The translations under genes and the position numbers were made by a program. From Congzhengia minquanensis (lineage in GTDB: Bacteria; Bacillota; Clostridia; UBA1381; UBA9506): DNA of 64,000 nt. The stretch lies in the NCBI RefSeq assembly GCF_014384785.1, contig NZ_JACRSU010000002.1, positions 496,001 to 560,000 of the forward strand. Reading direction: 5' to 3'. Numbering within the stretch: position 1 is the stretch's first letter; every line of letters begins with the position of its first letter. The notes beneath the pieces were generated by a model. The model saw nothing but the letters and a program-made list of their open reading frames with translations. It searched no databases and was not told the DNA's origin. This document shows positions 1-64,000 of the stretch, piece after piece.

Positions 1-306
1 ACTAAGAGCTACACGATATTTCAACATATCCCCAATGGTATTTGGATAAATCACACCTAAATAGTCATCTCTATTATAAACATTTAAGCAATGCAAATTA
101 TAGTCATATTCATCTTCGCATACTTTAATTCCATTTTCAAATTGCCATTCTTTAAATTCATTAAAATCATTTTCTGCTTCTGATATTGAATTAAACTCTC
201 CTAAAAACACAAGTTCACCACTACCACCGCAACATGATTTATCTTCCAATTCTATAAACCCTTTTTTTGTAACTATTCCATAATCACTATAATAATATTT
301 TCCCAT
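1..306 (-). CDS. Hypothetical protein, partial at window edge
   Basis: Reading leftward from ATG at 306-304 the frame stays open to base 1, so at least 102 residues are seen and the C-terminus is missing. A ribosome-binding site (GGGGA) lies 7-10 bases upstream of the ATG. The start reads MGKYYYSDYGIVTKKGF, and the product is acidic and rich in Tyr, Asn and Asp with no signal peptide or membrane segment. It sits just downstream of the recombinase on the same strand. I do not recognise the family. Confidence 0.6.
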   Translation of the reverse strand, partial: MGKYYYSDYGIVTKKGFIELEDKSCCGGSGELVFLGEFNSISEAENDFNEFKEWQFENGIKVCEDEYDYNLHCLNVYNRDDYLGVIYPNTIGDMLKYRVALS

Positions 307-334
307 TTGTAAATCCCCTTTCTACAGTAATCAT

Positions 335-1363
335 TTAATTGCTATACACAGACAAATTTCCAACCGCACTAATAAGATTGTTTTTATTCGTTTTAACATA
401 ATATTTAGCAGTTGTTTCACGACTCGAATGTCTTAGCTGTTTCTGCACCAAGATTAAATCTCCTGTTGACTCATATAACTTTGTTCCGACATAATGTCTC
501 ATCATATGAGGTGTTATTTCTCCGTTAGAATATCGTTTGAAAAAGCTTGTTATTGCTGTCTTTTTCAATCTTACCCCTCTATTAGACAAAAATAAAGCTT
601 CTGATTCTGAATGCTTGTCCAATAAAAATTTTGTTCTTACGATTAAATATTTGTTTAAAGCTTCCGCAGCTTCAGATGATATAAAGACCGATTCATATTC
701 TTGTATATTACCTTTGCCAAGAATATTTATAAAAGGACTTTTAGTTTCGCCCCCTTCATTTAATAATTCTCCCCCGTTCAAAAATACATCTGAAACATCT
801 AAATTAATAAGCTCTTGACATCGAATACCACTTCCGGCTAACAGTTTTACAATAGCAATATTCCGTTCAATATCAAATTCGTTATTGTTTCCCGTTGACA
901 AACGATTTAAAAATGCTTGCTGTTCTTTGTCTGTTTGAACTTTGACTTCACCGCGTTTTTTTTCGGTTTTATATTTTGATTTTGAAACAAATTTTACAAC
1001 ATTTTTTTCAACATTTCCATTTTCCAAAAGATAATTCCAAAATGCATTTAACACTTTTTTCTTAGTACATATTGTTTCAAGTGTGTTGTTTTTACTACCC
1101 TGTAAATATTCAAAATATTGATCTAAATTGCTTACGGTTATTGTCGCAAAATCAGATGCAGTTATACTGAAAATGTCTTTACAGACCATATATTTCCTGT
1201 CTAAAAGCCATTCTAAAAATCCTTTAAGGATACACCAATTATTATTTCTTGTTGCCGTTGATTTATAGCTGTTTATAAAATTTACAATAAACTCTGGCAT
1301 ACCCTGCATTTTATCACGTAATTGTGTAGCTAATTTTGCATAAGTTTCAACCTTATAACACAT
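335..1363 (-). CDS. Tyrosine recombinase / phage integrase
   Basis: This is a lambda-integrase-family site-specific recombinase. The N-terminal ~110 residues look like a SAM-like core-binding domain. The catalytic domain follows, with the first Arg in GSGIRCQELINLDVSD, the HMMRHYVGTKL box (His-x-x-Arg) and a C-terminal RHSSRETTAKYYV segment with the nucleophilic Tyr. At about 342 residues it has the normal length of a XerC/XerD/integrase protein. I start it at ATG 1363, one codon inside an upstream GTG. SPbeta itself integrates with a serine recombinase, so this may be the integrase of this phage or an accessory recombinase. No attachment site could be recognised beside it. Confidence 0.9.
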   Translation of the reverse strand: MCYKVETYAKLATQLRDKMQGMPEFIVNFINSYKSTATRNNNWCILKGFLEWLLDRKYMVCKDIFSITASDFATITVSNLDQYFEYLQGSKNNTLETICTKKKVLNAFWNYLLENGNVEKNVVKFVSKSKYKTEKKRGEVKVQTDKEQQAFLNRLSTGNNNEFDIERNIAIVKLLAGSGIRCQELINLDVSDVFLNGGELLNEGGETKSPFINILGKGNIQEYESVFISSEAAEALNKYLIVRTKFLLDKHSESEALFLSNRGVRLKKTAITSFFKRYSNGEITPHMMRHYVGTKLYESTGDLILVQKQLRHSSRETTAKYYVKTNKNNLISAVGNLSVYSN

Positions 1364-1384
1364 CACGCTTGCCCCCTATATAAA

Positions 1385-1579
1385 TCACCTATATTTTCCC
1401 TCTCTTATATTGCGATCCAATTCTCGCTGTGACATCTCTTTAAATCTAACTTTATTCATATCTTGATTAAACAGCAATGAATTACGGATACATCCAGGTT
1501 CATAAGGTTCTTCCCCTGCCTCTGAAACAAGTTTGTAAATTACATAAATTACACCAATTATTGCCAAAAAACCAGCCAT
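1385..1579 (-). CDS. Small membrane protein, unknown function
   Basis: The start is placed at an ATG preceded by GGGAGGA at ideal distance; the upstream in-frame ATG overlaps that ribosome-binding site. The product is about 64 residues with one N-terminal transmembrane helix (AGFLAIIGVIYVIYKLV) followed by a charged tail. It lies directly upstream of the recombinase on the same strand and may be co-transcribed. Function unknown. Confidence 0.6.
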   Translation of the reverse strand: MAGFLAIIGVIYVIYKLVSEAGEEPYEPGCIRNSLLFNQDMNKVRFKEMSQRELDRNIREGKYR

Positions 1580-1711
1580 AATAATTCCTCCCATAATTAA
1601 AAATTAATGTTTTATTTTGTTAAATTAATTATATTACATTTGAAAAGACATTGCAATATAATTTATACTATATTAAAGTTATACATAAATAGCCTTCTGC
1701 ATTTACATTTA

Positions 1712-2115
1712 TCATTCCTCCCCTCTATTACGCCCTCTTTGGTATAGCAGCATACCGACTACTATACCGTCAGGTGGACTATCATAAATCTTCACTTCAA
1801 ATATATGTCTGCATATAGGTATGGGATATGCAACACCAGCTCCACAATCATGGTAAAAAATCCATTTTTCAGAATGGGATTTAGCCCACTCTCTAAGTTG
1901 TTCAAAACAATCAGCTTGATTCTTGCCTTGTAACTTTCATTCCAAGCATTGCAAATCTCATATGCTTTCTTTTTTGTGCTGACAATATTAGCACTCTGTA
2001 TGCCTTTTATTTCCAATGTACTTAATAGATTGTTGCTGTTAAAGTGCTTAATAACGTAGGCACAATATTTTCCGTTTTTCTATACTGCTACAACGATATA
2101 ACTGTTTTTATCCAT
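1712..2115 (-). pseudogene. Decayed small phage gene (amber stop and frameshift)
   Basis: From ATG at 2115 the frame reads MDKNSYIVVAV, meets TAG, then continues sensibly with KNGKYCAYVIKHFNSNN and IKGIQSANIVSTKKKAYE, a pattern I associate with small Firmicute phage/plasmid proteins of the form 'IIAVxKNGKYYAYV...IKGIxxANI'. After about residue 65 the plausible coding frame changes by one base and runs on as QLREWAKSHSEKWIFYHDC to a stop at 1714-1712. One stop plus one frameshift suggests a decayed gene. A recoded TAG is unlikely because other genes here do not show in-frame TAG. Confidence 0.5.
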
Positions 2116-2225
2116 ATATCAACTCTCCATTTCCTATTTTTTAATTTTGCAAGCGTCAATTGTCCTGATGCTATTTTCATATTGCTTTGAAAAGCTATCC
2201 CACAAAACCATAATTCACTATACAT

Positions 2226-2507
2226 TTATCTGTTGAATACAGCCGTTCCATATTCCTCAAAACTCAACCAAAATGTTGTTGTTTCCTCTCCACATTCGTT
2301 TATAAGCGTAACGGTTTCGTTCTTATTGTCAATATCATCAATAATACATTCTTCCCCATCCATACATACAATTTCACCAAAACCGTAATACAAATCACAA
2401 TAATTGCCTTCTCTACTATTATTGTCAATGCCGCAGCACGACAAATTTTCTCCGTATGTGTTGTATAGCGCTTGAACACTTATACAAACCTTCTCGCCTA
2501 TTTTCAT
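2226..2507 (-). CDS. Hypothetical protein
   Basis: A 93-residue acidic protein starting MKIGEKVCISVQALYNTYG, preceded by a GA-rich ribosome-binding site (GGAGA). It has five Cys, two of them adjacent near residue 24, and an acidic middle (IIDDIDNKNETVTLI). No signal peptide or membrane segment. It is part of a leftward run of small genes (7.6 to 2.2 kb) with short gaps, typical of a phage early/accessory operon. Family not recognised. Confidence 0.6.
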   Translation of the reverse strand: MKIGEKVCISVQALYNTYGENLSCCGIDNNSREGNYCDLYYGFGEIVCMDGEECIIDDIDNKNETVTLINECGEETTTFWLSFEEYGTAVFNR

Positions 2508-2523
2508 TGTTTCCGTCTCCTCT

Positions 2524-2946
2524 CTATTCGCTTACCTCTACAGGCTCAATAACTATATTAAACCATCTATTGCTGTCCTCGTTGCCATTGTAATATAATG
2601 AATAACCCACTTTTGCCCCTTCGGAACGCTCGTCAAATCTGTCAACAATTTCATATCCGTCTACGGAATATAACTCTACTTGCCCTCTTGCGGCCTCTCT
2701 TACCTTGTCCCATGTATTTTCATTAAACCCATTTAATATATGTAAAAAAGCCTTTTCAGCATTTGTATATCTTCTACTTATTGTTTCATTAGAATTACGT
2801 TTCTTTCCGCTGACAGTAAAAGGTTTATAAATTGATTCCTCTTTTCTAAAAATCAACTCCCAATCTTTATGCCTAAAGGTGATAATTGTTCCCTCTTCCC
2901 ATGATTTGCAATTTTTTAACATTTCTATAATAAAAGACTTATTCAT
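2524..2946 (-). CDS. Hypothetical protein
   Basis: The start is placed at the ATG of MNKSFIIEMLKNCKSW because a GGGG-containing ribosome-binding site lies just upstream. The longer frame from 2973 would translate that site. The product is about 140 residues, soluble, with mixed charge. It lies 31 bases from the methyltransferase start-side gene on the same strand, so co-transcription is likely. I do not recognise a family. Confidence 0.6.
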   Translation of the reverse strand: MNKSFIIEMLKNCKSWEEGTIITFRHKDWELIFRKEESIYKPFTVSGKKRNSNETISRRYTNAEKAFLHILNGFNENTWDKVREAARGQVELYSVDGYEIVDRFDERSEGAKVGYSLYYNGNEDSNRWFNIVIEPVEVSE

Positions 2947-2977
2947 AATAAAAACCCCTTTTCTTAAAATCAACCTT

Positions 2978-4621
2978 TTATTCTGTTGTTTGCAAATCGC
3001 TTTCTAACATCAAAACAGAGTTTCCATCAAACAAATAATATTGTTGATTCTGAATTACTTTGTTATATTCCGATTCGCTTCCATCAAACTCTTTTACTAC
3101 CACCTTTTCCTCTACTGTCATGTCTTTATACTGTTTTTTGCCATATGTAGGAGGCAGCCACCCCTTTTTTTGACTTCCGAAAACATTAAATTTCTTTAAT
3201 AAATCGTCATTGCTAAAAGTAATATGGCAAGTCCCCTTTTTGTAAAAAGTAACCGTAAAATACTTTAATTGAATTCCTTTTGTTTCTCCGCATTCTTCCG
3301 CAAACTGTAAAGCCCCTTTCAAATCAACCGCGTCCGTTAATACTCCATCAAGATAGTTAAAACACTTCTCAATTTCTTGTAATTCCTCTATAACCTTATA
3401 ATTTGTCGGTCTAAATCCGCCCCAATATCCATTTAATGGTATAATAACTTTCTTGTTGATTATATACGCCTTGTTTGTTTTCCAGCCATTATAATATTGA
3501 ATATTTTTACTACATTCGTTTGAATAACTATGCTCATAGCTCAATTTTTCAAATAGTTTTACAATAACCTCTTCAATGCCTTTGACAATTCTGTTATTCA
3601 TATCTATTTTAACTTCATAGATATTGTAAAGCGAGAAATCATAATCTTTTAATTCCTCAACTTTGTTGTAATAATCGTCCCGTAAATTTTTGGTAAGTTG
3701 TCCGATAAACTTTGGATTATTAAATAATGCTTTCCAATACTTGCCGCGCACTTCTCGGATAAACGAGTTTATATTCAATGTGTTATACTGTCCGTCCCAG
3801 TTATTACTTAAATTCAGCCTTAAAATGCAACCTCCTGTCTGTTTTGTTTCTCCTGTTTCCTCGTCCTTCTTAAATTCTGCCATAATATAAGGCTTCATCG
3901 CATAAAACTCTTTTATTAGTTTGATTCCGGCTTCTACTTCCATTTGATACTGTTTGACAATAGCCGCCAAAAAGTCATTTTCGACAAGCTGATTGTTTTC
4001 CTCTGTATATTCAACTTCTTTTTGTTCCTGCTCCTTCTGTAAAGTATCAAATATAAATGACTGTCTCTTGACTTCCGGTAATTTAACTTTAATTAGTGCC
4101 GTTTCGACTGGCGTTTTCTGCTCTGCGCCTATAAATGCGTTTGATATATATTCAATCTCTGCGCCGTATTCCGTCAAAAGTCTTGAAAGAATTATTCTGT
4201 CGTTGTTGCACTGATTTTTTAATGTTTCCGCATTGAGTAAACATATCACCGCGCCACCGTTACGCTTCTGCATTTTTAACGCCCTGAGAAGATGTTTAGC
4301 ACCGTTACTAAATGGAGGATTCATAATAATTAAGTCGTATTCCTTCATAGTCTCATACGTCAAAAAATCATTATGTACTACTCTATAATTTTTCCCTTTG
4401 AGTATGTGTTGTAAATTTTTATCAAGTTCTACGCAGTCAATATCAAAAGTAATTTTATTATAATATGTACTAAACAACCCCTCTTTTTTCTTGATACTAT
4501 CAACTATATTTCCTTTCCCCGCTGACGGCTCAAGAATTGTTTTAATCATTTTTAAATTCACACCAGAGAGCATCTTATTGATTAAATGCTCCGGTGTTGG
4601 GTAAAAATCTTTATTAAACAT
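2978..4621 (-). CDS. Adenine-specific DNA methyltransferase with DUF4942-like C-terminus
   Basis: Class I SAM-dependent N6-adenine methyltransferase of 547 residues. The N-terminus has DFYPTPEHLINKML, then the SAM-binding motif ILEPSAGKGNIVDSI (about residues 29-43) and the catalytic motif NPPF (about residue 101) after YDLIIM. The long C-terminal half resembles the DUF4942 domain that follows such methyltransferases in phages and plasmids. It probably modifies phage DNA as protection against host restriction, since no cognate nuclease gene lies next to it. It is the largest gene of the leftward operon. Confidence 0.85.
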   Translation of the reverse strand: MFNKDFYPTPEHLINKMLSGVNLKMIKTILEPSAGKGNIVDSIKKKEGLFSTYYNKITFDIDCVELDKNLQHILKGKNYRVVHNDFLTYETMKEYDLIIMNPPFSNGAKHLLRALKMQKRNGGAVICLLNAETLKNQCNNDRIILSRLLTEYGAEIEYISNAFIGAEQKTPVETALIKVKLPEVKRQSFIFDTLQKEQEQKEVEYTEENNQLVENDFLAAIVKQYQMEVEAGIKLIKEFYAMKPYIMAEFKKDEETGETKQTGGCILRLNLSNNWDGQYNTLNINSFIREVRGKYWKALFNNPKFIGQLTKNLRDDYYNKVEELKDYDFSLYNIYEVKIDMNNRIVKGIEEVIVKLFEKLSYEHSYSNECSKNIQYYNGWKTNKAYIINKKVIIPLNGYWGGFRPTNYKVIEELQEIEKCFNYLDGVLTDAVDLKGALQFAEECGETKGIQLKYFTVTFYKKGTCHITFSNDDLLKKFNVFGSQKKGWLPPTYGKKQYKDMTVEEKVVVKEFDGSESEYNKVIQNQQYYLFDGNSVLMLESDLQTTE

Positions 4622-4756
4622 TGTTTATTGCCTTTCTTTAAAATCGTTTCATTATGTGTTAATAATAATGCCACTTTAAATTGCTTTCAGCTTCCGTTGT
4701 TATGGTGTTATCATTTTTTTATTATGTTCATAACAATGTATTTTCACGTGTTATTA

Positions 4757-5155
4757 TTAGCTCCACACTAAGACATGACAGTTTGACCGTTTCAGTATTC
4801 TTTCTAAATTATTCAAGTTTTCAACGCTTGTCGTTTTATTGAATAATTCCGCCGCATTCTGCACTTTTTCCAAATTTCCGTTTGAACCGTCAAAAATATA
4901 ATTACAACAAAAATTATATAAATGTTCCTTTTCTGATGGTCTAAAGAGTTCTAAGGGGGATATTTGTAAACATACTGCGTCTGGGAATTCTTCTACATAG
5001 GCTTTTATAAGCTTTCTGTTACTATTGTTTAAATCGTCGTTTGCTTCGTGCATACCGTTTAAATAATGCCTTGCCCATGCCTGTTTATGTTGTTTTAATG
5101 CCTCTGAGTATTTGCAGTCTTGTTTTATGGTTTCTTTTAAATCAACATCAATCAT
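4757..5155 (-). CDS. Hypothetical protein
   Basis: A 132-residue soluble protein, probably helical, starting MIDVDLKETIKQDCKYSEALKQ with a strong GGAGGA ribosome-binding site just upstream. It lies in the leftward operon, 12 bases after the stop of the next upstream gene. No recognised motif. The gap to the methyltransferase (4622-4756) is AT-rich with no gene. Confidence 0.6.
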   Translation of the reverse strand: MIDVDLKETIKQDCKYSEALKQHKQAWARHYLNGMHEANDDLNNSNRKLIKAYVEEFPDAVCLQISPLELFRPSEKEHLYNFCCNYIFDGSNGNLEKVQNAAELFNKTTSVENLNNLERILKRSNCHVLVWS

Positions 5156-5167
5156 TTTCCATTCCTC

Positions 5168-5431
5168 CTATACTATTGAATAATAAAAAACATCAAGTAT
5201 TTCACATCTGTCCTTGCCTTGTACCTTATCCCAATTTTCCGCTATATAGTCTGCAAGTTCTCCAAGTGGTGTTCTGTTGCTATCCTTCAAATAAAGGCTA
5301 AAGACAAAAGCAACATATTTTAACAATCTTTCCTCCGGCACTTCGTTGTATATGCCTGTGTGGAATATATAAGCCTCTGCACCGCTTTCAAACTCATATT
5401 TATTTCCGTTGTATTCTGTATAAAATTTCAT
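5168..5431 (-). CDS. Hypothetical protein
   Basis: An 87-residue acidic protein (MKFYTEYNGNKYEFESGAEA...), with a ribosome-binding site (AAGGAGA) and 12 bases from the following gene. Short phage proteins starting in this 'MKFxTEYxGxxYxFxSGxEAxxF' style recur in Firmicute phages. No biochemical function can be assigned. Confidence 0.6.
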   Translation of the reverse strand: MKFYTEYNGNKYEFESGAEAYIFHTGIYNEVPEERLLKYVAFVFSLYLKDSNRTPLGELADYIAENWDKVQGKDRCEILDVFYYSIV

Positions 5432-5562
5432 AACATCAAATCTCCTTATAAGTTATTTAAGATAATATTAAACTGACTTTTGTAAAATTGTTTTTCTTTC
5501 CTTGCGGAAGTTCTGACAAACATTTTGTTTTGTAGTCCTCTAATCTGTCTGTGGTGCTTCTG

Positions 5563-5775
5563 TCACACATATAAAATCTTTTTTTCGTTTGTATGCTGAT
5601 TATTCCATTCAAGGGCTATTTTCTCCGCTTCTGCTCTGCTTTCGCATAAATGGCATATATCGGCGCTGTACCTGTCTATAAAGTTTTTTAGGTTCTCCCC
5701 TGTTCTGATTGTTTCCGCTATTGCGTAACGTTTGCCGTCCCGCTCACAATCAAATACAACATAAATATTTTTCAT
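5563..5775 (-). CDS. Hypothetical protein
   Basis: A 70-residue soluble protein (MKNIYVVFDCERDGKRYAI...) preceded by AGGAGG. The pattern of alternating hydrophobics followed by LCESRAEAEKIALEWN suggests a small alpha/beta fold. It belongs to the leftward operon. No recognised family. Confidence 0.6.
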   Translation of the reverse strand: MKNIYVVFDCERDGKRYAIAETIRTGENLKNFIDRYSADICHLCESRAEAEKIALEWNNQHTNEKKILYV

Positions 5776-5787
5776 TTTTAAATCCTC

Positions 5788-6057
5788 CTATTTTATAAAC
5801 CTATCCCCATAAAGTAAACGTCCATTTGATACATAGTTATTATTGTAGTATTCCATAGTTTCAGGGTTCCCGTCCGCTAAATCGTTTTTTAATTGATAGT
5901 TGTATGTAGTACAATAACTTTCAGGAAAACGGAAAAAATCAATATATAAAGCTATAAATGCGGTTATTATTGCACTTATTGCAAGTAATTTTATGAGTCG
6001 GTGCAAATTGATTTTATAACGATGTTGCCGGGTTTTTATATGTAATATAGCTGTCAT
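5788..6057 (-). CDS. Single-pass membrane protein, unknown
   Basis: An 89-residue protein with a basic N-terminus and one hydrophobic helix around residues 24-43 (LLAISAIITAFIALYIDFF), followed by a polar tail. Topology suggests a membrane-anchored protein with the C-terminus outside. It sits 12 bases before the next gene in the leftward operon. Function unknown. Confidence 0.55.
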   Translation of the reverse strand: MTAILHIKTRQHRYKINLHRLIKLLAISAIITAFIALYIDFFRFPESYCTTYNYQLKNDLADGNPETMEYYNNNYVSNGRLLYGDRFIK

Positions 6058-6075
6058 TTTTCTTCCCTCAATTCT

Positions 6076-6438
6076 TTAATTGACAGACGTTGGTAATTTG
6101 CACAAACAATTATCTAACGCTTCCCATAAGTCATGTATAGCCTCTTCACAAGTTTCCATATCTTCATACACATCTTTCATATCATATGGTGCACCGTTTC
6201 TTCCATGCCCTGTATCATCAAGCCAAAGATATGTTTCCACTGATACATCAAAATCATTATATACTGAATATAGATTATGTAAAAAGTATCCTACATCGTT
6301 TTCCGTATCAACTTGTATATGAAAATCTTGTCCAGCAGGTGACCACCAACCAAAATCATAAACGTTTCCGTCCTCTTGTGTAACTGTCCAGCCTGATTTT
6401 TTCGCCTCTGTTAATAGTTTTTTTAATTCCTTATTCAT
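6076..6438 (-). CDS. Acidic hypothetical protein
   Basis: A 120-residue, strongly acidic protein (MNKELKKLLTEAKKSGWTV..., with WLDDTGHGRNGAPYDMKDVYED). It starts at ATG after a GGAGA ribosome-binding site. Small, highly acidic early phage proteins sometimes mimic DNA and inhibit host enzymes, but nothing specific supports that here. Family not recognised. Confidence 0.6.
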   Translation of the reverse strand: MNKELKKLLTEAKKSGWTVTQEDGNVYDFGWWSPAGQDFHIQVDTENDVGYFLHNLYSVYNDFDVSVETYLWLDDTGHGRNGAPYDMKDVYEDMETCEEAIHDLWEALDNCLCKLPTSVN

Positions 6439-6455
6439 TGTAAATTCTCCTTTAT

Positions 6456-6575
6456 TTAAAAGGAATAATCATTTTTAAAATTGATGTTGTTTTCCTTGCA
6501 CCATTTAATGATATAATCCTTTACGCAACCTTTCACCCATTCAAAAGTAAAGATATAGTTTTTAATAGTTTTCAT
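6456..6575 (-). CDS. Small 39-residue protein
   Basis: From ATG at 6575 the frame reads MKTIKNYIFTFEWVKGCVKD and ends at TAA 6458-6456. Its start overlaps the last 14 bases of the upstream gene, so translation would be coupled. The upstream site is weak (AAAGAAA). Amphipathic-helix composition. It could be chance, but the overlap and the good spacing to the next gene favour a real small gene. Confidence 0.4.
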   Translation of the reverse strand: MKTIKNYIFTFEWVKGCVKDYIIKWCKENNINFKNDYSF

Positions 6576-7299
6576 TTTCTTTTTGCTCCTTGTAATATTG
6601 TTTTCTTGCATCTAAATATGCTTGTTTTTGTGTATCATTGAAATTTAATTCATCAAAATATGCTTGCAAGTCATCATCATGATACTGGATATTGTAAAAA
6701 GCTGATAATGTGTCATAGTCTGCTTGCCAATTTGTGCCGTATTCGTGATTATACATTTCATATAAAAAAGCATTTTTTAAATATTCATAACTTGTAGCAG
6801 CCTTTTCTTTTTGCTCCTGCAACTTTTGATATAGTTCTTTATGATGTTTGACAAATTCCGCATCGTACATATAAGCAAATGCAACAGGATTATAAATCAT
6901 TCCTTTTACTTCTTCTTCAAAATTCGGGTGTTTTTTAGGATTGCCAAAGATTGAAATATAATCAACCTGCATTCCATAATAATTATTTAAATAATATCTT
7001 TTGCGGTCGTATTCGGTGTATTCTGTTATCGGTGCTGTGATTTCTGCTTCAGTAAAAAGAATATTGTTCATTTTCTTAATGTAAAATGCTTTTAACTCGT
7101 CTTTTGTCTTTCCCTTATGGTGTAGTTCAAAATCATCAGCAAAATAGATATGATGATTGTTTTTGAAAACTAAACAACTATAACCGAAATATTCGTCAAA
7201 ATCCACAAAATATATATTGTGTTCTTTTATCTCCATTTCTTCAATAAACATAGTTTTTGCTTCTTCCTCTATAAGATTTCTGATTTCATCAATCGTCAT
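6562..7299 (-). CDS. Hypothetical protein, 245 residues
   Basis: A soluble acidic protein beginning MTIDEIRNLIEEEAKTMFIEE with a GGAGA ribosome-binding site. The first half has alternating beta-like segments with many aromatics (NIYFVDFDEYFGYSCLVF). The second half looks helical, with a charged C-terminus ending KEQKENENY. Such proteins are common in gut phages and plasmids without known role. Confidence 0.6.
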   Translation of the reverse strand: MTIDEIRNLIEEEAKTMFIEEMEIKEHNIYFVDFDEYFGYSCLVFKNNHHIYFADDFELHHKGKTKDELKAFYIKKMNNILFTEAEITAPITEYTEYDRKRYYLNNYYGMQVDYISIFGNPKKHPNFEEEVKGMIYNPVAFAYMYDAEFVKHHKELYQKLQEQKEKAATSYEYLKNAFLYEMYNHEYGTNWQADYDTLSAFYNIQYHDDDLQAYFDELNFNDTQKQAYLDARKQYYKEQKENENY

Positions 7300-7361
7300 T
7301 TTTAAATTCTCCTTTGCTTTTTTTGGTCTTTCGGAGCTTGTAACCGCTTCATTCTGCTATA

Positions 7362-7559
7362 TTAATCTTCCATATTAAATTCATCTTTTAACAATTTCTT
7401 GAACTCTGGGTCTAGTTCTAAATATCTTTTTAAAAATTCATGTTCTGAACATGGAGCTAATTCTGCATGTACAGTCTCCCTTATTTCGTCATCCATATAT
7501 GACACAATTGCGTCCCAGTTAATAAATTCTTTTTTGTTTGTGTTTACATTTGTTTTCAT
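7362..7559 (-). CDS. Small hypothetical protein, first gene of leftward operon
   Basis: A 65-residue acidic protein (MKTNVNTNKKEFINWDAIV...), with an AGGAGA ribosome-binding site 7 bases upstream. It is the promoter-proximal gene of the leftward operon starting near 7625. Composition suggests a small helical protein. No family recognised. Confidence 0.55.
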   Translation of the reverse strand: MKTNVNTNKKEFINWDAIVSYMDDEIRETVHAELAPCSEHEFLKRYLELDPEFKKLLKDEFNMED

Positions 7560-7629
7560 TTTGATTTCTCCTTTAATTAATTAAATTTTTATTTGTTTTA
7601 TAATTGTTTTTCTTTATCTTTCTAAAGAT

Positions 7630-7681
7630 ATTGTATCATATTTTCTTTACTTTGTCAACAATTTTCTTTAATAAAGTAAAG
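7630..7681 (-). promoter_or_regulatory. Leftward early promoter with operator half-sites
   Basis: On the minus strand TTGACA (7658-7653) is followed 17 bases later by TACAAT (7635-7630), a near-consensus sigma-A promoter aimed at the leftward operon. CTTTACTTT at 7645-7653 lies in the spacer and its inverted copy AAAGTAAAG is at 7673-7681, an arrangement expected for a repressor operator. The neighbouring regulator gene at 7761 is the obvious candidate to bind it. Confidence 0.65.
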
Positions 7682-7699
7682 ATTTTTTTAGTTTTATTC

Positions 7700-7728
7700 T
7701 TGACTTTTTCGTCTGCTTTTGGTACAAT
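7700..7728 (+). promoter_or_regulatory. Rightward promoter of the XRE regulator
   Basis: TTGACT at 7700-7705 and TACAAT at 7723-7728 are separated by exactly 17 bases and point at the regulator gene starting at 7761. With the leftward promoter at 7658-7630 this makes a divergent switch region. Confidence 0.65.
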
Positions 7729-7760
7729 ATCATTATATTTTTTAGAAAGAAGGTTTTAAA

Positions 7761-7967
7761 ATGATAAAATATTATAAACTTTTGGATATGCTTAACCGCC
7801 TTGAAATGTCAAAAGAAGATTTGCGGCTTAAAATCGGCGTATCATCGGCAACTATGGCGAAAATATCAAAACATCAATATATATCACTTGAAGTTATAGA
7901 TAAAATATGCCGCTTATTACATTGTCAACCCGGAGACATCATGGAATATATACCGGATAAAGATTGA
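7761..7967 (+). CDS. Cro/C1-type helix-turn-helix regulator
   Basis: A 68-residue XRE-family DNA-binding protein of the short YozG/Cro type. The helix-turn-helix covers roughly residues 16-40 (LRLKIGVSSATMAKISKHQ) and the C-terminus has the typical LLHCQPGDIMEYI ending. It is divergent from the leftward operon, with the shared switch region between, so it probably represses or tunes that operon and perhaps itself. Start at ATG with AGAAAGAAGG upstream. Confidence 0.85.
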   Translation: MIKYYKLLDMLNRLEMSKEDLRLKIGVSSATMAKISKHQYISLEVIDKICRLLHCQPGDIMEYIPDKD

Positions 7968-8005
7968 TTATTTTTTATTCTTTTCTTTATGTATTTATTA
8001 TAACA

Positions 8006-8147
8006 CAGTATTACGTATTTGTCAACAGTATTACGGTATTTTTTATATAAAATATATACAATTATGCTACAGTATTACGCATTGTATTTATGCATATTGC
8101 CATACAATTTTAAAGTTGTTGACAACACCAGTATTACGTGTTATAAT
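8006..8147 (+). promoter_or_regulatory. Promoter with four CAGTATTACG operator repeats
   Basis: Four exact copies of CAGTATTACG lie in the same orientation at 8006-8015, 8026-8035, 8070-8079 and 8129-8138. A consensus promoter, TTGACA (8119-8124) and TATAAT (8142-8147) with a 17-base spacer, contains the last copy inside its spacer. This is the geometry of a repressed promoter with upstream operator arrays. The downstream small DNA-binding protein is the likely binder (autoregulation). Confidence 0.7.
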
Positions 8148-8183
8148 AGGCAGTAATATAATTTAATTTAGAGGAGTTAGATA

Positions 8184-8375
8184 ATGGCATACAGCGAAAA
8201 ACAAAGAGAATACAATAAAAAATACGACGCTAAAACATATAAAATGCAATCAATAAAAATGAAAAAAGAAAATGTAGCTGCACTAGATAGATATATTAAA
8301 GTAAATAATATTACTAGTAAAAATCGTTTTATAATTGACCTGATTAATGCTGCTATCGGATACAATGACAAGTAA
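8184..8375 (+). CDS. Small ribbon-helix-helix-like DNA-binding protein
   Basis: A 63-residue very basic protein starting MAYSEKQREYNKKYDAKTYK, preceded by GAGGAG. The pattern YKMQSIKMKKENVAALDRYI...SKNRFIIDLINAAIG fits an Arc/CopG-like fold: a beta strand that contacts DNA and two helices. It is monocistronic behind a promoter with four 10-base direct repeats, which suggests autoregulation or a plasmid-partition-like or immunity role. Confidence 0.65.
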   Translation: MAYSEKQREYNKKYDAKTYKMQSIKMKKENVAALDRYIKVNNITSKNRFIIDLINAAIGYNDK

Positions 8376-8467
8376 TCAAGTAATAAATACAAACAAAAAA
8401 ACGATGTATTGCCTATAATTAGACTTTACATCGTTTTGATTTATAGTGTTATTTAGTTTGATTTAAT

Positions 8468-8722
8468 TTATAGATTTTTATAAATATCGCCGCGATTATC
8501 TGCGTCAACAACAATAACAGTTAATTCACCATTGTTAACCGTGTAAATAATACGATATTGGCCAACACGTAAACGAAGTAACCCTTTATGCCCTTTTAAT
8601 GGTTTAATATCTTCGCCATCGGGCAGACGTTCAATATTCGCAACCACCCGATTCCGTTCATTTTGCGAAAGTTTGTCAATGAATTTCTTTGCTTTTTTCT
8701 TAATGATTATATGATACATCAA
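8468..8722 (-). CDS. RelE/ParE-family toxin
   Basis: An 84-residue type II toxin. The YHIIIKKKAKKFIDKL start, LPDGEDIKPLKGHKGLLRLRVGQYRIIY middle and IVVDADNRGDIYKNL end are the standard RelE/mRNA-interferase layout. The predicted activity is ribosome-dependent mRNA cleavage. Its start overlaps the antitoxin stop by four bases (antitoxin first), the usual arrangement for translational coupling. Confidence 0.88.
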   Translation of the reverse strand: MMYHIIIKKKAKKFIDKLSQNERNRVVANIERLPDGEDIKPLKGHKGLLRLRVGQYRIIYTVNNGELTVIVVDADNRGDIYKNL

Positions 8723-8928
8723 TCAATTCCCCATTCCTTTTTACACTCGTCAAGCGTAAAACTTTCGTCTTTGTCAGGGTCGTTCAAATAGTTCTGCACC
8801 ATTCTTTCACAAAATAAGTCGTCAGCTTCTTCATCAGCTGTAATGCCTTGAATGTAGGCTAAAACATAACCAATTTTATAATCTGGTATTTTGTCAAGAA
8901 GATTTACAATAATTTCTTTTGTTGACAT
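8719..8928 (-). CDS. Antitoxin partner of the RelE-like toxin
   Basis: A 69-residue acidic protein (MSTKEIIVNLLDKIPDYKIGYVLAYIQG...) upstream of and overlapping the toxin. The N-terminal IxxLLDKIPDYKIGYVLAYIQ helix pair resembles that of the antitoxin at 9213, and the acidic C-terminus would wrap the toxin. A conventional type II antitoxin by position and size. Confidence 0.8.
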   Translation of the reverse strand: MSTKEIIVNLLDKIPDYKIGYVLAYIQGITADEEADDLFCERMVQNYLNDPDKDESFTLDECKKEWGID

Positions 8929-8943
8929 ATTTCATCACTCCTT

Positions 8944-9213
8944 TTATTCAAATAGGTCTGAATGTGTTCCTGTCCTGATTAAATATAATTCATTATCAAA
9001 TACTTGATAAATTAATAACCAATCAGGTGCTATATGACATTCTTGACAACCTTTATAATCTCCCTGCAACAAATGATTATAATACTTTGCCGGCAGTGGT
9101 TCAGGAATACGCAATGTATTTATTACTGTTTCAATCAAAGATAAATCATAATTTCGTTTAATACAATTTTTGAAATCTTTTTTGTATTTACTACTCCAGT
9201 TTAAGTTTAGCAT
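8944..9213 (-). CDS. YafQ-family toxin
   Basis: An 89-residue type II mRNA-interferase toxin. The motifs SSKYKKDFKNCIKRNYD, LPAKYYNHLLQGDYKGCQECHI, PDWLLIYQV and LIRTGTHSDLF are the YafQ layout, including the conserved His-rich and C-terminal 'TGTHSDLF' catalytic region. It overlaps the antitoxin gene end by one base. Confidence 0.9.
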   Translation of the reverse strand: MLNLNWSSKYKKDFKNCIKRNYDLSLIETVINTLRIPEPLPAKYYNHLLQGDYKGCQECHIAPDWLLIYQVFDNELYLIRTGTHSDLFE

Positions 9214-9455
9214 TAGTCATTCATCATCATTTCAAGGAAATCATTCGTAGCTCCTTTGAAATGCTGCCCTTTCCCTGTAGCCTGCATATTAGCAACTTCA
9301 TTTATTGCGTCAATCGTATCTTGATTCGGGGAATGATTACCATTTAATTCTTCGCCTGCGTATGCCTGCAACGATTCAATTACTTTTACAACAAAACTAA
9401 GTTTTGTATCTGGTACACCATCAATAAGTTGTAAAATTCTATCGCGATTTGACAT
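9213..9455 (-). CDS. Antitoxin partner of the YafQ toxin
   Basis: About 80 residues starting at the ATG of MSNRDRILQLIDGVPDTKL, chosen because AAGGAG lies 8 bases upstream. The longer frame from 9488 would translate this site. The N-terminal helices are homologous to those of the neighbouring antitoxin at 8719, so the two tandem modules probably arose by duplication and toxin swap. The acidic C-terminus ends DFLEMMMND. Confidence 0.82.
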   Translation of the reverse strand: MSNRDRILQLIDGVPDTKLSFVVKVIESLQAYAGEELNGNHSPNQDTIDAINEVANMQATGKGQHFKGATNDFLEMMMND

Positions 9456-9597
9456 AACTATCACTCCTTTTTGATATACAAACAACATATAATTTATTGT
9501 TTATATATTATAACATATTCTGCCGTAAATATCAATAGCAAACAATGTAAAGTCTTTTGTTATACTCTTACACCTCATACTATGATATTATTTATAC

Positions 9598-9759
9598 TTG
9601 ACTTTTTAATATTGTTTTGATATACTAAATATGCAAAAAGCTTTGTATAATTATATCATGGAGATTGTAAAAATACAACTCTATATTTAATTGTCAAGGT
9701 TCAGTTTTTTGTTTAGTGTACTGTTGCCTGTCGTCAAACTGCTAACAGTACACTTTTTT
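9598..9759 (+). ncRNA. Candidate small RNA with promoter and terminator
   Basis: TTGACT (9598-9603) and TATACT (9621-9626) are 17 bases apart. About 90 bases further on, a perfect 11-bp stem (9715-9725 with 9744-9754) ends in a T run to 9759. No open frame of note lies between, so a noncoding transcript of about 125 nt from ~9633 is likely. It runs opposite to the toxin-antitoxin pairs. Function unknown. Confidence 0.5.
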
Positions 9760-11830
9760 ATTTTGCTTTGTTTTAATTTGTCTTAACCTTTATTACAGTT
9801 ATAATTATAGCATATTACTTTAATATTATCAAAGACGATTAAAGACGATTATTAAATCATTTGTTTTTGTCATATATGGAATTTTTTAAGAGGTATTACA
9901 TTGTGTAAATGTGTTACAGGCTAATTTTAAGCGTATTAATAATATAAATTGAATAACATTATGTATGCTATTTATATGGCCGTAAAAAAATATTGATTTT
10001 TTAAAAAAGGCTGAAAAATGAAGCAAATTAAAGATAATTAGAGATTGTAAGTAATAAAATATAATTACTTTCAAAAATAAACAAAAAACGGCGACAGTCT
10101 AATATATAAGACCGACACCGTTTCTTGCGTTAGGAAAATTTTAGTATATATTTATTATTATGTCATATTAACCTTAATATGTCAAGATTATTTTTAATAT
10201 ATTAACGTTTCTTGTTTTATTATGTTATTTTAATTATAAACAAATATCATTATTTTTTAATTGTGTGTATAAGATTATATTAATGTTTTTTGCTTTTTAT
10301 TATATTTATTATATAACAGATTTCGTGTATATTATGGTAGTATTTATGATGTTACTATGTTTAATGTTATTTGCTTATAGTCGATATTATAAGTTATTTA
10401 GCAGATTTTATTAATTATTTATATACATTAATGTTTTATTATATGTATTAATGTTTATTGTTATTAGTTTTGATTAATAATGATATAAAGCAGATTTCGT
10501 TATTCATTTCATCGAAAAGGCGAACAAATTTAAAAATGTTGCAAATGCAACAATATTTTAGTTAAATAAAGCATAATTAAATTAAGACATTTAAAATAGT
10601 ATATTACATTACGTAATATATTATTTTATCCAGTAATAGCAAGGGTTTATAAAAGGGGGTATGTTTACATTTTTTCACATGATTTTATAGTCTAAAAAGC
10701 CCCTATCTGTTCTCTTCAAACATACCTCAAAAATATCGAATTTTACTCGTTATTGACTTCGACAAATCTATCAACAAAGCCAAATAACACTATTCTTATT
10801 TTATTAAATTTATTTCATAACAACTCATAACACCACAATAACCTTGATAAAATGCACAAATTATCGAAAATTACAAATCATCTTATAAAGTACTCTAATT
10901 TTCATCAATAAATTTTTATATCAAACATAAATCTTTTAATCAGAAAAGGCCATTATAATCACATTTTCAAGCCTGTTACAATCAAATAGGCTACAAAATA
11001 TATCGAAGCCACATAAATATATAGCTATAATCACTAATTTTTATAAATATAAAATCATATTTTTATGCATTTTATACAAATCAACTAAACCACACAACTA
11101 AATTACCACAATATACGTCCAAAATTATGCCTTAAATCAATTTTAATAATTTATGTATCACTTTATATATCTAAAACACAAGAATTGAATATAGATATAA
11201 TTTTAAGCTTTTAATTTTTAACACACAAATTTTGATTTTTGTGTGTATTTTTTGTGCAAAATTAAAAATTTATAAGGAATTATATATAGTGAAAAGAAAT
11301 TTTCAAAAAATTACATTAATAGATGAGATTAGTCATTTTAAAAGAGAAACTTTATTTGACAAAGAACCTGTTGTTAAAGAAATAGTTTGATAGAGAAATT
11401 TTATATAAAAAAAAGAATAATATATCAGAACTGCATTTATGGAGGTAAATAAATGATATTTGTAATAAAACTTGTTATATGGGGAGACCCCATACCCCCT
11501 TAGCCAAACATTGCTTCGCAAAGTTAGGCTTGCCCTTGTCTGTCTTACGACAGCCAAGTCCATTATAGTTAATTCATTATGTTTATGTTTAAAAATTGTA
11601 ATATAAATTATTTTGGCACTTTTATATATATCTTTTATAAGGGGAACACCTTAAAAACCGCATAAAACCTACATATTTTTTTGATTTTGGCACTTTTACA
11701 GAATAGGCTACTACGGCAGGTAGAGGCTGAAAGTGCGATAAACACTACGTTTTTGGCTTGACACCATTTTTTTAAAAAAGGTGCCAGGATTTGAGAAATT
11801 ATTGGAACATGATTAGGAGGAGATAATTTA
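9760..11830. other. 2.1-kb AT-rich non-coding region
   Basis: No convincing gene is visible. It contains an imperfect inverted repeat with a minus-strand T run at 10087-10133 (terminator-like), a hairpin ACACACAAA/TTTGTGTGT followed by Ts at 11222-11256, several tiny frames (a 33-codon frame from GTG 11289; a 16-codon frame from ATG 11453 behind a perfect GGAGG), a GC-rich hairpin cluster at 11480-11560, and two copies of TTTTGGCACTTTTA near 11610 and 11690. Just upstream of a helicase gene, this is a reasonable place for a replication origin, but no iteron array is clear. Confidence 0.4.
10087..10133 (-). terminator. Minus-strand terminator-like hairpin
   Basis: Imperfect inverted repeat (AACGGCGACAGTCT / AGACCGACACCGTTT) whose minus-strand reading ends in a T-rich run. 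It implies a leftward transcript within the non-coding region. Confidence 0.4.
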
Positions 11831-13063
11831 GTGAATTTTAATTGCAATGTGAATATAGTTGACGCCATTATGGGAGCGGGAAAATCTCAGAGTATTATAA
11901 ATCATATTAACGCATCAGGAGTAGAAAACAAATTTTTGGTAATAACACCGTATTTAGACGAGGTTGATAGATACAAGAAATATTGCCCATCTAAACACTT
12001 CAAGGCACCTAAGTTTGAAAAAAATCAGACAAAGTTAGATGACATAAAAAAAATGATTGATAAAGGTGAAAATATCGTTTCAACTCATGCTCTATTTCAA
12101 AAATTTGACAATGAACTAATTGATATATGTAGAGCGTCAAATTATACATTAGTAATGGATGAAGTTGCAAATGTTGTAGATGAATACTCGTTAAGCAAAC
12201 AGGACTTTACCCTTCTAACCAATACATATGTTGACATTAATCATAAAACCAAACAACTTATATGGAAAGAAAAATATAAGGATTATTCCGGCAAATTTGA
12301 TAATGAAAAAAGATTATGCGAATTAGGTAGTCTTGTTTGTTATGGAGACAATTTAATGGTATGGCTATTCCCCATAGAGACATTTAACTCTTTTCGGAAC
12401 ATTTACATATTGACATACAGATTTGATTTGCAGCTCCAAAAATATTACTACGATTACTATAGACTACCATATACATATTTGTCAGTAGTAGGTAATTCAA
12501 TGGATACATATCAATTATCAGCTTATGATAAAAATCAAAATAAACCAAAGTATGATTATAGGAAATTGATTCATATCTGTGATTTAGAGAAACTTAATAT
12601 GATCGGTGACAGAGAGCATGATTTATCTAAAACATGGTATTTTAGGAATAAAGGCAATTCAACAATGCAAGTACTAAAAAACAATATTTCTAACTTTTTT
12701 AGACATATAAGATGTGACAATTCTTCTGACAATATATGGACAACATTTAAAGATTATAAGTCGTTGTTAAAAGGTAAAGGCTATACGAGAGGATATTTAC
12801 CGCTTAATTCTCGTGCAACAAATGAATATAAGAAGAGAACTTCAGTCGTGTATCCAGTTAATCGTTATCTTAATCCTTTTGTAAAAAACTTTTTTCTTAC
12901 TAATAATATTGATATAGATGAAGACGGTTATGCTTTATCTGAAATGCTTCAATTTATATGGCGTTCCGCTATTCGTGACGGAAATGAAATATGGATTTAT
13001 CTACCCAGTGTACGCATGAGAGGGTTATTAGAACAATGGATAAGTGAAAATAGCGCAATATAG
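11831..13063 (+). CDS. DEAD/DEAH-type helicase, origin-binding-protein-like
   Basis: A 410-residue superfamily 2 helicase-like ATPase. Motif I is IMGAGKSQS (about residues 13-21), motif II is VMDEVANV (about 108-115) and motif Ia/Ic-like segments VITPYLDEVDRY and ENIVSTHALF are present. The C-terminus (ALSEMLQFIWRSAIRDG, then IYLPSVRMRGLLEQW) matches the end of phage helicases of the origin-binding group. The likely role is unwinding at phage replication start; the AT-rich non-coding stretch directly upstream fits. Start is GTG after GGAGGAGATAATTTA. Confidence 0.78.
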   Translation: MNFNCNVNIVDAIMGAGKSQSIINHINASGVENKFLVITPYLDEVDRYKKYCPSKHFKAPKFEKNQTKLDDIKKMIDKGENIVSTHALFQKFDNELIDICRASNYTLVMDEVANVVDEYSLSKQDFTLLTNTYVDINHKTKQLIWKEKYKDYSGKFDNEKRLCELGSLVCYGDNLMVWLFPIETFNSFRNIYILTYRFDLQLQKYYYDYYRLPYTYLSVVGNSMDTYQLSAYDKNQNKPKYDYRKLIHICDLEKLNMIGDREHDLSKTWYFRNKGNSTMQVLKNNISNFFRHIRCDNSSDNIWTTFKDYKSLLKGKGYTRGYLPLNSRATNEYKKRTSVVYPVNRYLNPFVKNFFLTNNIDIDEDGYALSEMLQFIWRSAIRDGNEIWIYLPSVRMRGLLEQWISENSAI

Positions 13064-13310
13064 CAGATTTACTTATCATTGGTGATTTGAGTTCTTTTCG
13101 TCAAAAATTATAATGATTATTTTAATTCAAGTACCAGCACAAAATAAAAATATATATCCAGACTGATCTTAAGCCAACTCTTCTTTTTTGTGTAAAATTT
13201 AAAATTTTCTTATAACAAATAAGTAGAGTGTAATATATCTAAAATATTATATAAAAATACATGGAGGTTACTGAGGATGAGGCCTATAAAAAAAAGAGGG
13301 GTAATGTTTA

Positions 13311-13538
13311 ATGGATTTATCCAAATTAATTATGGAATATAAAGGGTACTATGCAATTGTAAAAATTGACGCTGAAGACCAAATTTTTGTTGGCGAAGTT
13401 TTCGGAATTGCAGATTCACTAAGTTTTCATGGTACATCAGTAGAAGAATTAGAGGAAATGTTTCACCAAAGTGTTGACAGTTATTTTGATGCATGTAGAC
13501 ATTTTGGAAAAGAACCAGAAAGGTGGGAGTTGATTTAA
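13311..13538 (+). CDS. HicB-like protein without HicA partner
   Basis: A 75-residue protein with the HicB fold pattern: YKGYYAIVKIDAEDQIFVGEVFGIAD, then SFHGTSVEELEEMFHQSVDSYFDACRHFGKEPE. In toxin-antitoxin pairs HicB is an RNase-H-like antitoxin, but no HicA-like gene is adjacent, so this is an orphan or repurposed copy. It overlaps the next gene by one base (taATG). Confidence 0.75.
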   Translation: MDLSKLIMEYKGYYAIVKIDAEDQIFVGEVFGIADSLSFHGTSVEELEEMFHQSVDSYFDACRHFGKEPERWELI

Positions 13539-13762
13539 TGTGTTCAATATGTCGTCAGCATCCTTGTCATTCACGTTGTCCTAATTATAACTACCCTTCA
13601 ACTAGGGACTTCTGCTCTATTTGCGGAGAAGGAATATATGCTGGGGATGAGTATGTTGAAAATGTTGTTGGTGAAAAAATACATTCAGAATGTGTTATGA
13701 CAACACGACAGCTTATAGAGTGGTTAGGAGGCGAGTTAAAAACAATGGACGATGATGAGTGA
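13538..13762 (+). CDS. Small zinc-binding protein
   Basis: About 74 residues starting MCSICRQHPCHSRCPNYNY at an ATG that shares its A with the HicB stop codon, with AGGTGGGAG upstream. Two CxxC pairs (CSIC near the start, CSIC near residue 28) and further Cys/His residues imply one or two zinc knuckles. It ends in an acidic tail. It is coupled to the HicB-like gene and precedes the phage RNA polymerase. Role unknown. Confidence 0.65.
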   Translation: MCSICRQHPCHSRCPNYNYPSTRDFCSICGEGIYAGDEYVENVVGEKIHSECVMTTRQLIEWLGGELKTMDDDE

Positions 13763-13805
13763 TAAATACGTAGAAAGAAATGGTTGAACAAAGGAGCGTG
13801 ATAAA

Positions 13806-15626
13806 TTGTTAAATAATGGTGTGTTCATACCCAGCGTTGACGGTAAAGACATATACCTTGCGACTCATTACATATCTGATGAGGATAGCGAATATACGCT
13901 AAAGCTCAAAAATGGTCAGTATAACCTCAGAAAATTTATCAATAAACTTGATTATAGTTTGGATTTAATAGAGTTAGAGGATATATATAGGCGGAAACTC
14001 AGACGCAACGACTTCGCTTTTAAGATTAAAAAGCATTTTTATACTACGAATATAATCAATGTAACATTCAAATATGCTGTTAAAGAATGGAATCAGATGA
14101 ATAAAAATACTTTTGTAAAGTATGGTTATGATTACAGAGAGCTTGTATTTGATGATTGTATTGCAACCAATAGAGATGGTGAAATCGTTGGTGTACAGGT
14201 GGCAAATAGGATTATAAACACCGATATAGACCTCCCCTACTGCTTTAAGTTTGCGGAAATTACACTTAAAGACGGGACAACGCAAGCGCAGATTGTCAAA
14301 AGGAAAGAGCTCAAAACTTTAATGACCAATGCTCAACTAAGAGAATACTTGTATAAAAACGGCTTTAAATGCGATGGTATTGAATATTGTAGATTAAAGC
14401 GTTCTCCCGGTTCTGCCCGTGTGGGCAAGTGTTTGTTTGCCAACGAGCCATTGTTTAAGCCACTTTTAAGGTTCAGTTCAGGGGGCGTTGAATTTAAGGA
14501 TGGACAAGATGTTGACCTTGCGGCTTATGAGGGTTCAATAGCCCTTACCTCAAGCAGTATTATTGATACTATAACTATAAAGCCAGAAAACATTTTGTTG
14601 GTTGACGACTATGATAGTGTTTTTACCGAAGATGTTATTAAGACCTATAATGTTGAAGGGCAATTAAAAACTGAAGAAGCGACCTGCGAAATCAGTAATA
14701 GTATATGGGACGGCCAATCCTTAATGGATGTGTCGTTGTTTGGGGAATACGAAGAATATGGAATGGTATTGCTGCGGAACTTGATGTTCAAGTCTTGCTG
14801 TTTCAACTGCAATATACAGCAGTGGTTTAAAGATAATAATATTACACAGATTTCTCAGTTGAACGGCAAAACAAGGGCTACTGACATTAAGGATATTAAG
14901 CTGATTACCACTCCTAACAGCATTAAATACCTTAAATTTAGCACATTTGATGAGTGGTTGGACTATATATATCCTTCTTTCGGTGTCGTTAAGCATGACA
15001 AAAAGACGCATTTCTTTGGCGGAAGGCTCGTACAGACGCATTATCAGCTCATAAATACTTTGCAGCTATCGAAAGATGAAGTAAGAGAGTTATTAGAGCC
15101 ATCATTGCAATTCGCTCAATTATTACGAGATAATCCTGCTGTTGTGCGTTATTATATCAAATATCCTGATATTGACGAGATGGATATTGTCAATAAGCCT
15201 TTGTTGGATAAAAATGAGGTAGTTTATAACCTTATGTGTGTAAATGACAATTTTACTCAAACAAAGTATTATCAGGAGTTTTTGACAGATTTATTAAGGT
15301 CTTATTATAAGAATTTAAAGAATGGTCACATCTATGTGAATGGCAACTACTCTACCCTGCTTGGCAATCCTATTGAGATGTTACAACAGGCTATAGGGAC
15401 ATTTAAGGGTAATTCACAGATAGGTATAGGCAATATACATAGTACGAGATTTGAGTACAATAAAACGATTTTAGGGTCTCGGTCTCCTCACATTTCTATG
15501 TCGAATGTATGGCTGCCATATAATACAGAAAATAGGTTGATTGATTGTTACTTTAATCTTACTCCTGAGATTGTGTGTATAAATTCGATAGGCGAAAACA
15601 CATTGCAAAGATTAAGTGGCGCAGAT
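13806..15626 (+). CDS. yonO: Phage RNA polymerase (YonO-type), exon 1
   Basis: Exon 1 (607 codons) of a single-subunit DNA-dependent RNA polymerase related to SPbeta YonO and to QDE-1-type polymerases. Joined to the exons at 15998-16326 and 17451-18159 it gives 952 residues, close to the ~900 of YonO from memory. The exon ends ...LSGAD and the next begins FDSDTV, so splicing builds the metal-binding D-F-D-S-D motif (residues 607-611). Unspliced, translation stops at TAA 15627-15629, just after the first Asp, giving an inactive product. Start TTG at 13806 follows AAGGAGCG. It should transcribe late phage genes. Confidence 0.85.
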
Positions 15627-15997
15627 TAATACGATGGTCTGCTTTGGATGGTAACATCCTCAAAATAAAGTTGGTGAACTTATAAATATAAGGTGTGTAA
15701 TTCACGTTTAGGAATTATAGGAAATGATAATTAGGAATTATGCTAACAGGGAAAATCTAAGTGGCTGATATGCCATATGACAATCCTGTGCCAAGTTAGA
15801 GTGGCGACATTCTAAAAGGTGCAACGAGCAGGATATACTATCTCAACAGAGATAATGAAATCCATAGAGACAGAGTGAAAATCTCTATTTTGAAGTGCCA
15901 ACTAACCTAAACTTTAACATTAATGAATTTTAAAGTTTTTAGGTTAAAGATGTGCTCTACTCCCCTAATAAATATCGGGAAACCGAGGGTATTTAGG
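15627..15997 (+). mobile_element. Group I intron 1 in the RNA polymerase gene
   Basis: A 371-nt self-splicing intron without endonuclease. Exon end GCAGAT pairs with GTCTGC at 15637-15642, placing a U.G pair at the 5' splice site. The conserved elements appear in order: P (CAGGGAAAATCTAAG, ~15748-15762), Q (CAATCCTGTGCCAAG, 15781-15795), R (GCAACGAGCA, 15821-15830) and S (AAAGATGTGCTC, 15946-15957). P7 is GAGCA (15826-15830) with TGCTC (15953-15957). The last intron base is G 15997. Boundaries are inferred from frame restoration and P1. Confidence 0.85.
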
Positions 15998-16326
15998 TTC
16001 GATTCAGACACAGTGCTACTCACTAACAACGAGGTTCTTATAAGAGCCGCTAAAAGAAATTACAACACATTTAAAACCTCAGCTTCTTTCGTAGAGGCAC
16101 AGAAGGTAAAGAGGTATTATACAGCAGAACAACAGGCTGATTTGGATATTAAAACGGCTGTAAACAAGATTGGAGAGATAGTTAATTTATCGCAAGAACT
16201 CAATTCATTGCTTTGGAATAAGATGTATTACGGAACTTCTTATGATGATGTTAAGGAATTATATTATGACATTTGCCAGTTAAATGTTATGTCGGGTATA
16301 GAGATTAGCGGAATTAGTCTCGGCGT
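15998..16326 (+). CDS. yonO: Phage RNA polymerase (YonO-type), exon 2
   Basis: A 329-base middle exon, starting TTC GAT TCA GAC (F-D-S-D), the second and third catalytic aspartates, and running to ...EISGISLG plus GT of a split codon. The ATG at 15923 that could open this frame lies inside intron 1 and is probably not a real start. The helical segment after the motif (ADLDIKTAVNKIGEIVNLSQELN) fits the polymerase family. Confidence 0.8.
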
Positions 16327-17450
16327 ATAGTAATATGCGTAAAAATTAATACATTGAATTGCTGGAAAATCGTAAAGGTCTATCAACTACAACATAAGGA
16401 TGAAATAATAGCCTAAGTGTGAATGTGGCGAAAGCAGAAAAAATGATAGACATGTAAATATGGTCAAATCCTAAGTTTACGAAAGTTAAAGTAGTAAATA
16501 AACAAAGAAAGGAGGAATTCATGAGAAGAAAGCTAAACAAATATAGATTTATTGATGATTATGTTGTCGGAATATGTGCTGACGGTACTGAGTTTAAAAT
16601 TGACAAGGACGATTATGCACGAGTGTCTTGTTATACATGGAGATATAGAAGGGGACAAATTGAGGGTTGTATAAACAGAAAAAATGTTCAGTTGTCAAGA
16701 TTTATCTTAAATATCCCACAAAATAATAAGAAAGTATATTTGAGAGAGCCTTTAGATTTTAGGAAACAAAATCTCTTTTACGGCAATAGATATACATTTT
16801 ATGAGAACTATTGCGCAGTTGAATGTTTCGATGGAACACAATTTATGATTGATTTAGATGATTATAACATTGTTTCTTGTTACACATGGCATTGTAATAA
16901 TGGATATATCGTAGGCAAGGTAAATAAAAAAGAAATTAAAATTCATCGTTTTTTGCTAAATGCTCAAGAAGGTCAAGAAATTGACCATATTAATCGCAAT
17001 CCTCTTGATAATAAACGAGATAATTTAAGAATAATTAGCAGGTCTGGGAATTGTGTTAATCGAGGCAAATGTTCTAATAATACTAGCGGAAGAACAGGAG
17101 TTTATAGGGTGTCGGGATATGATAGGTATGCGGCGCAACTCAATGTTGATGGAAAACGAATATATCTCGGGTCATACGATACATATGAGGACGCTTGTAG
17201 AATAAGAGAACTCGCAGAGCAAAAATATTGCAAAGATTATTTATTACTTTAACAATATAAAATCGAAAATCAGCAGCCAAGCTCTAAATAGGAGAAGGTT
17301 CAACGACTATGTGCTCTAAAATCGCAGAGACAGTGGTGTACGCCCAATCATTAAGTTGAGGGCGAAGATATAGTCTATTCTTGTGTGAAAATACAAGGCT
17401 TGACGGTTACGTCAACTATCAAATGTAGCGTATTTGATATAATATAAAAG
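16327..17450 (+). mobile_element. Group I intron 2 in the RNA polymerase gene, with HNH gene
   Basis: An 1124-nt group I intron. P (AATTGCTGGAAAATCG, 16357-16372) precedes an endonuclease gene; Q (AATCAGCAGCCAAG, 17268-17281), R (GTTCAACGACTA, 17298-17309) and S (AAGATATAGTC, 17365-17375) follow it. P7 is GACTA (17305-17309) with TAGTC (17371-17375); P4 pairs GCTG with CAGC. So the HNH gene occupies a loop between P and Q, leaving the core intact. Exon borders (after T 16326, terminal G 17450) rest on frame restoration; P1 is short, so they may be off by a base or two. Confidence 0.87.
16521..17252 (+). CDS. HNH homing endonuclease with AP2-like C-terminus
   Basis: A 243-residue intron-encoded endonuclease. 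Residues ~150-175 carry the HNH core (QEIDHINRNPLDNKRDNLR), and residues ~185-240 the AP2-like DNA-binding domain (TGVYRVSGYDRYAAQLN, KRIYLGSYDTYEDA). The region before the HNH is a tandem duplicate: residues ~8-83 and ~86-165 share the pattern DGTxFxIDxDDYxxVSCYTW and a following RFxLN. The first copy has VYLREPLDFRKQN where the second has the HNH, so it lacks the catalytic His residues. It probably cuts intronless RNA polymerase genes to drive homing. Start ATG with AAAGGAGGA upstream. Confidence 0.9.
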   Translation: MRRKLNKYRFIDDYVVGICADGTEFKIDKDDYARVSCYTWRYRRGQIEGCINRKNVQLSRFILNIPQNNKKVYLREPLDFRKQNLFYGNRYTFYENYCAVECFDGTQFMIDLDDYNIVSCYTWHCNNGYIVGKVNKKEIKIHRFLLNAQEGQEIDHINRNPLDNKRDNLRIISRSGNCVNRGKCSNNTSGRTGVYRVSGYDRYAAQLNVDGKRIYLGSYDTYEDACRIRELAEQKYCKDYLLL

Positions 17451-18159
17451 TGATAAGGCAAAGAAAGAGTTTGACATAAATAACTTGAAAGAATTGGACA
17501 AGTTGCGAAAGAAATATAGGGACGAGTTAAGCGATGAGTATAATAAAAAGAAAATGCCACATTTCTTCGCTCATATATCCCGTCAGAAGGGCTATTATAA
17601 TCCTCAAAGAAAGAATTACTGTAAATATCAGACATCTATGGATTATCTACAAACTGTAATAAATGGCTTCAGGATAAAGAACCCATATAAAAAGACATGG
17701 CTGCCGTTCGTGGCTATTTTGGATAACGGCAAATATCATAGTCCAAATGTTAATCAAAAGCAAATAAATAAGATTTACAGTCTTATAAAAAGGTTTATTT
17801 CTGACCGCAAATCGTTATATGCGTCTGATAAGCCCAAAGAAGAAAAGCAGAACGAGGCTAATATGTTATATGATACGCTCAAGTCTGATATAGACGGAGA
17901 GACTATCGGTTTTTCAACTATGTTTCAGTTATTATGTTCTCTTGAGAATAAAGATAACACACAGATAAAAAATATTCTGTTGCAGATATTGTGGGCTTGC
18001 GGAAATAACAGTTACAGCGATTGTATTATACAATCAATAGATGAAATTGAGCAATTAGAAGAGGGTGGAAACGACTTAAAATTATTCAATATTGGCTATA
18101 AAATTACAAAAAAACGGCTTGATTCAACCGAAAAGGTCGATTTTCACCCCTACAGTTAG
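17451..18159 (+). CDS. yonO: Phage RNA polymerase (YonO-type), exon 3
   Basis: The C-terminal exon begins by completing the split codon (GT|T) and reads DKAKKEFDINNLKELDKLRKKYRDEL onward, ending ...EKVDFHPYS. The frame is open from 17443; a TTG at 17485 could be mistaken for a start but lies within the conserved helical region. The segment KKMPHFFAHISRQKGYYNPQ is basic and aromatic, compatible with nucleic-acid contact. It completes the 952-residue polymerase. Confidence 0.8.
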
Positions 18160-18187
18160 GAAGTTTTTTAAGTTACTATGGAGGGAG

Positions 18188-18226
18188 AGGGTAGTTTTAT
18201 ACTTATTATCCTAATAAAACTACCCT
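18188..18226 (+). promoter_or_regulatory. Perfect 13-bp hairpin between polymerase and HU-like genes
   Basis: AGGGTAGTTTTAT (18188-18200) and its exact inverse (18214-18226) enclose a 13-base loop. No T run follows on either strand, so it is not a standard terminator. It may be an RNA processing or stability element, or a terminator read by another polymerase. Confidence 0.5.
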
Positions 18227-18256
18227 ACTTCCAGCCGTGAATGGAGATGATATTCT

Positions 18257-18577
18257 ATAAAAAACAAGGTACAGTATACTCAAAAAGATATTGTAAACGA
18301 ATTATGTAAAGAAACAGGATATTCAAAATATGAAATTGAGAGAGTTTTAGAGGCTCTGGAATTTATCGTACAAGACAAACTTGGCGATAAAGATAATATA
18401 GTGGAAATCAAACCCTTTTCGGGATTGAGATTGTGTTCAGATGTTATATCCTCAAAGGATTATCATTCTAATTTGCGTTCATCGGGGTATATAGACCCTG
18501 AATACATAATACAGCTTTCCGCAGGGTTTACGGAACATTTTAAGAGAAAACTGCGGAAACTGCACAAAATGGTATAA
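18257..18577 (+). CDS. HU/IHF-like DNA-binding protein (YonN position), ATA start
   Basis: An open frame of ~106 codons reading KNKVQYTQKDIVNELCKETG, YSKYEIERVLEALEFIVQDKL, then a VEIKPFSGLRL segment and a basic end. The N-terminal helix pair and following strand pattern match HU-family nucleoid proteins, and SPbeta carries an HU-like gene (yonN) next to yonO. No ATG, GTG or TTG exists in the right place: TGA lies at 18248-18250 and GGAG at 18243-18246, so ATA at 18257 is the best start. It probably helps shape phage DNA or assists the polymerase. Confidence 0.65.
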   Translation: MKNKVQYTQKDIVNELCKETGYSKYEIERVLEALEFIVQDKLGDKDNIVEIKPFSGLRLCSDVISSKDYHSNLRSSGYIDPEYIIQLSAGFTEHFKRKLRKLHKMV

Positions 18578-18591
18578 TTCAATAAATAAAT

Positions 18592-19187
18592 ATACAAGAA
18601 TACTCTTTCTTATGGCGATGAATACCTCGGTGCAGAACGGCCAGTCACCGTGCCGAGATTGTACGTACAGCGAGATATTATATGATGGGATACTTTCACA
18701 TGGTATCTTCTGAAACATAGTGATATGTTTTGGATAGGTGGGAACCACCAAAGCTAAGTATAAGTGCAAAAAAATATTGCCGTAAAAAGTTACTGCCAGA
18801 TTGCCAACATAATAGACGCTGCTGTGCAGAATAATCTTGATGCCTATATGGGTGGAACCATGTAGGATTGTAGAGAAAATCCACTAAGTTGGTTGTGTCG
18901 TTGAATTGCAGAAATGCAGGTATAAAATCTGTTCAGTGTACAAGTAGCCCAAATCGACATTGAAACTATATTTTACTAATAGATTAAAAAAATAATAAGT
19001 TCTGAATGACGGGTGAAAGTTCAAAGTAACCAATCTTTGCTACAATTATTGCTTATGCAAACGACAAAGAAGTATTAGGGTAGCTCCCTTATGCTCAGCT
19101 TTGTTGAGTAGTGGCTGAATATTATGACGATATTTTGATGTAAGGCGAAGGCCTATTTTGTTGCCATAATAAAGAGTATTCTTGTAT
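18592..19187 (+). ncRNA. Large structured RNA, ROOL/GOLLD-like candidate
   Basis: A 596-nt region with no open frame, closed by a long terminal helix: 18592-18616 pairs with 19163-19187 at 24 of 25 positions. Inside are further hairpins, for example CTCGG...CCGAG around 18627-18658. An intrinsic terminator follows at 19240-19294. Size, closing helix and phage location fit the giant ornate RNAs (ROOL or GOLLD) that form multimeric cages; the exact class is inference and needs a covariance model. It lies between the HU-like and YonK-like genes on the sense strand. Confidence 0.65.
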
Positions 19188-19239
19188 TATTTTTATGTCT
19201 CATTAGTATTTTTTCTTATTTTTATATATTTTTTCTTCT

Positions 19240-19294
19240 GTTTGGTATGCTGGGTAAGATTCTTTTTTGTTCAGCGTACCAAACTTCTTTTTTT
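19240..19294 (+). terminator. Intrinsic terminator after the large RNA
   Basis: GTTTGGTATGCTG (19240-19252) pairs with CAGCGTACCAAAC (19272-19284) with one G.U, followed by TTCTTTTTTT. A strong rho-independent terminator that would end the structured RNA transcript. Confidence 0.85.
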
Positions 19295-19461
19295 ATTCAT
19301 TTATAGCAGAATAGTGTAAAAGAAGCACATAAGGCTCATTACCTTTTAGTCAAGATGCAAGTTCTTGTTCTGCAACCAAATGTGATATTTTCTGGCGCAT
19401 TTTCACACTAAAGAAAAGCGAATGCCTTTTGGCATAATTTTTTCAAGAAAGAGTGATATAA
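19295..19461 (+). other. Leader region with second hairpin
   Basis: No gene. AGTGTAAAA near 19314 can pair with TTTTCACACT near 19402, and ATGCC-TTTT-GGCAT near 19422-19435 is followed by a T-rich run, so it resembles a leader with an attenuator before the small genes at 19462 and 19658. Confidence 0.4.
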
Positions 19462-19635
19462 ACGAAAGAAATTTCTAAATATGAAGCTATGATGCTTAAA
19501 AAGAAGGGGTATAAATTTCACAAGCAGATTTTCAAAACTTATTCTAGGCATCCAAAATATTATTGTATCGAAACTCCAAATGTGTTAAACGATTTAACCA
19601 AATCTGGAGAACTCCCCGTATGTCACAAGCATTAG
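19462..19635 (+). CDS. Small basic protein with unclear start
   Basis: The open frame reads KEISKYEAMMLKKKGYKFHK and ends ...KSGELPVCHKH, about 50-57 residues. A stop at 19459-19461 limits it. The ribosome-binding site AAAGAG sits before ACG 19462; the first ATG (19489) has no such site. The start is therefore either ACG 19462, ATT 19471 or ATG 19489. Basic, with two His and Cys near the end; family unknown. Confidence 0.45.
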   Translation, partial: TKEISKYEAMMLKKKGYKFHKQIFKTYSRHPKYYCIETPNVLNDLTKSGELPVCHKH

Positions 19636-19657
19636 GTAAGGAAAGGATTGATAAAAG

Positions 19658-19876
19658 ATAGCTAAAGAACTTACTTATAGAAAATCCACATGCGTTGCAT
19701 TAAAAGCTATTGGAATGATTGATGTTGAACATGGTGTTATTACAATTGAAGGTAAAGATTTAAAAATATGTGATCTTTTAAAAGATTTCACTGGTTTAGA
19801 CGTTGAATTATCATGTAAGGTTAAAACTGACGAAGATTTAGTGATTGACAGCCGCAATATAAACGATAATGAATAA
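19658..19876 (+). CDS. YonK-like small protein, ATA start
   Basis: About 72 residues reading AKELTYRKSTCVALKAIGMI and EGKDLKICDLLKDFTGLDVE, ending IDSRNINDNE. A stop lies two codons upstream, and AAGGAAAGG is 10 bases before ATA 19658, leaving ATA as start. Position just before the phosphoesterase and the 'DLLKDFxGxxV' pattern recall YonK of SPbeta, a small helical bundle protein. The match is by memory and pattern, so moderate only. Its stop overlaps the next possible ATG (19869). Confidence 0.55.
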   Translation: MAKELTYRKSTCVALKAIGMIDVEHGVITIEGKDLKICDLLKDFTGLDVELSCKVKTDEDLVIDSRNINDNE

Positions 19877-21098
19877 GGCGGTGAGTAATATTATTGATGT
19901 ACATAGATTAGAAAACGAAAACGAAGAAAGTTTCATTTGGAGGTTGGGACAAGCAAAAGATTCTGGTCTGTTAGATATTGATTGGAATGGTGTTGCAGAT
20001 TTAATAAATAGAGAATTTAGAGAAGATGAATCTCAATATCGGACGGAAGCAGCTTACAGAAAATGTTATCAACAGGCAAAAAGATTTTTTGAAGCTGGTG
20101 TATTTAATGAATTGAGTGAAGATAAATATTTTAACGAATTGCAAATTCAGAAGCAGTCTCTTGAAAAAGAAAAGGTGAAAACAAGAGATGAACGCAATGA
20201 ATTAAAACGCATTCTTCGTGAAGAAGCTCGTAAGGAAAGTTACAAAGAACAGATTCTACGAAGTATTTCTGAATATCAGACTACTCCTCTATCCTATGAT
20301 GAATCTAAACAGTTTACTGGCATTTTAAAGACGGATAATGATATTATATGCACGTTTTTTGATGTTCATACCGGATTAGAAGTTGATAATTATTTCAATA
20401 CTTTTAACGAAAATGTGCTTCGCAGTAGAATAAATCGGTATCTTGATAAAATTTTGGAAGTTCAGTTAAGACATAGTTCTGAAAATATAAACATCATACT
20501 CTCGGAACTTGTGAGTGGAGTTATCCACTTAGCTTTGAGGATTGAAAACAACCAAAATTTAATTGAACAGTTCTTGACCATTACTGATTACATATCACAA
20601 TTTTTATCAGAATTAAGTTATCATTTTGAAAATGTAAACGTATTTGTTTGTCCTGGAAACCACTCAAGGTTACATGAAAAGAAAGAAAATAATATGAGAG
20701 GCGAGAATATGGATTTACTCGCTATTCCATATTTACAAGCAAAATTACAGAATTTTAGAAATGTAAAATTCCACGAAAATACAATTGACTCTTCTATTGC
20801 TATATTTAGTGTACGAGGACAGAAAATTTTCAGTGTACATGGTGACAAAGATGAATTAAATACCATAGTTCAGAAGTTAACTATGTATGTTGGTATGAAA
20901 CCAGACATCATTTACACCGGCCATCGTCACACTAATGCAATGATGACTTCATATGATACAAAGGTAATTCAAGCAGGATGTTTTTCAGGTGGAGCTGATG
21001 AATACTGTATGGATAAGAGATTGAGAAATCGCCCAGAGCAGATTATATCTGTCATTACTGACAATGGCTTGGATTGTATTTATGATGTTAAGTTATAA
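19869..21098 (+). CDS. Calcineurin-like phosphoesterase (YonJ-like)
   Basis: About 400 residues. The N-terminal ~120 residues are helical and charged (coiled-coil-like). The C-terminal domain has the metallophosphoesterase signature: DVHTGLEVDN (metal Asp/His), VCPGNHSRLHEK (the GNHxR motif), SVHGDKDE and YTGHRHTNAM (the GHxH motif). It occupies the YonJ place in SPbeta-like phages. ATG 19869 overlaps the upstream stop but lacks a ribosome-binding site; AAGGCGGTGAG instead points to ATT 19890. Substrate unknown. Confidence 0.85.
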   Translation: MNKAVSNIIDVHRLENENEESFIWRLGQAKDSGLLDIDWNGVADLINREFREDESQYRTEAAYRKCYQQAKRFFEAGVFNELSEDKYFNELQIQKQSLEKEKVKTRDERNELKRILREEARKESYKEQILRSISEYQTTPLSYDESKQFTGILKTDNDIICTFFDVHTGLEVDNYFNTFNENVLRSRINRYLDKILEVQLRHSSENINIILSELVSGVIHLALRIENNQNLIEQFLTITDYISQFLSELSYHFENVNVFVCPGNHSRLHEKKENNMRGENMDLLAIPYLQAKLQNFRNVKFHENTIDSSIAIFSVRGQKIFSVHGDKDELNTIVQKLTMYVGMKPDIIYTGHRHTNAMMTSYDTKVIQAGCFSGGADEYCMDKRLRNRPEQIISVITDNGLDCIYDVKL

Positions 21099-21178
21099 TA
21101 AAATAGAGGTAAATTATATGAATATAACATGAAATTAAACTAAATATAAATTTAGGAGAATAGAAGGAGGGACAAGGT

Positions 21179-21406
21179 TTGCCTGGAATATGTACGCGTT
21201 GTGGAGATAGTCCTAATGTTGGACTAATGGAATTTTGTTGCGATGAATTGTCAGAGGTAAATTGTGCTCCCACAATGACAAAAAGGGGAACTGGTTCATT
21301 TGCAAAATACAAGGAGTTCGCCCCTATGGGAAGCACATTAATTTGTCGTAACGAAGGTGATATTAAAGTATATATGCTGTTTTCATCTGGATGGCAGGAA
21401 CTATAA
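21179..21406 (+). CDS. Small cysteine-containing virion-region protein
   Basis: A 75-residue protein (MPGICTRCGDSPNVGLMEFCCDEL...) with TTG start behind AAGGAGGG. It has a CxxC and an adjacent CC, then a glycine-rich second half ending FSSGWQEL, which recalls small tail-fibre accessory proteins. It precedes two fibre-like genes in the same operon. Confidence 0.5.
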   Translation: MPGICTRCGDSPNVGLMEFCCDELSEVNCAPTMTKRGTGSFAKYKEFAPMGSTLICRNEGDIKVYMLFSSGWQEL

Positions 21407-21415
21407 ATAAGGAGG

Positions 21416-22033
21416 GTGAGAATTAATTATATTATGGATATGACGCTTTATGCTCTTCTTATGAAAAAGATAAAAGAAATAAATGATATTGTAAGCACTA
21501 TACCAAATCCATTGGTTTACCGTGGAAGTATTGCAAATATAGATGAATTACCGGCTTCTCCAAAAGTTGGAGATATGTATAACATAGAAACAAAATCAAT
21601 ATATGGTGAACCGGGGATGAATGTCGCATGGAATGGTGATAATTGGGATACCCTCGGTGCAGCAATAGATATGAGCAATTTTTATACTAAAACTGAAAGT
21701 GATGTAAAGTTTGGTTATCATGCACCTGAGATATTGGATGCAACCGGCGACACAATTAGTTGGGATGTTTCTACATCAGATAATGCTTCTGTTACTTTGA
21801 CAGGAACAAAAGTAATTACAATTACAAATGGACAAGAAGGTAAAGTAATTTCGATTTCTTGTTATGGTGGAACTTTAGATTTTTCAGATACTACACAATA
21901 TAACAAATCTACTGTTTTAAGTTATTTACAGCCTATAGTGGAGTATGAACATATTACATACACTCTTATTTATAATAATGGCAAATGGGATGTAACTGCT
22001 TGTATATTTGCGGGAGGTTCAGCAAATGTTTAG
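21416..22033 (+). CDS. Tail-fibre-associated protein
   Basis: About 200 residues. The segment YRGSIANIDELPASPKVGDMYNI...NVAWNGDNWDTLGAAID is the short repeat domain found in phage fibre and baseplate proteins ('VGDVYNV...GxNYVWNGxxWDxLG'). The C-terminal part is beta-rich. The listed GTG (21416) overlaps the ribosome-binding site GGAGGG; ATT 21422 or ATG 21434 are the alternatives. The end overlaps the next gene by 8 bases. Confidence 0.65.
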   Translation: MRINYIMDMTLYALLMKKIKEINDIVSTIPNPLVYRGSIANIDELPASPKVGDMYNIETKSIYGEPGMNVAWNGDNWDTLGAAIDMSNFYTKTESDVKFGYHAPEILDATGDTISWDVSTSDNASVTLTGTKVITITNGQEGKVISISCYGGTLDFSDTTQYNKSTVLSYLQPIVEYEHITYTLIYNNGKWDVTACIFAGGSANV

Positions 22034-24668
22034 AAAGCAATTTCAATTTGTTGACACACTGCCGACATATACTGAAAGAAATTCTGCAATAAGAAATTTA
22101 CATATGGCAGATACAATTAACGGGGAAGTTGATTTTCTTAAAATTACAGGTGATAGCTGGCAGTTAAAGCAAAAACAGGGTAATAACTTATTAGATATGA
22201 GTGTGTTGACTAATGAGAATGGGAATATTAATTCTAAATTTTCAATAGCATCAAACATTAACAAGATTAATGTTGTGGAAGGAAAAAAATACCTTTTAAT
22301 TACAAACGGTGTTAATAATAGCTCTAATTCTTACTCTTCAATATATTTTGGTGAAGATGATTTAAGTTATCCTAATGAAAGTACATATGTACTCGGTACT
22401 GGTATGTCATATAAAGCATTTGAAATGTCAACGGGAAAACGAAGTATTTTAACAGCAACTAAAACGTGTACTTTAACAAAAATTATTGTGCATGGAGAAG
22501 AAGATGTTATAGATGCTTATACTGTAAGTGAGTTTGGCCTATTTGAATATAATGACGAAGCTATAGATAGTATTGCATATGAGCCTTTTCAGCCTACTAT
22601 GCCATCGTCAGAACTCCCATCGGAAATTTATAATGTAAACGGCAAACTGATTAGTAGCAGTTTTGTTAATCTTCCAGTGCTTCGTTCTATTCGTGATAAT
22701 GATGGAAATATTGTGGAACAAGACACGTTGTATGTTGATAGATTGGCTGAAAGAGCTTGGATAAAAAGAAATATACAGGAAATTGAGCTTGATGGGGTAA
22801 CGTTAGGATATTGTTTAAATAATGTTCAGAAATATCTAAATGATGTTATAATGTTTGATTGTTATACAATGGATGTATATAGTGCCAAAAATGGTGCGCC
22901 AGTAATAAGTAATTATTTTAATTATGAGTATGAAGGATGGGTAAGCAATAATGAATGTATCTTTTGGCACGGCAGTTTAAATAGTCACTTTTATATTTCA
23001 TTATTGAAAACATTATTAACTAAATACGGATACGATGGCGAAACTGATGCATCAGCTCTTGATGCTGGAAACGCTTGGTTACAAGACATGTACGACAAAG
23101 AAAATCCGGTTAAAGTAATGTTTGTGCGACAAACACCAGTAACAGAATTGCTTGATTACTCAGACTATATACTTAAAACATCTCAGTATGAAACGAGCTT
23201 TTATTTTGATGACATTGAAGAACATTTGCAGCCAAATATCAGTGTTGAAACCAAAGTACTAGTAAATAGAAATAATACAAAATTGTATGGAGTTCGATTT
23301 GATGGTGCGTTAAATAGCGGGGATACTGTACATCGTTTATATGATGCTGCGGGTTTAGTCGCAAACGTTGGGACGGATACTGAAACTGCTATAAACGATT
23401 TTGATAATATATATCCTTGGAGTGAAAGAAAACGCTGTTGCGGATATTTTAACGAATATGGAAATTTTGTCGTTAATGCTTATGAAGGTGAACGTGATTA
23501 TGTAACAGACGGAAGTAATGGTGAAGTTTGGGTTGAAACACCGTTATTCTATTACAAACATATATACGGAGATGATGATAGTGAAGAAATTGTTATTTCA
23601 GCGCACCCAATAAGTGGTTTTGAACCCTCCCCTATACATATAAGCGAAGATGGCACATTATTACAAAAGGCATATACAGCGGCTTACCCTATGGGCATCG
23701 TTGATGGTTTGCCAACTTCAAGAAGCGGGGTTTATACCCCTGTTATGTCATTGAATAATGGTATGACAAACGCGCGTTTAATGGGTGAACGATACACTAC
23801 TACTACAATGGCTGAACAATACACAAAATGCCTTCTTATGTGGGTAGAATTTGCAACGCGGGATATTCAAACAAAAATGAATGGGTGTTCTTCTCTTTCG
23901 TATAGTGCGAGTCATACCGCAGTTGTTGCAGAAGACACGGCAAACCGCATTATTATTTCAAACGTAAATGCTGCGGCGTATGTTGTCGGACAGGGAATTG
24001 CAATCGGTACATCGCTCGGAAGTACAAACGTCGCAAATAATAGAACGGTTACCGCGATAGATGTTTACGACGACAGCAACAGTGCAATTACATTCGACGG
24101 CGACCCCGTAAATATAGCGGTTGGAAATGTCGTATTTGCGATTGCGTGGAAAACAGGAAGTTGTGACGGCGTTTTATCTTCTTCCGGTTCGTATATATCA
24201 AATACAAGCGGAAAATATACTTGTATTTATCGCGGCGAAGAAACACCGTTTGGAAATGCTTATGAATGGATTTCCGACGTTCTTTTCAAAAGAGAGGGCA
24301 GCGGAACAACCGAAGACCCGTACACATACGATATTTACTTCTTGCCTGACGCTACCAAATACAGCAGCGGCAACATAACGGACGATTATGTAAACGCGAA
24401 TTTTCAATTACCAACGGCCGACGGGTATGTTAAAAAGTTTGGGTATGATGAACGCTTCCCGTTCCTTCGTATTCCTTCGGAAATTGGCGCTTCGACATCG
24501 ACGTATTATGCTGATTATTACTATTATCCACGTGGCGCGCTTTGCGCGGCGCATGTCGGCGGCTATTGGTACGATGGGGTTGCTTGCGGGCCGTGTTATT
24601 GGTTTTGCAACTATGCGCCTTCTTATGCGCATGTCACTCGCCGCGCGCGTCTTTCATATCATCGTTAA
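22026..24668 (+). CDS. Large tail fibre / receptor-binding protein with lectin-like variable C-terminus
   Basis: About 880 residues. Start ATG 22026 follows GGGAGGTTC; the upstream ATG would include this site. The N-terminus is fibre-like; residues ~610-880 have an FGE-sulfatase/C-type-lectin-like pattern (TPFGNAYEWISDV, then KKFGYDERFPFLRIPSEIG) that ends in a Tyr/Cys/Gly/His-rich tract (YYADYYYYPRGALC..., ending RARLSYHR). That ending resembles variable regions of diversity-generating retroelement targets. The last ~750 bases are visibly richer in GC and CG than the rest, suggesting an acquired module. No reverse transcriptase or template copy is in this window. Confidence 0.7.
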   Translation: MFRKQFQFVDTLPTYTERNSAIRNLHMADTINGEVDFLKITGDSWQLKQKQGNNLLDMSVLTNENGNINSKFSIASNINKINVVEGKKYLLITNGVNNSSNSYSSIYFGEDDLSYPNESTYVLGTGMSYKAFEMSTGKRSILTATKTCTLTKIIVHGEEDVIDAYTVSEFGLFEYNDEAIDSIAYEPFQPTMPSSELPSEIYNVNGKLISSSFVNLPVLRSIRDNDGNIVEQDTLYVDRLAERAWIKRNIQEIELDGVTLGYCLNNVQKYLNDVIMFDCYTMDVYSAKNGAPVISNYFNYEYEGWVSNNECIFWHGSLNSHFYISLLKTLLTKYGYDGETDASALDAGNAWLQDMYDKENPVKVMFVRQTPVTELLDYSDYILKTSQYETSFYFDDIEEHLQPNISVETKVLVNRNNTKLYGVRFDGALNSGDTVHRLYDAAGLVANVGTDTETAINDFDNIYPWSERKRCCGYFNEYGNFVVNAYEGERDYVTDGSNGEVWVETPLFYYKHIYGDDDSEEIVISAHPISGFEPSPIHISEDGTLLQKAYTAAYPMGIVDGLPTSRSGVYTPVMSLNNGMTNARLMGERYTTTTMAEQYTKCLLMWVEFATRDIQTKMNGCSSLSYSASHTAVVAEDTANRIIISNVNAAAYVVGQGIAIGTSLGSTNVANNRTVTAIDVYDDSNSAITFDGDPVNIAVGNVVFAIAWKTGSCDGVLSSSGSYISNTSGKYTCIYRGEETPFGNAYEWISDVLFKREGSGTTEDPYTYDIYFLPDATKYSSGNITDDYVNANFQLPTADGYVKKFGYDERFPFLRIPSEIGASTSTYYADYYYYPRGALCAAHVGGYWYDGVACGPCYWFCNYAPSYAHVTRRARLSYHR

Positions 24669-24691
24669 ATTAACTTAATTATTGGACTATA

Positions 24692-24725
24692 AAGACACTG
24701 CTATTTCCTAGTGGTGTCTTTTTTT
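24692..24725 (+). terminator. Intrinsic terminator after the fibre gene
   Basis: AAGACAC (24692-24698) pairs with GTGTCTT (24714-24720) and is followed by a T run. It separates the fibre operon from the packaging genes. Confidence 0.8.
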
Positions 24726-24753
24726 GTATTAAAACAAAGGAGGTGGCATTTCT

Positions 24754-25911
24754 TTGCCGAAAAGATCGCATAAAAATGATAAGGTGGCAAAGAAGATTTG
24801 CCCTATATGTAAGAAAGAGAAACCCTTAAAGTCTGGATTTTATAAAAGTTCTTCCCCACTTTACCAAGCGGATGGTTGTGTCCCTATTTGTACTGCTTGT
24901 GTAAAAAATGGAATTGTAAATGAAGATGGCACGATAAATAAAAATAAAATGAAAAACATGTGTCAGCGACTTGATAAGCCTTTATATTGGGATGATTTAG
25001 AGTCTGGATACTCTCAATATAAAAAAGAACACAGTTTTTTATCTGATGATGAAATTGCTAAAAAAGGCAAGGAAATTGTGGCCTTATACTTCAAAAATGT
25101 TATGTTAAGGCAAACAAGAAATAAAAATTTTGCTGAATCGGAAAAAGACGGTTATATTCACAATAACAGCAATGTTACAAAAGCCGAAAAAGACCGTATT
25201 GCAAAAAAATATATGGGGGCAAGTGCTGAAGATATTGCAAGCAAAGAACAGACTACACATCACCCCATTGAAGAAAAGCCTATAAGGTCGGATGATTCGG
25301 AGTTTAATGTTACTCAGGACATGATAAATCTTTTTGGAGAAGGTTATACGAGAACAGAATATAAACATATGCATCGTAAATACAACGACATAAAAATGAA
25401 TTATTCTATTCAAACGAATCTTCACCAAGAAGCTCTTGTTACTTATGTTAGATTTAAAGTTAAAGAAGAACTTGCAACTGCAAAAGGAGATGTTCAAGAA
25501 GCACAAAAATGGTGGGCAGCAGCACAAGATGCGGCGGATAAGGCCAAATTAACACCTAAACAACTTACACAAGCAGATTTGCAGGGTGGTATAAATAGTT
25601 TTTCAGAAATTTTTAAAGCGGTAGAACAAGCTATAGATGTAATACCTATTTTACCTCAGTTTAAATTTAGACCTAATGATGCATTAGATTTTAACATATG
25701 GTGTTATATTAATTATGCAAGAGAGTTACAAGGTTTACCGCAATGCGAATATGAGGATGTGTACAAGTTCTACGACAAGAAAAAGCAAGAATATATAGAG
25801 CAGTATGGTGATCCATACGGAATATTTGATGATGATCCAACAGAAAAAAACAGGCCAAGCATTGAAAAATTTATAGTTTTACCTAAAGATTACAAAGATG
25901 GTGATGATTAA
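24754..25911 (+). CDS. Zinc-finger packaging protein, candidate small terminase
   Basis: A 385-residue protein with TTG start after GGAGGTGG. It opens with a four-Cys zinc module (CPICKKEKPLKSGFY ... CVPICTACVKNG). The middle is charged and helical, and the C-terminal ~100 residues (FKFRPNDALDFNIWCYINYARELQG) end in an acidic tail. Placed directly before the large terminase and after a terminator, it is the best candidate for the small terminase subunit that recognises phage DNA. I do not see a classical small-terminase signature, so the role is inferred from position. Confidence 0.5.
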   Translation: MPKRSHKNDKVAKKICPICKKEKPLKSGFYKSSSPLYQADGCVPICTACVKNGIVNEDGTINKNKMKNMCQRLDKPLYWDDLESGYSQYKKEHSFLSDDEIAKKGKEIVALYFKNVMLRQTRNKNFAESEKDGYIHNNSNVTKAEKDRIAKKYMGASAEDIASKEQTTHHPIEEKPIRSDDSEFNVTQDMINLFGEGYTRTEYKHMHRKYNDIKMNYSIQTNLHQEALVTYVRFKVKEELATAKGDVQEAQKWWAAAQDAADKAKLTPKQLTQADLQGGINSFSEIFKAVEQAIDVIPILPQFKFRPNDALDFNIWCYINYARELQGLPQCEYEDVYKFYDKKKQEYIEQYGDPYGIFDDDPTEKNRPSIEKFIVLPKDYKDGDD

Positions 25912-25973
25912 GGGGTGGTCGGCAAGAAGATATAATAAATGGACTAGCCTATTAGAGGGGGTGAGGCCAAACC

Positions 25974-27627
25974 ATGACTAAAGAACAAATTATTGCTTTA
26001 CAGGACGACTCTGTTTTTGGAAAGAATCTATATAAATATGTTAAGTTTTGCTCTTGGTGTCGTTGGTTTCCCTGATTTATTTCTCGACTTAATTAAACCT
26101 AAAACTGGTGGTATTAATTTACATTCTGACCAAAGAGTGTATTTACGTTGCATTATGAGGTTTGTTGCTATGTATGGGGTCTTCCCCAGAGGATATGGTA
26201 AAACATACGATGAGGTTCTTGGTATGGATCTTGTGGCTATATTTTTCCCAGATATTGATCTTGCAATGACAGCACAAACCAAAGAAAATGCTGCTGAGTT
26301 AATAAAAGATAAACATACGGAAATAATGAAGCATTTTCCTATATTACAAAATGAAATAGAGGGGAAAGAAAAGTTCTCTAAGGGAGATGCGGAAATAAAC
26401 TGGAAATCAGGCGCAAAAATTGATAATCTTGCAAACGCGCAGACAAGTAAAGGACAAAGACGAAAAAGAATAAATATTGAGGAGTCTGCACTTTTAAATG
26501 ACGAATTATTTCAAGATGCTTTAAAGCCTATTGTTGAGGTTCCTAGATATACTATTGGAAGACTTGGTGTTGTTGATCCTTGTGAATTAAACCAGCAAAT
26601 AAATTTCTTTACAACCTCTGGTTTTAGAGGAAGTGATGAATATGAAAGAAACATAAAGATGTTAAATGACATGATACAGCTACGTGGAGAAATCGTGCTT
26701 GGGTCTTCTTGGTTTTTGCCCTGTTGGTATGGTAGAGGTTCAACTAAAAGTCAAATTTTAAAAAAGAAGAAAGAAATGTCCCCTATTGCATTCGCACAAA
26801 ATTATGAATCAAAATGGGTTGGTTGTAGTGATGGCGCATTGGTGGATATAAATAAATTAATGATTTGTCGTTCTCTTGTTTCTGTTCAAAACAAAGCCAT
26901 GAACGATGAAGAAGAATTTTATTTAGGTGTTGATGTTGCAAGGTCTCAAAACTCTAGCAATAATCAGTCGTCTGTTTCTGTAGCAAAAGTTATAAGAACC
27001 AAAGATAAAACAAAAATTATCACTATTGATATAGTAAACATCATTAACATTCCTAACATTTTAAATTTTACAGCTCAAGCTTGTAGAATTAAGCAAATTC
27101 AACGAGTTTATAATGCAAGAGGTGTAGTTGTTGATGGTAACGGGCTTGGTGCAGGTCTGATTGATGAATTATTAAAGGAAAGCTTTGATCCTATAACCAA
27201 AGAACCATTAGGTTGTTGGGATACTATTAACGATGACAATCAACCAGAAGTTCAGGATGCAATTAAAATTGTTTATAACTTAAAAGCACAAACTGCTCAA
27301 AGTAAAATTGTAACTACGTTTATAGATATGGTTGACAGTGGAAAATTACGACTTCTTCAAAAAAGAGGAATAAATGATTTTACAGAAAAAGAAAATGACA
27401 ACTTTATTGATAGTGTTGCTCCATTTTTAGAAACGGATGCATTTTTTGAAGAAACCGCAAATTTGAAATTAAAACATTTGCCAAATGGTGGGGTTACATT
27501 AGAAAAAGTTGTAAAAAAGTTAGATAAAGACCGTGTATCTGCAACAATATATGTGCTTTGGTTTATAAATGAATTTTGTAGAGATATATATAATAACTCA
27601 GACTATGATTTCGATTTTGATATTTAG
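25974..27627 (+). CDS. Large terminase subunit, with +1 shift at CCC TGA
   Basis: ATPase/nuclease that packages DNA into the prohead. Residues: FPRGYGKT Walker A (~69-76), RINIEESALL Walker B (~165), nuclease aspartates in GVDVARSQN (~320) and VVDGNGLG. The natural start is ATG 25974 (after GGGGGTGAGG), reading MTKEQIIALQDDSVF...FCSWCRWFP, then TGA at 26073. The conserved continuation PDLFLDLIKPKTGG is in the +1 frame, which runs to 27627. The junction is TTT CCC TGA: slipping one base at CCC (to CCT) restores ...CRWFPDLFL.... This is either programmed frameshifting, a mutation or a sequencing error. Confidence 0.87.
26067..26075 (+). other. Candidate +1 frameshift site TTT CCC TGA
   Basis: The zero frame ends at TGA 26073-26075 immediately after CCC; the +1 frame reads CCT GAT. 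Proline CCC next to a stop is a known kind of +1 slip site (from memory, used in Listeria phage PSA structural genes). Confidence 0.5.
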
Positions 27628-27648
27628 AGAAAGGAGGGACAGTGCAAT

Positions 27649-29295
27649 ATGCAAGATACAGAACATAAAAAATTTTTACATGAAGACACAAAAGTGACAG
27701 AAGATTTTTCTTATTCTTATGATGTTGAAACAAATTCGTATGAAGACGCTTCGACAATAAATTTATTTAGTCGTTATTCCGATATTTTTGATTATTATAC
27801 AGAAGAACAACTAAAAAAATATGTTACTCAACCAATGCTTTATCATAAAGAACTAATGCGAATTTCCGAAAGAATGTACAATAAAAATGGTACATATGGA
27901 CAAACTGTTGCCAAAATGACTGCTTCTCCTACTCTGGATTATATTGCTATGCCAAACGGTTCAACACAAAAAGCAAAGTTAAGTATTGATAAAGCCAATC
28001 ATATTATGCGACATAAATTAAATCATAAGCTAATTACAAGAGATTGTCTTCATAATGCCTTGGTATATGGGGAATATGTTGCAATATGGAGAGACACAAA
28101 GGCAAAGAGAATCACTAAAAACAACGCTTACTCTATCTCTGATAAAATTGAAGGTTTAGCATTTATTGATAATATGATGTTGCAGCCATTAGATTTAGAT
28201 TATGTAAGATTTGAGGGTTTTGCCAATGGAGATTATGTTGTCTCATTTGACATGTCATACTTTGATAGATTTAAAGGAAATGGATTAGTTGGAGAGATTA
28301 AAAACTATCCTAGCAACTTTATCAGAGGTTATACAGAATATAAAAAAGACTCAAATAAACGTTGGTTATTATTAAATCAAGAAACAACCTTTGCATATAA
28401 ATATCGCGCTTCGATTTTAGAGTCCCACGGAAGAATGTTGGGGCTTTTTGCTTTGTTAGATATTTTATTTTCTGAGGAATACACAGACTCTCAAAGAAAT
28501 AACATGCGTGAAAATAGCTCTAATATTCGGTATATGACACTTCCAGAAGGAGAGAAAAAAGGCAGTTGTAGTCTTAATAAAGACCAACAAACCAATCAAT
28601 ATAACGCTTTCAAAAAGGCTGTAAATATAGACGACCAAAATAAAAAAAATAAAATTGGCCGTACAACTACTCTGAAACTTGCTCCTGGAACAGTTATAGG
28701 AAAACTAGATTCTGATAACACATTCTTAACAAACACCCTTACAAAAGAAAATAACGAATGTATAAGTACATCTTTAGGGTTGGCTATATCGGCATTAAAT
28801 GGTGGTGGGCAAGGTGCATCCTACTCTACATTATCCGTTAATATCGATTTGATGCTTGCTGAAGTTTTTCAAATGTTAGAGCAAATTCAGTGGCAATATA
28901 CAAAGCTGATTAATAATTATCTTGAATTGTCAGAAGAAGATTGGATTGATATTGTTTATTTAAAGACATCGACTCTTAATCAAGAAAGTGCTTTCTCAAC
29001 AGCAAAGGATTTATATTTGTCCGCTGGAGGTTCAAGAACGTGGTTGTATGCAGTTGGTTCAGGTGATTCAAACACATATCTAAGGCTAATGGAGATGGAA
29101 AAAGAACTTGAGTATGACGATAGATTTTTACCGCACCCAACGTCGTACACTCTTTCTAACTCTATGGATAAAGCAACTGTCGATGAAAATTCGGGTGGTG
29201 CTCCAAAGAAAAAAAATAGTGAGTTGAGTGATTTAGGAGTACAGACAAGAACAAATGGCGGAAACAAAACACCAAAACCAAGTACAAGAAAGTGA
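27649..29295 (+). CDS. Portal protein
   Basis: A 548-residue protein directly after the large terminase, in the place and size of a portal. The DYIAMPNGSTQ / KANHIMRHKLNHKLITRDCLHNALVYGEYVA region and the later QMLEQIQWQYTKLINNYLELSEEDW helix match the wing-and-stem layout of SPbeta-type (YonE-like) portals. It should form the ring at the capsid vertex through which DNA passes. The C-terminus is basic and disordered (KKKNSELSDLGVQ...). ATG start after AAAGGAGGGA. Confidence 0.75.
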   Translation: MQDTEHKKFLHEDTKVTEDFSYSYDVETNSYEDASTINLFSRYSDIFDYYTEEQLKKYVTQPMLYHKELMRISERMYNKNGTYGQTVAKMTASPTLDYIAMPNGSTQKAKLSIDKANHIMRHKLNHKLITRDCLHNALVYGEYVAIWRDTKAKRITKNNAYSISDKIEGLAFIDNMMLQPLDLDYVRFEGFANGDYVVSFDMSYFDRFKGNGLVGEIKNYPSNFIRGYTEYKKDSNKRWLLLNQETTFAYKYRASILESHGRMLGLFALLDILFSEEYTDSQRNNMRENSSNIRYMTLPEGEKKGSCSLNKDQQTNQYNAFKKAVNIDDQNKKNKIGRTTTLKLAPGTVIGKLDSDNTFLTNTLTKENNECISTSLGLAISALNGGGQGASYSTLSVNIDLMLAEVFQMLEQIQWQYTKLINNYLELSEEDWIDIVYLKTSTLNQESAFSTAKDLYLSAGGSRTWLYAVGSGDSNTYLRLMEMEKELEYDDRFLPHPTSYTLSNSMDKATVDENSGGAPKKKNSELSDLGVQTRTNGGNKTPKPSTRK

Positions 29296-29303
29296 GGTTT
29301 TAA

Positions 29304-30572
29304 ATGGATTTAGAATTGTGCTCAATTCAGGAACAAACCTCTGAAGATATAAAAGCTGGCAGAGTCAAAATCGTAATGTCCGCTTACGAAATACACGACA
29401 CAGGGAATTTGTCTCAAATAAACAATAACGGCATACATTGGGAAGAAAAATACACTATTGACAACATGGAATCTGCAATAGGTGCACCTTTTGTAGTTAG
29501 ATTTGTTGATGTGAATAGGTCTTTAATATCTGACCACGGAAGAATGGAAAACGATATTGAGGATGGCAACATTATTTTCCCTGACAGTGATACAGTTGGA
29601 CACATTGAAGATGTGTGGATTGAGGACAGAGAGGTTAAAGGTAAAACAAAAAAATTACTGATGGTATCAGGTGTAATTTATGACCAAAGATACCATGAAC
29701 TTGTAAAATATCTTCGTGAAGCAATTTCTTCGGGCAATCACATAAAAGGTAGTGTGGAAATATCAGGCAAAGGAAAATTAAAACAAATTGTTTATGAGCA
29801 TGGGATTGGGAGCAAAGATAAAAACGGTAATTTAATTATCCCAAGAACTCCCGTCTTATTCGATATAAGCGGATTGGCATTGCTTTCTGATTTTGTGCCA
29901 CCGGCAGATACAGCGTCAGAGGTTATAGAAATCAACCAAAAATCAACTAAAATCAATTTAGATGATATAAACAAAAAGGAGGAAACCGAAATGGCAGAAG
30001 ACGTAAAGACAGACAATACTGTTGTTGAATTAAACGCAAAAATTATTGCACAGGTCGAAGAACTCAACGAGTTAAAAAATAAATTGTCTACTACTGAAAC
30101 AGAATTGAATTCCTGCAAAGAAAAATTAACTGCTTCAAAGGCAAAAGAGGTTGAGTTGAATGAATTACTCGTGGAAGCAAACAAAGAATTAGAGGCTCAG
30201 AAAAATCGGGTTGCTGAACTTAACGGCGAAATTGAACCTTTAAGACAGATGAAGGCAGATAGCGAGAAAGCACAGGCTCAGGCCGAGATAAATTCTTATT
30301 TTGAAAACATTAAGAATGAGAATGGTTTTAGTGAGGCTGAACTTAACTCTATGAAAGAGGACTTTGTTGACAAGTGTGATTTAGATGGTCTTAAAGCTAA
30401 AGAAACAGAACTTTGTGTTGCTAAATTTAAAGCAATGAAGTCTGCTGAAAAATCGGAACTAGAAATTAATAGTGCAGAAGACTTGAACAATGGTACACTC
30501 TTCTTCTCTACTAAAATTGAAACCGTAGAAGCAAATAGTGCCAATAGTGATGGCAGTGAATTATTTAGATAA
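29304..30572 (+). CDS. Prohead protease/scaffold fusion-like protein
   Basis: A 422-residue protein between portal and capsid. Residues 1-~220 are a globular domain with SAYEIHDTGNLSQIN, ISSGNHIKGSVEISG and FDISGLALLSDF, resembling phage capsid-maturation domains. After a linker, residues ~235-350 form a long coiled coil (VAELNGEIEPLRQMKADSEK region) typical of scaffolds. I see no certain catalytic residues, so protease activity is inferred. An internal ATG at 29991 (after GGAGGAAACCGAA) would give a separate scaffold-only product, as seen in other phages. Confidence 0.65.
   Translation: MDLELCSIQEQTSEDIKAGRVKIVMSAYEIHDTGNLSQINNNGIHWEEKYTIDNMESAIGAPFVVRFVDVNRSLISDHGRMENDIEDGNIIFPDSDTVGHIEDVWIEDREVKGKTKKLLMVSGVIYDQRYHELVKYLREAISSGNHIKGSVEISGKGKLKQIVYEHGIGSKDKNGNLIIPRTPVLFDISGLALLSDFVPPADTASEVIEINQKSTKINLDDINKKEETEMAEDVKTDNTVVELNAKIIAQVEELNELKNKLSTTETELNSCKEKLTASKAKEVELNELLVEANKELEAQKNRVAELNGEIEPLRQMKADSEKAQAQAEINSYFENIKNENGFSEAELNSMKEDFVDKCDLDGLKAKETELCVAKFKAMKSAEKSELEINSAEDLNNGTLFFSTKIETVEANSANSDGSELFR
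29991..30572 (+). CDS. Possible internal-start scaffold protein
   Basis: In the same frame as the larger gene, ATG 29991 (MAEDVKTDNTVVELNAKI) is preceded by AAAGGAGGAAACCGAA, a strong ribosome-binding site inside a coding sequence. It would yield a ~193-residue coiled-coil protein lacking the N-terminal domain. Nested protease/scaffold genes are common in tailed phages. Confidence 0.55.
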   Translation: MAEDVKTDNTVVELNAKIIAQVEELNELKNKLSTTETELNSCKEKLTASKAKEVELNELLVEANKELEAQKNRVAELNGEIEPLRQMKADSEKAQAQAEINSYFENIKNENGFSEAELNSMKEDFVDKCDLDGLKAKETELCVAKFKAMKSAEKSELEINSAEDLNNGTLFFSTKIETVEANSANSDGSELFR

Positions 30573-30590
30573 TTGAAAGGAGAAAGAATT

Positions 30591-31055
30591 ATGCCAATTG
30601 TAAAATTTCAGAATTATAGTGGTATCAAAAATGAACAGCACACGCCAAGGGCAATCGCCGATGTAGATTTAAAAAATGGTTATGCTGTAACGATTGATTA
30701 TGTTGACGGTGATGAAGTTGCAAAACTTCCTACTGCTGATACAGCAAAGGGTGATATTTATTTTGTGAATAATACAATTACTACACCTGAACTTAAAAAT
30801 TATGAGGATTTTGTAATTAAAAAAGGTAAGCCTGTAAGAGCATTTAATTTTGCTAATTCTGCAAGAGAAATTGTTGAAATTTCTGGAGACCTTGTAACGG
30901 GTAACAATATTGCTAAAGGCGATATTCTTGTTGCTGGCACAGATGGAGGTTACACTAAGGTTGAAGCAGCTACAGGTTATAAAGTATCGCTTAAAGTTGT
31001 TGATTTTAACAACGTTGGCGGTTCTGGCTATGACTGCGTTATTGTTGTAGGTTAA
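30591..31055 (+). CDS. Capsid decoration protein candidate
   Basis: About 154 residues starting MPIVKFQNYSGIKNEQHTPR at an ATG after GAAAGGAGAA; the upstream TTG in frame covers that site. It is beta-rich with many Gly/Asp turns and repeated 'GD' motifs, lies between scaffold and major capsid gene, and has the size of head-fibre or decoration proteins. Assignment is by position. Confidence 0.5.
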   Translation: MPIVKFQNYSGIKNEQHTPRAIADVDLKNGYAVTIDYVDGDEVAKLPTADTAKGDIYFVNNTITTPELKNYEDFVIKKGKPVRAFNFANSAREIVEISGDLVTGNNIAKGDILVAGTDGGYTKVEAATGYKVSLKVVDFNNVGGSGYDCVIVVG

Positions 31056-31070
31056 TCGAAAGGAGAGAGA

Positions 31071-32171
31071 ATGGTGAACGCAATTAATTTTGAAAATATT
31101 CAGGCAAATGCTGAACTTAACAGTTTGCAGAAAACAGTTAATGTAAAAAGCGAAGGTGTAGAAATCTTTTCTGCTATGTGTGCGGGTAAAGATGTAAGTA
31201 AGTACGGCAATAAAGTTGATAAGGTTAATGCTTATGTGAAGACTAGGGGTGTTGCTGCCAAAAATGGCGATGTAAAGGCTCAGGCAGAACTTAACGCTAT
31301 TAGAACAGAAATGATTGAGGCCCCTCTTCTTAAGAGACTTAACATTCTTGATTTTATGGGTGAAAAAATTGATGTTGGTATGAATGAAGCCGTGGAATAC
31401 AAGGTTTATAATCTTGAAGGAAAGATGTCTGATTGGCAGGCTGTCAACGGTACATTTCCGTTTGCAACTTATACATACAAGACAAGAACAATGGATACCG
31501 ACAATATTACGGGTGGTATCCTTATAGACCACAGAGAGTTTGCGACAGGTAATCTTGATGCAATTCAAACACTCAATGAGCAGACTGTAACAGATATGAT
31601 GAATAAAGTATTTTATAAGGTTCAAAAGAATTTGTATGCGGGCATTAAAGGTGCTCCTATTAAGAATTTTGCTGAAGCCGCTGGCATTACAAAAACATCT
31701 GTTGATGCTGCTTTGAAAAAGGCTCGTAGATTTGGTAATGTAACAATGATTGGTGATTATTCTGTAATTACTCAGATTGAAGATTTTGCCGGGTTTAAAG
31801 TTGATACTTCTGGTTCTGTAAGGTTTTCTGAGGCGGTTATGGAGGAAATTAGAAAGACCGGTCTTCTTAAGACATATAAAGGGACACCAATTGTTGAAAT
31901 TCCTAACTCCTTCAATATGACTAAACTTAATGACACTAAGGATTTTTATGAAACATATCTTCCCGAAGGTCTTTTATACTTCCTGATTTCTGGTGCTCTT
32001 TCACCTCTCAAGATTGGTTTTAAGGGCGGTCTTCAGACTATGGCTGGTCAGGATTTGAACCTTAGAGCAGATGTTATGAGATTTGACCTTGAAATGGGTA
32101 CTGCTGTTATTGACGAGTATGTTCCTGCAATCGGTCTTGTATCTGACAGCAACTATTCCGTTGATAAATAA
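31071..32171 (+). CDS. Major capsid protein (HK97-like)
   Basis: A 366-residue protein following the scaffold. The early part (LNSLQKTVNVKSEGVEIFSA...) is helical and could be a delta-like domain; MIEAPLLKRLNILDFMG and GMNEAVEYKVYNLEGKMSDW match the N-arm/E-loop region of HK97-fold capsids, and the C-terminal VMRFDLEMGTAVIDEYVPA is the P/A-domain end. It should form the icosahedral shell. ATG start after AAAGGAGAGAGA; a hairpin follows the gene. Confidence 0.8.
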   Translation: MVNAINFENIQANAELNSLQKTVNVKSEGVEIFSAMCAGKDVSKYGNKVDKVNAYVKTRGVAAKNGDVKAQAELNAIRTEMIEAPLLKRLNILDFMGEKIDVGMNEAVEYKVYNLEGKMSDWQAVNGTFPFATYTYKTRTMDTDNITGGILIDHREFATGNLDAIQTLNEQTVTDMMNKVFYKVQKNLYAGIKGAPIKNFAEAAGITKTSVDAALKKARRFGNVTMIGDYSVITQIEDFAGFKVDTSGSVRFSEAVMEEIRKTGLLKTYKGTPIVEIPNSFNMTKLNDTKDFYETYLPEGLLYFLISGALSPLKIGFKGGLQTMAGQDLNLRADVMRFDLEMGTAVIDEYVPAIGLVSDSNYSVDK

Positions 32172-32184
32172 GATATTTTTTTAG

Positions 32185-32214
32185 TGTAAGAGGGGTTCAC
32201 TTACTCCTCTTACA
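32185..32214 (+). terminator. Hairpin after the major capsid gene
   Basis: TGTAAGAGG (32185-32193) pairs perfectly with CCTCTTACA (32206-32214), followed by only TTT. It is a weak terminator or mRNA 3'-end stabiliser, as often seen after highly expressed capsid genes. Confidence 0.6.
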
Positions 32215-32248
32215 TTTAATATAAAGGTTATTTTGGAGGTTTTATATT

Positions 32249-32710
32249 ATGAGTTTAGATATGGACAAGAGAAGCAAAATTATAAATCTGTGTCCTTGGG
32301 GTGTTTCTTTTACTTTGCCAAACTCTAATGGTGAATTGCTATTGGAAGCAAACAAAACGGCTACAGTAAGAAATGAGGAATTGGTTACATTGGCTGACAA
32401 TCAGAATGTTATGTTTAACGGAACAAGCGATGGCAACCACGCAAGAATTTATGTTGATAATCCCGATTTTAGGGAATATGTGGGATATGATTCGCCTGAA
32501 GAAAAAAGATTTCAGTTTGTTCTTACAAAGGATGAATGTGCAAAGATTTTTGAATTAAAATCCGATTCCGCATTTAAGAAAAATGTTAAAGAAAAGGTTG
32601 TGCTTCATCACGAAAAAGAAATCTTTATGAATTACTGTAGAAAAATGAAACTAAATGAATATGACCGCATTGAGTTTTTAGAGGAATATACAGGAATTAA
32701 ATTTAGATAA
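32249..32710 (+). CDS. Head region protein, unknown
   Basis: A 153-residue soluble protein (MSLDMDKRSKIINLCPWGVS...). The first half (GELLLEANKTATVRNEELV) is beta-like; the second is charged and helical. ATG after TTGGAGG. It sits between the capsid and connector genes, so a head or neck role is possible. Confidence 0.5.
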   Translation: MSLDMDKRSKIINLCPWGVSFTLPNSNGELLLEANKTATVRNEELVTLADNQNVMFNGTSDGNHARIYVDNPDFREYVGYDSPEEKRFQFVLTKDECAKIFELKSDSAFKKNVKEKVVLHHEKEIFMNYCRKMKLNEYDRIEFLEEYTGIKFR

Positions 32711-32722
32711 GGTGGTGGTAAA

Positions 32723-33139
32723 ATGGGTACAGATTTACAAGAAGTTTATGATGCTTTCTTCATAAAAGTACCAACCGTGGATTTTTTCGGAAAAGAAAGT
32801 CAGGTATTTCAGTTCTTTAAGTCTGCAATCAGTAAGTGTTATCGCCATACTTATGACAAATTAGATTATGTTTGTGACGAATATACATATGAAGGGTATT
32901 TTAAAAATATTATAAGCAATTCTTCAATAGAACTTATCTCTATGTTTATGGTTAAAGAGTATCTTGTGCAAAAATTCTCGTTACTTACTACGAGAAAACA
33001 ATATCTTGGAACACAGGCATTTAATAAAATACCGTCCAACAAAGAAGAATTTGATTTGACTGAAAACAGTTTAAAGTATTGGACTGACGAAATTTCAAGA
33101 TTTTTAATGGAATTTCCAGACTATTCCGATGAAAGGTAG
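32723..33139 (+). CDS. Head-tail connector candidate
   Basis: A 138-residue mostly helical protein (MGTDLQEVYDAFFIKVPTVDFF...), starting 13 bases after the previous stop with AAGGTGGTGG. Its all-helical appearance, size and place after the capsid genes suit a gp6-like connector/adaptor. Its end overlaps the start region of the next gene. Confidence 0.5.
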   Translation: MGTDLQEVYDAFFIKVPTVDFFGKESQVFQFFKSAISKCYRHTYDKLDYVCDEYTYEGYFKNIISNSSIELISMFMVKEYLVQKFSLLTTRKQYLGTQAFNKIPSNKEEFDLTENSLKYWTDEISRFLMEFPDYSDER

Positions 33140-33146
33140 GTGTTTT

Positions 33147-33368
33147 ATGAAAAGTGTAATTATAAAAACACCTAAATGTGAAATTGATTTTACAGACCTT
33201 TGCAATAAGGAATATAAAAAGATTAATGCTCTTATGGGGCTTATTGAAAAAGAGTTTTCTGTTGATTTAAACAATCATCAGGCTCTCAGGCACGAAATCC
33301 TTGATATTTCTAATTTTATTAAAAGATTGCCCACCATGGTCAGTGAGGTGATTGATTATGATGTTTAG
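33147..33368 (+). CDS. Small neck/connector-region protein
   Basis: About 73 residues starting at the ATG of MKSVIIKTPKCEIDFTDLCN, preceded by AAAGGTAGG; the upstream in-frame ATG (33129) includes that site. It overlaps the next gene by about 11 bases. Unknown family; position suggests neck assembly. Confidence 0.5.
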   Translation: MKSVIIKTPKCEIDFTDLCNKEYKKINALMGLIEKEFSVDLNNHQALRHEILDISNFIKRLPTMVSEVIDYDV

Positions 33369-34380
33369 AAATGATTGGCTTGTGAATGATAGAGGTGCTG
33401 ACGAAAGGTTTTATACCAAAGAAGAAACTATCGACAGCGTAATTGAGAACTTCGACCTTAGACGCTATCATAGTGCAGAGGGATATGATATTGTAATCAA
33501 CGGCATTACTGAAAGATGTCTTGTGCAGACTTCAAGCAACCCTCTACGAGAATTGAACGATTTTCGCAAGATACATTGTCCTATTATTGCCGATGTGAAA
33601 CGAGGCTATTATGTTCAGTATGAAGGTGACACTTGGATAATTGACACCAATGTTGTTAATGTTGACGGTGCTTATCTTTCAACAAGGATGTCTCGCTGCC
33701 AATATGTTTTGCGGTGGCAAAATTCTAATGGAGATATTGTTGAAAAATGGGCATATGCTTCAGACCAAACAAAATATTCTGATGGTGAAAATTCTAATAG
33801 CGTTATTACTGTCGGTGATAATCAATATGGATTATTATTGCCTATTGATGCAGACACCAAGAAGCTAAAGCGTGGCATGAGATTTGCTTTTGATTTTGAT
33901 GATGCTACTGAACCAGATATTTATAGACTTAGTAACCGAAAAATTAACCTTACTGATGGAACAATTCAACTTTCTTTTGCTTTTGATGCTTTTAACAGAG
34001 AGAAAGATAAACATATTGAATTAAATGGTAAAATGGTTTGGATTTGTAACTATTTCTCTTATACAACTCAAATTACACCTAACGTTCCTGATATGACGGC
34101 GGATTTTTCTGCAATTATTTCTGGAAATTCTAAACTTAAACTTGGTTTTAGTCGTACATATACTGTAACTTTCAAAGATAAAAACGGAAACGATGTTGAT
34201 GTTGATTTTAAATGGGATGTGGTTAGTGATTTTGAGGTAGATAAAAATGTGAATGGCAATTCCATTGAACTATGTGTTGAAGATGAACGTTATATTGGTA
34301 CAAATTTTCTGTTGCAAGTAATAGGTTTAAATGATAAATTAATAACGGAAATTAAAATTAATGTGATAGATTCTTTTTAA
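33358..34380 (+). CDS. Structural protein with C-terminal Ig-like domain
   Basis: About 340 residues. ATG 33358 follows GAGGTGATTG. The first ~110 residues (DWLVNDRGADERFYTKEETI, GYYVQYEGDTWIIDTNVV) resemble the phage head-closure-like fold. The C-terminal ~90 residues (KLGFSRTYTVTFKDKNGNDV ... FLLQVIGLNDKLITEIKINV) look like a bacterial Ig-like domain, common in virion decoration. Probable head-tail joining protein. Confidence 0.55.
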   Translation: MMFRNDWLVNDRGADERFYTKEETIDSVIENFDLRRYHSAEGYDIVINGITERCLVQTSSNPLRELNDFRKIHCPIIADVKRGYYVQYEGDTWIIDTNVVNVDGAYLSTRMSRCQYVLRWQNSNGDIVEKWAYASDQTKYSDGENSNSVITVGDNQYGLLLPIDADTKKLKRGMRFAFDFDDATEPDIYRLSNRKINLTDGTIQLSFAFDAFNREKDKHIELNGKMVWICNYFSYTTQITPNVPDMTADFSAIISGNSKLKLGFSRTYTVTFKDKNGNDVDVDFKWDVVSDFEVDKNVNGNSIELCVEDERYIGTNFLLQVIGLNDKLITEIKINVIDSF

Positions 34381-34392
34381 AGGAGGGGTTTG

Positions 34393-34884
34393 ATGGCAAA
34401 TAGTTCAATCGTTGCTTCTTTAAAAAAGAATGTAATCAATGCTATATGTGAAGATAGTGATATTTGTTCTATTATTGATTCACCAAATAAATTAACTGGG
34501 GAGTTATTAAAAGGAACACATATATTTTCCTACAATAAAAATCCAAACACTATTACTGAAACAATGACTTTTATTACAATTCAAGTAAATACAAAGAGGC
34601 GAGATAAAAATGGTACTTTTGTAACGCCGACACTCATAATTAATATATTTTCTCATAACGACCATATGGATTTAAAGTTTGGCAATGAGCTACAAGATTT
34701 TAGTCGTAATGATTATCTTGGTATGTTAATTGATGAAAAGTTTAATGACTCAACAAAATATGGAAATATCGGGAGGCTTGAATTAATTAGCAATATTGAA
34801 GGAGTTGCTACGGATAAGTTTATTTTTCGCCAGCTTATATTTGAAACAGTTGATATTGATGTTTCTATGTGTAATAGGTGGTGA
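34393..34884 (+). CDS. Tail completion / neck protein candidate
   Basis: About 163 residues starting MANSSIVASLKKNVINAIC at ATG after GGAGGGG. The pattern TFITIQVNTKRRDKNGTFVTPTLIINIFSHNDHM (conserved beta core) resembles tail-terminator/neck proteins that sit at the head end of the tail. Assignment from size and order. Confidence 0.5.
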   Translation: MANSSIVASLKKNVINAICEDSDICSIIDSPNKLTGELLKGTHIFSYNKNPNTITETMTFITIQVNTKRRDKNGTFVTPTLIINIFSHNDHMDLKFGNELQDFSRNDYLGMLIDEKFNDSTKYGNIGRLELISNIEGVATDKFIFRQLIFETVDIDVSMCNRW

Positions 34885-34893
34885 TAACTTATT

Positions 34894-35649
34894 ATGACCG
34901 AAAATGACGAATTCAAGATATATCGTGGATATGATTATAAAATATCTGACCACATCACTATCCACCAAGCGACACTAAATGAAATATGTGATTTTGGCGA
35001 GCAAGATTATTATAATATGTTATATAATTTGACTGCAACTCCACAAACAATGAAAGTACAGTTATGGGATATGGGTGTTGATTATACTAAAATATCCGCT
35101 TGGCAATTATTTTATGGGATGTTGTTTAAATTATTTCCGAAAGATAAAACATCTATTTTGTTTGGAAATTTAGATTTTCAACGTTTTGAAGTTATACAGC
35201 GAAAAAGTGATGATTCATTTTTTCTTTATCAAAAAGTAGAAACCCATAGTGGTATTGATGAGATTGTAATAGATGAATTTACTTATAACATAATTACCGA
35301 TTATTTGCGTCAAGCACATTATATTGAGAAAGATGAAAGAGTTCCTGCAAACGAAACAACAAAAATGGTTTTAATTGAGGATGCAAGAGAAGATCAGGAA
35401 ATGAATAGAAACAAGAAATACCATTCACGTCTAAAGAATTTAGTTTCTGCAATGATAAATTGTGAAGGCTTTAAATATAGTCATTCTCAGGTATGGGATA
35501 TGAAAATAAATGCTTTTATGGACTCTGTGCGTAGAATTTCTAAGATAAAAAATGCAAATTTGCTTTTGCAGTCTGGATATTCAGGGTTTGGAGTTAATTT
35601 AAAAGAAATAAATAAAAAACAACTAGATTGGACAGGGGAACTTGATTAG
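34894..35649 (+). CDS. Structural-region protein, unknown
   Basis: A 251-residue acidic protein (MTENDEFKIYRGYDYKISDHITIHQ...). It has a mixed alpha/beta first half with LWDMGVDYTKISAWQLFYGM and FGNLDFQRFEVIQRK, and a basic C-terminal part. Proteins with this order in other long-tailed phages are tail-associated. No specific family recognised. Confidence 0.5.
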   Translation: MTENDEFKIYRGYDYKISDHITIHQATLNEICDFGEQDYYNMLYNLTATPQTMKVQLWDMGVDYTKISAWQLFYGMLFKLFPKDKTSILFGNLDFQRFEVIQRKSDDSFFLYQKVETHSGIDEIVIDEFTYNIITDYLRQAHYIEKDERVPANETTKMVLIEDAREDQEMNRNKKYHSRLKNLVSAMINCEGFKYSHSQVWDMKINAFMDSVRRISKIKNANLLLQSGYSGFGVNLKEINKKQLDWTGELD

Positions 35650-35687
35650 AGTTCTCTTTTTTTATGTAAATTAAGGAGGAAAATATT

Positions 35688-36485
35688 ATGGCAGATTTTA
35701 ACCCAAATGAATTAGTGCTTGAAAAAGTACGTTCTGTTGAGGAATATGACCCAGCTACGTTGGAATTGGTTGGTCGTTATACTCAGATCGAAGACCCAGC
35801 ATTAAACTTCACGGCCGATGAAAGAGAAGTTGTAGACGCTTTTGGGTCATCTATTATGACATTTTATGATGCAGAGAAGGGGTCTTTTTCGTTTACTAAC
35901 TCGTTGCATTCTTTGGATTTGCTTGCAAGCCAGTTTGGAACAACAAAAGAAATTGCTTCGACTAGTAATAAAATTAATGTACCTGTTTCAGAGGTGCTGC
36001 CAATTGGCACTGGAGGTGCTGTAGTTCTTACATATACACCGACTGGTACAACTGGGGCAGAAATACCTTATGTAAAAGTTATTAACAGTGATAATACTTT
36101 TGGGGAGACCTATGAAATCTCGGCAACTGCTGCTGATGGCAAATTTACATTGGACGTTGATACGAAAACAATCACTCTGCCAAGTGGTGTAACTGGGCGG
36201 GTGTTTGTTAATTATGAAAAAGCCAGCGATGAAGCTGTCAGGATTGTAAAGGAAACTGGCAAAGACCCATACGTTAGATCACTTTTAATTCATGCTATTT
36301 TTCATGATCCATGCAATAAAAATATCGTTTATAGTGGTGTTATTAGGGCTACCCGTGCTCAAATTGACCCGTCAAATATTGATGTAAACCTTACATCTGA
36401 TGGCAAACATGGTGCACAGTATAAATTAGAAAAACCGTACTGTGATGAAAAGGCAAAATTAGTAGAGGTTTTTGTTTCAAAATAA
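35688..36485 (+). CDS. Major tail tube protein
   Basis: A 265-residue beta-rich protein (MADFNPNELVLEKVRSVEEY...), behind AAGGAGG. A tube-like core (FGSSIMTFYDAEKGSFSFTN ... SLLIHAIFHDPC) encloses an extra ~60-residue Ig-like insert (VVLTYTPTGTTGAEIPY ... GRVFVNYEKAS). Such insertions are seen on tail tube surfaces. Position before the chaperone-like and tape measure genes supports the call. Confidence 0.65.
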   Translation: MADFNPNELVLEKVRSVEEYDPATLELVGRYTQIEDPALNFTADEREVVDAFGSSIMTFYDAEKGSFSFTNSLHSLDLLASQFGTTKEIASTSNKINVPVSEVLPIGTGGAVVLTYTPTGTTGAEIPYVKVINSDNTFGETYEISATAADGKFTLDVDTKTITLPSGVTGRVFVNYEKASDEAVRIVKETGKDPYVRSLLIHAIFHDPCNKNIVYSGVIRATRAQIDPSNIDVNLTSDGKHGAQYKLEKPYCDEKAKLVEVFVSK

Positions 36486-36537
36486 TAAAACTAATAGCAT
36501 GTAAAGTGAAATACTTTTATGTTATTTAGGAGGAAAT

Positions 36538-36885
36538 ATGCAACAGAATTTACGAGAATGTGCGATTTGCGGTGAGAAATATCCTGTATGTCGCACTTGT
36601 GAGGAAGTACAAAGTTTTAAACCATGGCGCACAATTGTAGATACTATGGAGCATTATAAAATTCATATTATTCTTTCTGATTATACCAATAAACGTATAA
36701 CGAAGGAAGATGCTAAAAAAATGTTGTTGGATTGTGATATAGGCGATTATAAAAAGTTTTTGCCTCATATTGCTTCGGTAATTGATGAAATCTTTAAAGA
36801 GAGTAAAGGAGTATCTGCAAAAACCGTTTCAAAGAAGAAAGAAGCGGAACAAGTAGGCGAATGCGACAATACAAATAGTGAATAG
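36538..36885 (+). CDS. Tail assembly chaperone-region protein with Cys pairs
   Basis: A 115-residue protein with two CxxC motifs near the start (CAICGEKYPVCRTCEEV), then a helical region and a basic/acidic tail. ATG after TAGGAGG. Location after the tail tube gene is that of tail assembly chaperones, but those usually lack zinc-type motifs, so the function is uncertain. Confidence 0.45.
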   Translation: MQQNLRECAICGEKYPVCRTCEEVQSFKPWRTIVDTMEHYKIHIILSDYTNKRITKEDAKKMLLDCDIGDYKKFLPHIASVIDEIFKESKGVSAKTVSKKKEAEQVGECDNTNSE

Positions 36886-36892
36886 TGTTATT

Positions 36893-36939
36893 AATAGGGA
36901 ATATAGAACTATTCATAGTTTTGTATTCCCTATTTTTTT
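36893..36939 (+). terminator. Intrinsic terminator inside the tail operon
   Basis: AATAGGGAATA (~36893-36903) pairs with TATTCCCTATT (36924-36934) and runs into seven Ts. It looks like a strong factor-independent terminator between two tail-region genes, so continued late transcription would need read-through or antitermination. Confidence 0.8.
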
Positions 36940-36963
36940 ACGATAAGATAGGAGTGGAATTCC

Positions 36964-37170
36964 ATAAAAGAATGTAGTATTGTTACAGGAAAATTATATA
37001 ATCCTGATGAATGTGTTTTTATTGTAAATCAGCTTCAAACATATAAATATCTGGATAATAACGCAGAGTTATTAGATGTATTTTGTGGCAAAGATAACAA
37101 ATTAATTTATGTATTTAATAGAAAAGACACTTATGAGTTATATGATAAGTGGTGTAAACGAGAGTTATAA
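36964..37170 (+). CDS. Small protein with ATA start
   Basis: A 68-codon frame reading KECSIVTGKLYNPDECVFIV, then LLDVFCGKDNKLIYVFNRKD, ending KWCKREL. GGAG at 36951-36954 is 9 bases before ATA 36964, and there is no ATG, GTG or TTG near. The phrase 'VNQLQTYKYLDNNAELLDV' is typical of small phage tail-region proteins. It lies 18 bases before the holin gene. Confidence 0.6.
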   Translation: MKECSIVTGKLYNPDECVFIVNQLQTYKYLDNNAELLDVFCGKDNKLIYVFNRKDTYELYDKWCKREL

Positions 37171-37188
37171 ATTAAATGGAGGGTTAAT

Positions 37189-37455
37189 ATGGATATAACG
37201 TTTTTAGCAGAATATGCAGTTCCGTTAATTATTGGAATTTGTTTGTGTATTGGATACATTTTAAAAAATTTAATACCAACGGACAAGGTAGACAGATTTA
37301 TTCCTCTAATTATGGGTATTCTTGGTATTGTTATTAATATTTGGTTAAATATGGCTTTTACTCCAACTATTCTTTTAGGCGGAGTTCTTTCAGGTTTGGC
37401 ATCAACGGGTTTACATCAGGTATTTAAGCAGTTTATTAATAAAGATGATGTGTAA
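37189..37455 (+). CDS. Holin (Hol44/superfamily V-like)
   Basis: An 88-residue membrane protein with an N-terminal helix (AVPLIIGICLCIGYILKNL), a short PTDKVDRFIPL loop, then a second helix pair (IMGILGIVINIWLNM, ILLGGVLSGLASTGL) and a charged end. The 'DKVDRFIPLIMGILGIVINIW' arrangement matches phage holins of the Hol44 group, which form membrane lesions at lysis. ATG after TGGAGGG. No endolysin gene is seen nearby in this window. Confidence 0.8.
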   Translation: MDITFLAEYAVPLIIGICLCIGYILKNLIPTDKVDRFIPLIMGILGIVINIWLNMAFTPTILLGGVLSGLASTGLHQVFKQFINKDDV

Positions 37456-37473
37456 AGGTTTGGTGCTATATGG

Positions 37474-37974
37474 ATGGAAGCCATAACAGAGTTATTTAGA
37501 TTGGATATTTTGTCTGTATTTACAGGCTTGTTTTTAATATTGTCAGCGATTATCGCTATGACTACTATTATTGGAAAGTTTTCAGAAATAATAGGAAAAC
37601 CTGTAAAATGGATAAAGAAGAAAAATGAAGACCATGAGCTTTTAATAACAACTGCTCAGAATTTGAATGAATTGCAAAAGAAACATGAAGACGATGTTAA
37701 GCAATCTATTATTCATGATGAAAAGATTGAACGAAAAATAGAAGATTTAACATGCATGTTTGTGGATAAAGAAATAGATGATTTACGATGGGAAATCATT
37801 AATACGGCAGATAAAATAACTAACGGAAGAACTATAAGTAGGGAATGTTATAGACATTGCCTTAAAACGTATGACAAGTATGAAAAGATAATTGAAACAA
37901 ACCGGCTTACAAATAGCGAGGTTGATATGAGTATTGAAATTATCAGAAAATCATATTTAGAGCAAGATTATTGA
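37474..37974 (+). CDS. Membrane-anchored coiled-coil protein in the lysis cluster
   Basis: A 166-residue protein with one N-terminal membrane helix (ILSVFTGLFLILSAIIAMTTIIG) followed by a charged coiled coil and a helical C-terminal domain (GRTISRECYRHCLKTYDKYEKI). Proteins of this type follow holins in many Firmicute phages and may tune lysis, but this is inference from position. Confidence 0.55.
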   Translation: MEAITELFRLDILSVFTGLFLILSAIIAMTTIIGKFSEIIGKPVKWIKKKNEDHELLITTAQNLNELQKKHEDDVKQSIIHDEKIERKIEDLTCMFVDKEIDDLRWEIINTADKITNGRTISRECYRHCLKTYDKYEKIIETNRLTNSEVDMSIEIIRKSYLEQDY

Positions 37975-38054
37975 TTAATAAAAATATCGTATTAAAGAAC
38001 GGTTTTATTCGATTGTGAATAGCCGTTCTTTTGTTGTATAAGGAAGTGAAAATA

Positions 38055-38579
38055 ATAGGCAAGTCAATTGGTAAGATCTTTGAGAACAATTTCAAAGCAT
38101 CTATTCCAGATAATATATGGTATTATAGACCTCCAGATAGTGCTCAAGGATTTGATATTGGTGCAAGTTCAAAATTACGATTTAGTCAACATTCTCCTTG
38201 TGACTGTATGTTATTTAATGGAACGCATTTATTCTGTTTGGAATTAAAGACGGTATTTGGTACAAGTATATCCTTTGAAAGAGAAAAAGACGACAAAGGG
38301 GTAATTCATAAATACCAATTTGATAGCCTTTCAAAGTTTGCAAAATATAAAAATGTTATATCGGGATTTTTGCTTGACTTCCGAAAGTCCGATCATACAT
38401 ATTTTACAAAGATAGATGATGTATTGAATATGATTAAATGCATTGATAAGAAGTCGTTTAACGAGGGGGATTTATTGAAACACAGCTCCCCTACTCTTAT
38501 TGAGAAAAAGAAATTAAAGGTTAATTACAAATATAATGTAGCTCTTATGATAGAGCAAGTAATTAAAAAAGGAGATTAA
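38055..38579 (+). CDS. RecU-like Holliday junction resolvase, ATA start
   Basis: About 174 residues of PD-(D/E)XK nuclease fold. The opening GKSIGKIFENNFKASIP, the SPCDCMLFNGTHLFCLELKT core (Asp and Glu-x-Lys active site), YQFDSLSKFAKYKNVISGFL and the final helix match RecU. It resolves junctions during phage recombination or before packaging. A TTG at 38031 would translate the ribosome-binding site AAGGAAG (38040-38046), so the true start is more likely ATA 38055 (or 38052). Confidence 0.8.
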   Translation: MGKSIGKIFENNFKASIPDNIWYYRPPDSAQGFDIGASSKLRFSQHSPCDCMLFNGTHLFCLELKTVFGTSISFEREKDDKGVIHKYQFDSLSKFAKYKNVISGFLLDFRKSDHTYFTKIDDVLNMIKCIDKKSFNEGDLLKHSSPTLIEKKKLKVNYKYNVALMIEQVIKKGD

Positions 38580-38583
38580 TTTT

Positions 38584-38922
38584 ATGTTTAGAGAGTATTT
38601 TGAGTACAGAAAAAATCGTAAAGCTGCTAAGCGTGAAATGGCGAAAACAATGGCGACTGCTCTGCCTGTTGTAAACGGACTTGTAGAAGAAAGCGCAATT
38701 ATTGGTGAATTCTTTAAAAAGCTTGTTGTAGCATCTAAAAATGTTAAAACAGAAGAGTTATATCCGCTTATTATTTCTGAATTGGCAAACGCATTTAAGA
38801 CAAACGAAAGTAGATTAATAGAAATTTTAACTTATATGGCAACATTATCGCCGGAGGATATGCAAAAAATTTTGGTACATAGTGTTGTAGAAAGTAATGA
38901 TGAGATAAGTCACGTTGAATAA
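38584..38922 (+). CDS. Hypothetical helical protein
   Basis: A 112-residue, mainly helical protein (MFREYFEYRKNRKAAKREMA...), starting 4 bases after the resolvase stop, with GGAG overlapping the end of that gene. Basic N-terminus, acidic C-terminus. No family recognised; probably co-translated with its neighbours. Confidence 0.5.
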   Translation: MFREYFEYRKNRKAAKREMAKTMATALPVVNGLVEESAIIGEFFKKLVVASKNVKTEELYPLIISELANAFKTNESRLIEILTYMATLSPEDMQKILVHSVVESNDEISHVE

Positions 38923-38944
38923 TTAAAACAAAGGAGCAAATCGT

Positions 38945-39364
38945 TTGTCAAAAGTATTTAAAACAGTTGTTGAACTTGAAAACTATGTTGAAAGTGCTTG
39001 TAAAAAAGCAGTTGAAAGTGCTTGTAATAGACTACTTGGAACGCTACAAGAGTTAATAGACACAGAATACTATGACCAGTTTGAACCAGATAGATACATT
39101 CGCTCTTATGATTTTTGGCGGTCAGCATCAACAAGAATGTTAAATGCTACTTGTGGTGAAATTTTTATGGACAGTCCCAAAATGAACTACAACAGTTTTT
39201 GGACTGGTGAAAAACAATTAGCGTATGCATCGGAAGGTTATCACGGTTCTAAAGATATTCAAACCGAAGGTAGATTTTGGGACGCTTTCATTGATTTCTG
39301 TGAAAAAAATGCGTCAAATATTCTAAAAGAAGAGCTAATAAAACAAGGGTTGAATGTTAAATAG
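38945..39364 (+). CDS. HK97 gp10-like tail/neck protein candidate
   Basis: A 139-residue protein with TTG start after AAAGGAGCAAA. The first ~50 residues are helical (LENYVESACKKAVESACNRL), then QFEPDRYIRSYDFWRS and YASEGYHGSKDIQTEGRFWDAF. This is the pattern of phage proteins annotated as minor head or tail components. It is the last gene before a separately promoted cargo unit. Confidence 0.5.
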   Translation: MSKVFKTVVELENYVESACKKAVESACNRLLGTLQELIDTEYYDQFEPDRYIRSYDFWRSASTRMLNATCGEIFMDSPKMNYNSFWTGEKQLAYASEGYHGSKDIQTEGRFWDAFIDFCEKNASNILKEELIKQGLNVK

Positions 39365-39367
39365 ATA

Positions 39368-39396
39368 TTGATATATGATTAATTGTATGGTATAAT
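39368..39396 (+). promoter_or_regulatory. Promoter of the first ATPase cargo unit
   Basis: TTGATA (39368-39373) and TATAAT (39391-39396) with a 17-base spacer, directly after the structural gene and before the small gene at 39467. With terminators at 41005-41074 it makes 39.4-41.1 kb an independently expressed 'moron' unit. Confidence 0.75.
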
Positions 39397-39466
39397 AAAT
39401 ATAGAACATTTGTTCGTTCATCTTTGGTATTTGACATAATTAAAATTTTATCGAGGAGCTATAATT

Positions 39467-39724
39467 ATGTCTAAGAAGCCATGTAAAACATATGTAGATG
39501 TATTAGCAAAATTTGACTGCGCGGGGAATGTAATACCAATGCGGATAAAATGGGAAGATGGACGTATATTCTTAATTGACAACGTGATAGATATTCGTCG
39601 CGCAGCGTCAATTAAAGGCGGCGGGTTGGGTATTAGATATACTGTTGTTATAAACGGAAAACGAACCTATATTTGGAGAGATGATGACACATGGTTTGTA
39701 GAGAGAAAATATCTTTATATTTAG
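39467..39724 (+). CDS. Small conserved-type protein of the cargo unit
   Basis: An 85-residue beta-rich protein (MSKKPCKTYVDVLAKFDCAG ... IRYTVVINGKRTYIWRDDDTW). Similar small proteins ('VDVLARFDxxGxxxPxxIxWxDGRxFxID') are widespread in Firmicutes. It follows GAGGAGC and precedes the ATPase by ~10-75 bases. Function unknown; its product could be a partner of the ATPase. Confidence 0.6.
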   Translation: MSKKPCKTYVDVLAKFDCAGNVIPMRIKWEDGRIFLIDNVIDIRRAASIKGGGLGIRYTVVINGKRTYIWRDDDTWFVERKYLYI

Positions 39725-39800
39725 AAAGGATAAGGTGTTGATTTTTAATCATTTTGATGATAGACTGAAAGAAAACTGCATTTCTGGGAGGTCTATTGTT

Positions 39801-40973
39801 TTGAAAAATCCATATAAGCCGGGAGCTGGTTTTGCTCCTGAATATTTGGCTGGTAGAGACCAATTACTTGATACTGCTACAAATAACTTAAATGAATTAA
39901 AAGAAGGCGGTATGGTAATGCACACTGTATTCTATGGTGTTCGTGGAGTAGGTAAAACGGTGCTATTAAATAGGGTTGAAGAAATGGCTGATAATCTTGG
40001 TTTCTTATATTCTCACATAGAATGTAATGAAAATTTTGATTTTAATAAAAATATAATTATACAAAGCAAAAAGTTCATTAATCAATTGAGTCTTATAAAG
40101 TCTGTGAAAGAATTGATTGACAAAGTAAAATTGGTAGTAACATCATTTAAGACAACTTATTCGCCTGATGATAATACTTGGAGCTTTGGATGGAGTCAAC
40201 AACCATACAATGTTGAAACAGCAGATACAGGTGACTTTACAACTGATTTAATTACATTGTTTACTTCACTTGGTAAATTGGCACAAAAGGCTAATGTCCC
40301 TATTTGTTTTTTTATTGATGAAATTCAAGCTCTAGATAAAAAGTATCTGGTTGCTTTAATAACTGCAATACATAGAATGAATCAATTAGGACTACCTATT
40401 TTGCTTTATGCTGCGGGATTACCAACTATTTTACGAATTGCCGGAGATGCAAAATCATATTCAGAAAGGCTATTTAATTTTACTAAAATTTCTTCGTTAA
40501 ATGATAATGATGCGATAGACGCAATTACTGTTCCTGCGTTACAATACGGCGTAAAATTTGATGATGCTGCTGTAAGCCTTATATTAAAGCATACAGGTGG
40601 ATACCCGTATTTCATACAACAGTATGGCAGAATAATTTGGAACCTGGCTGCTATTGATCGTCATGTTACAAAAGAAATAGTTCACACGTCATATGATGAA
40701 TACACTGAAACCTTAGATAATAGTTTTTACGGAGTTAGGTTTAATCGAAGCACAAAAGCTGAAAAAGATTTTTTACTTGCAATGTCTCAATGCAAACATT
40801 TCCCATGTGCAATGAATGAAGTTTCTAAAAAAATGAACAGAGACTCTCATTCTATTTCTCCTTTAAGAAATAATCTTATTAATAAAGGATTAATTTATTC
40901 TCCTTCGTTTGGTGAAATTGATTTTACTGTTCCCCATTTTGACCGTTTTTTAGAACGTACTTTTTTAAAATAA
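39801..40973 (+). CDS. AAA ATPase with C-terminal winged helix (paralogue 1)
   Basis: About 390 residues: KNPYKPGAGFAPEYLAGRDQ opening, Walker A GVRGVGKT (~residues 47-54), Walker B CFFIDEIQ (~170), an Orc1/STAND-like lid, and a winged-helix end (SKKMNRDSHSISPLRNNLINKG). This is the 'NPFxPG...LAGR' ATPase family frequent in mobile elements and defence loci. Start TTG 39801 follows GGGAGGTC; the longer frame from 39735 would cover that site, and the paralogue at 59346 begins at the same point. Carried with its own promoter and terminators in the tail operon. Confidence 0.8.
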   Translation: MKNPYKPGAGFAPEYLAGRDQLLDTATNNLNELKEGGMVMHTVFYGVRGVGKTVLLNRVEEMADNLGFLYSHIECNENFDFNKNIIIQSKKFINQLSLIKSVKELIDKVKLVVTSFKTTYSPDDNTWSFGWSQQPYNVETADTGDFTTDLITLFTSLGKLAQKANVPICFFIDEIQALDKKYLVALITAIHRMNQLGLPILLYAAGLPTILRIAGDAKSYSERLFNFTKISSLNDNDAIDAITVPALQYGVKFDDAAVSLILKHTGGYPYFIQQYGRIIWNLAAIDRHVTKEIVHTSYDEYTETLDNSFYGVRFNRSTKAEKDFLLAMSQCKHFPCAMNEVSKKMNRDSHSISPLRNNLINKGLIYSPSFGEIDFTVPHFDRFLERTFLK

Positions 40974-41004
40974 TATATTTAATGAAGGTAAAGTAAAAAA
41001 ATCA

Positions 41005-41074
41005 AAGGCTACTAAATTAGTAGTCTTTTTTATATATAATTTTCTGCTCTTCCCGTTTGGGGAGAGCTATTTTT
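41005..41074 (+). terminator. Two tandem terminators closing the first cargo unit
   Basis: GGCTACTA (41007-41014) pairs with TAGTAGTC (41018-41025) before a T run. A second hairpin (GCTCTTCCC/GGGGAGAGC, 41046-41067) with TATTTTT follows. They isolate the ATPase unit from the tape measure gene. Confidence 0.8.
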
Positions 41075-41106
41075 ATGCTCAAAATAGGAAGGAGAGATGT
41101 ATATAA

Positions 41107-43086
41107 TTGAATAACTTTGAAGTACTTATAAAAGCTATTTTGGATACAAGCAGTATTGGCAAACAGGATATTGACAAAGTTCAAAAGGTTATTAATAAGC
41201 TTTCTGTAAACATAGCCGCCGATATTGATAAAGCAGACCTTATAGCGAGTATAAAAAAGGTTATACCAGAAATCGAGTCTGAATTGAAGAAAATATCTGG
41301 TGTAGATATTAAAATTAATGACTCTGCTGTGACAAAGGCCGTAAATAATCTTATTAAAGACAACCAGAGATTACAGGCAGAATTTGATAAAACGGCACAG
41401 AAATCAAATAAGATAAAACTATCTATTGATAATGGTACATATGAAAAACAGTTAAATCAAGCAATTTCTGCCACTCAAAAATGGAAATCTGAAAATGCAC
41501 AATTGAAATCTAGCATTAATGATTTGGAACTGGCTTATAAGGATTTAATTAACCCACAACAGGCCGACCAAAGAGTTAAGAATGAAGAAAGATTTCAGCA
41601 AGCATTAAAGAAAACGCAAAATTTAACGTCTATACAAAAAGGCAAATATGCTACAGATGACGAAGTCACTACCTTATTAAATAAATATCAGACCTTTTAT
41701 GACAAAAATACTGCTGCTCATAAAAAATGGGGAGCGCAATTACTAAAGAATATAAATGAGTTGTCAAACGGAATGAAAATACCAATTGACAGAGCAAACC
41801 AATTAGAAAAAGAGTTACAGGATGTTGGTAATGCTGCTAGGCAAGCTGGAAAGCTTGGTTATTCCTCGTTTGATAAAATCAAAAATATTTGGAATAAATT
41901 TGGCGGTTGGACTCTTGGTACTCAGAGTATGATGTTTTTTGTTAATGAGACCAGAGAGGCAGTTAAAGAACTTAAACAGGTTGACACTTTATTAACAGAA
42001 ATAAGTAAGGCAAATGATAAATTATCAAAAAATGAATTAAAAGGAATCGGGAACAGGTCATTTGAAACTGCCAGTAAATATGGTAAAAAATCGACAGATT
42101 ATTTATCAGGAGTACAAGAAGCTTCGCGAGCTGGATATTCTGACGCAGAAGATATAGCAGAATTATCGGTTGCTGTTCAAGGCGCAGGAGATGTAACGGC
42201 TGAAATTGCAAATCAATATGTTATTGCTACAGATAAGGCATATGGTTTACAGGGAAATGTTCAAAAATTAACGGAAGTTTTTGATGGTTCAAATAAAATA
42301 ACTAATTTGAATGCAGTTAACATGACTAAGCTAGCAGAAGGTATGTCAATAGTTGGATCAACTGCTGCAAGTTTTGGCGTTGATGTAAACGAAACAACTG
42401 CTGCATTGGGGACAATGGCTGCTGTCACACAACAAGAAGGTTCTGAAGTTGCTCGTGCTTTTCGCGCCATCCTTCTTAATATTAGACAGGTTTCTGACGA
42501 AGAGGAAGGGATTAGTGCAGAAGGGCTTACTAAGTATGAAAAGGCATGTAATGCTCTTAATGTTAAATTAAAAGAAACTAAAAATGGGGTTACTTCACTT
42601 CGTGATCCGATGGAGGTTCTAAACGAATTATCAGTTGAATATTCAAAATTAAATAATAACGATATTCGTAGAACGAATTTATTAAATTCGGTAGGTGGGA
42701 AATTAAGAGCAACCCAATTAGATGCTTTATTACGAAATTGGGATATGTACGAGAAAATGCTTGGTGAATATGCAAATGGTGGAGGCTCAATGGCTGTTGA
42801 GGCTGAAAAGAGTGCGAATAATTTAGAAGGATCACTAAATTCATTAGGCAATACTTGGACTGATTTAATATCTTCATTTGCTCAATCGGGTACTTTGATT
42901 GGAGCAGTACAAGAGTTAAATTCTGCCTTGTCTGTTCTTAAAAGTATTTTGGCACCTATCGGTGGACTACTAAATAATGTCTTAACTGTTGGTGATGGAT
43001 TCGTACCAAAAGTAGCATTAATATCGGCTAGTATTAAAGGACTATCTAAATTAAATCTTGCAAAGAAATTAACAAGCTTCGTGGGT
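41107..43086 (+). CDS. Tail tape measure protein, exon 1
   Basis: The first 660 codons of the tape measure. TTG start after GGAAGGAGA. The exon is helical, with a coiled-coil region (~residues 80-140) and the conserved TP901-like core (SRAGYSDAEDIAELSVAVQGAG, ...VGSTAASFGVDVNETTAALG). The frame ends in ...KLNLAKKLTSFVG at GGT 43084-43086. Without splicing it runs 41 more codons of unrelated sequence to TGA/TAA at 43212. Spliced to 52417-58137 it gives 2566 residues, consistent with a tail of several hundred nanometres. Confidence 0.85.
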
Positions 43087-43108
43087 AGGGATAAAATGTT
43101 GTCCCTTA

Positions 43109-43120
43109 TAATATGCCCAC
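43109..43120 (+). other. Internal guide sequence of the tape measure intron
   Basis: TAATATGCCCAC is complementary to the ligated exons GTGGGT|ATATTA, with the single G.U at the junction. This one segment predicts both splice sites, 9.3 kb apart. Confidence 0.85.
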
Positions 43121-43628
43121 CACACGGTGATGGCAACATTGAACGAGTTTATAATGAAGACGGTTTTATAAGCAAGACTGTGTGTAGCAAACGACTGAAA
43201 TGGTGTGCGTAAGAAACACACTCTCGATGAAGCAACGAGACGGGAACTGTCTATGTTCTTTTCACCAAACTATAGTGGTGACATTATAGTGGCAATCGTG
43301 AAAGCGATATGGTATGGGAATAGTAAAAGAATTTGAGGAACCCGCACCTAACCTATTAAATATATTTAACAGGAGTGGCCAACGAGTATCTTAGTCGCAC
43401 GGTTATCTCTACCTTATTGAGAATATAATCGTGAAGGTGTATTCTGGACTAACATTCAGCAACAGAATGATTGTTTCAGGGCATAGTATATTGTGCTCTT
43501 TGTTGTATTTTGGCGGCATAACATCTGTCGTAATATATAGATGTTTCATATTTAACAACTTAAATTGCTCACTATCAACACGCAATACTATGCTCCTTTT
43601 GTGTTAGCATTGTATTGAGGTGAGTTAT

Positions 43629-43856
43629 ATGGATAAAAAATATTATAAAATTATTGGGAAAAATATTGCTTATTATCGGAAGCAAAAGCATCTAACCCAA
43701 GAGGGGTTTGCAATGCGGGCAAATGTTACAAGGAGTTACATAAGCCAAATAGAAGCTAAAAATTTAGATGTTCTACCCTCTTTGCCAATGTTAATTCATT
43801 TGGGTGAAATACTTGGTATTGAACCTTATTTATTATTGGTTGATAAAAAAACATAA
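43629..43856 (+). CDS. XRE-family regulator of the cargo island
   Basis: About 75 residues: KIIGKNIAYYRKQKHLTQEGFAMRANVTRSYISQIEAK is a canonical XRE helix-turn-helix, with a short C-terminus. ATG 43629 follows GAGGTGAG; an upstream GTG would include this site. It lies just after the intron core and immediately before the Septu-like pair, so it probably represses that operon. Confidence 0.85.
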   Translation: MDKKYYKIIGKNIAYYRKQKHLTQEGFAMRANVTRSYISQIEAKNLDVLPSLPMLIHLGEILGIEPYLLLVDKKT

Positions 43857-43873
43857 AAAAATGCTGATATGAT

Positions 43874-43902
43874 TTGCATTGCTTAGTAATTTTTGGTATA
43901 AT
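43874..43902 (+). promoter_or_regulatory. Promoter of the Septu-like pair
   Basis: TTGCAT (43874-43879) and TATAAT (43897-43902) are 17 bases apart, between the regulator and the ATPase gene. Confidence 0.7.
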
Positions 43903-43940
43903 AGCATTAAACATAATAATAATAGTATGGAGGTGATATA

Positions 43941-45230
43941 GTGCGTATAGAGAATGTGTTTATTAATAATTTTAAAAAAATAGAGAATTTAAACTTAAAG
44001 TTTAATACTGGATTTAATTTAATTATTGGTGACAATAGTTCTGGTAAGACTTCTATTCTTGAAGCAATATCTGTGGCGTTGGGAGGCTTCTTAGCTGGAA
44101 TCGACAATATTTCTACTATTCATTTTAATAAAGATGAGATTCGTAGAATAAGTAATTGGACAGGTGATGGTTCTTATAATATTCAATATAGTACACCTAT
44201 ACAAGTTCAATGTGATTTAATATTAGATAATGAAAAATTCTCTTTTACTAGAAAAAAGAATAGTATTAAAAGTTCTCGTACCACTATTGAACCAAGAGAT
44301 ATTTGTAGGAAAGCTGCATTGTTAGCAGGAGCAGGAAATGATACTTCTGAATTACCAATTATTAGTTATCAAAGTGCCGCAAGAATGTGGTCTCAAAAAA
44401 AAGACAAATGGAATGATCCATTTCAAGACGATTTTTCAAGGGTAGTTGGTTACACTGACTGCTTAGATGAATCGTCAAATACAAAGATGCTAACTAATTG
44501 GTGTAAAAAAATGGAGCAAATTTCTTGGCAGTTAGACAAAAAAATAGGGGAATATGAAAGTGCTAAATCTGCAATTTCACGTTTTATTACCTTTATGACA
44601 AATCCCGAAGATACAATAGCTCCGTCATCAGAAGCACAAGTTTTTTATGATAAAAGATCAGAGGAATTAATGTGTATAATTGAAGATGATGTTTTACCAT
44701 TAAGATTTTTAAGTGCTGGATATCGTTCTATGATTGGAATGGTTTTAGATATTGCCTGTAGGATGTCTATACTTAATCCCAATTTATTAGATAAAACATA
44801 TATGACAAATGGTATTGTATTAATTGATGAGTTAGACTTGCATTTACATCCTAAGTGGCAATGGAAAATAATTGCGGCTTTAGAAAAAACATTCCCTAAT
44901 GTTCAATTCATAGCAACAACACATTCATCAATTATATTATCGTCATTTAAGGGGGAGCATATTATATCACTTAATAAAGACGGTGAAATTGAATATAAGA
45001 AACCGGCTTATGGTTATCAAATAAATGACGTTTTAAGTGTTTTACAAGATTCAACTATGAGAGTTCCTTCGATACAGTCTGATTTTGTTAAATTTTATAA
45101 TGCAATTGAATGTCATAATTTACAACTTGCTGAAAATTATTTAAACGAATTAAAACAAAAACTATCAGAAAATGATCCTGATATTACAGGAGCGCAAACA
45201 ACTCTTGATTTAGAAAAAATGAATGAATGA
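43941..45230 (+). CDS. ptuA: Septu-like ATPase (PtuA-type)
   Basis: A 429-residue SMC/OLD-type ABC ATPase. Walker A is GDNSSGKTS (~residues 30-38), followed by ILEAISVALGGF. The signature/Walker B half has LSAGYRSMIGMVLDIACR and VLIDELDLHLHPKWQW (~293-308), then ATTHSSIILSSF. This is the PtuA arrangement of the Septu anti-phage system and of retron-associated ATPase-HNH pairs; no reverse transcriptase is adjacent. GTG start after GGAGGTGATATA. Its stop is 9 bases before the HNH gene, so the two are coupled. It likely senses phage infection and controls the nuclease. Confidence 0.85.
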   Translation: MRIENVFINNFKKIENLNLKFNTGFNLIIGDNSSGKTSILEAISVALGGFLAGIDNISTIHFNKDEIRRISNWTGDGSYNIQYSTPIQVQCDLILDNEKFSFTRKKNSIKSSRTTIEPRDICRKAALLAGAGNDTSELPIISYQSAARMWSQKKDKWNDPFQDDFSRVVGYTDCLDESSNTKMLTNWCKKMEQISWQLDKKIGEYESAKSAISRFITFMTNPEDTIAPSSEAQVFYDKRSEELMCIIEDDVLPLRFLSAGYRSMIGMVLDIACRMSILNPNLLDKTYMTNGIVLIDELDLHLHPKWQWKIIAALEKTFPNVQFIATTHSSIILSSFKGEHIISLNKDGEIEYKKPAYGYQINDVLSVLQDSTMRVPSIQSDFVKFYNAIECHNLQLAENYLNELKQKLSENDPDITGAQTTLDLEKMNE

Positions 45231-45239
45231 GGTTTCTTT

Positions 45240-45884
45240 ATGTTTTATATTATAAAAGGGAAAGAGCCTGTGTCCCTTACAAAATATAAAAAAGAAAAAT
45301 TTGCTTATTTTGACGGATTTCGTAATAAAGATGATATACGTCATGCATTATTACAAGAGCAGGGTTATTTATGTGCATATTGCATGAGACGTATAAATTA
45401 CTCAGATGATTTAACTATAGAACATTATATACCTCAATCTAAACTAGATAGAATTGGTGCATTGAATTATCAAATAATGTTAGGCGTATGTAAAACAGAT
45501 AGGAATTGTGAATTTAAAAACCAAACTTGCGATTCCCACCGAAGGAACTGTGACTTAACAATTAATCCTTGGATTCAGTCTTCTATTAATGAGATTGAAT
45601 ATGAAGAACATACGGGTAAGATAACATCTAAAAACAATAGAATAAAAATAGATTTGGAAGTAACTTTAAACTTAAACTGTCTTGAATCAAGATTACCATT
45701 AAATAGGAAAGCTGCGCTTGACAGTTTAAAATCATTTATAAGTAAACAGTACAAATGTGGAACATGGACAACAACAATTTTAAGAAAAATAAAAGACTAT
45801 TATACAGAAAAAGATACTAATGGAAAATATAAAGAGTATATTGGAATATTAATTTGGTACTTAGATAAGCGTTTACATAGTTAA
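45240..45884 (+). CDS. ptuB: Septu-like HNH nuclease (PtuB-type)
   Basis: A 214-residue HNH protein. LLQEQGYLCAYCMRRINYS gives CxxC, TIEHYIPQSK supplies the His-Glu catalytic region, and NCEFKNQTCDSHRRNCDLTINPW adds further Cys and the Asn. This is the layout of PtuB and of the retron-associated HNH family (TIGR02646-type). ATG after GAGGTTTC. In Septu, both proteins are needed and the nuclease kills or blocks the infected cell. Followed by a terminator. An alternative role as the homing enzyme of the host intron cannot be excluded. Confidence 0.85.
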   Translation: MFYIIKGKEPVSLTKYKKEKFAYFDGFRNKDDIRHALLQEQGYLCAYCMRRINYSDDLTIEHYIPQSKLDRIGALNYQIMLGVCKTDRNCEFKNQTCDSHRRNCDLTINPWIQSSINEIEYEEHTGKITSKNNRIKIDLEVTLNLNCLESRLPLNRKAALDSLKSFISKQYKCGTWTTTILRKIKDYYTEKDTNGKYKEYIGILIWYLDKRLHS

Positions 45885-45908
45885 AATAATAATAAATGTA
45901 AAACATTT

Positions 45909-45937
45909 AGAGATACCATTACTGGCATCTCTTTTTT
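45909..45937 (+). terminator. Terminator after the Septu-like operon
   Basis: AGAGATACC (45909-45917) pairs with GGCATCTCT (45924-45932), one mismatch, followed by seven Ts. It lies inside the tape measure intron. Confidence 0.8.
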
Positions 45938-45942
45938 ATATT

Positions 45943-46103
45943 GTTGCCTGCCGTTTGGCGACGCATAAATTAACGGCTTGCTTATGATTGTCGCTTACCG
46001 TAAAGCGACGCATAAATATGCGGTTAGAAATAAATACCGCTGACCGATATGCGGTATATAAATGGTTGGGTCGAAAGTTTACCGCTAAACTGTGCAACAG
46101 GAA
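45943..46103 (+). repeat. Four tandem hairpins with conserved CCG loops
   Basis: Stems differ but loops are alike: GTTGCC-TGCCGTTT-GGCGAC, GTCGCT-TACCGTAA-AGCGAC, TACCGC-TGACCGATAT-GCGGTA and AGTT-TACCGCTA-AACT, all within 45943-46095. The first two are each followed by GCATAAAT and the third by ATATAAAT. Changed stem bases that keep pairing are what an RNA structure under selection would show. It could be a protein-binding RNA array or a noncoding antitoxin-like RNA. No gene overlaps it. Confidence 0.55.
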
Positions 46104-46165
46104 TCTTGTAGCTTAGCTATGAGAGGTTTGATGAGCCATGATCACATAATCATCTTGTCGTTTAC

Positions 46166-46194
46166 TTGATTTAATTGACATTATATGTTATAAT
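46166..46194 (+). promoter_or_regulatory. Promoter of the small-ORF/membrane-protein pair
   Basis: TTGATT (46166-46171) and TATAAT (46189-46194) with 17-base spacer, about 34 bases before the ATG at 46228. Confidence 0.65.
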
Positions 46195-46227
46195 TTCAAT
46201 GTAAATTTTTGTATTGGAGAGATGAAA

Positions 46228-46395
46228 ATGTGTAATAAAACAAACAATAATAATGATAATAGCCCCATTAAACAAGAAAATGACAAAAACAGAGGAAGAC
46301 AACAAGTTGAAATAAATACGGCTGAAATTATTAGACACTCACAAGAACCTACAAATTCTTTATCAAAACCAAGACCATCGGAGGATGGCGAATAA
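46228..46395 (+). CDS. Small Asn-rich protein
   Basis: A 55-residue polar protein (MCNKTNNNNDNSPIKQENDK...), ending KPRPSEDGE. ATG after TTGGAGAG. It lies 14 bases before the membrane protein start and is probably co-translated. Low complexity N-terminus, likely disordered. The same 'KPRPSE' style end is seen in zinc-ribbon protein genes of this island. Function unknown. Confidence 0.55.
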   Translation: MCNKTNNNNDNSPIKQENDKNRGRQQVEINTAEIIRHSQEPTNSLSKPRPSEDGE

Positions 46396-46409
46396 AATGA
46401 GGTGATTTT

Positions 46410-47045
46410 ATTTTAGAATTTTTTAAAGAGATTTCTTTAAGTGAGATATTTTTATATTTTACAAGCGGTTATATTTTTACGCAAATATTTCACTTTATTG
46501 TTGCAAACAAAAAGGTTATAGATCAGCAACATATTTTGACACGTTCTATTATTTGTGGATATATACTAACACTGTTTTATAAAATTATACCCAGTATCAC
46601 ATACAATAATGCTGTTCTTGATACAATGTTATTTTTAATAATATGTGCAATTGCCGGTTATATCACTGCTCAATTTTATGTAAGCAAGTGGATGAGATGG
46701 ATTTTAAAGAAATTGAAAATTAAGTCTACTATTAATGAATATATTTGGCGAGATATAGAAGATAAAGATAATGGTTTATGGGTTAAGGTTGTATCTAAAG
46801 AATGTAATTTTGATATATATGGACAACTTGTTTTGTTTGAGCAATTTGAACGCAAACCGATTATTGTGCTTAATCGTTATATATATCGAAATTACAGTGA
46901 CAAAAAAATAATTAAAGATTTTGACACAGTGCCAACGAAAAGAATTGTTATTGATACCTCTAAATGTGATGTAATAGAATTAACTTACGATAAAAATAGC
47001 GATAATATTAAAAATCATGTTCAAGAAAGATGTGTGAGAGTATAA
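46410..47045 (+). CDS. Membrane protein with soluble C-terminal domain (DUF6338-like), ATT start
   Basis: About 211 residues. GAGGTGAT at 46399-46406 places the start at ATT 46410 (stop TGA at 46398); the TTG at 46536 would lose the first helix. Three hydrophobic helices lie at ~residues 10-30 (IFLYFTSGYIFTQIFHFIV), ~45-62 and ~72-90, then a beta-rich domain (NGLWVKVVSKECNFDIYGQL). This resembles DUF6338-type membrane proteins. Small-gene plus membrane-gene pairs occur in accessory islands; a defence role is possible but not shown. Confidence 0.6.
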   Translation: MLEFFKEISLSEIFLYFTSGYIFTQIFHFIVANKKVIDQQHILTRSIICGYILTLFYKIIPSITYNNAVLDTMLFLIICAIAGYITAQFYVSKWMRWILKKLKIKSTINEYIWRDIEDKDNGLWVKVVSKECNFDIYGQLVLFEQFERKPIIVLNRYIYRNYSDKKIIKDFDTVPTKRIVIDTSKCDVIELTYDKNSDNIKNHVQERCVRV

Positions 47046-47126
47046 CTTTAAATTATTATTTTGAGCAAAATGCTACATTTTGTTATAATATTTTTGTAGA
47101 ATTTACCAGTGTTATTTTATATTGAT

Positions 47127-47280
47127 TTGTGCTATAATAATAATGTAGAAATATATGAGGTTACGAAGCCTACCAAAATCGTATTAATAGAGGTTACGAA
47201 GCCTACCAAAATCGTATTAATAGAGGTTACGAAGCCTACCAAAATCGTATTAATAGAGGCAGACCTTGTGTCTGTCTTTA
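47127..47280 (+). ncRNA. Type III antitoxin RNA (3 x 33-nt repeats) with terminator
   Basis: Three identical 33-base repeats at 47157-47189, 47190-47222 and 47223-47255 (beginning GAGGTTACGAAGCC), preceded by a TATAAT (47132-47137 region) and followed by a leaky hairpin terminator GGCAGAC/GTCTGTC plus TTTATT (47258-47280), then the ToxN-type toxin. This is the standard type III layout: repeat RNA cut by the toxin into units that inhibit it, with the terminator setting the RNA:toxin ratio. An open frame through the repeats is accidental. Confidence 0.88.
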
Positions 47281-47297
47281 TTCTTGGGGATATACAT

Positions 47298-47903
47298 ATG
47301 ATATGGATAGATGTAAATGCAAATTATCTTGATTATTTAAGAAAATTTGAAGACAGAATACCTAAAACTGATTATGGAGAAAACAAATACAAGCCATTCT
47401 TTGGTGTTTTGTTTGAAGCAGAAGATTTATGCTACATAACACAAGTATCTCATCCTCAACTTCGGCATAATAAATTAAAAAACCAATTAGACTTTTATAA
47501 AATATATGACCCCAAAAAACTTAATAGACTTATTGCTGTTGTTAATTTAAACTATATGTTCCCTATCCCTAAGTCTGAGATTTATCCGGTTACAGTCTCA
47601 AATATCGAACAGCATCGCACATTTAAGTCGGACAAAGAAAAAAGTCAATATGTAGATTTGTTAAAGCGTGAAATGAAATATATCGACACTTTGAATTTGC
47701 CCGAAAAGGCCAAAAAGATTTATAATCTTAAATATAATCACCCCACTAACAAAATTTCAGTACGTTGTATTGACTTTAAACGAATGGAACACTTAGCTCA
47801 CGACTATATTTTAACATTAGATGAGCGGCTAAAGGGATTTCAAGGGCAATATACCTTTAAAGAAGCTGATTTTGGTAAACCTGTAGGAAATGAAATATGG
47901 TAA
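47298..47903 (+). CDS. toxN: ToxN/AbiQ-family type III toxin
   Basis: A 201-residue endoribonuclease: IWIDVNANYLDYLRKFEDRIP, then KPFFGVLFEAEDLCYITQVSHPQ (the ToxN 'F(V/F)GVL' core), NHPTNKISVRCIDFKRMEHLAHDY end. ToxN enzymes cleave mRNA and cause abortive infection when the RNA antitoxin is lost. ATG 47298 follows TGGGGAT; an apparent longer frame from 47109 only translates the antitoxin repeats. It lies in the tape measure intron, in the same orientation as the phage gene. Confidence 0.9.
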   Translation: MIWIDVNANYLDYLRKFEDRIPKTDYGENKYKPFFGVLFEAEDLCYITQVSHPQLRHNKLKNQLDFYKIYDPKKLNRLIAVVNLNYMFPIPKSEIYPVTVSNIEQHRTFKSDKEKSQYVDLLKREMKYIDTLNLPEKAKKIYNLKYNHPTNKISVRCIDFKRMEHLAHDYILTLDERLKGFQGQYTFKEADFGKPVGNEIW

Positions 47904-48160
47904 AAAATTTTTAGAAATAGTTGCATTTATCTATAAATTGTCATATAATTATAATAAGGATATACCATCTTATTAAAATATTTAATTTCTATAATGATTT
48001 GCTAATTAAATTAGTGGAATTTAACACTTGTATTTTTGTTTAAAATGATGTATAATAAGTATGAGCCTAATATAAGTGGGTTTCAAATGTTTGTTGCTAC
48101 TCGATATGCAACTAAAAAAAGGTCGAGTTCAAATGTTTAGAACTCTATAATAATTTTATG
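47904..48160. other. Short non-coding gap with possible RNA
   Basis: No gene. A TATAAT-type -10 lies near 48050, followed by two copies of TTCAAATGTTT (near 48085 and 48128) and hairpin-forming sequence (TTGCATATCGAGT / ACTCGATATGCAA-type). It may hold a small RNA, but nothing is certain. Confidence 0.3.
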
Positions 48161-48161
48161 A

Positions 48162-48398
48162 TATAATAGTTATAGAAAATAAAGGTGTGGAAACCCAAGA
48201 CGGTTGCCACGCACAATTAGTTTAACAAATTTTTATATGCAGTTTATCTTTTAGATAAACTACGAAACTTGTCAGCTATCTGTTGCCGCAGATGGCTACA
48301 AAAAAAGAACGAGAAGCCAAGACGATTGACCCTCGTGTATAAGTTAAAGAATAACCGCTACATTTGGACGTGTGGGCGGTTATTTCTTTTTGCTAAAT
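48162..48398 (+). ncRNA. Antisense RNA antitoxin of a type I toxin locus
   Basis: A promoter (TATAAT at ~48164) starts a plus-strand RNA containing GGTGTGGAAACCCAAGACGG, and the AATAACCGC...GCGGTTATT terminator (48351-48391) ends it within the toxin gene's 3' end. The promoter and first ~60 bases are repeated almost exactly at 61505-61571. The overlap with the convergent toxin mRNA is typical of Fst/BsrG-type antisense control. Confidence 0.7.
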
Positions 48399-48469
48399 AT
48401 AGTATAACAAAGACCAATGATACCAACAATCAGGGTCGTAAAAATAAACAATCCATCATATGTAACCAT
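48380..48469 (-). CDS. Type I toxin, small membrane peptide
   Basis: A 29-residue peptide (MVTYDGLFIFTTLIVGIIGL..., ending FSKKK) read leftward from ATG 48469, with GGAGGGG upstream. A single transmembrane helix and Lys-rich tail match the 'holin-like toxin' (Hol_Tox/Fst/TxpA-like) family. On the opposite strand an antisense RNA overlaps its 3' end. Minus-strand promoter: TTGACA and TACAAT at ~48632-48598. Such toxins depolarise or damage the membrane if the RNA antitoxin is lost; SPbeta carries similar loci (bsrG, yonT). Confidence 0.8.
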   Translation of the reverse strand: MVTYDGLFIFTTLIVGIIGLCYTIFSKKK

Positions 48470-48725
48470 GGCACCCCTCCTTTCCAGAGGGGAAAGAAAC
48501 CCTAAGAAACCCTCTATTGCATAGAAGGTCAACCGCCTATATCGTCTATGAAGATGAGTAAAAGTTCAACGATGCTCCTCGTTCCAAACGGCATTGTATC
48601 ACATGCTGTTATATTTTGTCAAGATTTGAGTAAGGTTATAAAAAATTTTTTTCAAAAAACTCTTGACTTTTTGCGTTCCAAATATTATAATTAATTTATG
48701 GAACACAGAAAGTGAGGTGAACAAG

Positions 48726-48896
48726 CTGAGTCCACGAACAGGCAGACCAAAAAGTGAAAATCCCAAAAATATTGATTTAAAAGTTCGTATTGACGAAACA
48801 ACGAATCGGCAATTGGTTGATTATTGTAAAACTCATAATATAACACGAACAGAGGCTATTAGGATGGGTATTCACTTGATTTTGTCTACAAAATAA
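48726..48896 (+). CDS. Small ribbon-helix-helix protein, CTG start
   Basis: About 56 residues. The family begins 'MSPRTGRPKSE', and here the codon at that place is CTG (48726-48728), six bases after GAGGTGA. The upstream in-frame GTG overlaps the ribosome-binding site. The body NIDLKVRIDETTNRQLVDYC and TRTEAIRMGIHLIL is the CopG/MetJ-like DNA-binding fold. Probably a small repressor within the island. Confidence 0.75.
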   Translation: MSPRTGRPKSENPKNIDLKVRIDETTNRQLVDYCKTHNITRTEAIRMGIHLILSTK

Positions 48897-48900
48897 AAAA

Positions 48901-48940
48901 TATGGTGTAACATAACTTTTAGCGGAGCAGTTACACCATA
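48901..48940. promoter_or_regulatory. Perfect inverted repeat before the antirepressor gene
   Basis: TATGGTGTAAC (48901-48911) and its inverse GTTACACCATA (48930-48940) enclose an 18-base loop. There is no T run, so it fits an operator or RNA hairpin rather than a terminator. Confidence 0.45.
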
Positions 48941-49026
48941 CGCAGTGAGGATTTATATAATATAAATCTCTTCTATATTATATAATACCTCAAATTAAAT
49001 GTCAATACGAATGGAGGTATTTATAA

Positions 49027-49755
49027 ATGAAAACTGAAATTTCAACTTTTAGTAATGAGAAGTTTGGTAAAATCAGAACTGTGTATCAAAATGAAAATGT
49101 GTGGTTTATTGCATCTGATGTATGCAATATTTTAGAATTGACAAATACAACTGTTGCAATGAATGGATTAGAAGATTTTGAAAAGGCTAAGTTAAACTTA
49201 GGGTTATGTGGTGGTAACACTAACATTATTTCTGAAAGTGGTTTTTACACACTTGTTTTACGTAGTCGTAAACCAATAGCAAAACCTTTTAGGCTGTGGG
49301 TTACACAAGAGGTTCTACCTAGTATTCGTAAACACGGGGCATATATTCAACCGCAAAGAGAATCAGAAGCTATAGACTATTACTTTCCTAATTTCTCTGA
49401 TGGACTTAAGCTTTCAATGGTTAAAGAGCTTCAGCAAAAGAATGCTCAACTACAAGAGTTCTATGATGATTTATTAAGCACAGATGGACTACTGGATATG
49501 AATACTGTAGCAAAAGAACTGGAAATCGGCGAATATGCTTTGTTTGCTTATTTACGTGGTAAGAAAATCTTATTCTACAACAAAGATATGGTTAATGTTC
49601 CATATGAACGTTTTCGCAAAGAGGGCAAATTTAAGGTGAAAGAAACTCCATGCCATGATGGAAAAACAAGAAACGTTACTTATGTCACTCGTAAAGGTCT
49701 TGATTATATCAGAAAGACTATGCGGAAAGATGGAATGTTGGGGGTGGCAAAATGA
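49027..49755 (+). CDS. BRO-family antirepressor
   Basis: A 242-residue protein with an N-terminal BRO domain (FGKIRTVYQNENVWFIASDV, ISESGFYTLVLRSRKPIAKP, WVTQEVLPSIRKHGAY) and a C-terminal KilAC-like DNA-binding domain (LLDMNTVAKELEIGEYALFAY...). Such proteins inactivate phage repressors or act as regulators. ATG after GGAGG. It overlaps the peptidase gene by four bases (ATGA), so the two probably act together in an induction-type switch. Confidence 0.88.
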   Translation: MKTEISTFSNEKFGKIRTVYQNENVWFIASDVCNILELTNTTVAMNGLEDFEKAKLNLGLCGGNTNIISESGFYTLVLRSRKPIAKPFRLWVTQEVLPSIRKHGAYIQPQRESEAIDYYFPNFSDGLKLSMVKELQQKNAQLQEFYDDLLSTDGLLDMNTVAKELEIGEYALFAYLRGKKILFYNKDMVNVPYERFRKEGKFKVKETPCHDGKTRNVTYVTRKGLDYIRKTMRKDGMLGVAK

Positions 49756-50288
49756 AAACATATAAAGAATTGTTGGCAATTGCTAAACCTTTCATTCAAG
49801 CGTCTTCACAAATTCCACACGATCCATTATCGTTGTGTAAAAAACTAGGGATTGTTTATAAGTGTAAAATGCAGTATGAGGAAGATTTTAATGGAGTTAA
49901 TCCTCTTGTTAACTTCCCCGCTATTCTGTGTAAAAAAGGTAATGGACAATATATAATTTATATAGATGAATCAAGTAAATATTGGAGATTTTACTTTTTT
50001 CACGAGATTGCTCATTTTCTATTAAAACATGATTTTGATTCTTTGGAAAATGAACAAGAAGCAAATATGTTAGCCTGTATATTAATAGCTCCAATGAGTA
50101 AATTGCCAGCATCTTTAAAATCCGTGCAGGATTTGATGTATCTTGCAGGATTGCCTATTGGACGAGCAGAAGAATATTGGCAAGCACTTATTGAAAACGG
50201 ATATGGGACAGAAAAATTAATGTCTCACTCGGTAAAAGAACTATTAAATATGTCGTTGTATGAACTCTGTGTCGAGTTAACAAAATGA
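49752..50288 (+). CDS. ImmA/IrrE-family metallopeptidase
   Basis: A 178-residue zinc protease with FFHEIAHFLLKHDF (HExxH, ~residues 82-86) and the NEQEANMLACILIAP segment supplying the third zinc ligand. In ICEBs1 the ImmA relative cleaves the element's repressor. The start overlaps the antirepressor stop (ATGA), so the pair likely controls derepression of this island or the prophage. Confidence 0.88.
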   Translation: MKTYKELLAIAKPFIQASSQIPHDPLSLCKKLGIVYKCKMQYEEDFNGVNPLVNFPAILCKKGNGQYIIYIDESSKYWRFYFFHEIAHFLLKHDFDSLENEQEANMLACILIAPMSKLPASLKSVQDLMYLAGLPIGRAEEYWQALIENGYGTEKLMSHSVKELLNMSLYELCVELTK

Positions 50289-50363
50289 ATTATAAGACAA
50301 AAAATAGGCCATGTTAATGGTCTATTTTTGTATTTAAAATAACTATGAAAGAGAGAAAATATT

Positions 50364-50513
50364 ATGAAAAGATTTATTTTTAAATTAAGACAAATTCTTC
50401 CGTTTATGTATTGGAGTAAGTTCACTACTCCAGATGGTAAAAAACACATAACCATCTGGAGACAGTGTTTTTGTAAACCATTTAACATTAAACAGTTTAC
50501 TTTAGCGGATTAG
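50364..50513 (+). CDS. Small basic protein, 49 residues
   Basis: Starts MKRFIFKLRQILPFMYWSKF at ATG after AGAGAG, ends QFTLAD. It is basic and contains YWSKFTTPDGKKHITIWRQ, a pattern seen in small phage/plasmid proteins. It converges with the zinc-ribbon gene on the other strand, overlapping by four bases. Function unknown. Confidence 0.5.
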   Translation: MKRFIFKLRQILPFMYWSKFTTPDGKKHITIWRQCFCKPFNIKQFTLAD

Positions 50514-50641
50514 TTATATTCAGTTCCGCCGCATTTAGGGCAAGGTGGCATTGTGTCGCTATCATCGTCAAGTGTCACCTGTTGCCCACAATTAGTACAT
50601 GTGTATGTACCTTCACCTGGTTTTTCACCTGTTGTTGGCAT
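50510..50641 (-). CDS. Zinc-ribbon protein, 43 residues
   Basis: Reads MPTTGEKPGEGTYTCTNCGQ and ends PCPKCGGTEYN, with two CxxC pairs forming a rubredoxin-like zinc ribbon. ATG 50641 follows GGAGGAAAG. Small zinc ribbons of this kind are common in Firmicutes with no fixed role. Confidence 0.7.
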   Translation of the reverse strand: MPTTGEKPGEGTYTCTNCGQQVTLDDDSDTMPPCPKCGGTEYN

Positions 50642-50706
50642 ACTACTTTCCTCCTTACCGTATATGATTTTATTTTAATCTATATTTTTCGAAAGTAGGT
50701 GATCAT

Positions 50707-50949
50707 ATATTTGCTAATGATCATGGTAAAATTTTATTTTTAGTTATTGAAATAATGCAGTTATTGTATAAATATGGCTGTACCTATAATAATGCAGAAA
50801 CCATCTTAGCTATTGTAATTAATACAATTAAGCAGCAACGCGAGGAACTTGAATATAATTCTATTGACGATTTTATAAATGAAAATAAAACTCATGTTGC
50901 TGATAATGATATAGTCAAGCCATTAAATCATGTTGATGGTTTATGTTAG
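50707..50949 (+). CDS. Small acidic protein, ATA start
   Basis: About 80 residues: FANDHGKILFLVIEIMQLLY, then a helical acidic C-terminus. AGGTGATC lies just before ATA 50707. The first ATG (50755) has no ribosome-binding site and would remove a well-formed N-terminus. Function unknown; it overlaps the next open frame region. Confidence 0.5.
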   Translation: MFANDHGKILFLVIEIMQLLYKYGCTYNNAETILAIVINTIKQQREELEYNSIDDFINENKTHVADNDIVKPLNHVDGLC

Positions 50950-50990
50950 TTTTTTGCTTTAATTTAAATTATTTGAAAGGGTTGATTAAT

Positions 50991-51266
50991 TTGAATATTA
51001 TTTATAAGCCACGTAATTCCGGCAAGACCACTGACTTAATCAAAATATCTGCCGAAAAAAATATTCCTATTTTATGTTTTAGTAGCAGTATATCGTCGTA
51101 CATTATTAGTCTTGCAAAAGAATTAAATTTACGTATCCCTAAACCAATTGCACTCCATGATTATGCAAATCATGTAGTTGATAATGTTATTATAGACGAT
51201 GCAGAATATGTATTACAGTGTTTGCTCAATTCAAATATAGAGGCTATGAGTATTACTCATGTATGA
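50991..51266 (+). CDS. Small P-loop protein
   Basis: 91 residues from TTG 50991 (after AAAGGG): NIIYKPRNSGKTTDLIKISA contains a Walker A-like NSGKTT. Then come ILCFSSSISSYIISLAKEL and NVVIDDAEYVL-like (NVIIDDAEYVLQ, Walker B-like). It looks like the N-terminal ATP-binding core of a phage NTPase, shorter than most kinases, and may be a truncated or miniature form. Confidence 0.6.
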   Translation: MNIIYKPRNSGKTTDLIKISAEKNIPILCFSSSISSYIISLAKELNLRIPKPIALHDYANHVVDNVIIDDAEYVLQCLLNSNIEAMSITHV

Positions 51267-51269
51267 ACA

Positions 51270-51716
51270 ATGATTAAAGTTTATTTTTTATATCGATTAA
51301 CAAATATATAATTTTAAAAATTCCTCCCATGAATAAAGATGATATGAATACCGAGATGCCTCCTATTATAGACATAGTGTCCCCATCCAAAAGACCAACA
51401 AAAAATGTGAGAATCCCTATTAGAAATAAATAACGCAAGTAAATCCCAGAGCAGAACCTATAAAGCCAAGACCTTCAGAAGGGTTAGTCGCTCGTAATCC
51501 GTTTGGGTGGCTCTTTTCAATTTCTATTAATGTATTTGCTAATCCCATATCTGTTTCTGTAGAAATAAATTCTGATGACTTTAGTTCTCCTTTTGTCCAT
51601 TTATCAATTTTATTTGAACAGCTGTTACATACATTAAAGGATTTCTCGTTTAAAACGCAATCTTTATATATGTCAAAAACTCTTATTTCATTACCACAAC
51701 AATCACACTTTGACAT
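51270..51716 (-). pseudogene. Zinc-finger membrane protein, probably frameshifted
   Basis: From ATG 51716 (MSKCDCCGNEIRVFDIY..., CxxC twice) the frame ends soon after SEGLGFIGSALG. A shift of one base at about 51455 continues into a fully hydrophobic frame (YLRYLFLIGILTFFVGLLDG, then further helices) that ends at 51270. Together they form a zinc finger plus membrane anchor like its neighbours. Either a real -1 shift or a frameshift mutation; the short form alone lacks the anchor. Confidence 0.5.
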
Positions 51717-51755
51717 ATGTATCATCCTTTCTAAATGCCGGAAATTATGAGATTA

Positions 51756-52007
51756 TCAATTACCATAACGTTCACTATATGTTTTCGCAGCTTCTCTTAT
51801 TTCTTCCATAAGTTTATAATCGTCATCACATGGTTTACACCTACTTGTCCATGCAATACTACTTGTATCTGTAGAATTTGTAAAAGTTTTTCCACAACGT
51901 GAACATTTATATTCTTTGTTTGTGGTGCTACTACAAGATCCAATTCCTACCAATACAAAAATGACAATTATAACAGTTATAATTGTATTGATTTTCCCAT
52001 TTTCCAT
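51756..52007 (-). CDS. Membrane-anchored zinc-ribbon protein
   Basis: 83 residues: an N-terminal hydrophobic helix (INTIITVIIVIFVLVGIGSC) and a zinc ribbon (YKCSRCGKTFTNST ... CKPCDDDY). The Cys after the helix could be a lipobox (VGIGSC). Middle gene of a three-gene leftward set of zinc-ribbon proteins, 15-30 bases apart. Function unknown. Confidence 0.65.
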   Translation of the reverse strand: MENGKINTIITVIIVIFVLVGIGSCSSTTNKEYKCSRCGKTFTNSTDTSSIAWTSRCKPCDDDYKLMEEIREAAKTYSERYGN

Positions 52008-52022
52008 TATATATTCCTCCCA

Positions 52023-52256
52023 TTAAAATTTATGGTTACAATCATTGCATTGATATTTACTTATAACCTTGTTTGCTGCAAATGCACCCCAAAGAGCAAC
52101 TGACATTGCTTTACTTGCTCCGCTAATTACTCTGGTGTTTGCGCTTCCACATTTGGGGCATCTTATAGCGGTATCAATAGGACAACCGCAATTTGGGCAA
52201 GTTTTAGCTTTGTCTGATACCTCTTTCCCACATTCTTTACATTTAATTAAAGCCAT
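52023..52256 (-). CDS. Double zinc-ribbon protein
   Basis: 77 residues with four CxxC motifs: IKCKECGKEVSDKAKTCPNC and IRCPKCGSANTRVIS, then YQCNDCNHKF. The first ribbon matches the 'CxxCGKEVSDKAxxCPNCG' family. ATG after AAGGAGAA. First gene of the leftward set; these three read against the tape measure direction, inside the intron. Confidence 0.75.
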   Translation of the reverse strand: MALIKCKECGKEVSDKAKTCPNCGCPIDTAIRCPKCGSANTRVISGASKAMSVALWGAFAANKVISKYQCNDCNHKF

Positions 52257-52416
52257 AATTATTCTCCTTCCATAACTTTTATTTTGTGTATAATTATATC
52301 ATACTTTTACAATATTTTCAAAAACAAGTTTATTTGAAACAAATAGTCACATATTGTGTCGTTTTTTTGTATATTATATGCCAATATCCCAAAAGTATTG
52401 ACAGATAATTAGTCTG

Positions 52417-55400
52417 ATATTAAAAACCATCCCGAAAAATATAGTATCGTGGATAAAAACACCTACAGGTGCTATAACGGCAACAATAACAGGTGTAATG
52501 TTTTTATGGAAAGCAATTGAAACACTTCAACATAAAAATGAGGAAGCGGCAAGGGTTTCAAGAGAATTAGCAGATGAAGAGGTTGAAAATCGTCAAGAAC
52601 AATTATCTTCTCTTGAAGAACTTCAAAAAAAACTAGTATCAACTGGCGGTGACAAACAAGCATTAGCACAGATACAAAATGAATTAAATGATGCAATTGG
52701 CGAAACACCTGGATTGCTAAATGATGAATCTAATGCTTATGAATCTGCGACAAAAAAATTGTGGGCAAAAATTGAAGCAGAAAAAGCAGCGTTAAAAGTT
52801 TCAAAAATGAGGCAAAAGGAAGCTGCTAGAGACCAATTTAATTCCAATGTAGGCAATACTTCATATAATCCGTTTGATTTTTCTGCTGAAGACATGAGAG
52901 CTATAGCATGGGATAATTCATATAGCGAAGAAAGTGCTACACATTTTTATGCTAAAAGACAATTAGGGAACAATCTTGTCATAGGTAGGAAAATTAGTAA
53001 AGAAGAATGGGCAAATTTTTGGAAAGAGCAAGTAGAGTATGCTAAAATTTCATGGGAAGATGTAGTTTCTGAATATTCTGGAACTGGTGGTAAAAGTTTT
53101 GCAGAAGGTATTTTAGAAACACTTGTTACATCTGGTTATGGGGATAAAGATATAGATAGGTTGTTGCCACAATTATTAGACAACGATGAATTTACTAAGG
53201 CTATAGATGAGTATCTATCAAGTTTATCTGACCCTAATAAGAATAGTGACAGTGCAAAGAAAAATGTTGAACAAATTATTGAATCCATTTCAAATCAATT
53301 TCCTAAATTAAATAAGTTTTTAGATGATTATTGGTATAATCTTGTTTCCGGTAGCGAAAATGCTAAAGATAGCATAGATAATTTCATAGAAAACTACGAA
53401 GCAAAATTAAAATCTCTTAATGAAGAACTTGATAAAATTCAGTCTGCATATCAGACAGTAGCTGCCGCTATTGAAGAGTATAACGAAAATGGCTATTTAT
53501 CTGTTGACACATATCAAAAGCTATTAGAACTTGCCCCTGAATACATGTCAATGTTAATGGATGAAAGTGGTAATTTAACATTAACAAAAGAGTCTTGGAG
53601 ACTTTTAACTGAGGCTAAAATCCGTGACATGTATCAGACACAAGCAAATCAATATATTGAAAGCATAAAGGCGGCTGCCGACAGTGGTAATCTTGAACAG
53701 CTTGATAAATTAACACAAGGTTATAAAAATCTTGCTGAAGCTAAAGTTATTGATTATAAGGCTACATTAGCAACGCTAAACCTTACTGATGAACAAAGAG
53801 CCGGAGCTGAAGCTTATTTATCTGGTTTAGAAAAGGCGATGAATCAAACCATTGCAGGGCTGGGGAAAGGTGGAATGGGCGGAGGCTCAAACACTGCCAA
53901 AAAACAAGAAGACCTTGCAAAACAAGTTCGTGAAAAAGAAAAGCAGATTGAGGAAGCATGGGAAAAGGAACGTCTTGAACAGTTAAAAGATGATCTTGAA
54001 AAGCGTAAAAATGAGATAGAAAAATACAAAAACTATATTGAGACGCTTGACTTTGGGCTTGGTATAATAGAAACTAGCGATTATTCTGGTAAAATTGATT
54101 TGCTTAGTCAAAAGTATGCAAAAATATCAGATTATACACATCAATTAAATGATGAATTGTCGCGTGTTTTAGAAATGCCATATAAAACCGCATCTGAAGC
54201 GCAGGAAATTGCAAATCGTGTAAAGGAAATTGGTTCTGAATTAACTAACAACAAGAAGATATTAAAAGAGACAATTGTTGAAATGCAAAAAGCTCGTATT
54301 GAAGCGACACGAGCAGCTACGATTGACATTACTAACGGTTTGGCCGAAGGGTTAGAACGTACAATGTGGGCGTTTGATCAATTAGAAAATCCATATAATA
54401 GAACAAATGACTTTTTAGATTCTATGATGTCGTTTGATTCATTATTTGGTGAAGTTTCTGAATTAGATAAGGAACTTGAGAAAAAGAAACAGCACGATAA
54501 AGCGTTAATTGCAGAAGAACAAGCCACACAAGATACCATTCATCAAATTGTTACTGATGCTTTAGAACTGCAAGCGGAAGAAAATGCAAAAACCAGAGCT
54601 GAAGAACGAGCTAAATTGGAAGAGGAACTTGCTGAAATTTCCAAAGAGTATAAGGCTACATTAGATACTGCTGCTACTAATACTGAAAATACAAAAAATA
54701 AAATTACTGGTAGTTTTAACTCGGTTGCTGATAGTGCTGGAACCATGCAGCAAAATGTTGAGACACATTTTGGAAACATGGAAACAAGTGTTACGACCCA
54801 TGTTGATAATACTATTACAAAGATTGATGAGTTAAAAGAAAAATTAGCTGATGCCAATTCTTCAACTTTTAATCCAAATAATAGTACTCCAAACGCAATA
54901 GCAAAGTCGCTTGTTCCTGATTACAAAAGAATTTCAAGCCCTTATGGAATGAGGAAACACCCAATAACAGGTGAGACTAAAATGCATAATGGCATTGATA
55001 TTGCAGCCGACGAAGGAACTGATATTAAAGCCGCAGCCAGCGGAACTGTTTTGTTGGCTGGTAATAATGGTGGCTATGGTAATTGTGTTATCATTTCACA
55101 TAGTGATGGAACTCAAACACTTTACGGCCATGCTTCAAAGCTTTTGGTATCGGCAGGGCAGAAAGTAGAAAAGGGTCAGGTCATTGCAAAGGTGGGTTCT
55201 ACGGGCAATTCCACCGGAAACCACCTACATTTTGAAACTAGAATAAATGGTAAAAGTTATGATCCAACATTTTGGGCTTCAACTCACGCTAATGGCACAA
55301 AAGATTTTGGAATTGCCGGAGAGAATTATAAGAAAGAATACGCAATTAACAAAAAAACTGGTGAATGGTCTGTTATTGACTCCCCTACTCTATTTGATAA

Positions 55401-58137
55401 AGACAAATTTGAAATTGTAGGAGAAGATGTATCTGAGAAGATAGATAAGCCGATTGATACATTTGCAAAAGGAACGATTGTTCTTCCAGAAGGTCTTGGG
55501 AAATATTATACTTATGAAGCATGGAATAGAAAAGAACAAGGGAAAACAAACTGGAACAAAGATTCCCTGCAAAGAAAGTTGGTAGATGTATCAACAGAGA
55601 AAAAAGACCATTGGTTTAATGCAGAAGGTTATGGACTTGTTGCAAATAGATACGTCGTTGCTGTCACAGATACATTTGGCAGTGTTGGTGACTATATTAA
55701 TATTTATAATGCTGACGGAACAATTATTCCGGCGGTTATTGGTGATATTAAAAATCAGTCTGACGCAGGTGCTAATAAATGGGGGCATGACAACGGAGCC
55801 AGTGTTGTTGAATTTATGACGAATTGGGGGAAAGGACATTCCAACCCCAAAGGCAACGGCGGCGTATTAAAAATTGAAAATATAGGTAACTATTTTGATA
55901 ATCCAGAATTGGCGGCAAACACAAAAATAGTTTCTGATAATACCCAAGCATTAGACGAAAATACAAAAATAACGGAAGAGAGCGTAGACACTAACCCATT
56001 TTCTGATGCTAATATTAGTAAAACGGTTTCTGAAATTGAAGCTTTAGGGCAACTGAATAAGGATAAATCGGATAGTTATAGAAGGAATCGGGCTTCTGAG
56101 ATAAATTATGCAAGAATTAATTATGAATTAAGCGACATTGAATTTTATACTCAACAAAAAGATTTAATTGAAACTCTTTTAAATGGCAATGACGATATTC
56201 TTGGCTTTTATGATATGGAAAAAGAGGCCATTGAAAAATGGGGAGCGGCAATTCAAGAAGCAAGAGATTCAGGTGCGACGCAAGAAGCAATTGACGCTTT
56301 AGAACAAGCTATGCAAGATGAATTAACATCATTTAAGGAGTTAATTACGAATCAAACGGAAATACTTTATGAGTTTGATAAAAAGATAGCTGAAAAAAAG
56401 GTAAACGACTCTAAAAAATGGTGGAATTCTATTGTTGCCGGATTTGATAACGAGCAAATTTATCGAGATAAGCGTGTTGATGATTTGGCAAGTCTTGAAT
56501 CTTTAACGGAAGACCCGATCGCAAAAGCCATTCTAAGAAACAGAAAATATAAAGAAAATCAAGATACTGTAAATTATTCTAAAGCTTCTCAAAAGGCAAA
56601 CGGCGAACAGCGCGATGCTGTGATGGCACAATTGTTCCGATTTTTAGACGGGAATGCTATTACCGATATAAACGGTGTAAAGTTAAATCCTACAGATTGG
56701 TTTAACATTGATGGAAGTATTTCAGATGAATTTGAACGGGATATGAAGGATATCATATCACGATATGGAGAAGCGGTTGACACTGAAATACGTGGGCTTG
56801 TTGAAGGCATTTCGATTTTTGGACAAGCAATTAATAATAATATTGAGGCCGGTAAAAAAGCGCAAAATGAATTGTATGCTTCAGACCAAGAAAGAAAACA
56901 AGAATTTATAAACGCTGTACAAAAAGCCATTGATATTGAAACGAAAGCTATTGAAAAACAAAAAGAGAATTTAAATGAGCAAATCACTTATTATAATTCT
57001 TTAAATACTCTTCTTTCAAAATACTATTCTGTAACCAATAGCATTACAGAAGCACATCATAACATTAACAAAGAATTGAAAGCTGCACAAACGTCCTATA
57101 AATATCTTGATGCGCAAACCCGTCTGTTGTTATTTAACGAAAAGGATTATATTGCGTTAACAAAAGAGCTAAACGATATTCAGGTTAAAGCAAATAATTT
57201 AAAAAGTCGCTATGAATATGATTTGCAACACGCTCAGAAAGAAGATATTGCTGAAATAACAAACAACTATGAAAGACAGTATGATTTGTTAATGAAACAA
57301 TATGAAATTTCTAAAGCACAGTTGGAAGTTGATAAAAAGCGCACTCAGTTAAATAATATTTTAAATGAACGTAACGTCAGAATGTTTGTTAACGGGCAAT
57401 GGCAATGGGTGGCAAATACACAAGATGTTATAAATGCGCAGAATGATTTAGAAGACGCGAAGTATTCTCTATCTAATGCTGAAACACAGAAATACCAAAC
57501 CGGCGAAACAAATAAGTTATCTGCAAAGACAGACGATTTAAGTACGCAAATTAATTATTTAGATTCTCAGATAACCGAAATTAACGACCGTTGGAATAAA
57601 ATAACGGAAATTGCAGAAGGCGGCGTTTTATCTGTTAGTCAGGCGTGGTCTGATTTGGTATTGACAGACAGTGAATATTTAGATAGTTTTGTTTCTGATA
57701 TTACCAGTGCCTTTAGTCCTCTTTATGAAATGTTAACTGGCAAAAATTTTGTACCACTTCAGGAATATAAAGGGTATGAAAGAAGCATAGAACCCGAAAG
57801 TGGGTATCATAAGTCCGGATACGCCAAAATAGAAGAAGACGAGTCTTATAGTCGTAGCACGATTAATTCAGATGACTATGTTGTATTAACGCCTGATGAT
57901 GTGGCTAAAAATCTCGGGATTACTCCGTTAACACAGCGAGATTATTCTAAACTGGTCGCTTCTCCACCAGATATAAAAGGGATTACGAAATCTTATCCTT
58001 TGCCTGAAACAACAAACAGGACAAACAATAATGTGACAAATGTTGATAACAGCGTGACAGTAAATGGTGTGAAATTATCAGAACAAGACTCAAAAGCTGT
58101 TAATGAAGCATTAAGGAGACATATAGCGATTCATTAA
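52417..58137 (+). CDS. Tail tape measure protein, exon 2, with M23 peptidase domain
   Basis: 1906 residues continuing the tape measure after splicing. It begins ILKTIPKNIVSWIKTPTG at ATA 52417; a frame-internal ATG at 52498 is not a natural start. Most is helical coiled coil. Residues ~830-945 of this exon form an M23 metallopeptidase (MHNGIDIAADEGTDI, then GNHLHFETR with the zinc His residues), which would cut peptidoglycan as the tail penetrates. The sequence after it is beta-rich, then more helices, ending LRRHIAIH. Followed by a terminator. Confidence 0.85.
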   Translation: MLKTIPKNIVSWIKTPTGAITATITGVMFLWKAIETLQHKNEEAARVSRELADEEVENRQEQLSSLEELQKKLVSTGGDKQALAQIQNELNDAIGETPGLLNDESNAYESATKKLWAKIEAEKAALKVSKMRQKEAARDQFNSNVGNTSYNPFDFSAEDMRAIAWDNSYSEESATHFYAKRQLGNNLVIGRKISKEEWANFWKEQVEYAKISWEDVVSEYSGTGGKSFAEGILETLVTSGYGDKDIDRLLPQLLDNDEFTKAIDEYLSSLSDPNKNSDSAKKNVEQIIESISNQFPKLNKFLDDYWYNLVSGSENAKDSIDNFIENYEAKLKSLNEELDKIQSAYQTVAAAIEEYNENGYLSVDTYQKLLELAPEYMSMLMDESGNLTLTKESWRLLTEAKIRDMYQTQANQYIESIKAAADSGNLEQLDKLTQGYKNLAEAKVIDYKATLATLNLTDEQRAGAEAYLSGLEKAMNQTIAGLGKGGMGGGSNTAKKQEDLAKQVREKEKQIEEAWEKERLEQLKDDLEKRKNEIEKYKNYIETLDFGLGIIETSDYSGKIDLLSQKYAKISDYTHQLNDELSRVLEMPYKTASEAQEIANRVKEIGSELTNNKKILKETIVEMQKARIEATRAATIDITNGLAEGLERTMWAFDQLENPYNRTNDFLDSMMSFDSLFGEVSELDKELEKKKQHDKALIAEEQATQDTIHQIVTDALELQAEENAKTRAEERAKLEEELAEISKEYKATLDTAATNTENTKNKITGSFNSVADSAGTMQQNVETHFGNMETSVTTHVDNTITKIDELKEKLADANSSTFNPNNSTPNAIAKSLVPDYKRISSPYGMRKHPITGETKMHNGIDIAADEGTDIKAAASGTVLLAGNNGGYGNCVIISHSDGTQTLYGHASKLLVSAGQKVEKGQVIAKVGSTGNSTGNHLHFETRINGKSYDPTFWASTHANGTKDFGIAGENYKKEYAINKKTGEWSVIDSPTLFDKDKFEIVGEDVSEKIDKPIDTFAKGTIVLPEGLGKYYTYEAWNRKEQGKTNWNKDSLQRKLVDVSTEKKDHWFNAEGYGLVANRYVVAVTDTFGSVGDYINIYNADGTIIPAVIGDIKNQSDAGANKWGHDNGASVVEFMTNWGKGHSNPKGNGGVLKIENIGNYFDNPELAANTKIVSDNTQALDENTKITEESVDTNPFSDANISKTVSEIEALGQLNKDKSDSYRRNRASEINYARINYELSDIEFYTQQKDLIETLLNGNDDILGFYDMEKEAIEKWGAAIQEARDSGATQEAIDALEQAMQDELTSFKELITNQTEILYEFDKKIAEKKVNDSKKWWNSIVAGFDNEQIYRDKRVDDLASLESLTEDPIAKAILRNRKYKENQDTVNYSKASQKANGEQRDAVMAQLFRFLDGNAITDINGVKLNPTDWFNIDGSISDEFERDMKDIISRYGEAVDTEIRGLVEGISIFGQAINNNIEAGKKAQNELYASDQERKQEFINAVQKAIDIETKAIEKQKENLNEQITYYNSLNTLLSKYYSVTNSITEAHHNINKELKAAQTSYKYLDAQTRLLLFNEKDYIALTKELNDIQVKANNLKSRYEYDLQHAQKEDIAEITNNYERQYDLLMKQYEISKAQLEVDKKRTQLNNILNERNVRMFVNGQWQWVANTQDVINAQNDLEDAKYSLSNAETQKYQTGETNKLSAKTDDLSTQINYLDSQITEINDRWNKITEIAEGGVLSVSQAWSDLVLTDSEYLDSFVSDITSAFSPLYEMLTGKNFVPLQEYKGYERSIEPESGYHKSGYAKIEEDESYSRSTINSDDYVVLTPDDVAKNLGITPLTQRDYSKLVASPPDIKGITKSYPLPETTNRTNNNVTNVDNSVTVNGVKLSEQDSKAVNEALRRHIAIH

Positions 58138-58150
58138 TACGATGTGGTAT

Positions 58151-58189
58151 GAGACTGTTCTTTTTGGGCAGTCTCTACTTTGTTTTTTT
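58151..58189 (+). terminator. Terminator after the tape measure gene
   Basis: GAGACTG (58151-58157) pairs with CAGTCTC (58169-58175), followed after a short gap by TTTTTTT. Confidence 0.65.
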
Positions 58190-58201
58190 GATACAAAATT
58201 T

Positions 58202-58230
58202 GTTGAAAATAATAACTATTTGGTGTATAA
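58202..58230 (+). promoter_or_regulatory. Promoter of the second ATPase cargo unit
   Basis: TTGAAA (58202-58207) and TATAAT (58225-58230) with 17-base spacer, just before the unknown gene at 58248. Confidence 0.65.
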
Positions 58231-58247
58231 TGGAAAGGAAGTGATAA

Positions 58248-59258
58248 TTGCTGAAAGGAAACAAAGACAAAATGATTGATCTGATAAAATACAAACAAAA
58301 CAATCCTGTAAATTCGGAAGTTGAAGCTTTATTTGCGGTTACTATCCCAATACTAAGAGGAATACTATATTCTTTAAAAAGAGAAGTAGTTGCCGATGTT
58401 GGTGGTTACGATAATATATCTTTAAATTTATTGTCCCGTTTGTATCGTGAAGGAGACGGTGATTGTGGTATTTGTTTTGAATATGCAGTACATGATGCAA
58501 TTGTCAACAATAATCCATTAGTTTTAGAACGCATTGATACAGTATTGCAGAAATTTTGTAAAATTAAACAAGGTTCTCCTACATCTATATTATTTGGGGC
58601 TGAAAAGAATGGAGCCATGCAGTTAATTGAAACTGTAAATGAGCATTTAACGGATGAATCTGCATTATTAACTGGAACAAAAGGTCAACCAATAAAATTA
58701 AAGAAACATATACAAGGTGTTATTAATGCATTTAGAAAACCTTCTGAAAGAGAAAAATTACCCAATAGTATTAACGGTTTATGGAAGGCTGATTTATTTG
58801 TGGGGAAGTCGGAGCCTGATAAATGGATTGGAACAACTGTAAAAATAAACCCTTCATTATTAGAAGCAGCAAGGGGACTTAGGATGGCAATAGTCCCTGC
58901 AAAGCAAGGGAAAAATGACAAAATATATTTACACGAAACAAAAAATTTGATTGTGTGTCCTTTACCATATGACCATTCATTTACAGAAATATTTTACAGA
59001 GCTTGGTTATCAGTAAAATATTTTATGAATTGCGGGGCGAATTTACCGCCGGAATCTTTGTTGCCATATGGTGCAGATAGATTTGTTTGTAAGTTTATGG
59101 TCGAGAGAAATAAGTTCACTGTTAACGAAGTGTTAAATGCAATGGATATAGTGAAACAACCTTATCTTTTAGATACAGAAGAAAAAGAAGCAAAGGTAAC
59201 TGCTACTTTTGAGCAAAATGCATTAAATACATTGGTTGCACCAATGTCTATAAAATAA
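58248..59258 (+). CDS. Unknown protein of the ATPase cargo unit, nuclease-like pattern
   Basis: 336 residues, TTG start after AAAGGAAG. The middle LWKADLFVGKSEPDKWIGTTVKIN (acidic residue, then a T-V-K strand) resembles a PD-(D/E)XK nuclease core, but the match is weak. The second half (LRMAIVPAKQGK ... LPYDHSFTEIFYRAWLSVKYF) is mixed. It is followed 87 bases later by an AAA ATPase with a separate promoter-like box. Unknown protein plus ATPase resembles two-gene anti-phage systems; no named system is recognised. Confidence 0.5.
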   Translation: MLKGNKDKMIDLIKYKQNNPVNSEVEALFAVTIPILRGILYSLKREVVADVGGYDNISLNLLSRLYREGDGDCGICFEYAVHDAIVNNNPLVLERIDTVLQKFCKIKQGSPTSILFGAEKNGAMQLIETVNEHLTDESALLTGTKGQPIKLKKHIQGVINAFRKPSEREKLPNSINGLWKADLFVGKSEPDKWIGTTVKINPSLLEAARGLRMAIVPAKQGKNDKIYLHETKNLIVCPLPYDHSFTEIFYRAWLSVKYFMNCGANLPPESLLPYGADRFVCKFMVERNKFTVNEVLNAMDIVKQPYLLDTEEKEAKVTATFEQNALNTLVAPMSIK

Positions 59259-59345
59259 GGCATGGTTCACATCAATATGCTTGATTGATTTACTAAAATA
59301 TGTTATACTATTTCTATAAACTTATAGCGTGAGGAGTGATTTTTT

Positions 59346-60527
59346 TTGATTAATATTGTTAATCCATATACTCCGGGGTCTGGACGTATTCCCGGCTATT
59401 TAGCGGGAAGGGATTCAATCATTGAGGAAGCCAAGAGATGTATTGTATCAACTCAAGCCCAGTTCCCTGAAAGGTCAATTGCATATTACGGATTACGCGG
59501 AGTGGGTAAAACTGTATTGCTCAACGCTATTGAAAATATTGCCGATGACTTAAATGTATTGTATGAGCATATTGAGATAAAAGAAAACAATTCTTTTATT
59601 AAGGATGTTTCAATCGCAAGCCAAAGATTGTTAAATCAGATGAGCTTTAAAGAAAATGCCAAAGATAAATTAAACAAAGTAATTGCCGCAATTAAACAAC
59701 TGAGAGTTACAATTAATCCGGCTGATAATACTCCATCAGCAGAGATAGCTGATTTAACTATACCTGATAGCCTTTCTAATGATGTAACAGAACTTTTTGT
59801 ATCATTGGGAAAACTTGCATTTGACACTGGGAACACTATTTGTTTTTTTATAGATGAAATTCAATACGTTGAAGACGAGCAATTGGAGGCATTATTAATG
59901 GCTCTCCATCGAGTCAATCAATTACGTTTGCCAATTTTAGTTTTCTGTGCAGGACTTCCTAAGATACTTAAAACTTTTGGAGATATTAAATCCTATTCTG
60001 AAAGATTGTTTCAATATACACAAATTGATTCTTTGAAAAACAATGATGCTATTAATGCGATAATTGAACCGGCTAAACCATTTAATGTGAAATATACGGA
60101 AGGTGCTATTGCTGAAATATTATTGGCTACTGGATGTTATCCATATTTCCTTCAAGAGCTTTGCAGTACCATATGGAGCATTTATGATAAAAACATAATA
60201 CAGAAAGATGATGTAATATCTGCGATACCATATTCTCTTGAGAATCTTGATAATAGTTTTTTTCAAATAAGATTTGAAAGGTGTACAGAAACTGAAAGAA
60301 AATTTATGTATGCTATGGTAAAATGCGGCGAGCTTCCTTGTACCATAGCTAATGTTGCACGAATAATGAACCGAAATGTGAAAAGTATATCTCCTATTAG
60401 AGCACAGTTAATCAATAAAGGGTTAATATATTCTACTGGGTATGCGGAGATTGATTTTACTGTCCCAAAGTTTGATGATTTTTTGAAACGATTAAATCCT
60501 GAGATTAATGTTTGCTTAAATAGATAA
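59346..60527 (+). CDS. AAA ATPase with C-terminal winged helix (paralogue 2)
   Basis: 393 residues, the same family as the gene at 39801: INIVNPYTPGSGRIPGYLAG opening, Walker A GLRGVGKT (~residues 51-58), Walker B CFFIDEIQ (~171), and the ARIMNRNVKSISPIRAQLIN winged-helix end. The two are homologous along their whole length. TTG start after GTGAGGAGTGA. A TATACT box and TTGATT (59281-59310) may give it its own promoter. The repeated capture of this family in one phage hints at a shared defensive or stabilising use. Confidence 0.8.
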   Translation: MINIVNPYTPGSGRIPGYLAGRDSIIEEAKRCIVSTQAQFPERSIAYYGLRGVGKTVLLNAIENIADDLNVLYEHIEIKENNSFIKDVSIASQRLLNQMSFKENAKDKLNKVIAAIKQLRVTINPADNTPSAEIADLTIPDSLSNDVTELFVSLGKLAFDTGNTICFFIDEIQYVEDEQLEALLMALHRVNQLRLPILVFCAGLPKILKTFGDIKSYSERLFQYTQIDSLKNNDAINAIIEPAKPFNVKYTEGAIAEILLATGCYPYFLQELCSTIWSIYDKNIIQKDDVISAIPYSLENLDNSFFQIRFERCTETERKFMYAMVKCGELPCTIANVARIMNRNVKSISPIRAQLINKGLIYSTGYAEIDFTVPKFDDFLKRLNPEINVCLNR

Positions 60528-60595
60528 TGTGACGATGCTTTAGAGATAGAAATATTTATTTTATAATATTGCTATTAAAGCTTTGGGGGATAAAA

Positions 60596-61426
60596 ATGAG
60601 ATTAATAAACATGTACTATCTAATAAAAGATAACTATTTTGCAATTTTAGATTTAGACTTTAAAATAATGTCGGGGAATATTTCGGATAGTGAGGATAGC
60701 CTATTACTGTGGTTAAATGCTCAACAAGCTTTACGGAATTTAAAAAAAATTGGGTGTTTTAATGATATTATTAATGAAACTACTAATTTAATTAATAAAA
60801 AAGTTAACGATTCAAATGGTTCGGGGTTTAGTGCACTAGATTTTGAAACGATTCAATCAAACATTACATCATTATCAGATTATATGGATGGCGTTATAAG
60901 ATTCTGTGAAGAACTTGATATTCATAATTTCAGACCGGGGTTTGACGTAAAATTCCCAGTTACTAAAAATTTTTCTGAGCTTACTGAATACGTTAATACC
61001 TTAAATAATGTTTTCACTCAATGTCCATATTTAAATATTAAAGATCAACAATTTGAGTTAGAATCATTTGATATTGGCGGGACATGGATGAAATTTTCTG
61101 TTGGTGCTGAATCTGAACCCATTTTTCGCAATTTGATTGTTATTTTAAATAGATGTACCAAAATAAAATTGCACATGTTAACTTGTAAACAACAAGAAGA
61201 GCAATATAACATATTAAGTATGCAAAATGATATGATAGAAAGTGTTAAAAAAGCAAATGAGGAAGCAACAAAGGCGTTAATTCAACAATCTTCTGATGAT
61301 TTGCAAAAATATTTACCCCCATTAACTCCAGAAGAAATAAAGAACTTAAAAATTACTTTAACGGATTTATCAAATCTGTTAGCCAAAGGTATGGAATTTT
61401 ATCCTTCAAAGGGAATGGTTAACTAA
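60596..61426 (+). CDS. Unknown protein downstream of ATPase 2
   Basis: About 276 residues, ATG 60596 after GGGGGATA. The N-terminal helical region (NMYYLIKDNYFAILDLDFKI) is followed by a mixed middle (GGTWMKFSVGAESEP) and a long amphipathic helix, ending TLTDLSNLLAKGMEF. The profile (helical domain, variable core, coiled coil) recalls toxic effectors of abortive systems, but that is speculation. It may be the third component of the ATPase unit. Confidence 0.5.
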   Translation: MRLINMYYLIKDNYFAILDLDFKIMSGNISDSEDSLLLWLNAQQALRNLKKIGCFNDIINETTNLINKKVNDSNGSGFSALDFETIQSNITSLSDYMDGVIRFCEELDIHNFRPGFDVKFPVTKNFSELTEYVNTLNNVFTQCPYLNIKDQQFELESFDIGGTWMKFSVGAESEPIFRNLIVILNRCTKIKLHMLTCKQQEEQYNILSMQNDMIESVKKANEEATKALIQQSSDDLQKYLPPLTPEEIKNLKITLTDLSNLLAKGMEFYPSKGMVN

Positions 61427-61504
61427 TTATTATACTTATGTGAAATGATAATAAAAAAACTAACAAAATGTATTATATGATTTTGTTAAAATTAACAGTA
61501 TTAA

Positions 61505-61660
61505 TATAAATAATTTTATGATATAATAGTTATAGAAAATAAAGGTGTGGAAACCCAAGACGGTTGCCACAATGATACGACAAAACTTAAGATGAGATTA
61601 TAAAATCTCAAATTTTAGTGAGCCATTCTGATTGCGGCAGACGGCTCACTTCTTCTTTTT
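61505..61660 (+). ncRNA. Antisense RNA of the second type I locus
   Basis: The plus-strand promoter (TATAAT at 61516-61521) and following GGTGTGGAAACCCAAGACGG repeat 48162-48221 almost exactly. A hairpin (GTGAGCC...GGCTCAC, 61618-61650) ending in TTCTTCTTTTT terminates it. The convergent toxin on the other strand is broken by IS605. Confidence 0.65.
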
Positions 61661-61790
61661 GTTAATGAATTTATAAGCCACGTGGGCAAGAAAACCCGCG
61701 GTTTTAACCGCGCGGATGATAGCCCACATTTTTTAACTATATGTAGATAATATATTGACTAACATCTACATATATGCTATACTGTTAAGT

Positions 61791-62192
61791 ATGAATAACG
61801 AATATAAACATACAAAGACAACAGTATCATTGATTAACTACCATTTTGTGTTCTGTCCGAGATATAGACGAAAAATATTCAATATCCCTGGAGTAGAACA
61901 GCGTTTCAAAGAACTTGTAATTGCTGAATGTGCCAAGTGCGATATTGAGATACTTGCTATGGAATGCCATATAGACCATGTACATATGTTTTTAAGTGTA
62001 CTTCCTACTATGTCAATTCCAATTATCATGAAACAAATCAAAGGTGCTACATCACTTGTACTTAGAGAAGAATTTAAACAATTAAAATCTATGCCTTCTC
62101 TTTGGACTCGTAGCTATTTTGTAAGTACAGCAGGTAATGTTAGTTCTGAAACTATCAAATGGTATGTTGATACCCAAAAGACCAGACCATAG
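61791..62192 (+). CDS. tnpA: IS200/IS605 transposase TnpA (HUH)
   Basis: 133 residues. ECHIDHVHMFLSV is the HUH metal motif, and the Tyr nucleophile lies in SETIKWYVDTQ near the C-terminus. It catalyses single-strand excision and insertion. ATG 61791 (MNNEYKHTKTTVSLINYHFV) gives the normal family length; the frame from 61755 adds 12 spurious residues. Confidence 0.93.
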   Translation: MNNEYKHTKTTVSLINYHFVFCPRYRRKIFNIPGVEQRFKELVIAECAKCDIEILAMECHIDHVHMFLSVLPTMSIPIIMKQIKGATSLVLREEFKQLKSMPSLWTRSYFVSTAGNVSSETIKWYVDTQKTRP

Positions 62193-62200
62193 GAGTATTC

Positions 62201-63298
62201 ATGAAAAAAGGTATTAAATTTAGAGCATATCCTAATAAGGAACAACAAAACTTAATAAATCAGACTCTTGGTTGTTGTAGACTCATCTACAACAAAGGTC
62301 TTGCTATGCGTGATGAAGCCTATAAGAATGGTTTAAAAGTAGGTTACTCTCAAACTTCTGCAATGCTGACAGATTTGAAAAAGCATGATGATTTTGCATT
62401 TCTAAAAGAAGTTGACTCTATAGCTTTACAACAAGCTTTGCGTGACCTTGATAGAGGTTTTGTAAATTTCTTTCAGAAACGTGCAAAGCATCCACAGTTT
62501 AAGAGTAAACATCACAATCATCAATCCTATAGAACTGTTAATCAGAATGATAACATTCGCATCGTAGACAAGTATCTAAAACTTCCAAAACTTGGCTATG
62601 TAAAAATTAAACAGTCTATGAAAGTAGGTAAAATCAATAATGTAACAATTGAACGCACACCTTCTGGCAAATATTTTGTGGTTCTTAATGTAGATTTTGA
62701 ACTAGAATTTAAGCCCAATAAGGGTGGGTCTATTGGTATTGATGTTGGTATTAAGGACTTTTACTCTGATTCCAATGGGAATGTAGTACATAATCCAAAA
62801 TACCTTGAGAAGTCTATGCGTAAGCTCATCAGAGAACAGCGTAGACTATCTCGTAAGCAAAAAGGCTCTAACAATCGTAATAAACAGCGTGTCAAAGTAG
62901 CTCTAGTCCATGAAAAGATAACTAATCAGCGTAATGATTTCCTGCAAAAACAGTCAACTATATTAGTGCGTGAAAACCAAACAATCTGTATAGAAGATTT
63001 AAAAGTAAAAAATATGATGCGTAATCATAAACTGGCACAACACATAGGTTCAGTATCATGGTCTAAATTTTTTGATATGCTATCCTATAAATCTGTCTGG
63101 TACGGTAATGACATTGTAAAAGTACCTACAATGTATCCAAGTAGCCAGACATGTTCCTGCTGTGGATTTAAAAATCCACTTGTAAAGAATCTTGCAATTC
63201 GTAAATGGGAGTGCCCGGAGTGTCATACAAAGCATGACAGGGATACTAACGCAAGTATCAACATACTGAATAAAGGACTGCAAACGCGGTCGGCATAG
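62201..63298 (+). CDS. tnpB: TnpB RNA-guided nuclease
   Basis: 365 residues: N-terminal RuvC/REC region, RuvC-I Asp in GIDVGIKDF, RuvC-II Glu in ICIEDLKVK, zinc finger CSCCGFKN ... CPECHTKH, RuvC-III Asp in DRDTNASIN. All catalytic residues are present, so it appears active. TnpB cuts the excised site guided by a reRNA made from the element's right end and protects the element from loss. It starts 8 bases after tnpA. Confidence 0.93.
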   Translation: MKKGIKFRAYPNKEQQNLINQTLGCCRLIYNKGLAMRDEAYKNGLKVGYSQTSAMLTDLKKHDDFAFLKEVDSIALQQALRDLDRGFVNFFQKRAKHPQFKSKHHNHQSYRTVNQNDNIRIVDKYLKLPKLGYVKIKQSMKVGKINNVTIERTPSGKYFVVLNVDFELEFKPNKGGSIGIDVGIKDFYSDSNGNVVHNPKYLEKSMRKLIREQRRLSRKQKGSNNRNKQRVKVALVHEKITNQRNDFLQKQSTILVRENQTICIEDLKVKNMMRNHKLAQHIGSVSWSKFFDMLSYKSVWYGNDIVKVPTMYPSSQTCSCCGFKNPLVKNLAIRKWECPECHTKHDRDTNASINILNKGLQTRSA

Positions 63299-63478
63299 TA
63301 AACATAAACACTAGAACATCAGTGGTTCTATTGTAATAAACTGCACCGTAGGGCATACGGGAACAGTATAATCTAGCTTGTGGACACTGTGTAAGACAAG
63401 CCAGCAAGACAACTTGTTAGGAATGCAGTAGTGGTTGAAGCAAGAATCCCACGACTTTAGTCATGTGGAGTGTCAACA
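63299..63478 (+). ncRNA. Right-end omega-RNA (TnpB guide RNA) region
   Basis: The non-coding stretch between tnpB and the right end is where the reRNA scaffold lies in this family. Its 3' end, the hairpin with GTGGAGTGTCAA, would be followed by the guide taken from the flank (beginning at ~63479 CATGCC). Inferred from family knowledge. Confidence 0.65.
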
Positions 63479-63554
63479 CATGCCTGAATAAGAATCCAAA
63501 CAATAGAGATAATCCAAAATACATCTTGAAGAGTTATATGTATCAGCCTCCCTT

Positions 63555-63822
63555 CGAGAATTATTTCCCGTCAAGGGCTATACACACGCCTCCATTCCGC
63601 CCAAGCGGGATGACAAGGCAACCGTCCTTTTAACCATCGACCGTCTACAAAGATTGGAAGAAACTCAACAGTAAACAGTGGATTTCCACAAGCGATATTT
63701 TATCATTTGTGGGTTATTTTGTCAATATATAAAACATGTTAAAATTTAATATTTATATTTTGAAGCAGTGAGTATTTTGTTCGCTGCTTTTTATTATATT
63801 CAGAAAGAGACGAGGTGAGGAA
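63555..63822. other. Non-coding region with type I toxin promoter
   Basis: No gene. Minus strand TTGACA (63723-63718) and TAAAAT near 63700-63695 form the toxin promoter. Several short inverted repeats lie at 63590-63625 (CGCCTCCATTCCGCC and following GCGGGATG), probably the toxin mRNA 5' leader. Confidence 0.45.
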
Positions 63823-64000
63823 GTGCCATTATATAAACCAAAATTTTTATGTCCAAATGAAACCATTGGAGATCCGGCTGTGGATATAAATATTCCGTTT
63901 AAACCCACATGCGTAATTGACGGAAATGAACCAATAAATGCATATAAAGTTGATATTATGAATTTAACGGATGATGGATATGTGTTATACGTGTTTGACG
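63823..64000 (+). CDS. Tail protein, partial (N-terminus)
   Basis: From GTG 63823 (after GAGGTGAGGAA): PLYKPKFLCPNETIGDPAVD, then NIPFKPTCVIDGNEPINAYK to the window end. The position next after the tape measure (ignoring the cargo block) is that of a distal tail/baseplate protein. Only 59 codons are seen. Confidence 0.6.
   Translation, partial: MPLYKPKFLCPNETIGDPAVDINIPFKPTCVIDGNEPINAYKVDIMNLTDDGYVLYVFD

Follow-up and report, generated by a model that had tools for sequence, protein, structure and literature searches.

How might the tape measure gene of a prophage still yield a single protein when 9,330 nt have been inserted into it? The window studied here, a stretch of 64,000 nucleotides from Congzhengia minquanensis, contains a tape measure gene that is interrupted at positions 43086/52417, as follows:

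41107..43086, + strand: tape measure exon 1, 660 codons, with a TTG start as listed (PhageMin_Tail, 3.4e-20)
52417..58137, + strand: tape measure exon 2 (Peptidase_M23, 9.5e-37), beginning with ATATTA, the six nucleotides that take part in P10

Both halves match phrog_4211, exon 1 at 331-939 and exon 2 at 1012-1971, and when joined computationally they encode 2,566 aa and no stop codon, in agreement with the initial annotation, which had described two tape measure halves 9.3 kb apart and an exact restoration of the frame. The best explanation, to which we assign a probability of roughly 85%, is a group I intron lying between two codons of the tape measure gene, predicted to splice and to carry cargo that would protect the lysogen. 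The proposal of the initial annotation, a group I intron in which defence and toxin-antitoxin genes are the cargo, is supported as the best reading of the sequence, because P1, P9.0 and P10 are accompanied by restoration of the frame, because relatives without an intron exist, and because other intron types with covarying core helices occur at the same place in relatives.

The predicted splice sites and helices are the following:

43087..52416, + strand: predicted group I intron with cargo, 9,330 nt, placed by P1, P9.0, P10 and the frame
43081..43086, + strand: P1 exon strand GTGGGT, with U at the 5' splice site, pairing with 43115-43120
43109..43120, + strand: TAATAT of P10 (43109-43114), followed by the internal guide GCCCAC (43115-43120)
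43192..43198, + strand: P3 5' strand, pairing with 43391-43397
43241..43244, + strand: P4 5' strand CGGG, pairing with CCCG at 43341-43344
43384..43389, + strand: P7 5' strand GAGTAT, pairing with GTATTC at 43439-43444; same element in loci L007 and L024
43398..43433, + strand: P8 hairpin, present in the minimum-energy fold too
43447..43452, + strand: P9.0 5' strand GACTAA, pairing with TTAGTC at 52409-52414
43453..43469, + strand: P9 hairpin
52409..52416, + strand: P9.0 3' strand TTAGTC, T and the terminal G, from a scan for 3' sites

At the 5' splice site, P1 (GUGGGU/GCCCAC) comprises 6 bp including the U.G pair, and P10 (43109-43114/52417-52422) comprises a further 6 bp; both pairings had been pointed out previously, the latter as a complementarity of TAATAT to the ATATTA of the far exon. 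P9.0, also of 6 bp (43447-43452/52409-52414), was absent from the earlier list of helices. In a scan of 2,636 G residues, P10 and P9.0 both reached at least 5 bp only at 52416, and this G, taken as the 3' end, puts the exons in frame; the 3' splice site at 52416 is far beyond chance. We rejected an assignment of the 43447/52409 helix to P7, as this helix is P9.0 and P7 is local. A group II intron, for which Rfam was the sole test, was set aside, since P1, P10 and the terminal G fit group I.

The 3' domain of the intron measures about 10 nt, consisting of the P9.0 strand and the omega-G, and is followed by the P10 partner. The predicted core, P1 to P9, would lie in the first 390 nt, and the far end would supply only the 3' strand of P9.0, the terminal G and the partner of P10. 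With the core at the 5' end and so small a 3' domain, the approximately 8.9 kb of cargo therefore fits between P9 and the 3' site, leaving the core untouched.

All of the core helices P3, P4 and P6 to P9 can be drawn within the first 390 nt, including the P3, P4, P7 and P8 of the initial annotation, but a loose P3/P7/P8 descriptor was also matched by 122 of 400 shuffles, and is too loose to serve as a test. The core of the window is by itself not significant. We spotted cores by eye from consensus words of group I introns (P, Q, R and S elements). No intron model of Rfam reached its gathering score in the window, nor E up to 1 in 43000-52600. The group I model, whose failure the initial annotation had named as a refutation of the intron, found no Intron_gpI in 42900-43700 even with E values of up to 10 admitted, this model having been run without a phage-intron positive control. 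It likewise reached the gathering score in none of 17 loci; L004 scored 19.6 bits (E 0.017; cut-off 50), and an Rfam intron search of L028 and L012 gave no match. The model also fails on related introns with covarying helices, and we regard an Rfam match as a means of detecting group I introns, not as a trait that defines them.

The failure of Rfam to recognise the core would also be expected of a decayed intron, in a dead prophage that has lost tape measure splicing and in which the insert is a plain host defence island, and L016 indicates that possibly degenerate introns occur at this site. We consider this unlikely, as both exons are fully open, the 6-bp P9.0 and the 6-bp P10 are retained at the 3' end, and the relative P0121 has exon 1 and the start of the intron nearly unchanged (40 of the 41 residues translated into the intron start are conserved in its record).

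Relatives lacking the insertion, with which the initial annotation had suggested a comparison, do exist: of 39 scorable relatives, 32 end at the insertion site of the window and seven are continuous across it. This distribution bears on a reading in which the two halves are separate, cooperating proteins and the insert is an ordinary intergenic island. There are long ORFs on both sides, and exon 2 contains an internal ATG at 52498, chosen as the start by the annotators of P0001 and P0002; however, this start would lose the first residues of exon 2, one ORF runs across the site in the seven relatives, and neither P1, P9.0 and P10 nor their recurrence would be predicted. Two cooperating proteins are therefore quite improbable. 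Frameshifting was set aside, the read-through tails being mostly dissimilar between loci.

Under the group I reading, the best combined P10 and P9.0 site is in frame in five of seven further loci (6/8 with the window), which gives predicted introns of 1.1-12.6 kb, the longest (12.6 kb) at locus L030 of Eubacterium plexicaudatum ASF492, a cultured commensal; this rule fails in L016, the in-frame site of L007 ranks only fifth, and the P9.0 segments of L005, L016, L018 and L030 were picked with the 3' end already known. P1 is found in relatives as GTCGGT/GCCGAC and GTGGAT/GTCCAC. Two intron types at the site covary strongly: changes on both sides were observed in 14 of 33 pairs in type A introns and in 10 of 38 in type B, and the observed values were reached by 0/500 shuffles on four of the five measures for both types, the fifth (further pair types) being reached by 216/500 (type A) and 309/500 (type B). 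In type B relatives, 97.9-100% of the cells of P3, P7, P8 and P9 are paired, and P3, P7 and P9 also show double changes. The junction residues in spliced relatives are G followed by I, which are also found in several uninterrupted relatives. Judged from these sequences, the insertion site is recurrent across related gut phages, where the initial annotation knew one case. Searches for close relatives returned 0/392 genomes (in a search without a positive control), short matches covering at most 7% of the query in another, and nothing usable in others.

We compared ten ORFs of the window's insert with Pfam and PADLOC, and one further ORF with Pfam, and identified the following cargo:

43620..43856, + strand: XRE-type regulator (HTH_3, 3.7e-10)
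43941..45230, + strand: Septu PtuA ATPase (PADLOC PtuA, 1.3e-154)
45240..45884, + strand: Septu PtuB, HNH type (PADLOC PtuB, 5.5e-64)
47157..47259, + strand: tandem repeat of the ToxI type, 3.1 copies of 33 nt
47298..47903, + strand: ToxN/AbiQ toxin (Pfam ToxN_toxin, 6.1e-43; PADLOC AbiQ, 1e-18)
49027..49755, + strand: BRO/KilAC antirepressor-like (Bro-N, 9.9e-22; ANT, 4e-18), with a relative in L002
52023..52256, - strand: zinc-ribbon gene adjoining the 3' splice site (Zn_Ribbon_1, 6.7e-8)

The PtuA ATPase adjoins the PtuB HNH protein, as in Septu, and tandem repeats lie upstream of the ToxN-type toxin gene, as in type III toxin-antitoxin systems (ToxIN/AbiQ); the ToxN ORF as listed starts at GTG 47109 and spans the repeats, the first ATG beyond them being 47298. 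Profile matches thus bear out the earlier labels of XRE, a Septu-like pair, a ToxN type III locus, BRO and zinc ribbon. Three others did not hold: the proposed RHH protein had no match in Pfam or PADLOC, the ImmA-like protein had none in Pfam and a weak one to capP in PADLOC (1.6e-4), and the type I toxin gave Rfam matches to BsrG/SpF66 below threshold only. The insert contains eight terminator-like sites, against 3.4 in shuffles, and three of them, being on the coding strand, could make it harder for transcription to cross the 9 kb.

An element excised from the DNA by a recombinase on induction would restore the gene as well, and in L030 one ORF of the insert matches Phage_integrase weakly (3.7e-4, short of the cut-off). 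We identified no recombinase among the ten ORFs of the window's insert in Pfam or PADLOC, and of 42 repeat families, the 20 that were listed include none linking the ends of the insert; we consider DNA excision very improbable.

Inserts at this site in relatives carry Nsn/AbiU-like, TIR or RelA/SpoT genes, and several contain no known defence gene. The zinc-ribbon ORF of the window has matches in nine other inserts, and an antisense zinc-ribbon ORF lies near the 3' end in 17 of 22 inserts; this gene may drive the movement or expression of the element. We lean towards viewing the tape measure codon boundary in Lachnospiraceae-type gut phages as a docking site, at which unlike group I introns serve as exchangeable chassis for accessory, prominently defence, genes, with the antisense zinc-ribbon gene as a frequent companion.

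In the predicted intron of the window, Septu PtuAB, the ToxIN-type locus and the regulators would be expressed in the lysogen from their own promoters and would protect the host; upon late-gene transcription, the intron would excise itself with its cargo, leaving one in-frame message for the 2,566-aa tape measure. If so, a ribozyme can make a virion gene a cargo site, a phage can acquire defence genes while leaving the gene intact and needing no intergenic slot, and a prophage defence hotspot can lie within an essential gene thanks to splicing. This would also explain many truncated-looking tape measure genes of this phage group in databases.

At the level of titles and abstract openings, and with preprints and most subscription papers outside the scope of the search, we recognised no report of a phage intron with defence cargo. 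The prophages P2 and P4 have defence hotspots in which a fixed phage locus holds variable defence genes; these are intergenic, whereas the site in the window lies inside a structural gene and would depend on splicing. Many genes within one intron are also known from organelles, such as the gene-rich group I intron in nad5 of anthozoan mitochondria, but organellar genes are lineage-fixed, while the window holds what would be an exchangeable phage defence set. Gene-rich group I introns total up to about 20 kb in the account cited (PMC4227781).

Phage group I introns, in the portions of the literature cited, contain endonuclease ORFs or none (PMC3984707, PMC4299906). Those with homing endonucleases resemble the window in placing a self-splicing intron, predicted in our case, within a phage gene; unlike them, the window has many genes, with no LAGLIDADG or GIY-YIG endonuclease recognised among the insert ORFs tested, PtuB being of HNH type. 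In the cluster J mycobacteriophages, structural genes of the virion, namely capsid and tail genes, likewise contain group I-like introns, spliced in late expression; these are small, with at most one endonuclease ORF, and the part of that report considered describes none in a tape measure gene (PMC3706429). A parallel in architecture is found in the IStrons, which combine a group I intron with an IS element, have lengths of 482-2,582 nt and encode IS transposases; as predicted for the window, a 5' ribozyme core is followed by foreign genes and a far 3' splice site, and splicing neutralises the insertion (PMC4227781, as far as cited here). Unlike these, the 9,330-nt insert of the window has no IS200/IS605 or IS607 type transposase among the ten ORFs compared with Pfam, and carries defence genes at one fixed site in one gene.

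The tape measure gene of the window is split by an insert, the predicted intron (43087-52416), into two pieces that both match phrog_4211 (the first at 331-939, the second at 1012-1971).

41107-43086, first piece of the tape measure gene, 660 codons, PhageMin_Tail domain
43081-43086 with 43115-43120, GUGGGU paired with GCCCAC, helix P1
52417-58137, second piece of the tape measure gene, M23 peptidase domain

A scripted join of 43086 to 52417 gives 2,566 residues free of stops, and the second half is bounded by an in-frame stop at 52399. Many alternative joins would be open as well (167 in the small grid tested), so the splice site is not fixed by frame alone. Two phrog_6841 ATPase-like proteins flank the tape measure gene, one on each side (39735-40973 and 59346-60527).

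Group I helices P3, P4, P6, P7, P8, P9.0 and P9 could be assigned, all upstream of 43470. A loose P3/P7/P8 descriptor is also matched by 122 of 400 dinucleotide shuffles, and the window core is not by itself statistically strong. The Rfam search proposed in the initial annotation gave no match to the intron model in the window. Support for the core comes from relatives.

We searched with the first-half protein, restricted to a length range of about 386-1,226 aa; among the best 120 of 859 matches, 115 have their last residue within a span from 30 residues before the junction-aligned residue to 41 after it, two continue past it and three end early. As this sample favours short proteins, the DNA of relatives was fetched (in one DNA search, 18 of 397 genomes matched). 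Apparent copies were counted once (L019-L022; L023/L028; L004/L025/L030/L032; L024/L031/L056; L046/L053; L048/L054), and L017 (masked), L026 (interrupted again upstream), L029 and L049 (no row), and L041 and L047 (contig ends) were not scored. The comparison with insertion-free relatives, as the initial annotation had suggested, identified seven uninterrupted loci among the 39 scorable relatives, running on by more than 270 residues (L010, L013, L027, L037, L043, L052, L055), and 32 whose reading frame ends there, from 23 residues before the site to 60 after it. Such a stop is not by itself proof of an intron; of the 32, a subset showed group I elements on visual inspection, namely types A, B and D (unlike intron types at this site) plus L012 and L028. 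Protein P0121 is identical to the window at 392 of 400 residues of the exon, and at 40 of the 41 that follow when translation is continued into the start of the intron. P0002 has an exon 2 that is 83% identical, annotated from the same internal ATG as P0001 (52498 in the window). In locus L026 a type A element occupies the usual site, and the gene is interrupted a second time about 90 residues upstream (11450-14720), by a segment with an 857-aa ORF.

We examined covariation in alignments of eight sequences each for type A (A3; P1, P4, P6, P7, P8) and type B (A2; P1 with extended exon pairing, P3 as pseudoknot, P4, P7, P8, P9). In type A, pairing holds in 95.0% of cells, and changes on both sides occur in 14 of 33 pairs; the figures for type B are 99.0% and 10 of 38. 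On four of five measures the observed value was reached by none of 500 shuffles, and on the fifth (further pair types) by 216 (type A) and 309 (type B); apart from type B P3 and P4, the structures were drawn from these same alignments, so the sliding control is biased in their favour. P1 is invariant within type A but differs, with compensation, between types: the window has GUGGGU/GCCCAC, type A GUCGGU/GCCGAC and type D GUGGAU/GUCCAC. Type D (L007, L024) gives the best alignment to the window; CAACGAGTA at P7, for instance, is common to both. In type B, pairing with the intron extends to exon 1 bases 5' of P1 (A2 columns 3-9 with 164-170; both-side changes in three of seven pairs), an exon recognition longer than the usual P1.

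Two pairings mark a group I 3' site: P9.0, between the bases preceding the terminal G and a segment that follows P7, and P10, between the start of exon 2 and bases adjoining the internal guide. We scored all 2,636 G residues in 43500-58100: at six of them P10 reached 6 or more Watson-Crick pairs, at 20 P9.0 reached 6 or more, and only 52416, the 3' site originally claimed, had both at 5 or more (52401-52500 holds 17 G residues, including this one). The same score, blind to frame, was applied to six loci and then two more. The top-scoring G was in frame and open at six of the eight (window, L018, L005, L015, L030, L031rc), the P9.0 segment having been picked after the 3' ends had been seen for L005, L016, L018 and L030, and without a fixed 3' site for L015, L007 and L031rc.

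Predicted introns: locus; length (nt); G residues ranked; spliced junction (slash)
Window; 9,330; 1,511; FVG/ILKT
L018; 2,842; 346; KTVG/NIKP
L005; 1,314; 168; KNVG/IFRT
L015; 1,068; 247; KNVG/IITA
L030; 12,644; 1,601; KNTG/IFKT
L031rc; 9,936; 1,440; KNVD/SLKK
L007; 3,127; 416 (in-frame site fifth, P9.0 of 8 bp); KNVD/SVKA

Uninterrupted relatives read KDYG/ITQ (L010, L013, L027, L052) or KNVG/ITQ (L037) at the position where most spliced junctions align, the window's own exon end being shifted in that alignment. At L016 the P9.0/P10 rule fails to find the 3' site; this element (11170-12300), with a type B 5' domain and a 3' end that breaks the rule, is perhaps degenerate.

Of the cargo initially reported for the window, the genes listed below were confirmed in the insert, and the RHH, ImmA-like and type I toxin labels were not; defence genes were also identified in other inserts.

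Cargo of the inserts
Window: XRE, PtuA, PtuB, ToxN/AbiQ gene with 33-nt repeats, BRO/KilAC
L031 (contig shared with L024): GmrSD_N/NsnA-like, NsnB-like (7.4e-61), NsnC-like (1.1e-11), AbiU/AIPR (4.3e-23), S24 repressor
L002 (insert cut by contig end): TIR protein like ThsB (8.1e-35)
L063 (putative insert): RelA_SpoT-domain protein (2e-16; matches PDC-S33; the ORF beside it had no match)
L030 (Eubacterium plexicaudatum ASF492): GmrSD_N, M78 peptidase, DUF3990/PARP-like
L018: GmrSD_N

Several short inserts had no defence gene among the part of their ORFs scanned. The same genes occur in inserts of different intron types: GmrSD_N is common to L018, L030 and L031 (43-53% identity), an M78 and membrane gene pair to L030 and L003, and BRO to the window and L002. 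An 11-kb insert in a further tape measure relative (L065, reverse complement 1235-12704), a candidate intron only, holds phage tail collar genes and an IS66 transposase.

Among 22 inserts with the second half located, 17 carry, on the antisense strand, an ORF with two or more CxxC motifs that starts 11-267 nt before exon 2 (taken at part of the loci as the ORF start or first tblastn match, rather than a splice site), against 11 of 170 random segments from the same loci. The window's zinc-ribbon protein matches ORFs in nine other inserts (E 1e-4 or better), although short zinc ribbons may match through cysteines alone.

Other features of the window were as follows.

335-1366, minus strand, integrase (phrog_1, 3.7e-33)
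18602-19174, plus strand, full-length ROOL RNA (375.5 bits)
22008-24668, 886-aa tail protein (phrog_5302), C-terminus rich in cysteine and aromatics

The integrase is consistent with a temperate phage. The tail protein may resemble the variable proteins of diversity-generating retroelements. Protein P0001 is assigned to a 568,282-base contig.

In the lysogen, late genes would be silent and the cargo transcribed from its own promoters; promoter-like sites in the insert (64, against 58.2 in shuffles) are not enriched. Upon induction, a long late transcript would fold and the intron be excised, making the tape measure message whole. Read-through could be hindered by terminator-like sites, of which there are eight (3.4 in shuffles), three of them on the coding strand.

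The initial observation was right, and its interpretation, a group I intron with defence cargo inside the tape measure gene, is the best available one, at a probability of roughly 0.85. The arrangement is recurrent, rather than a single oddity. The element belongs with the group I introns, and its novelty lies in the cargo and the shared site.
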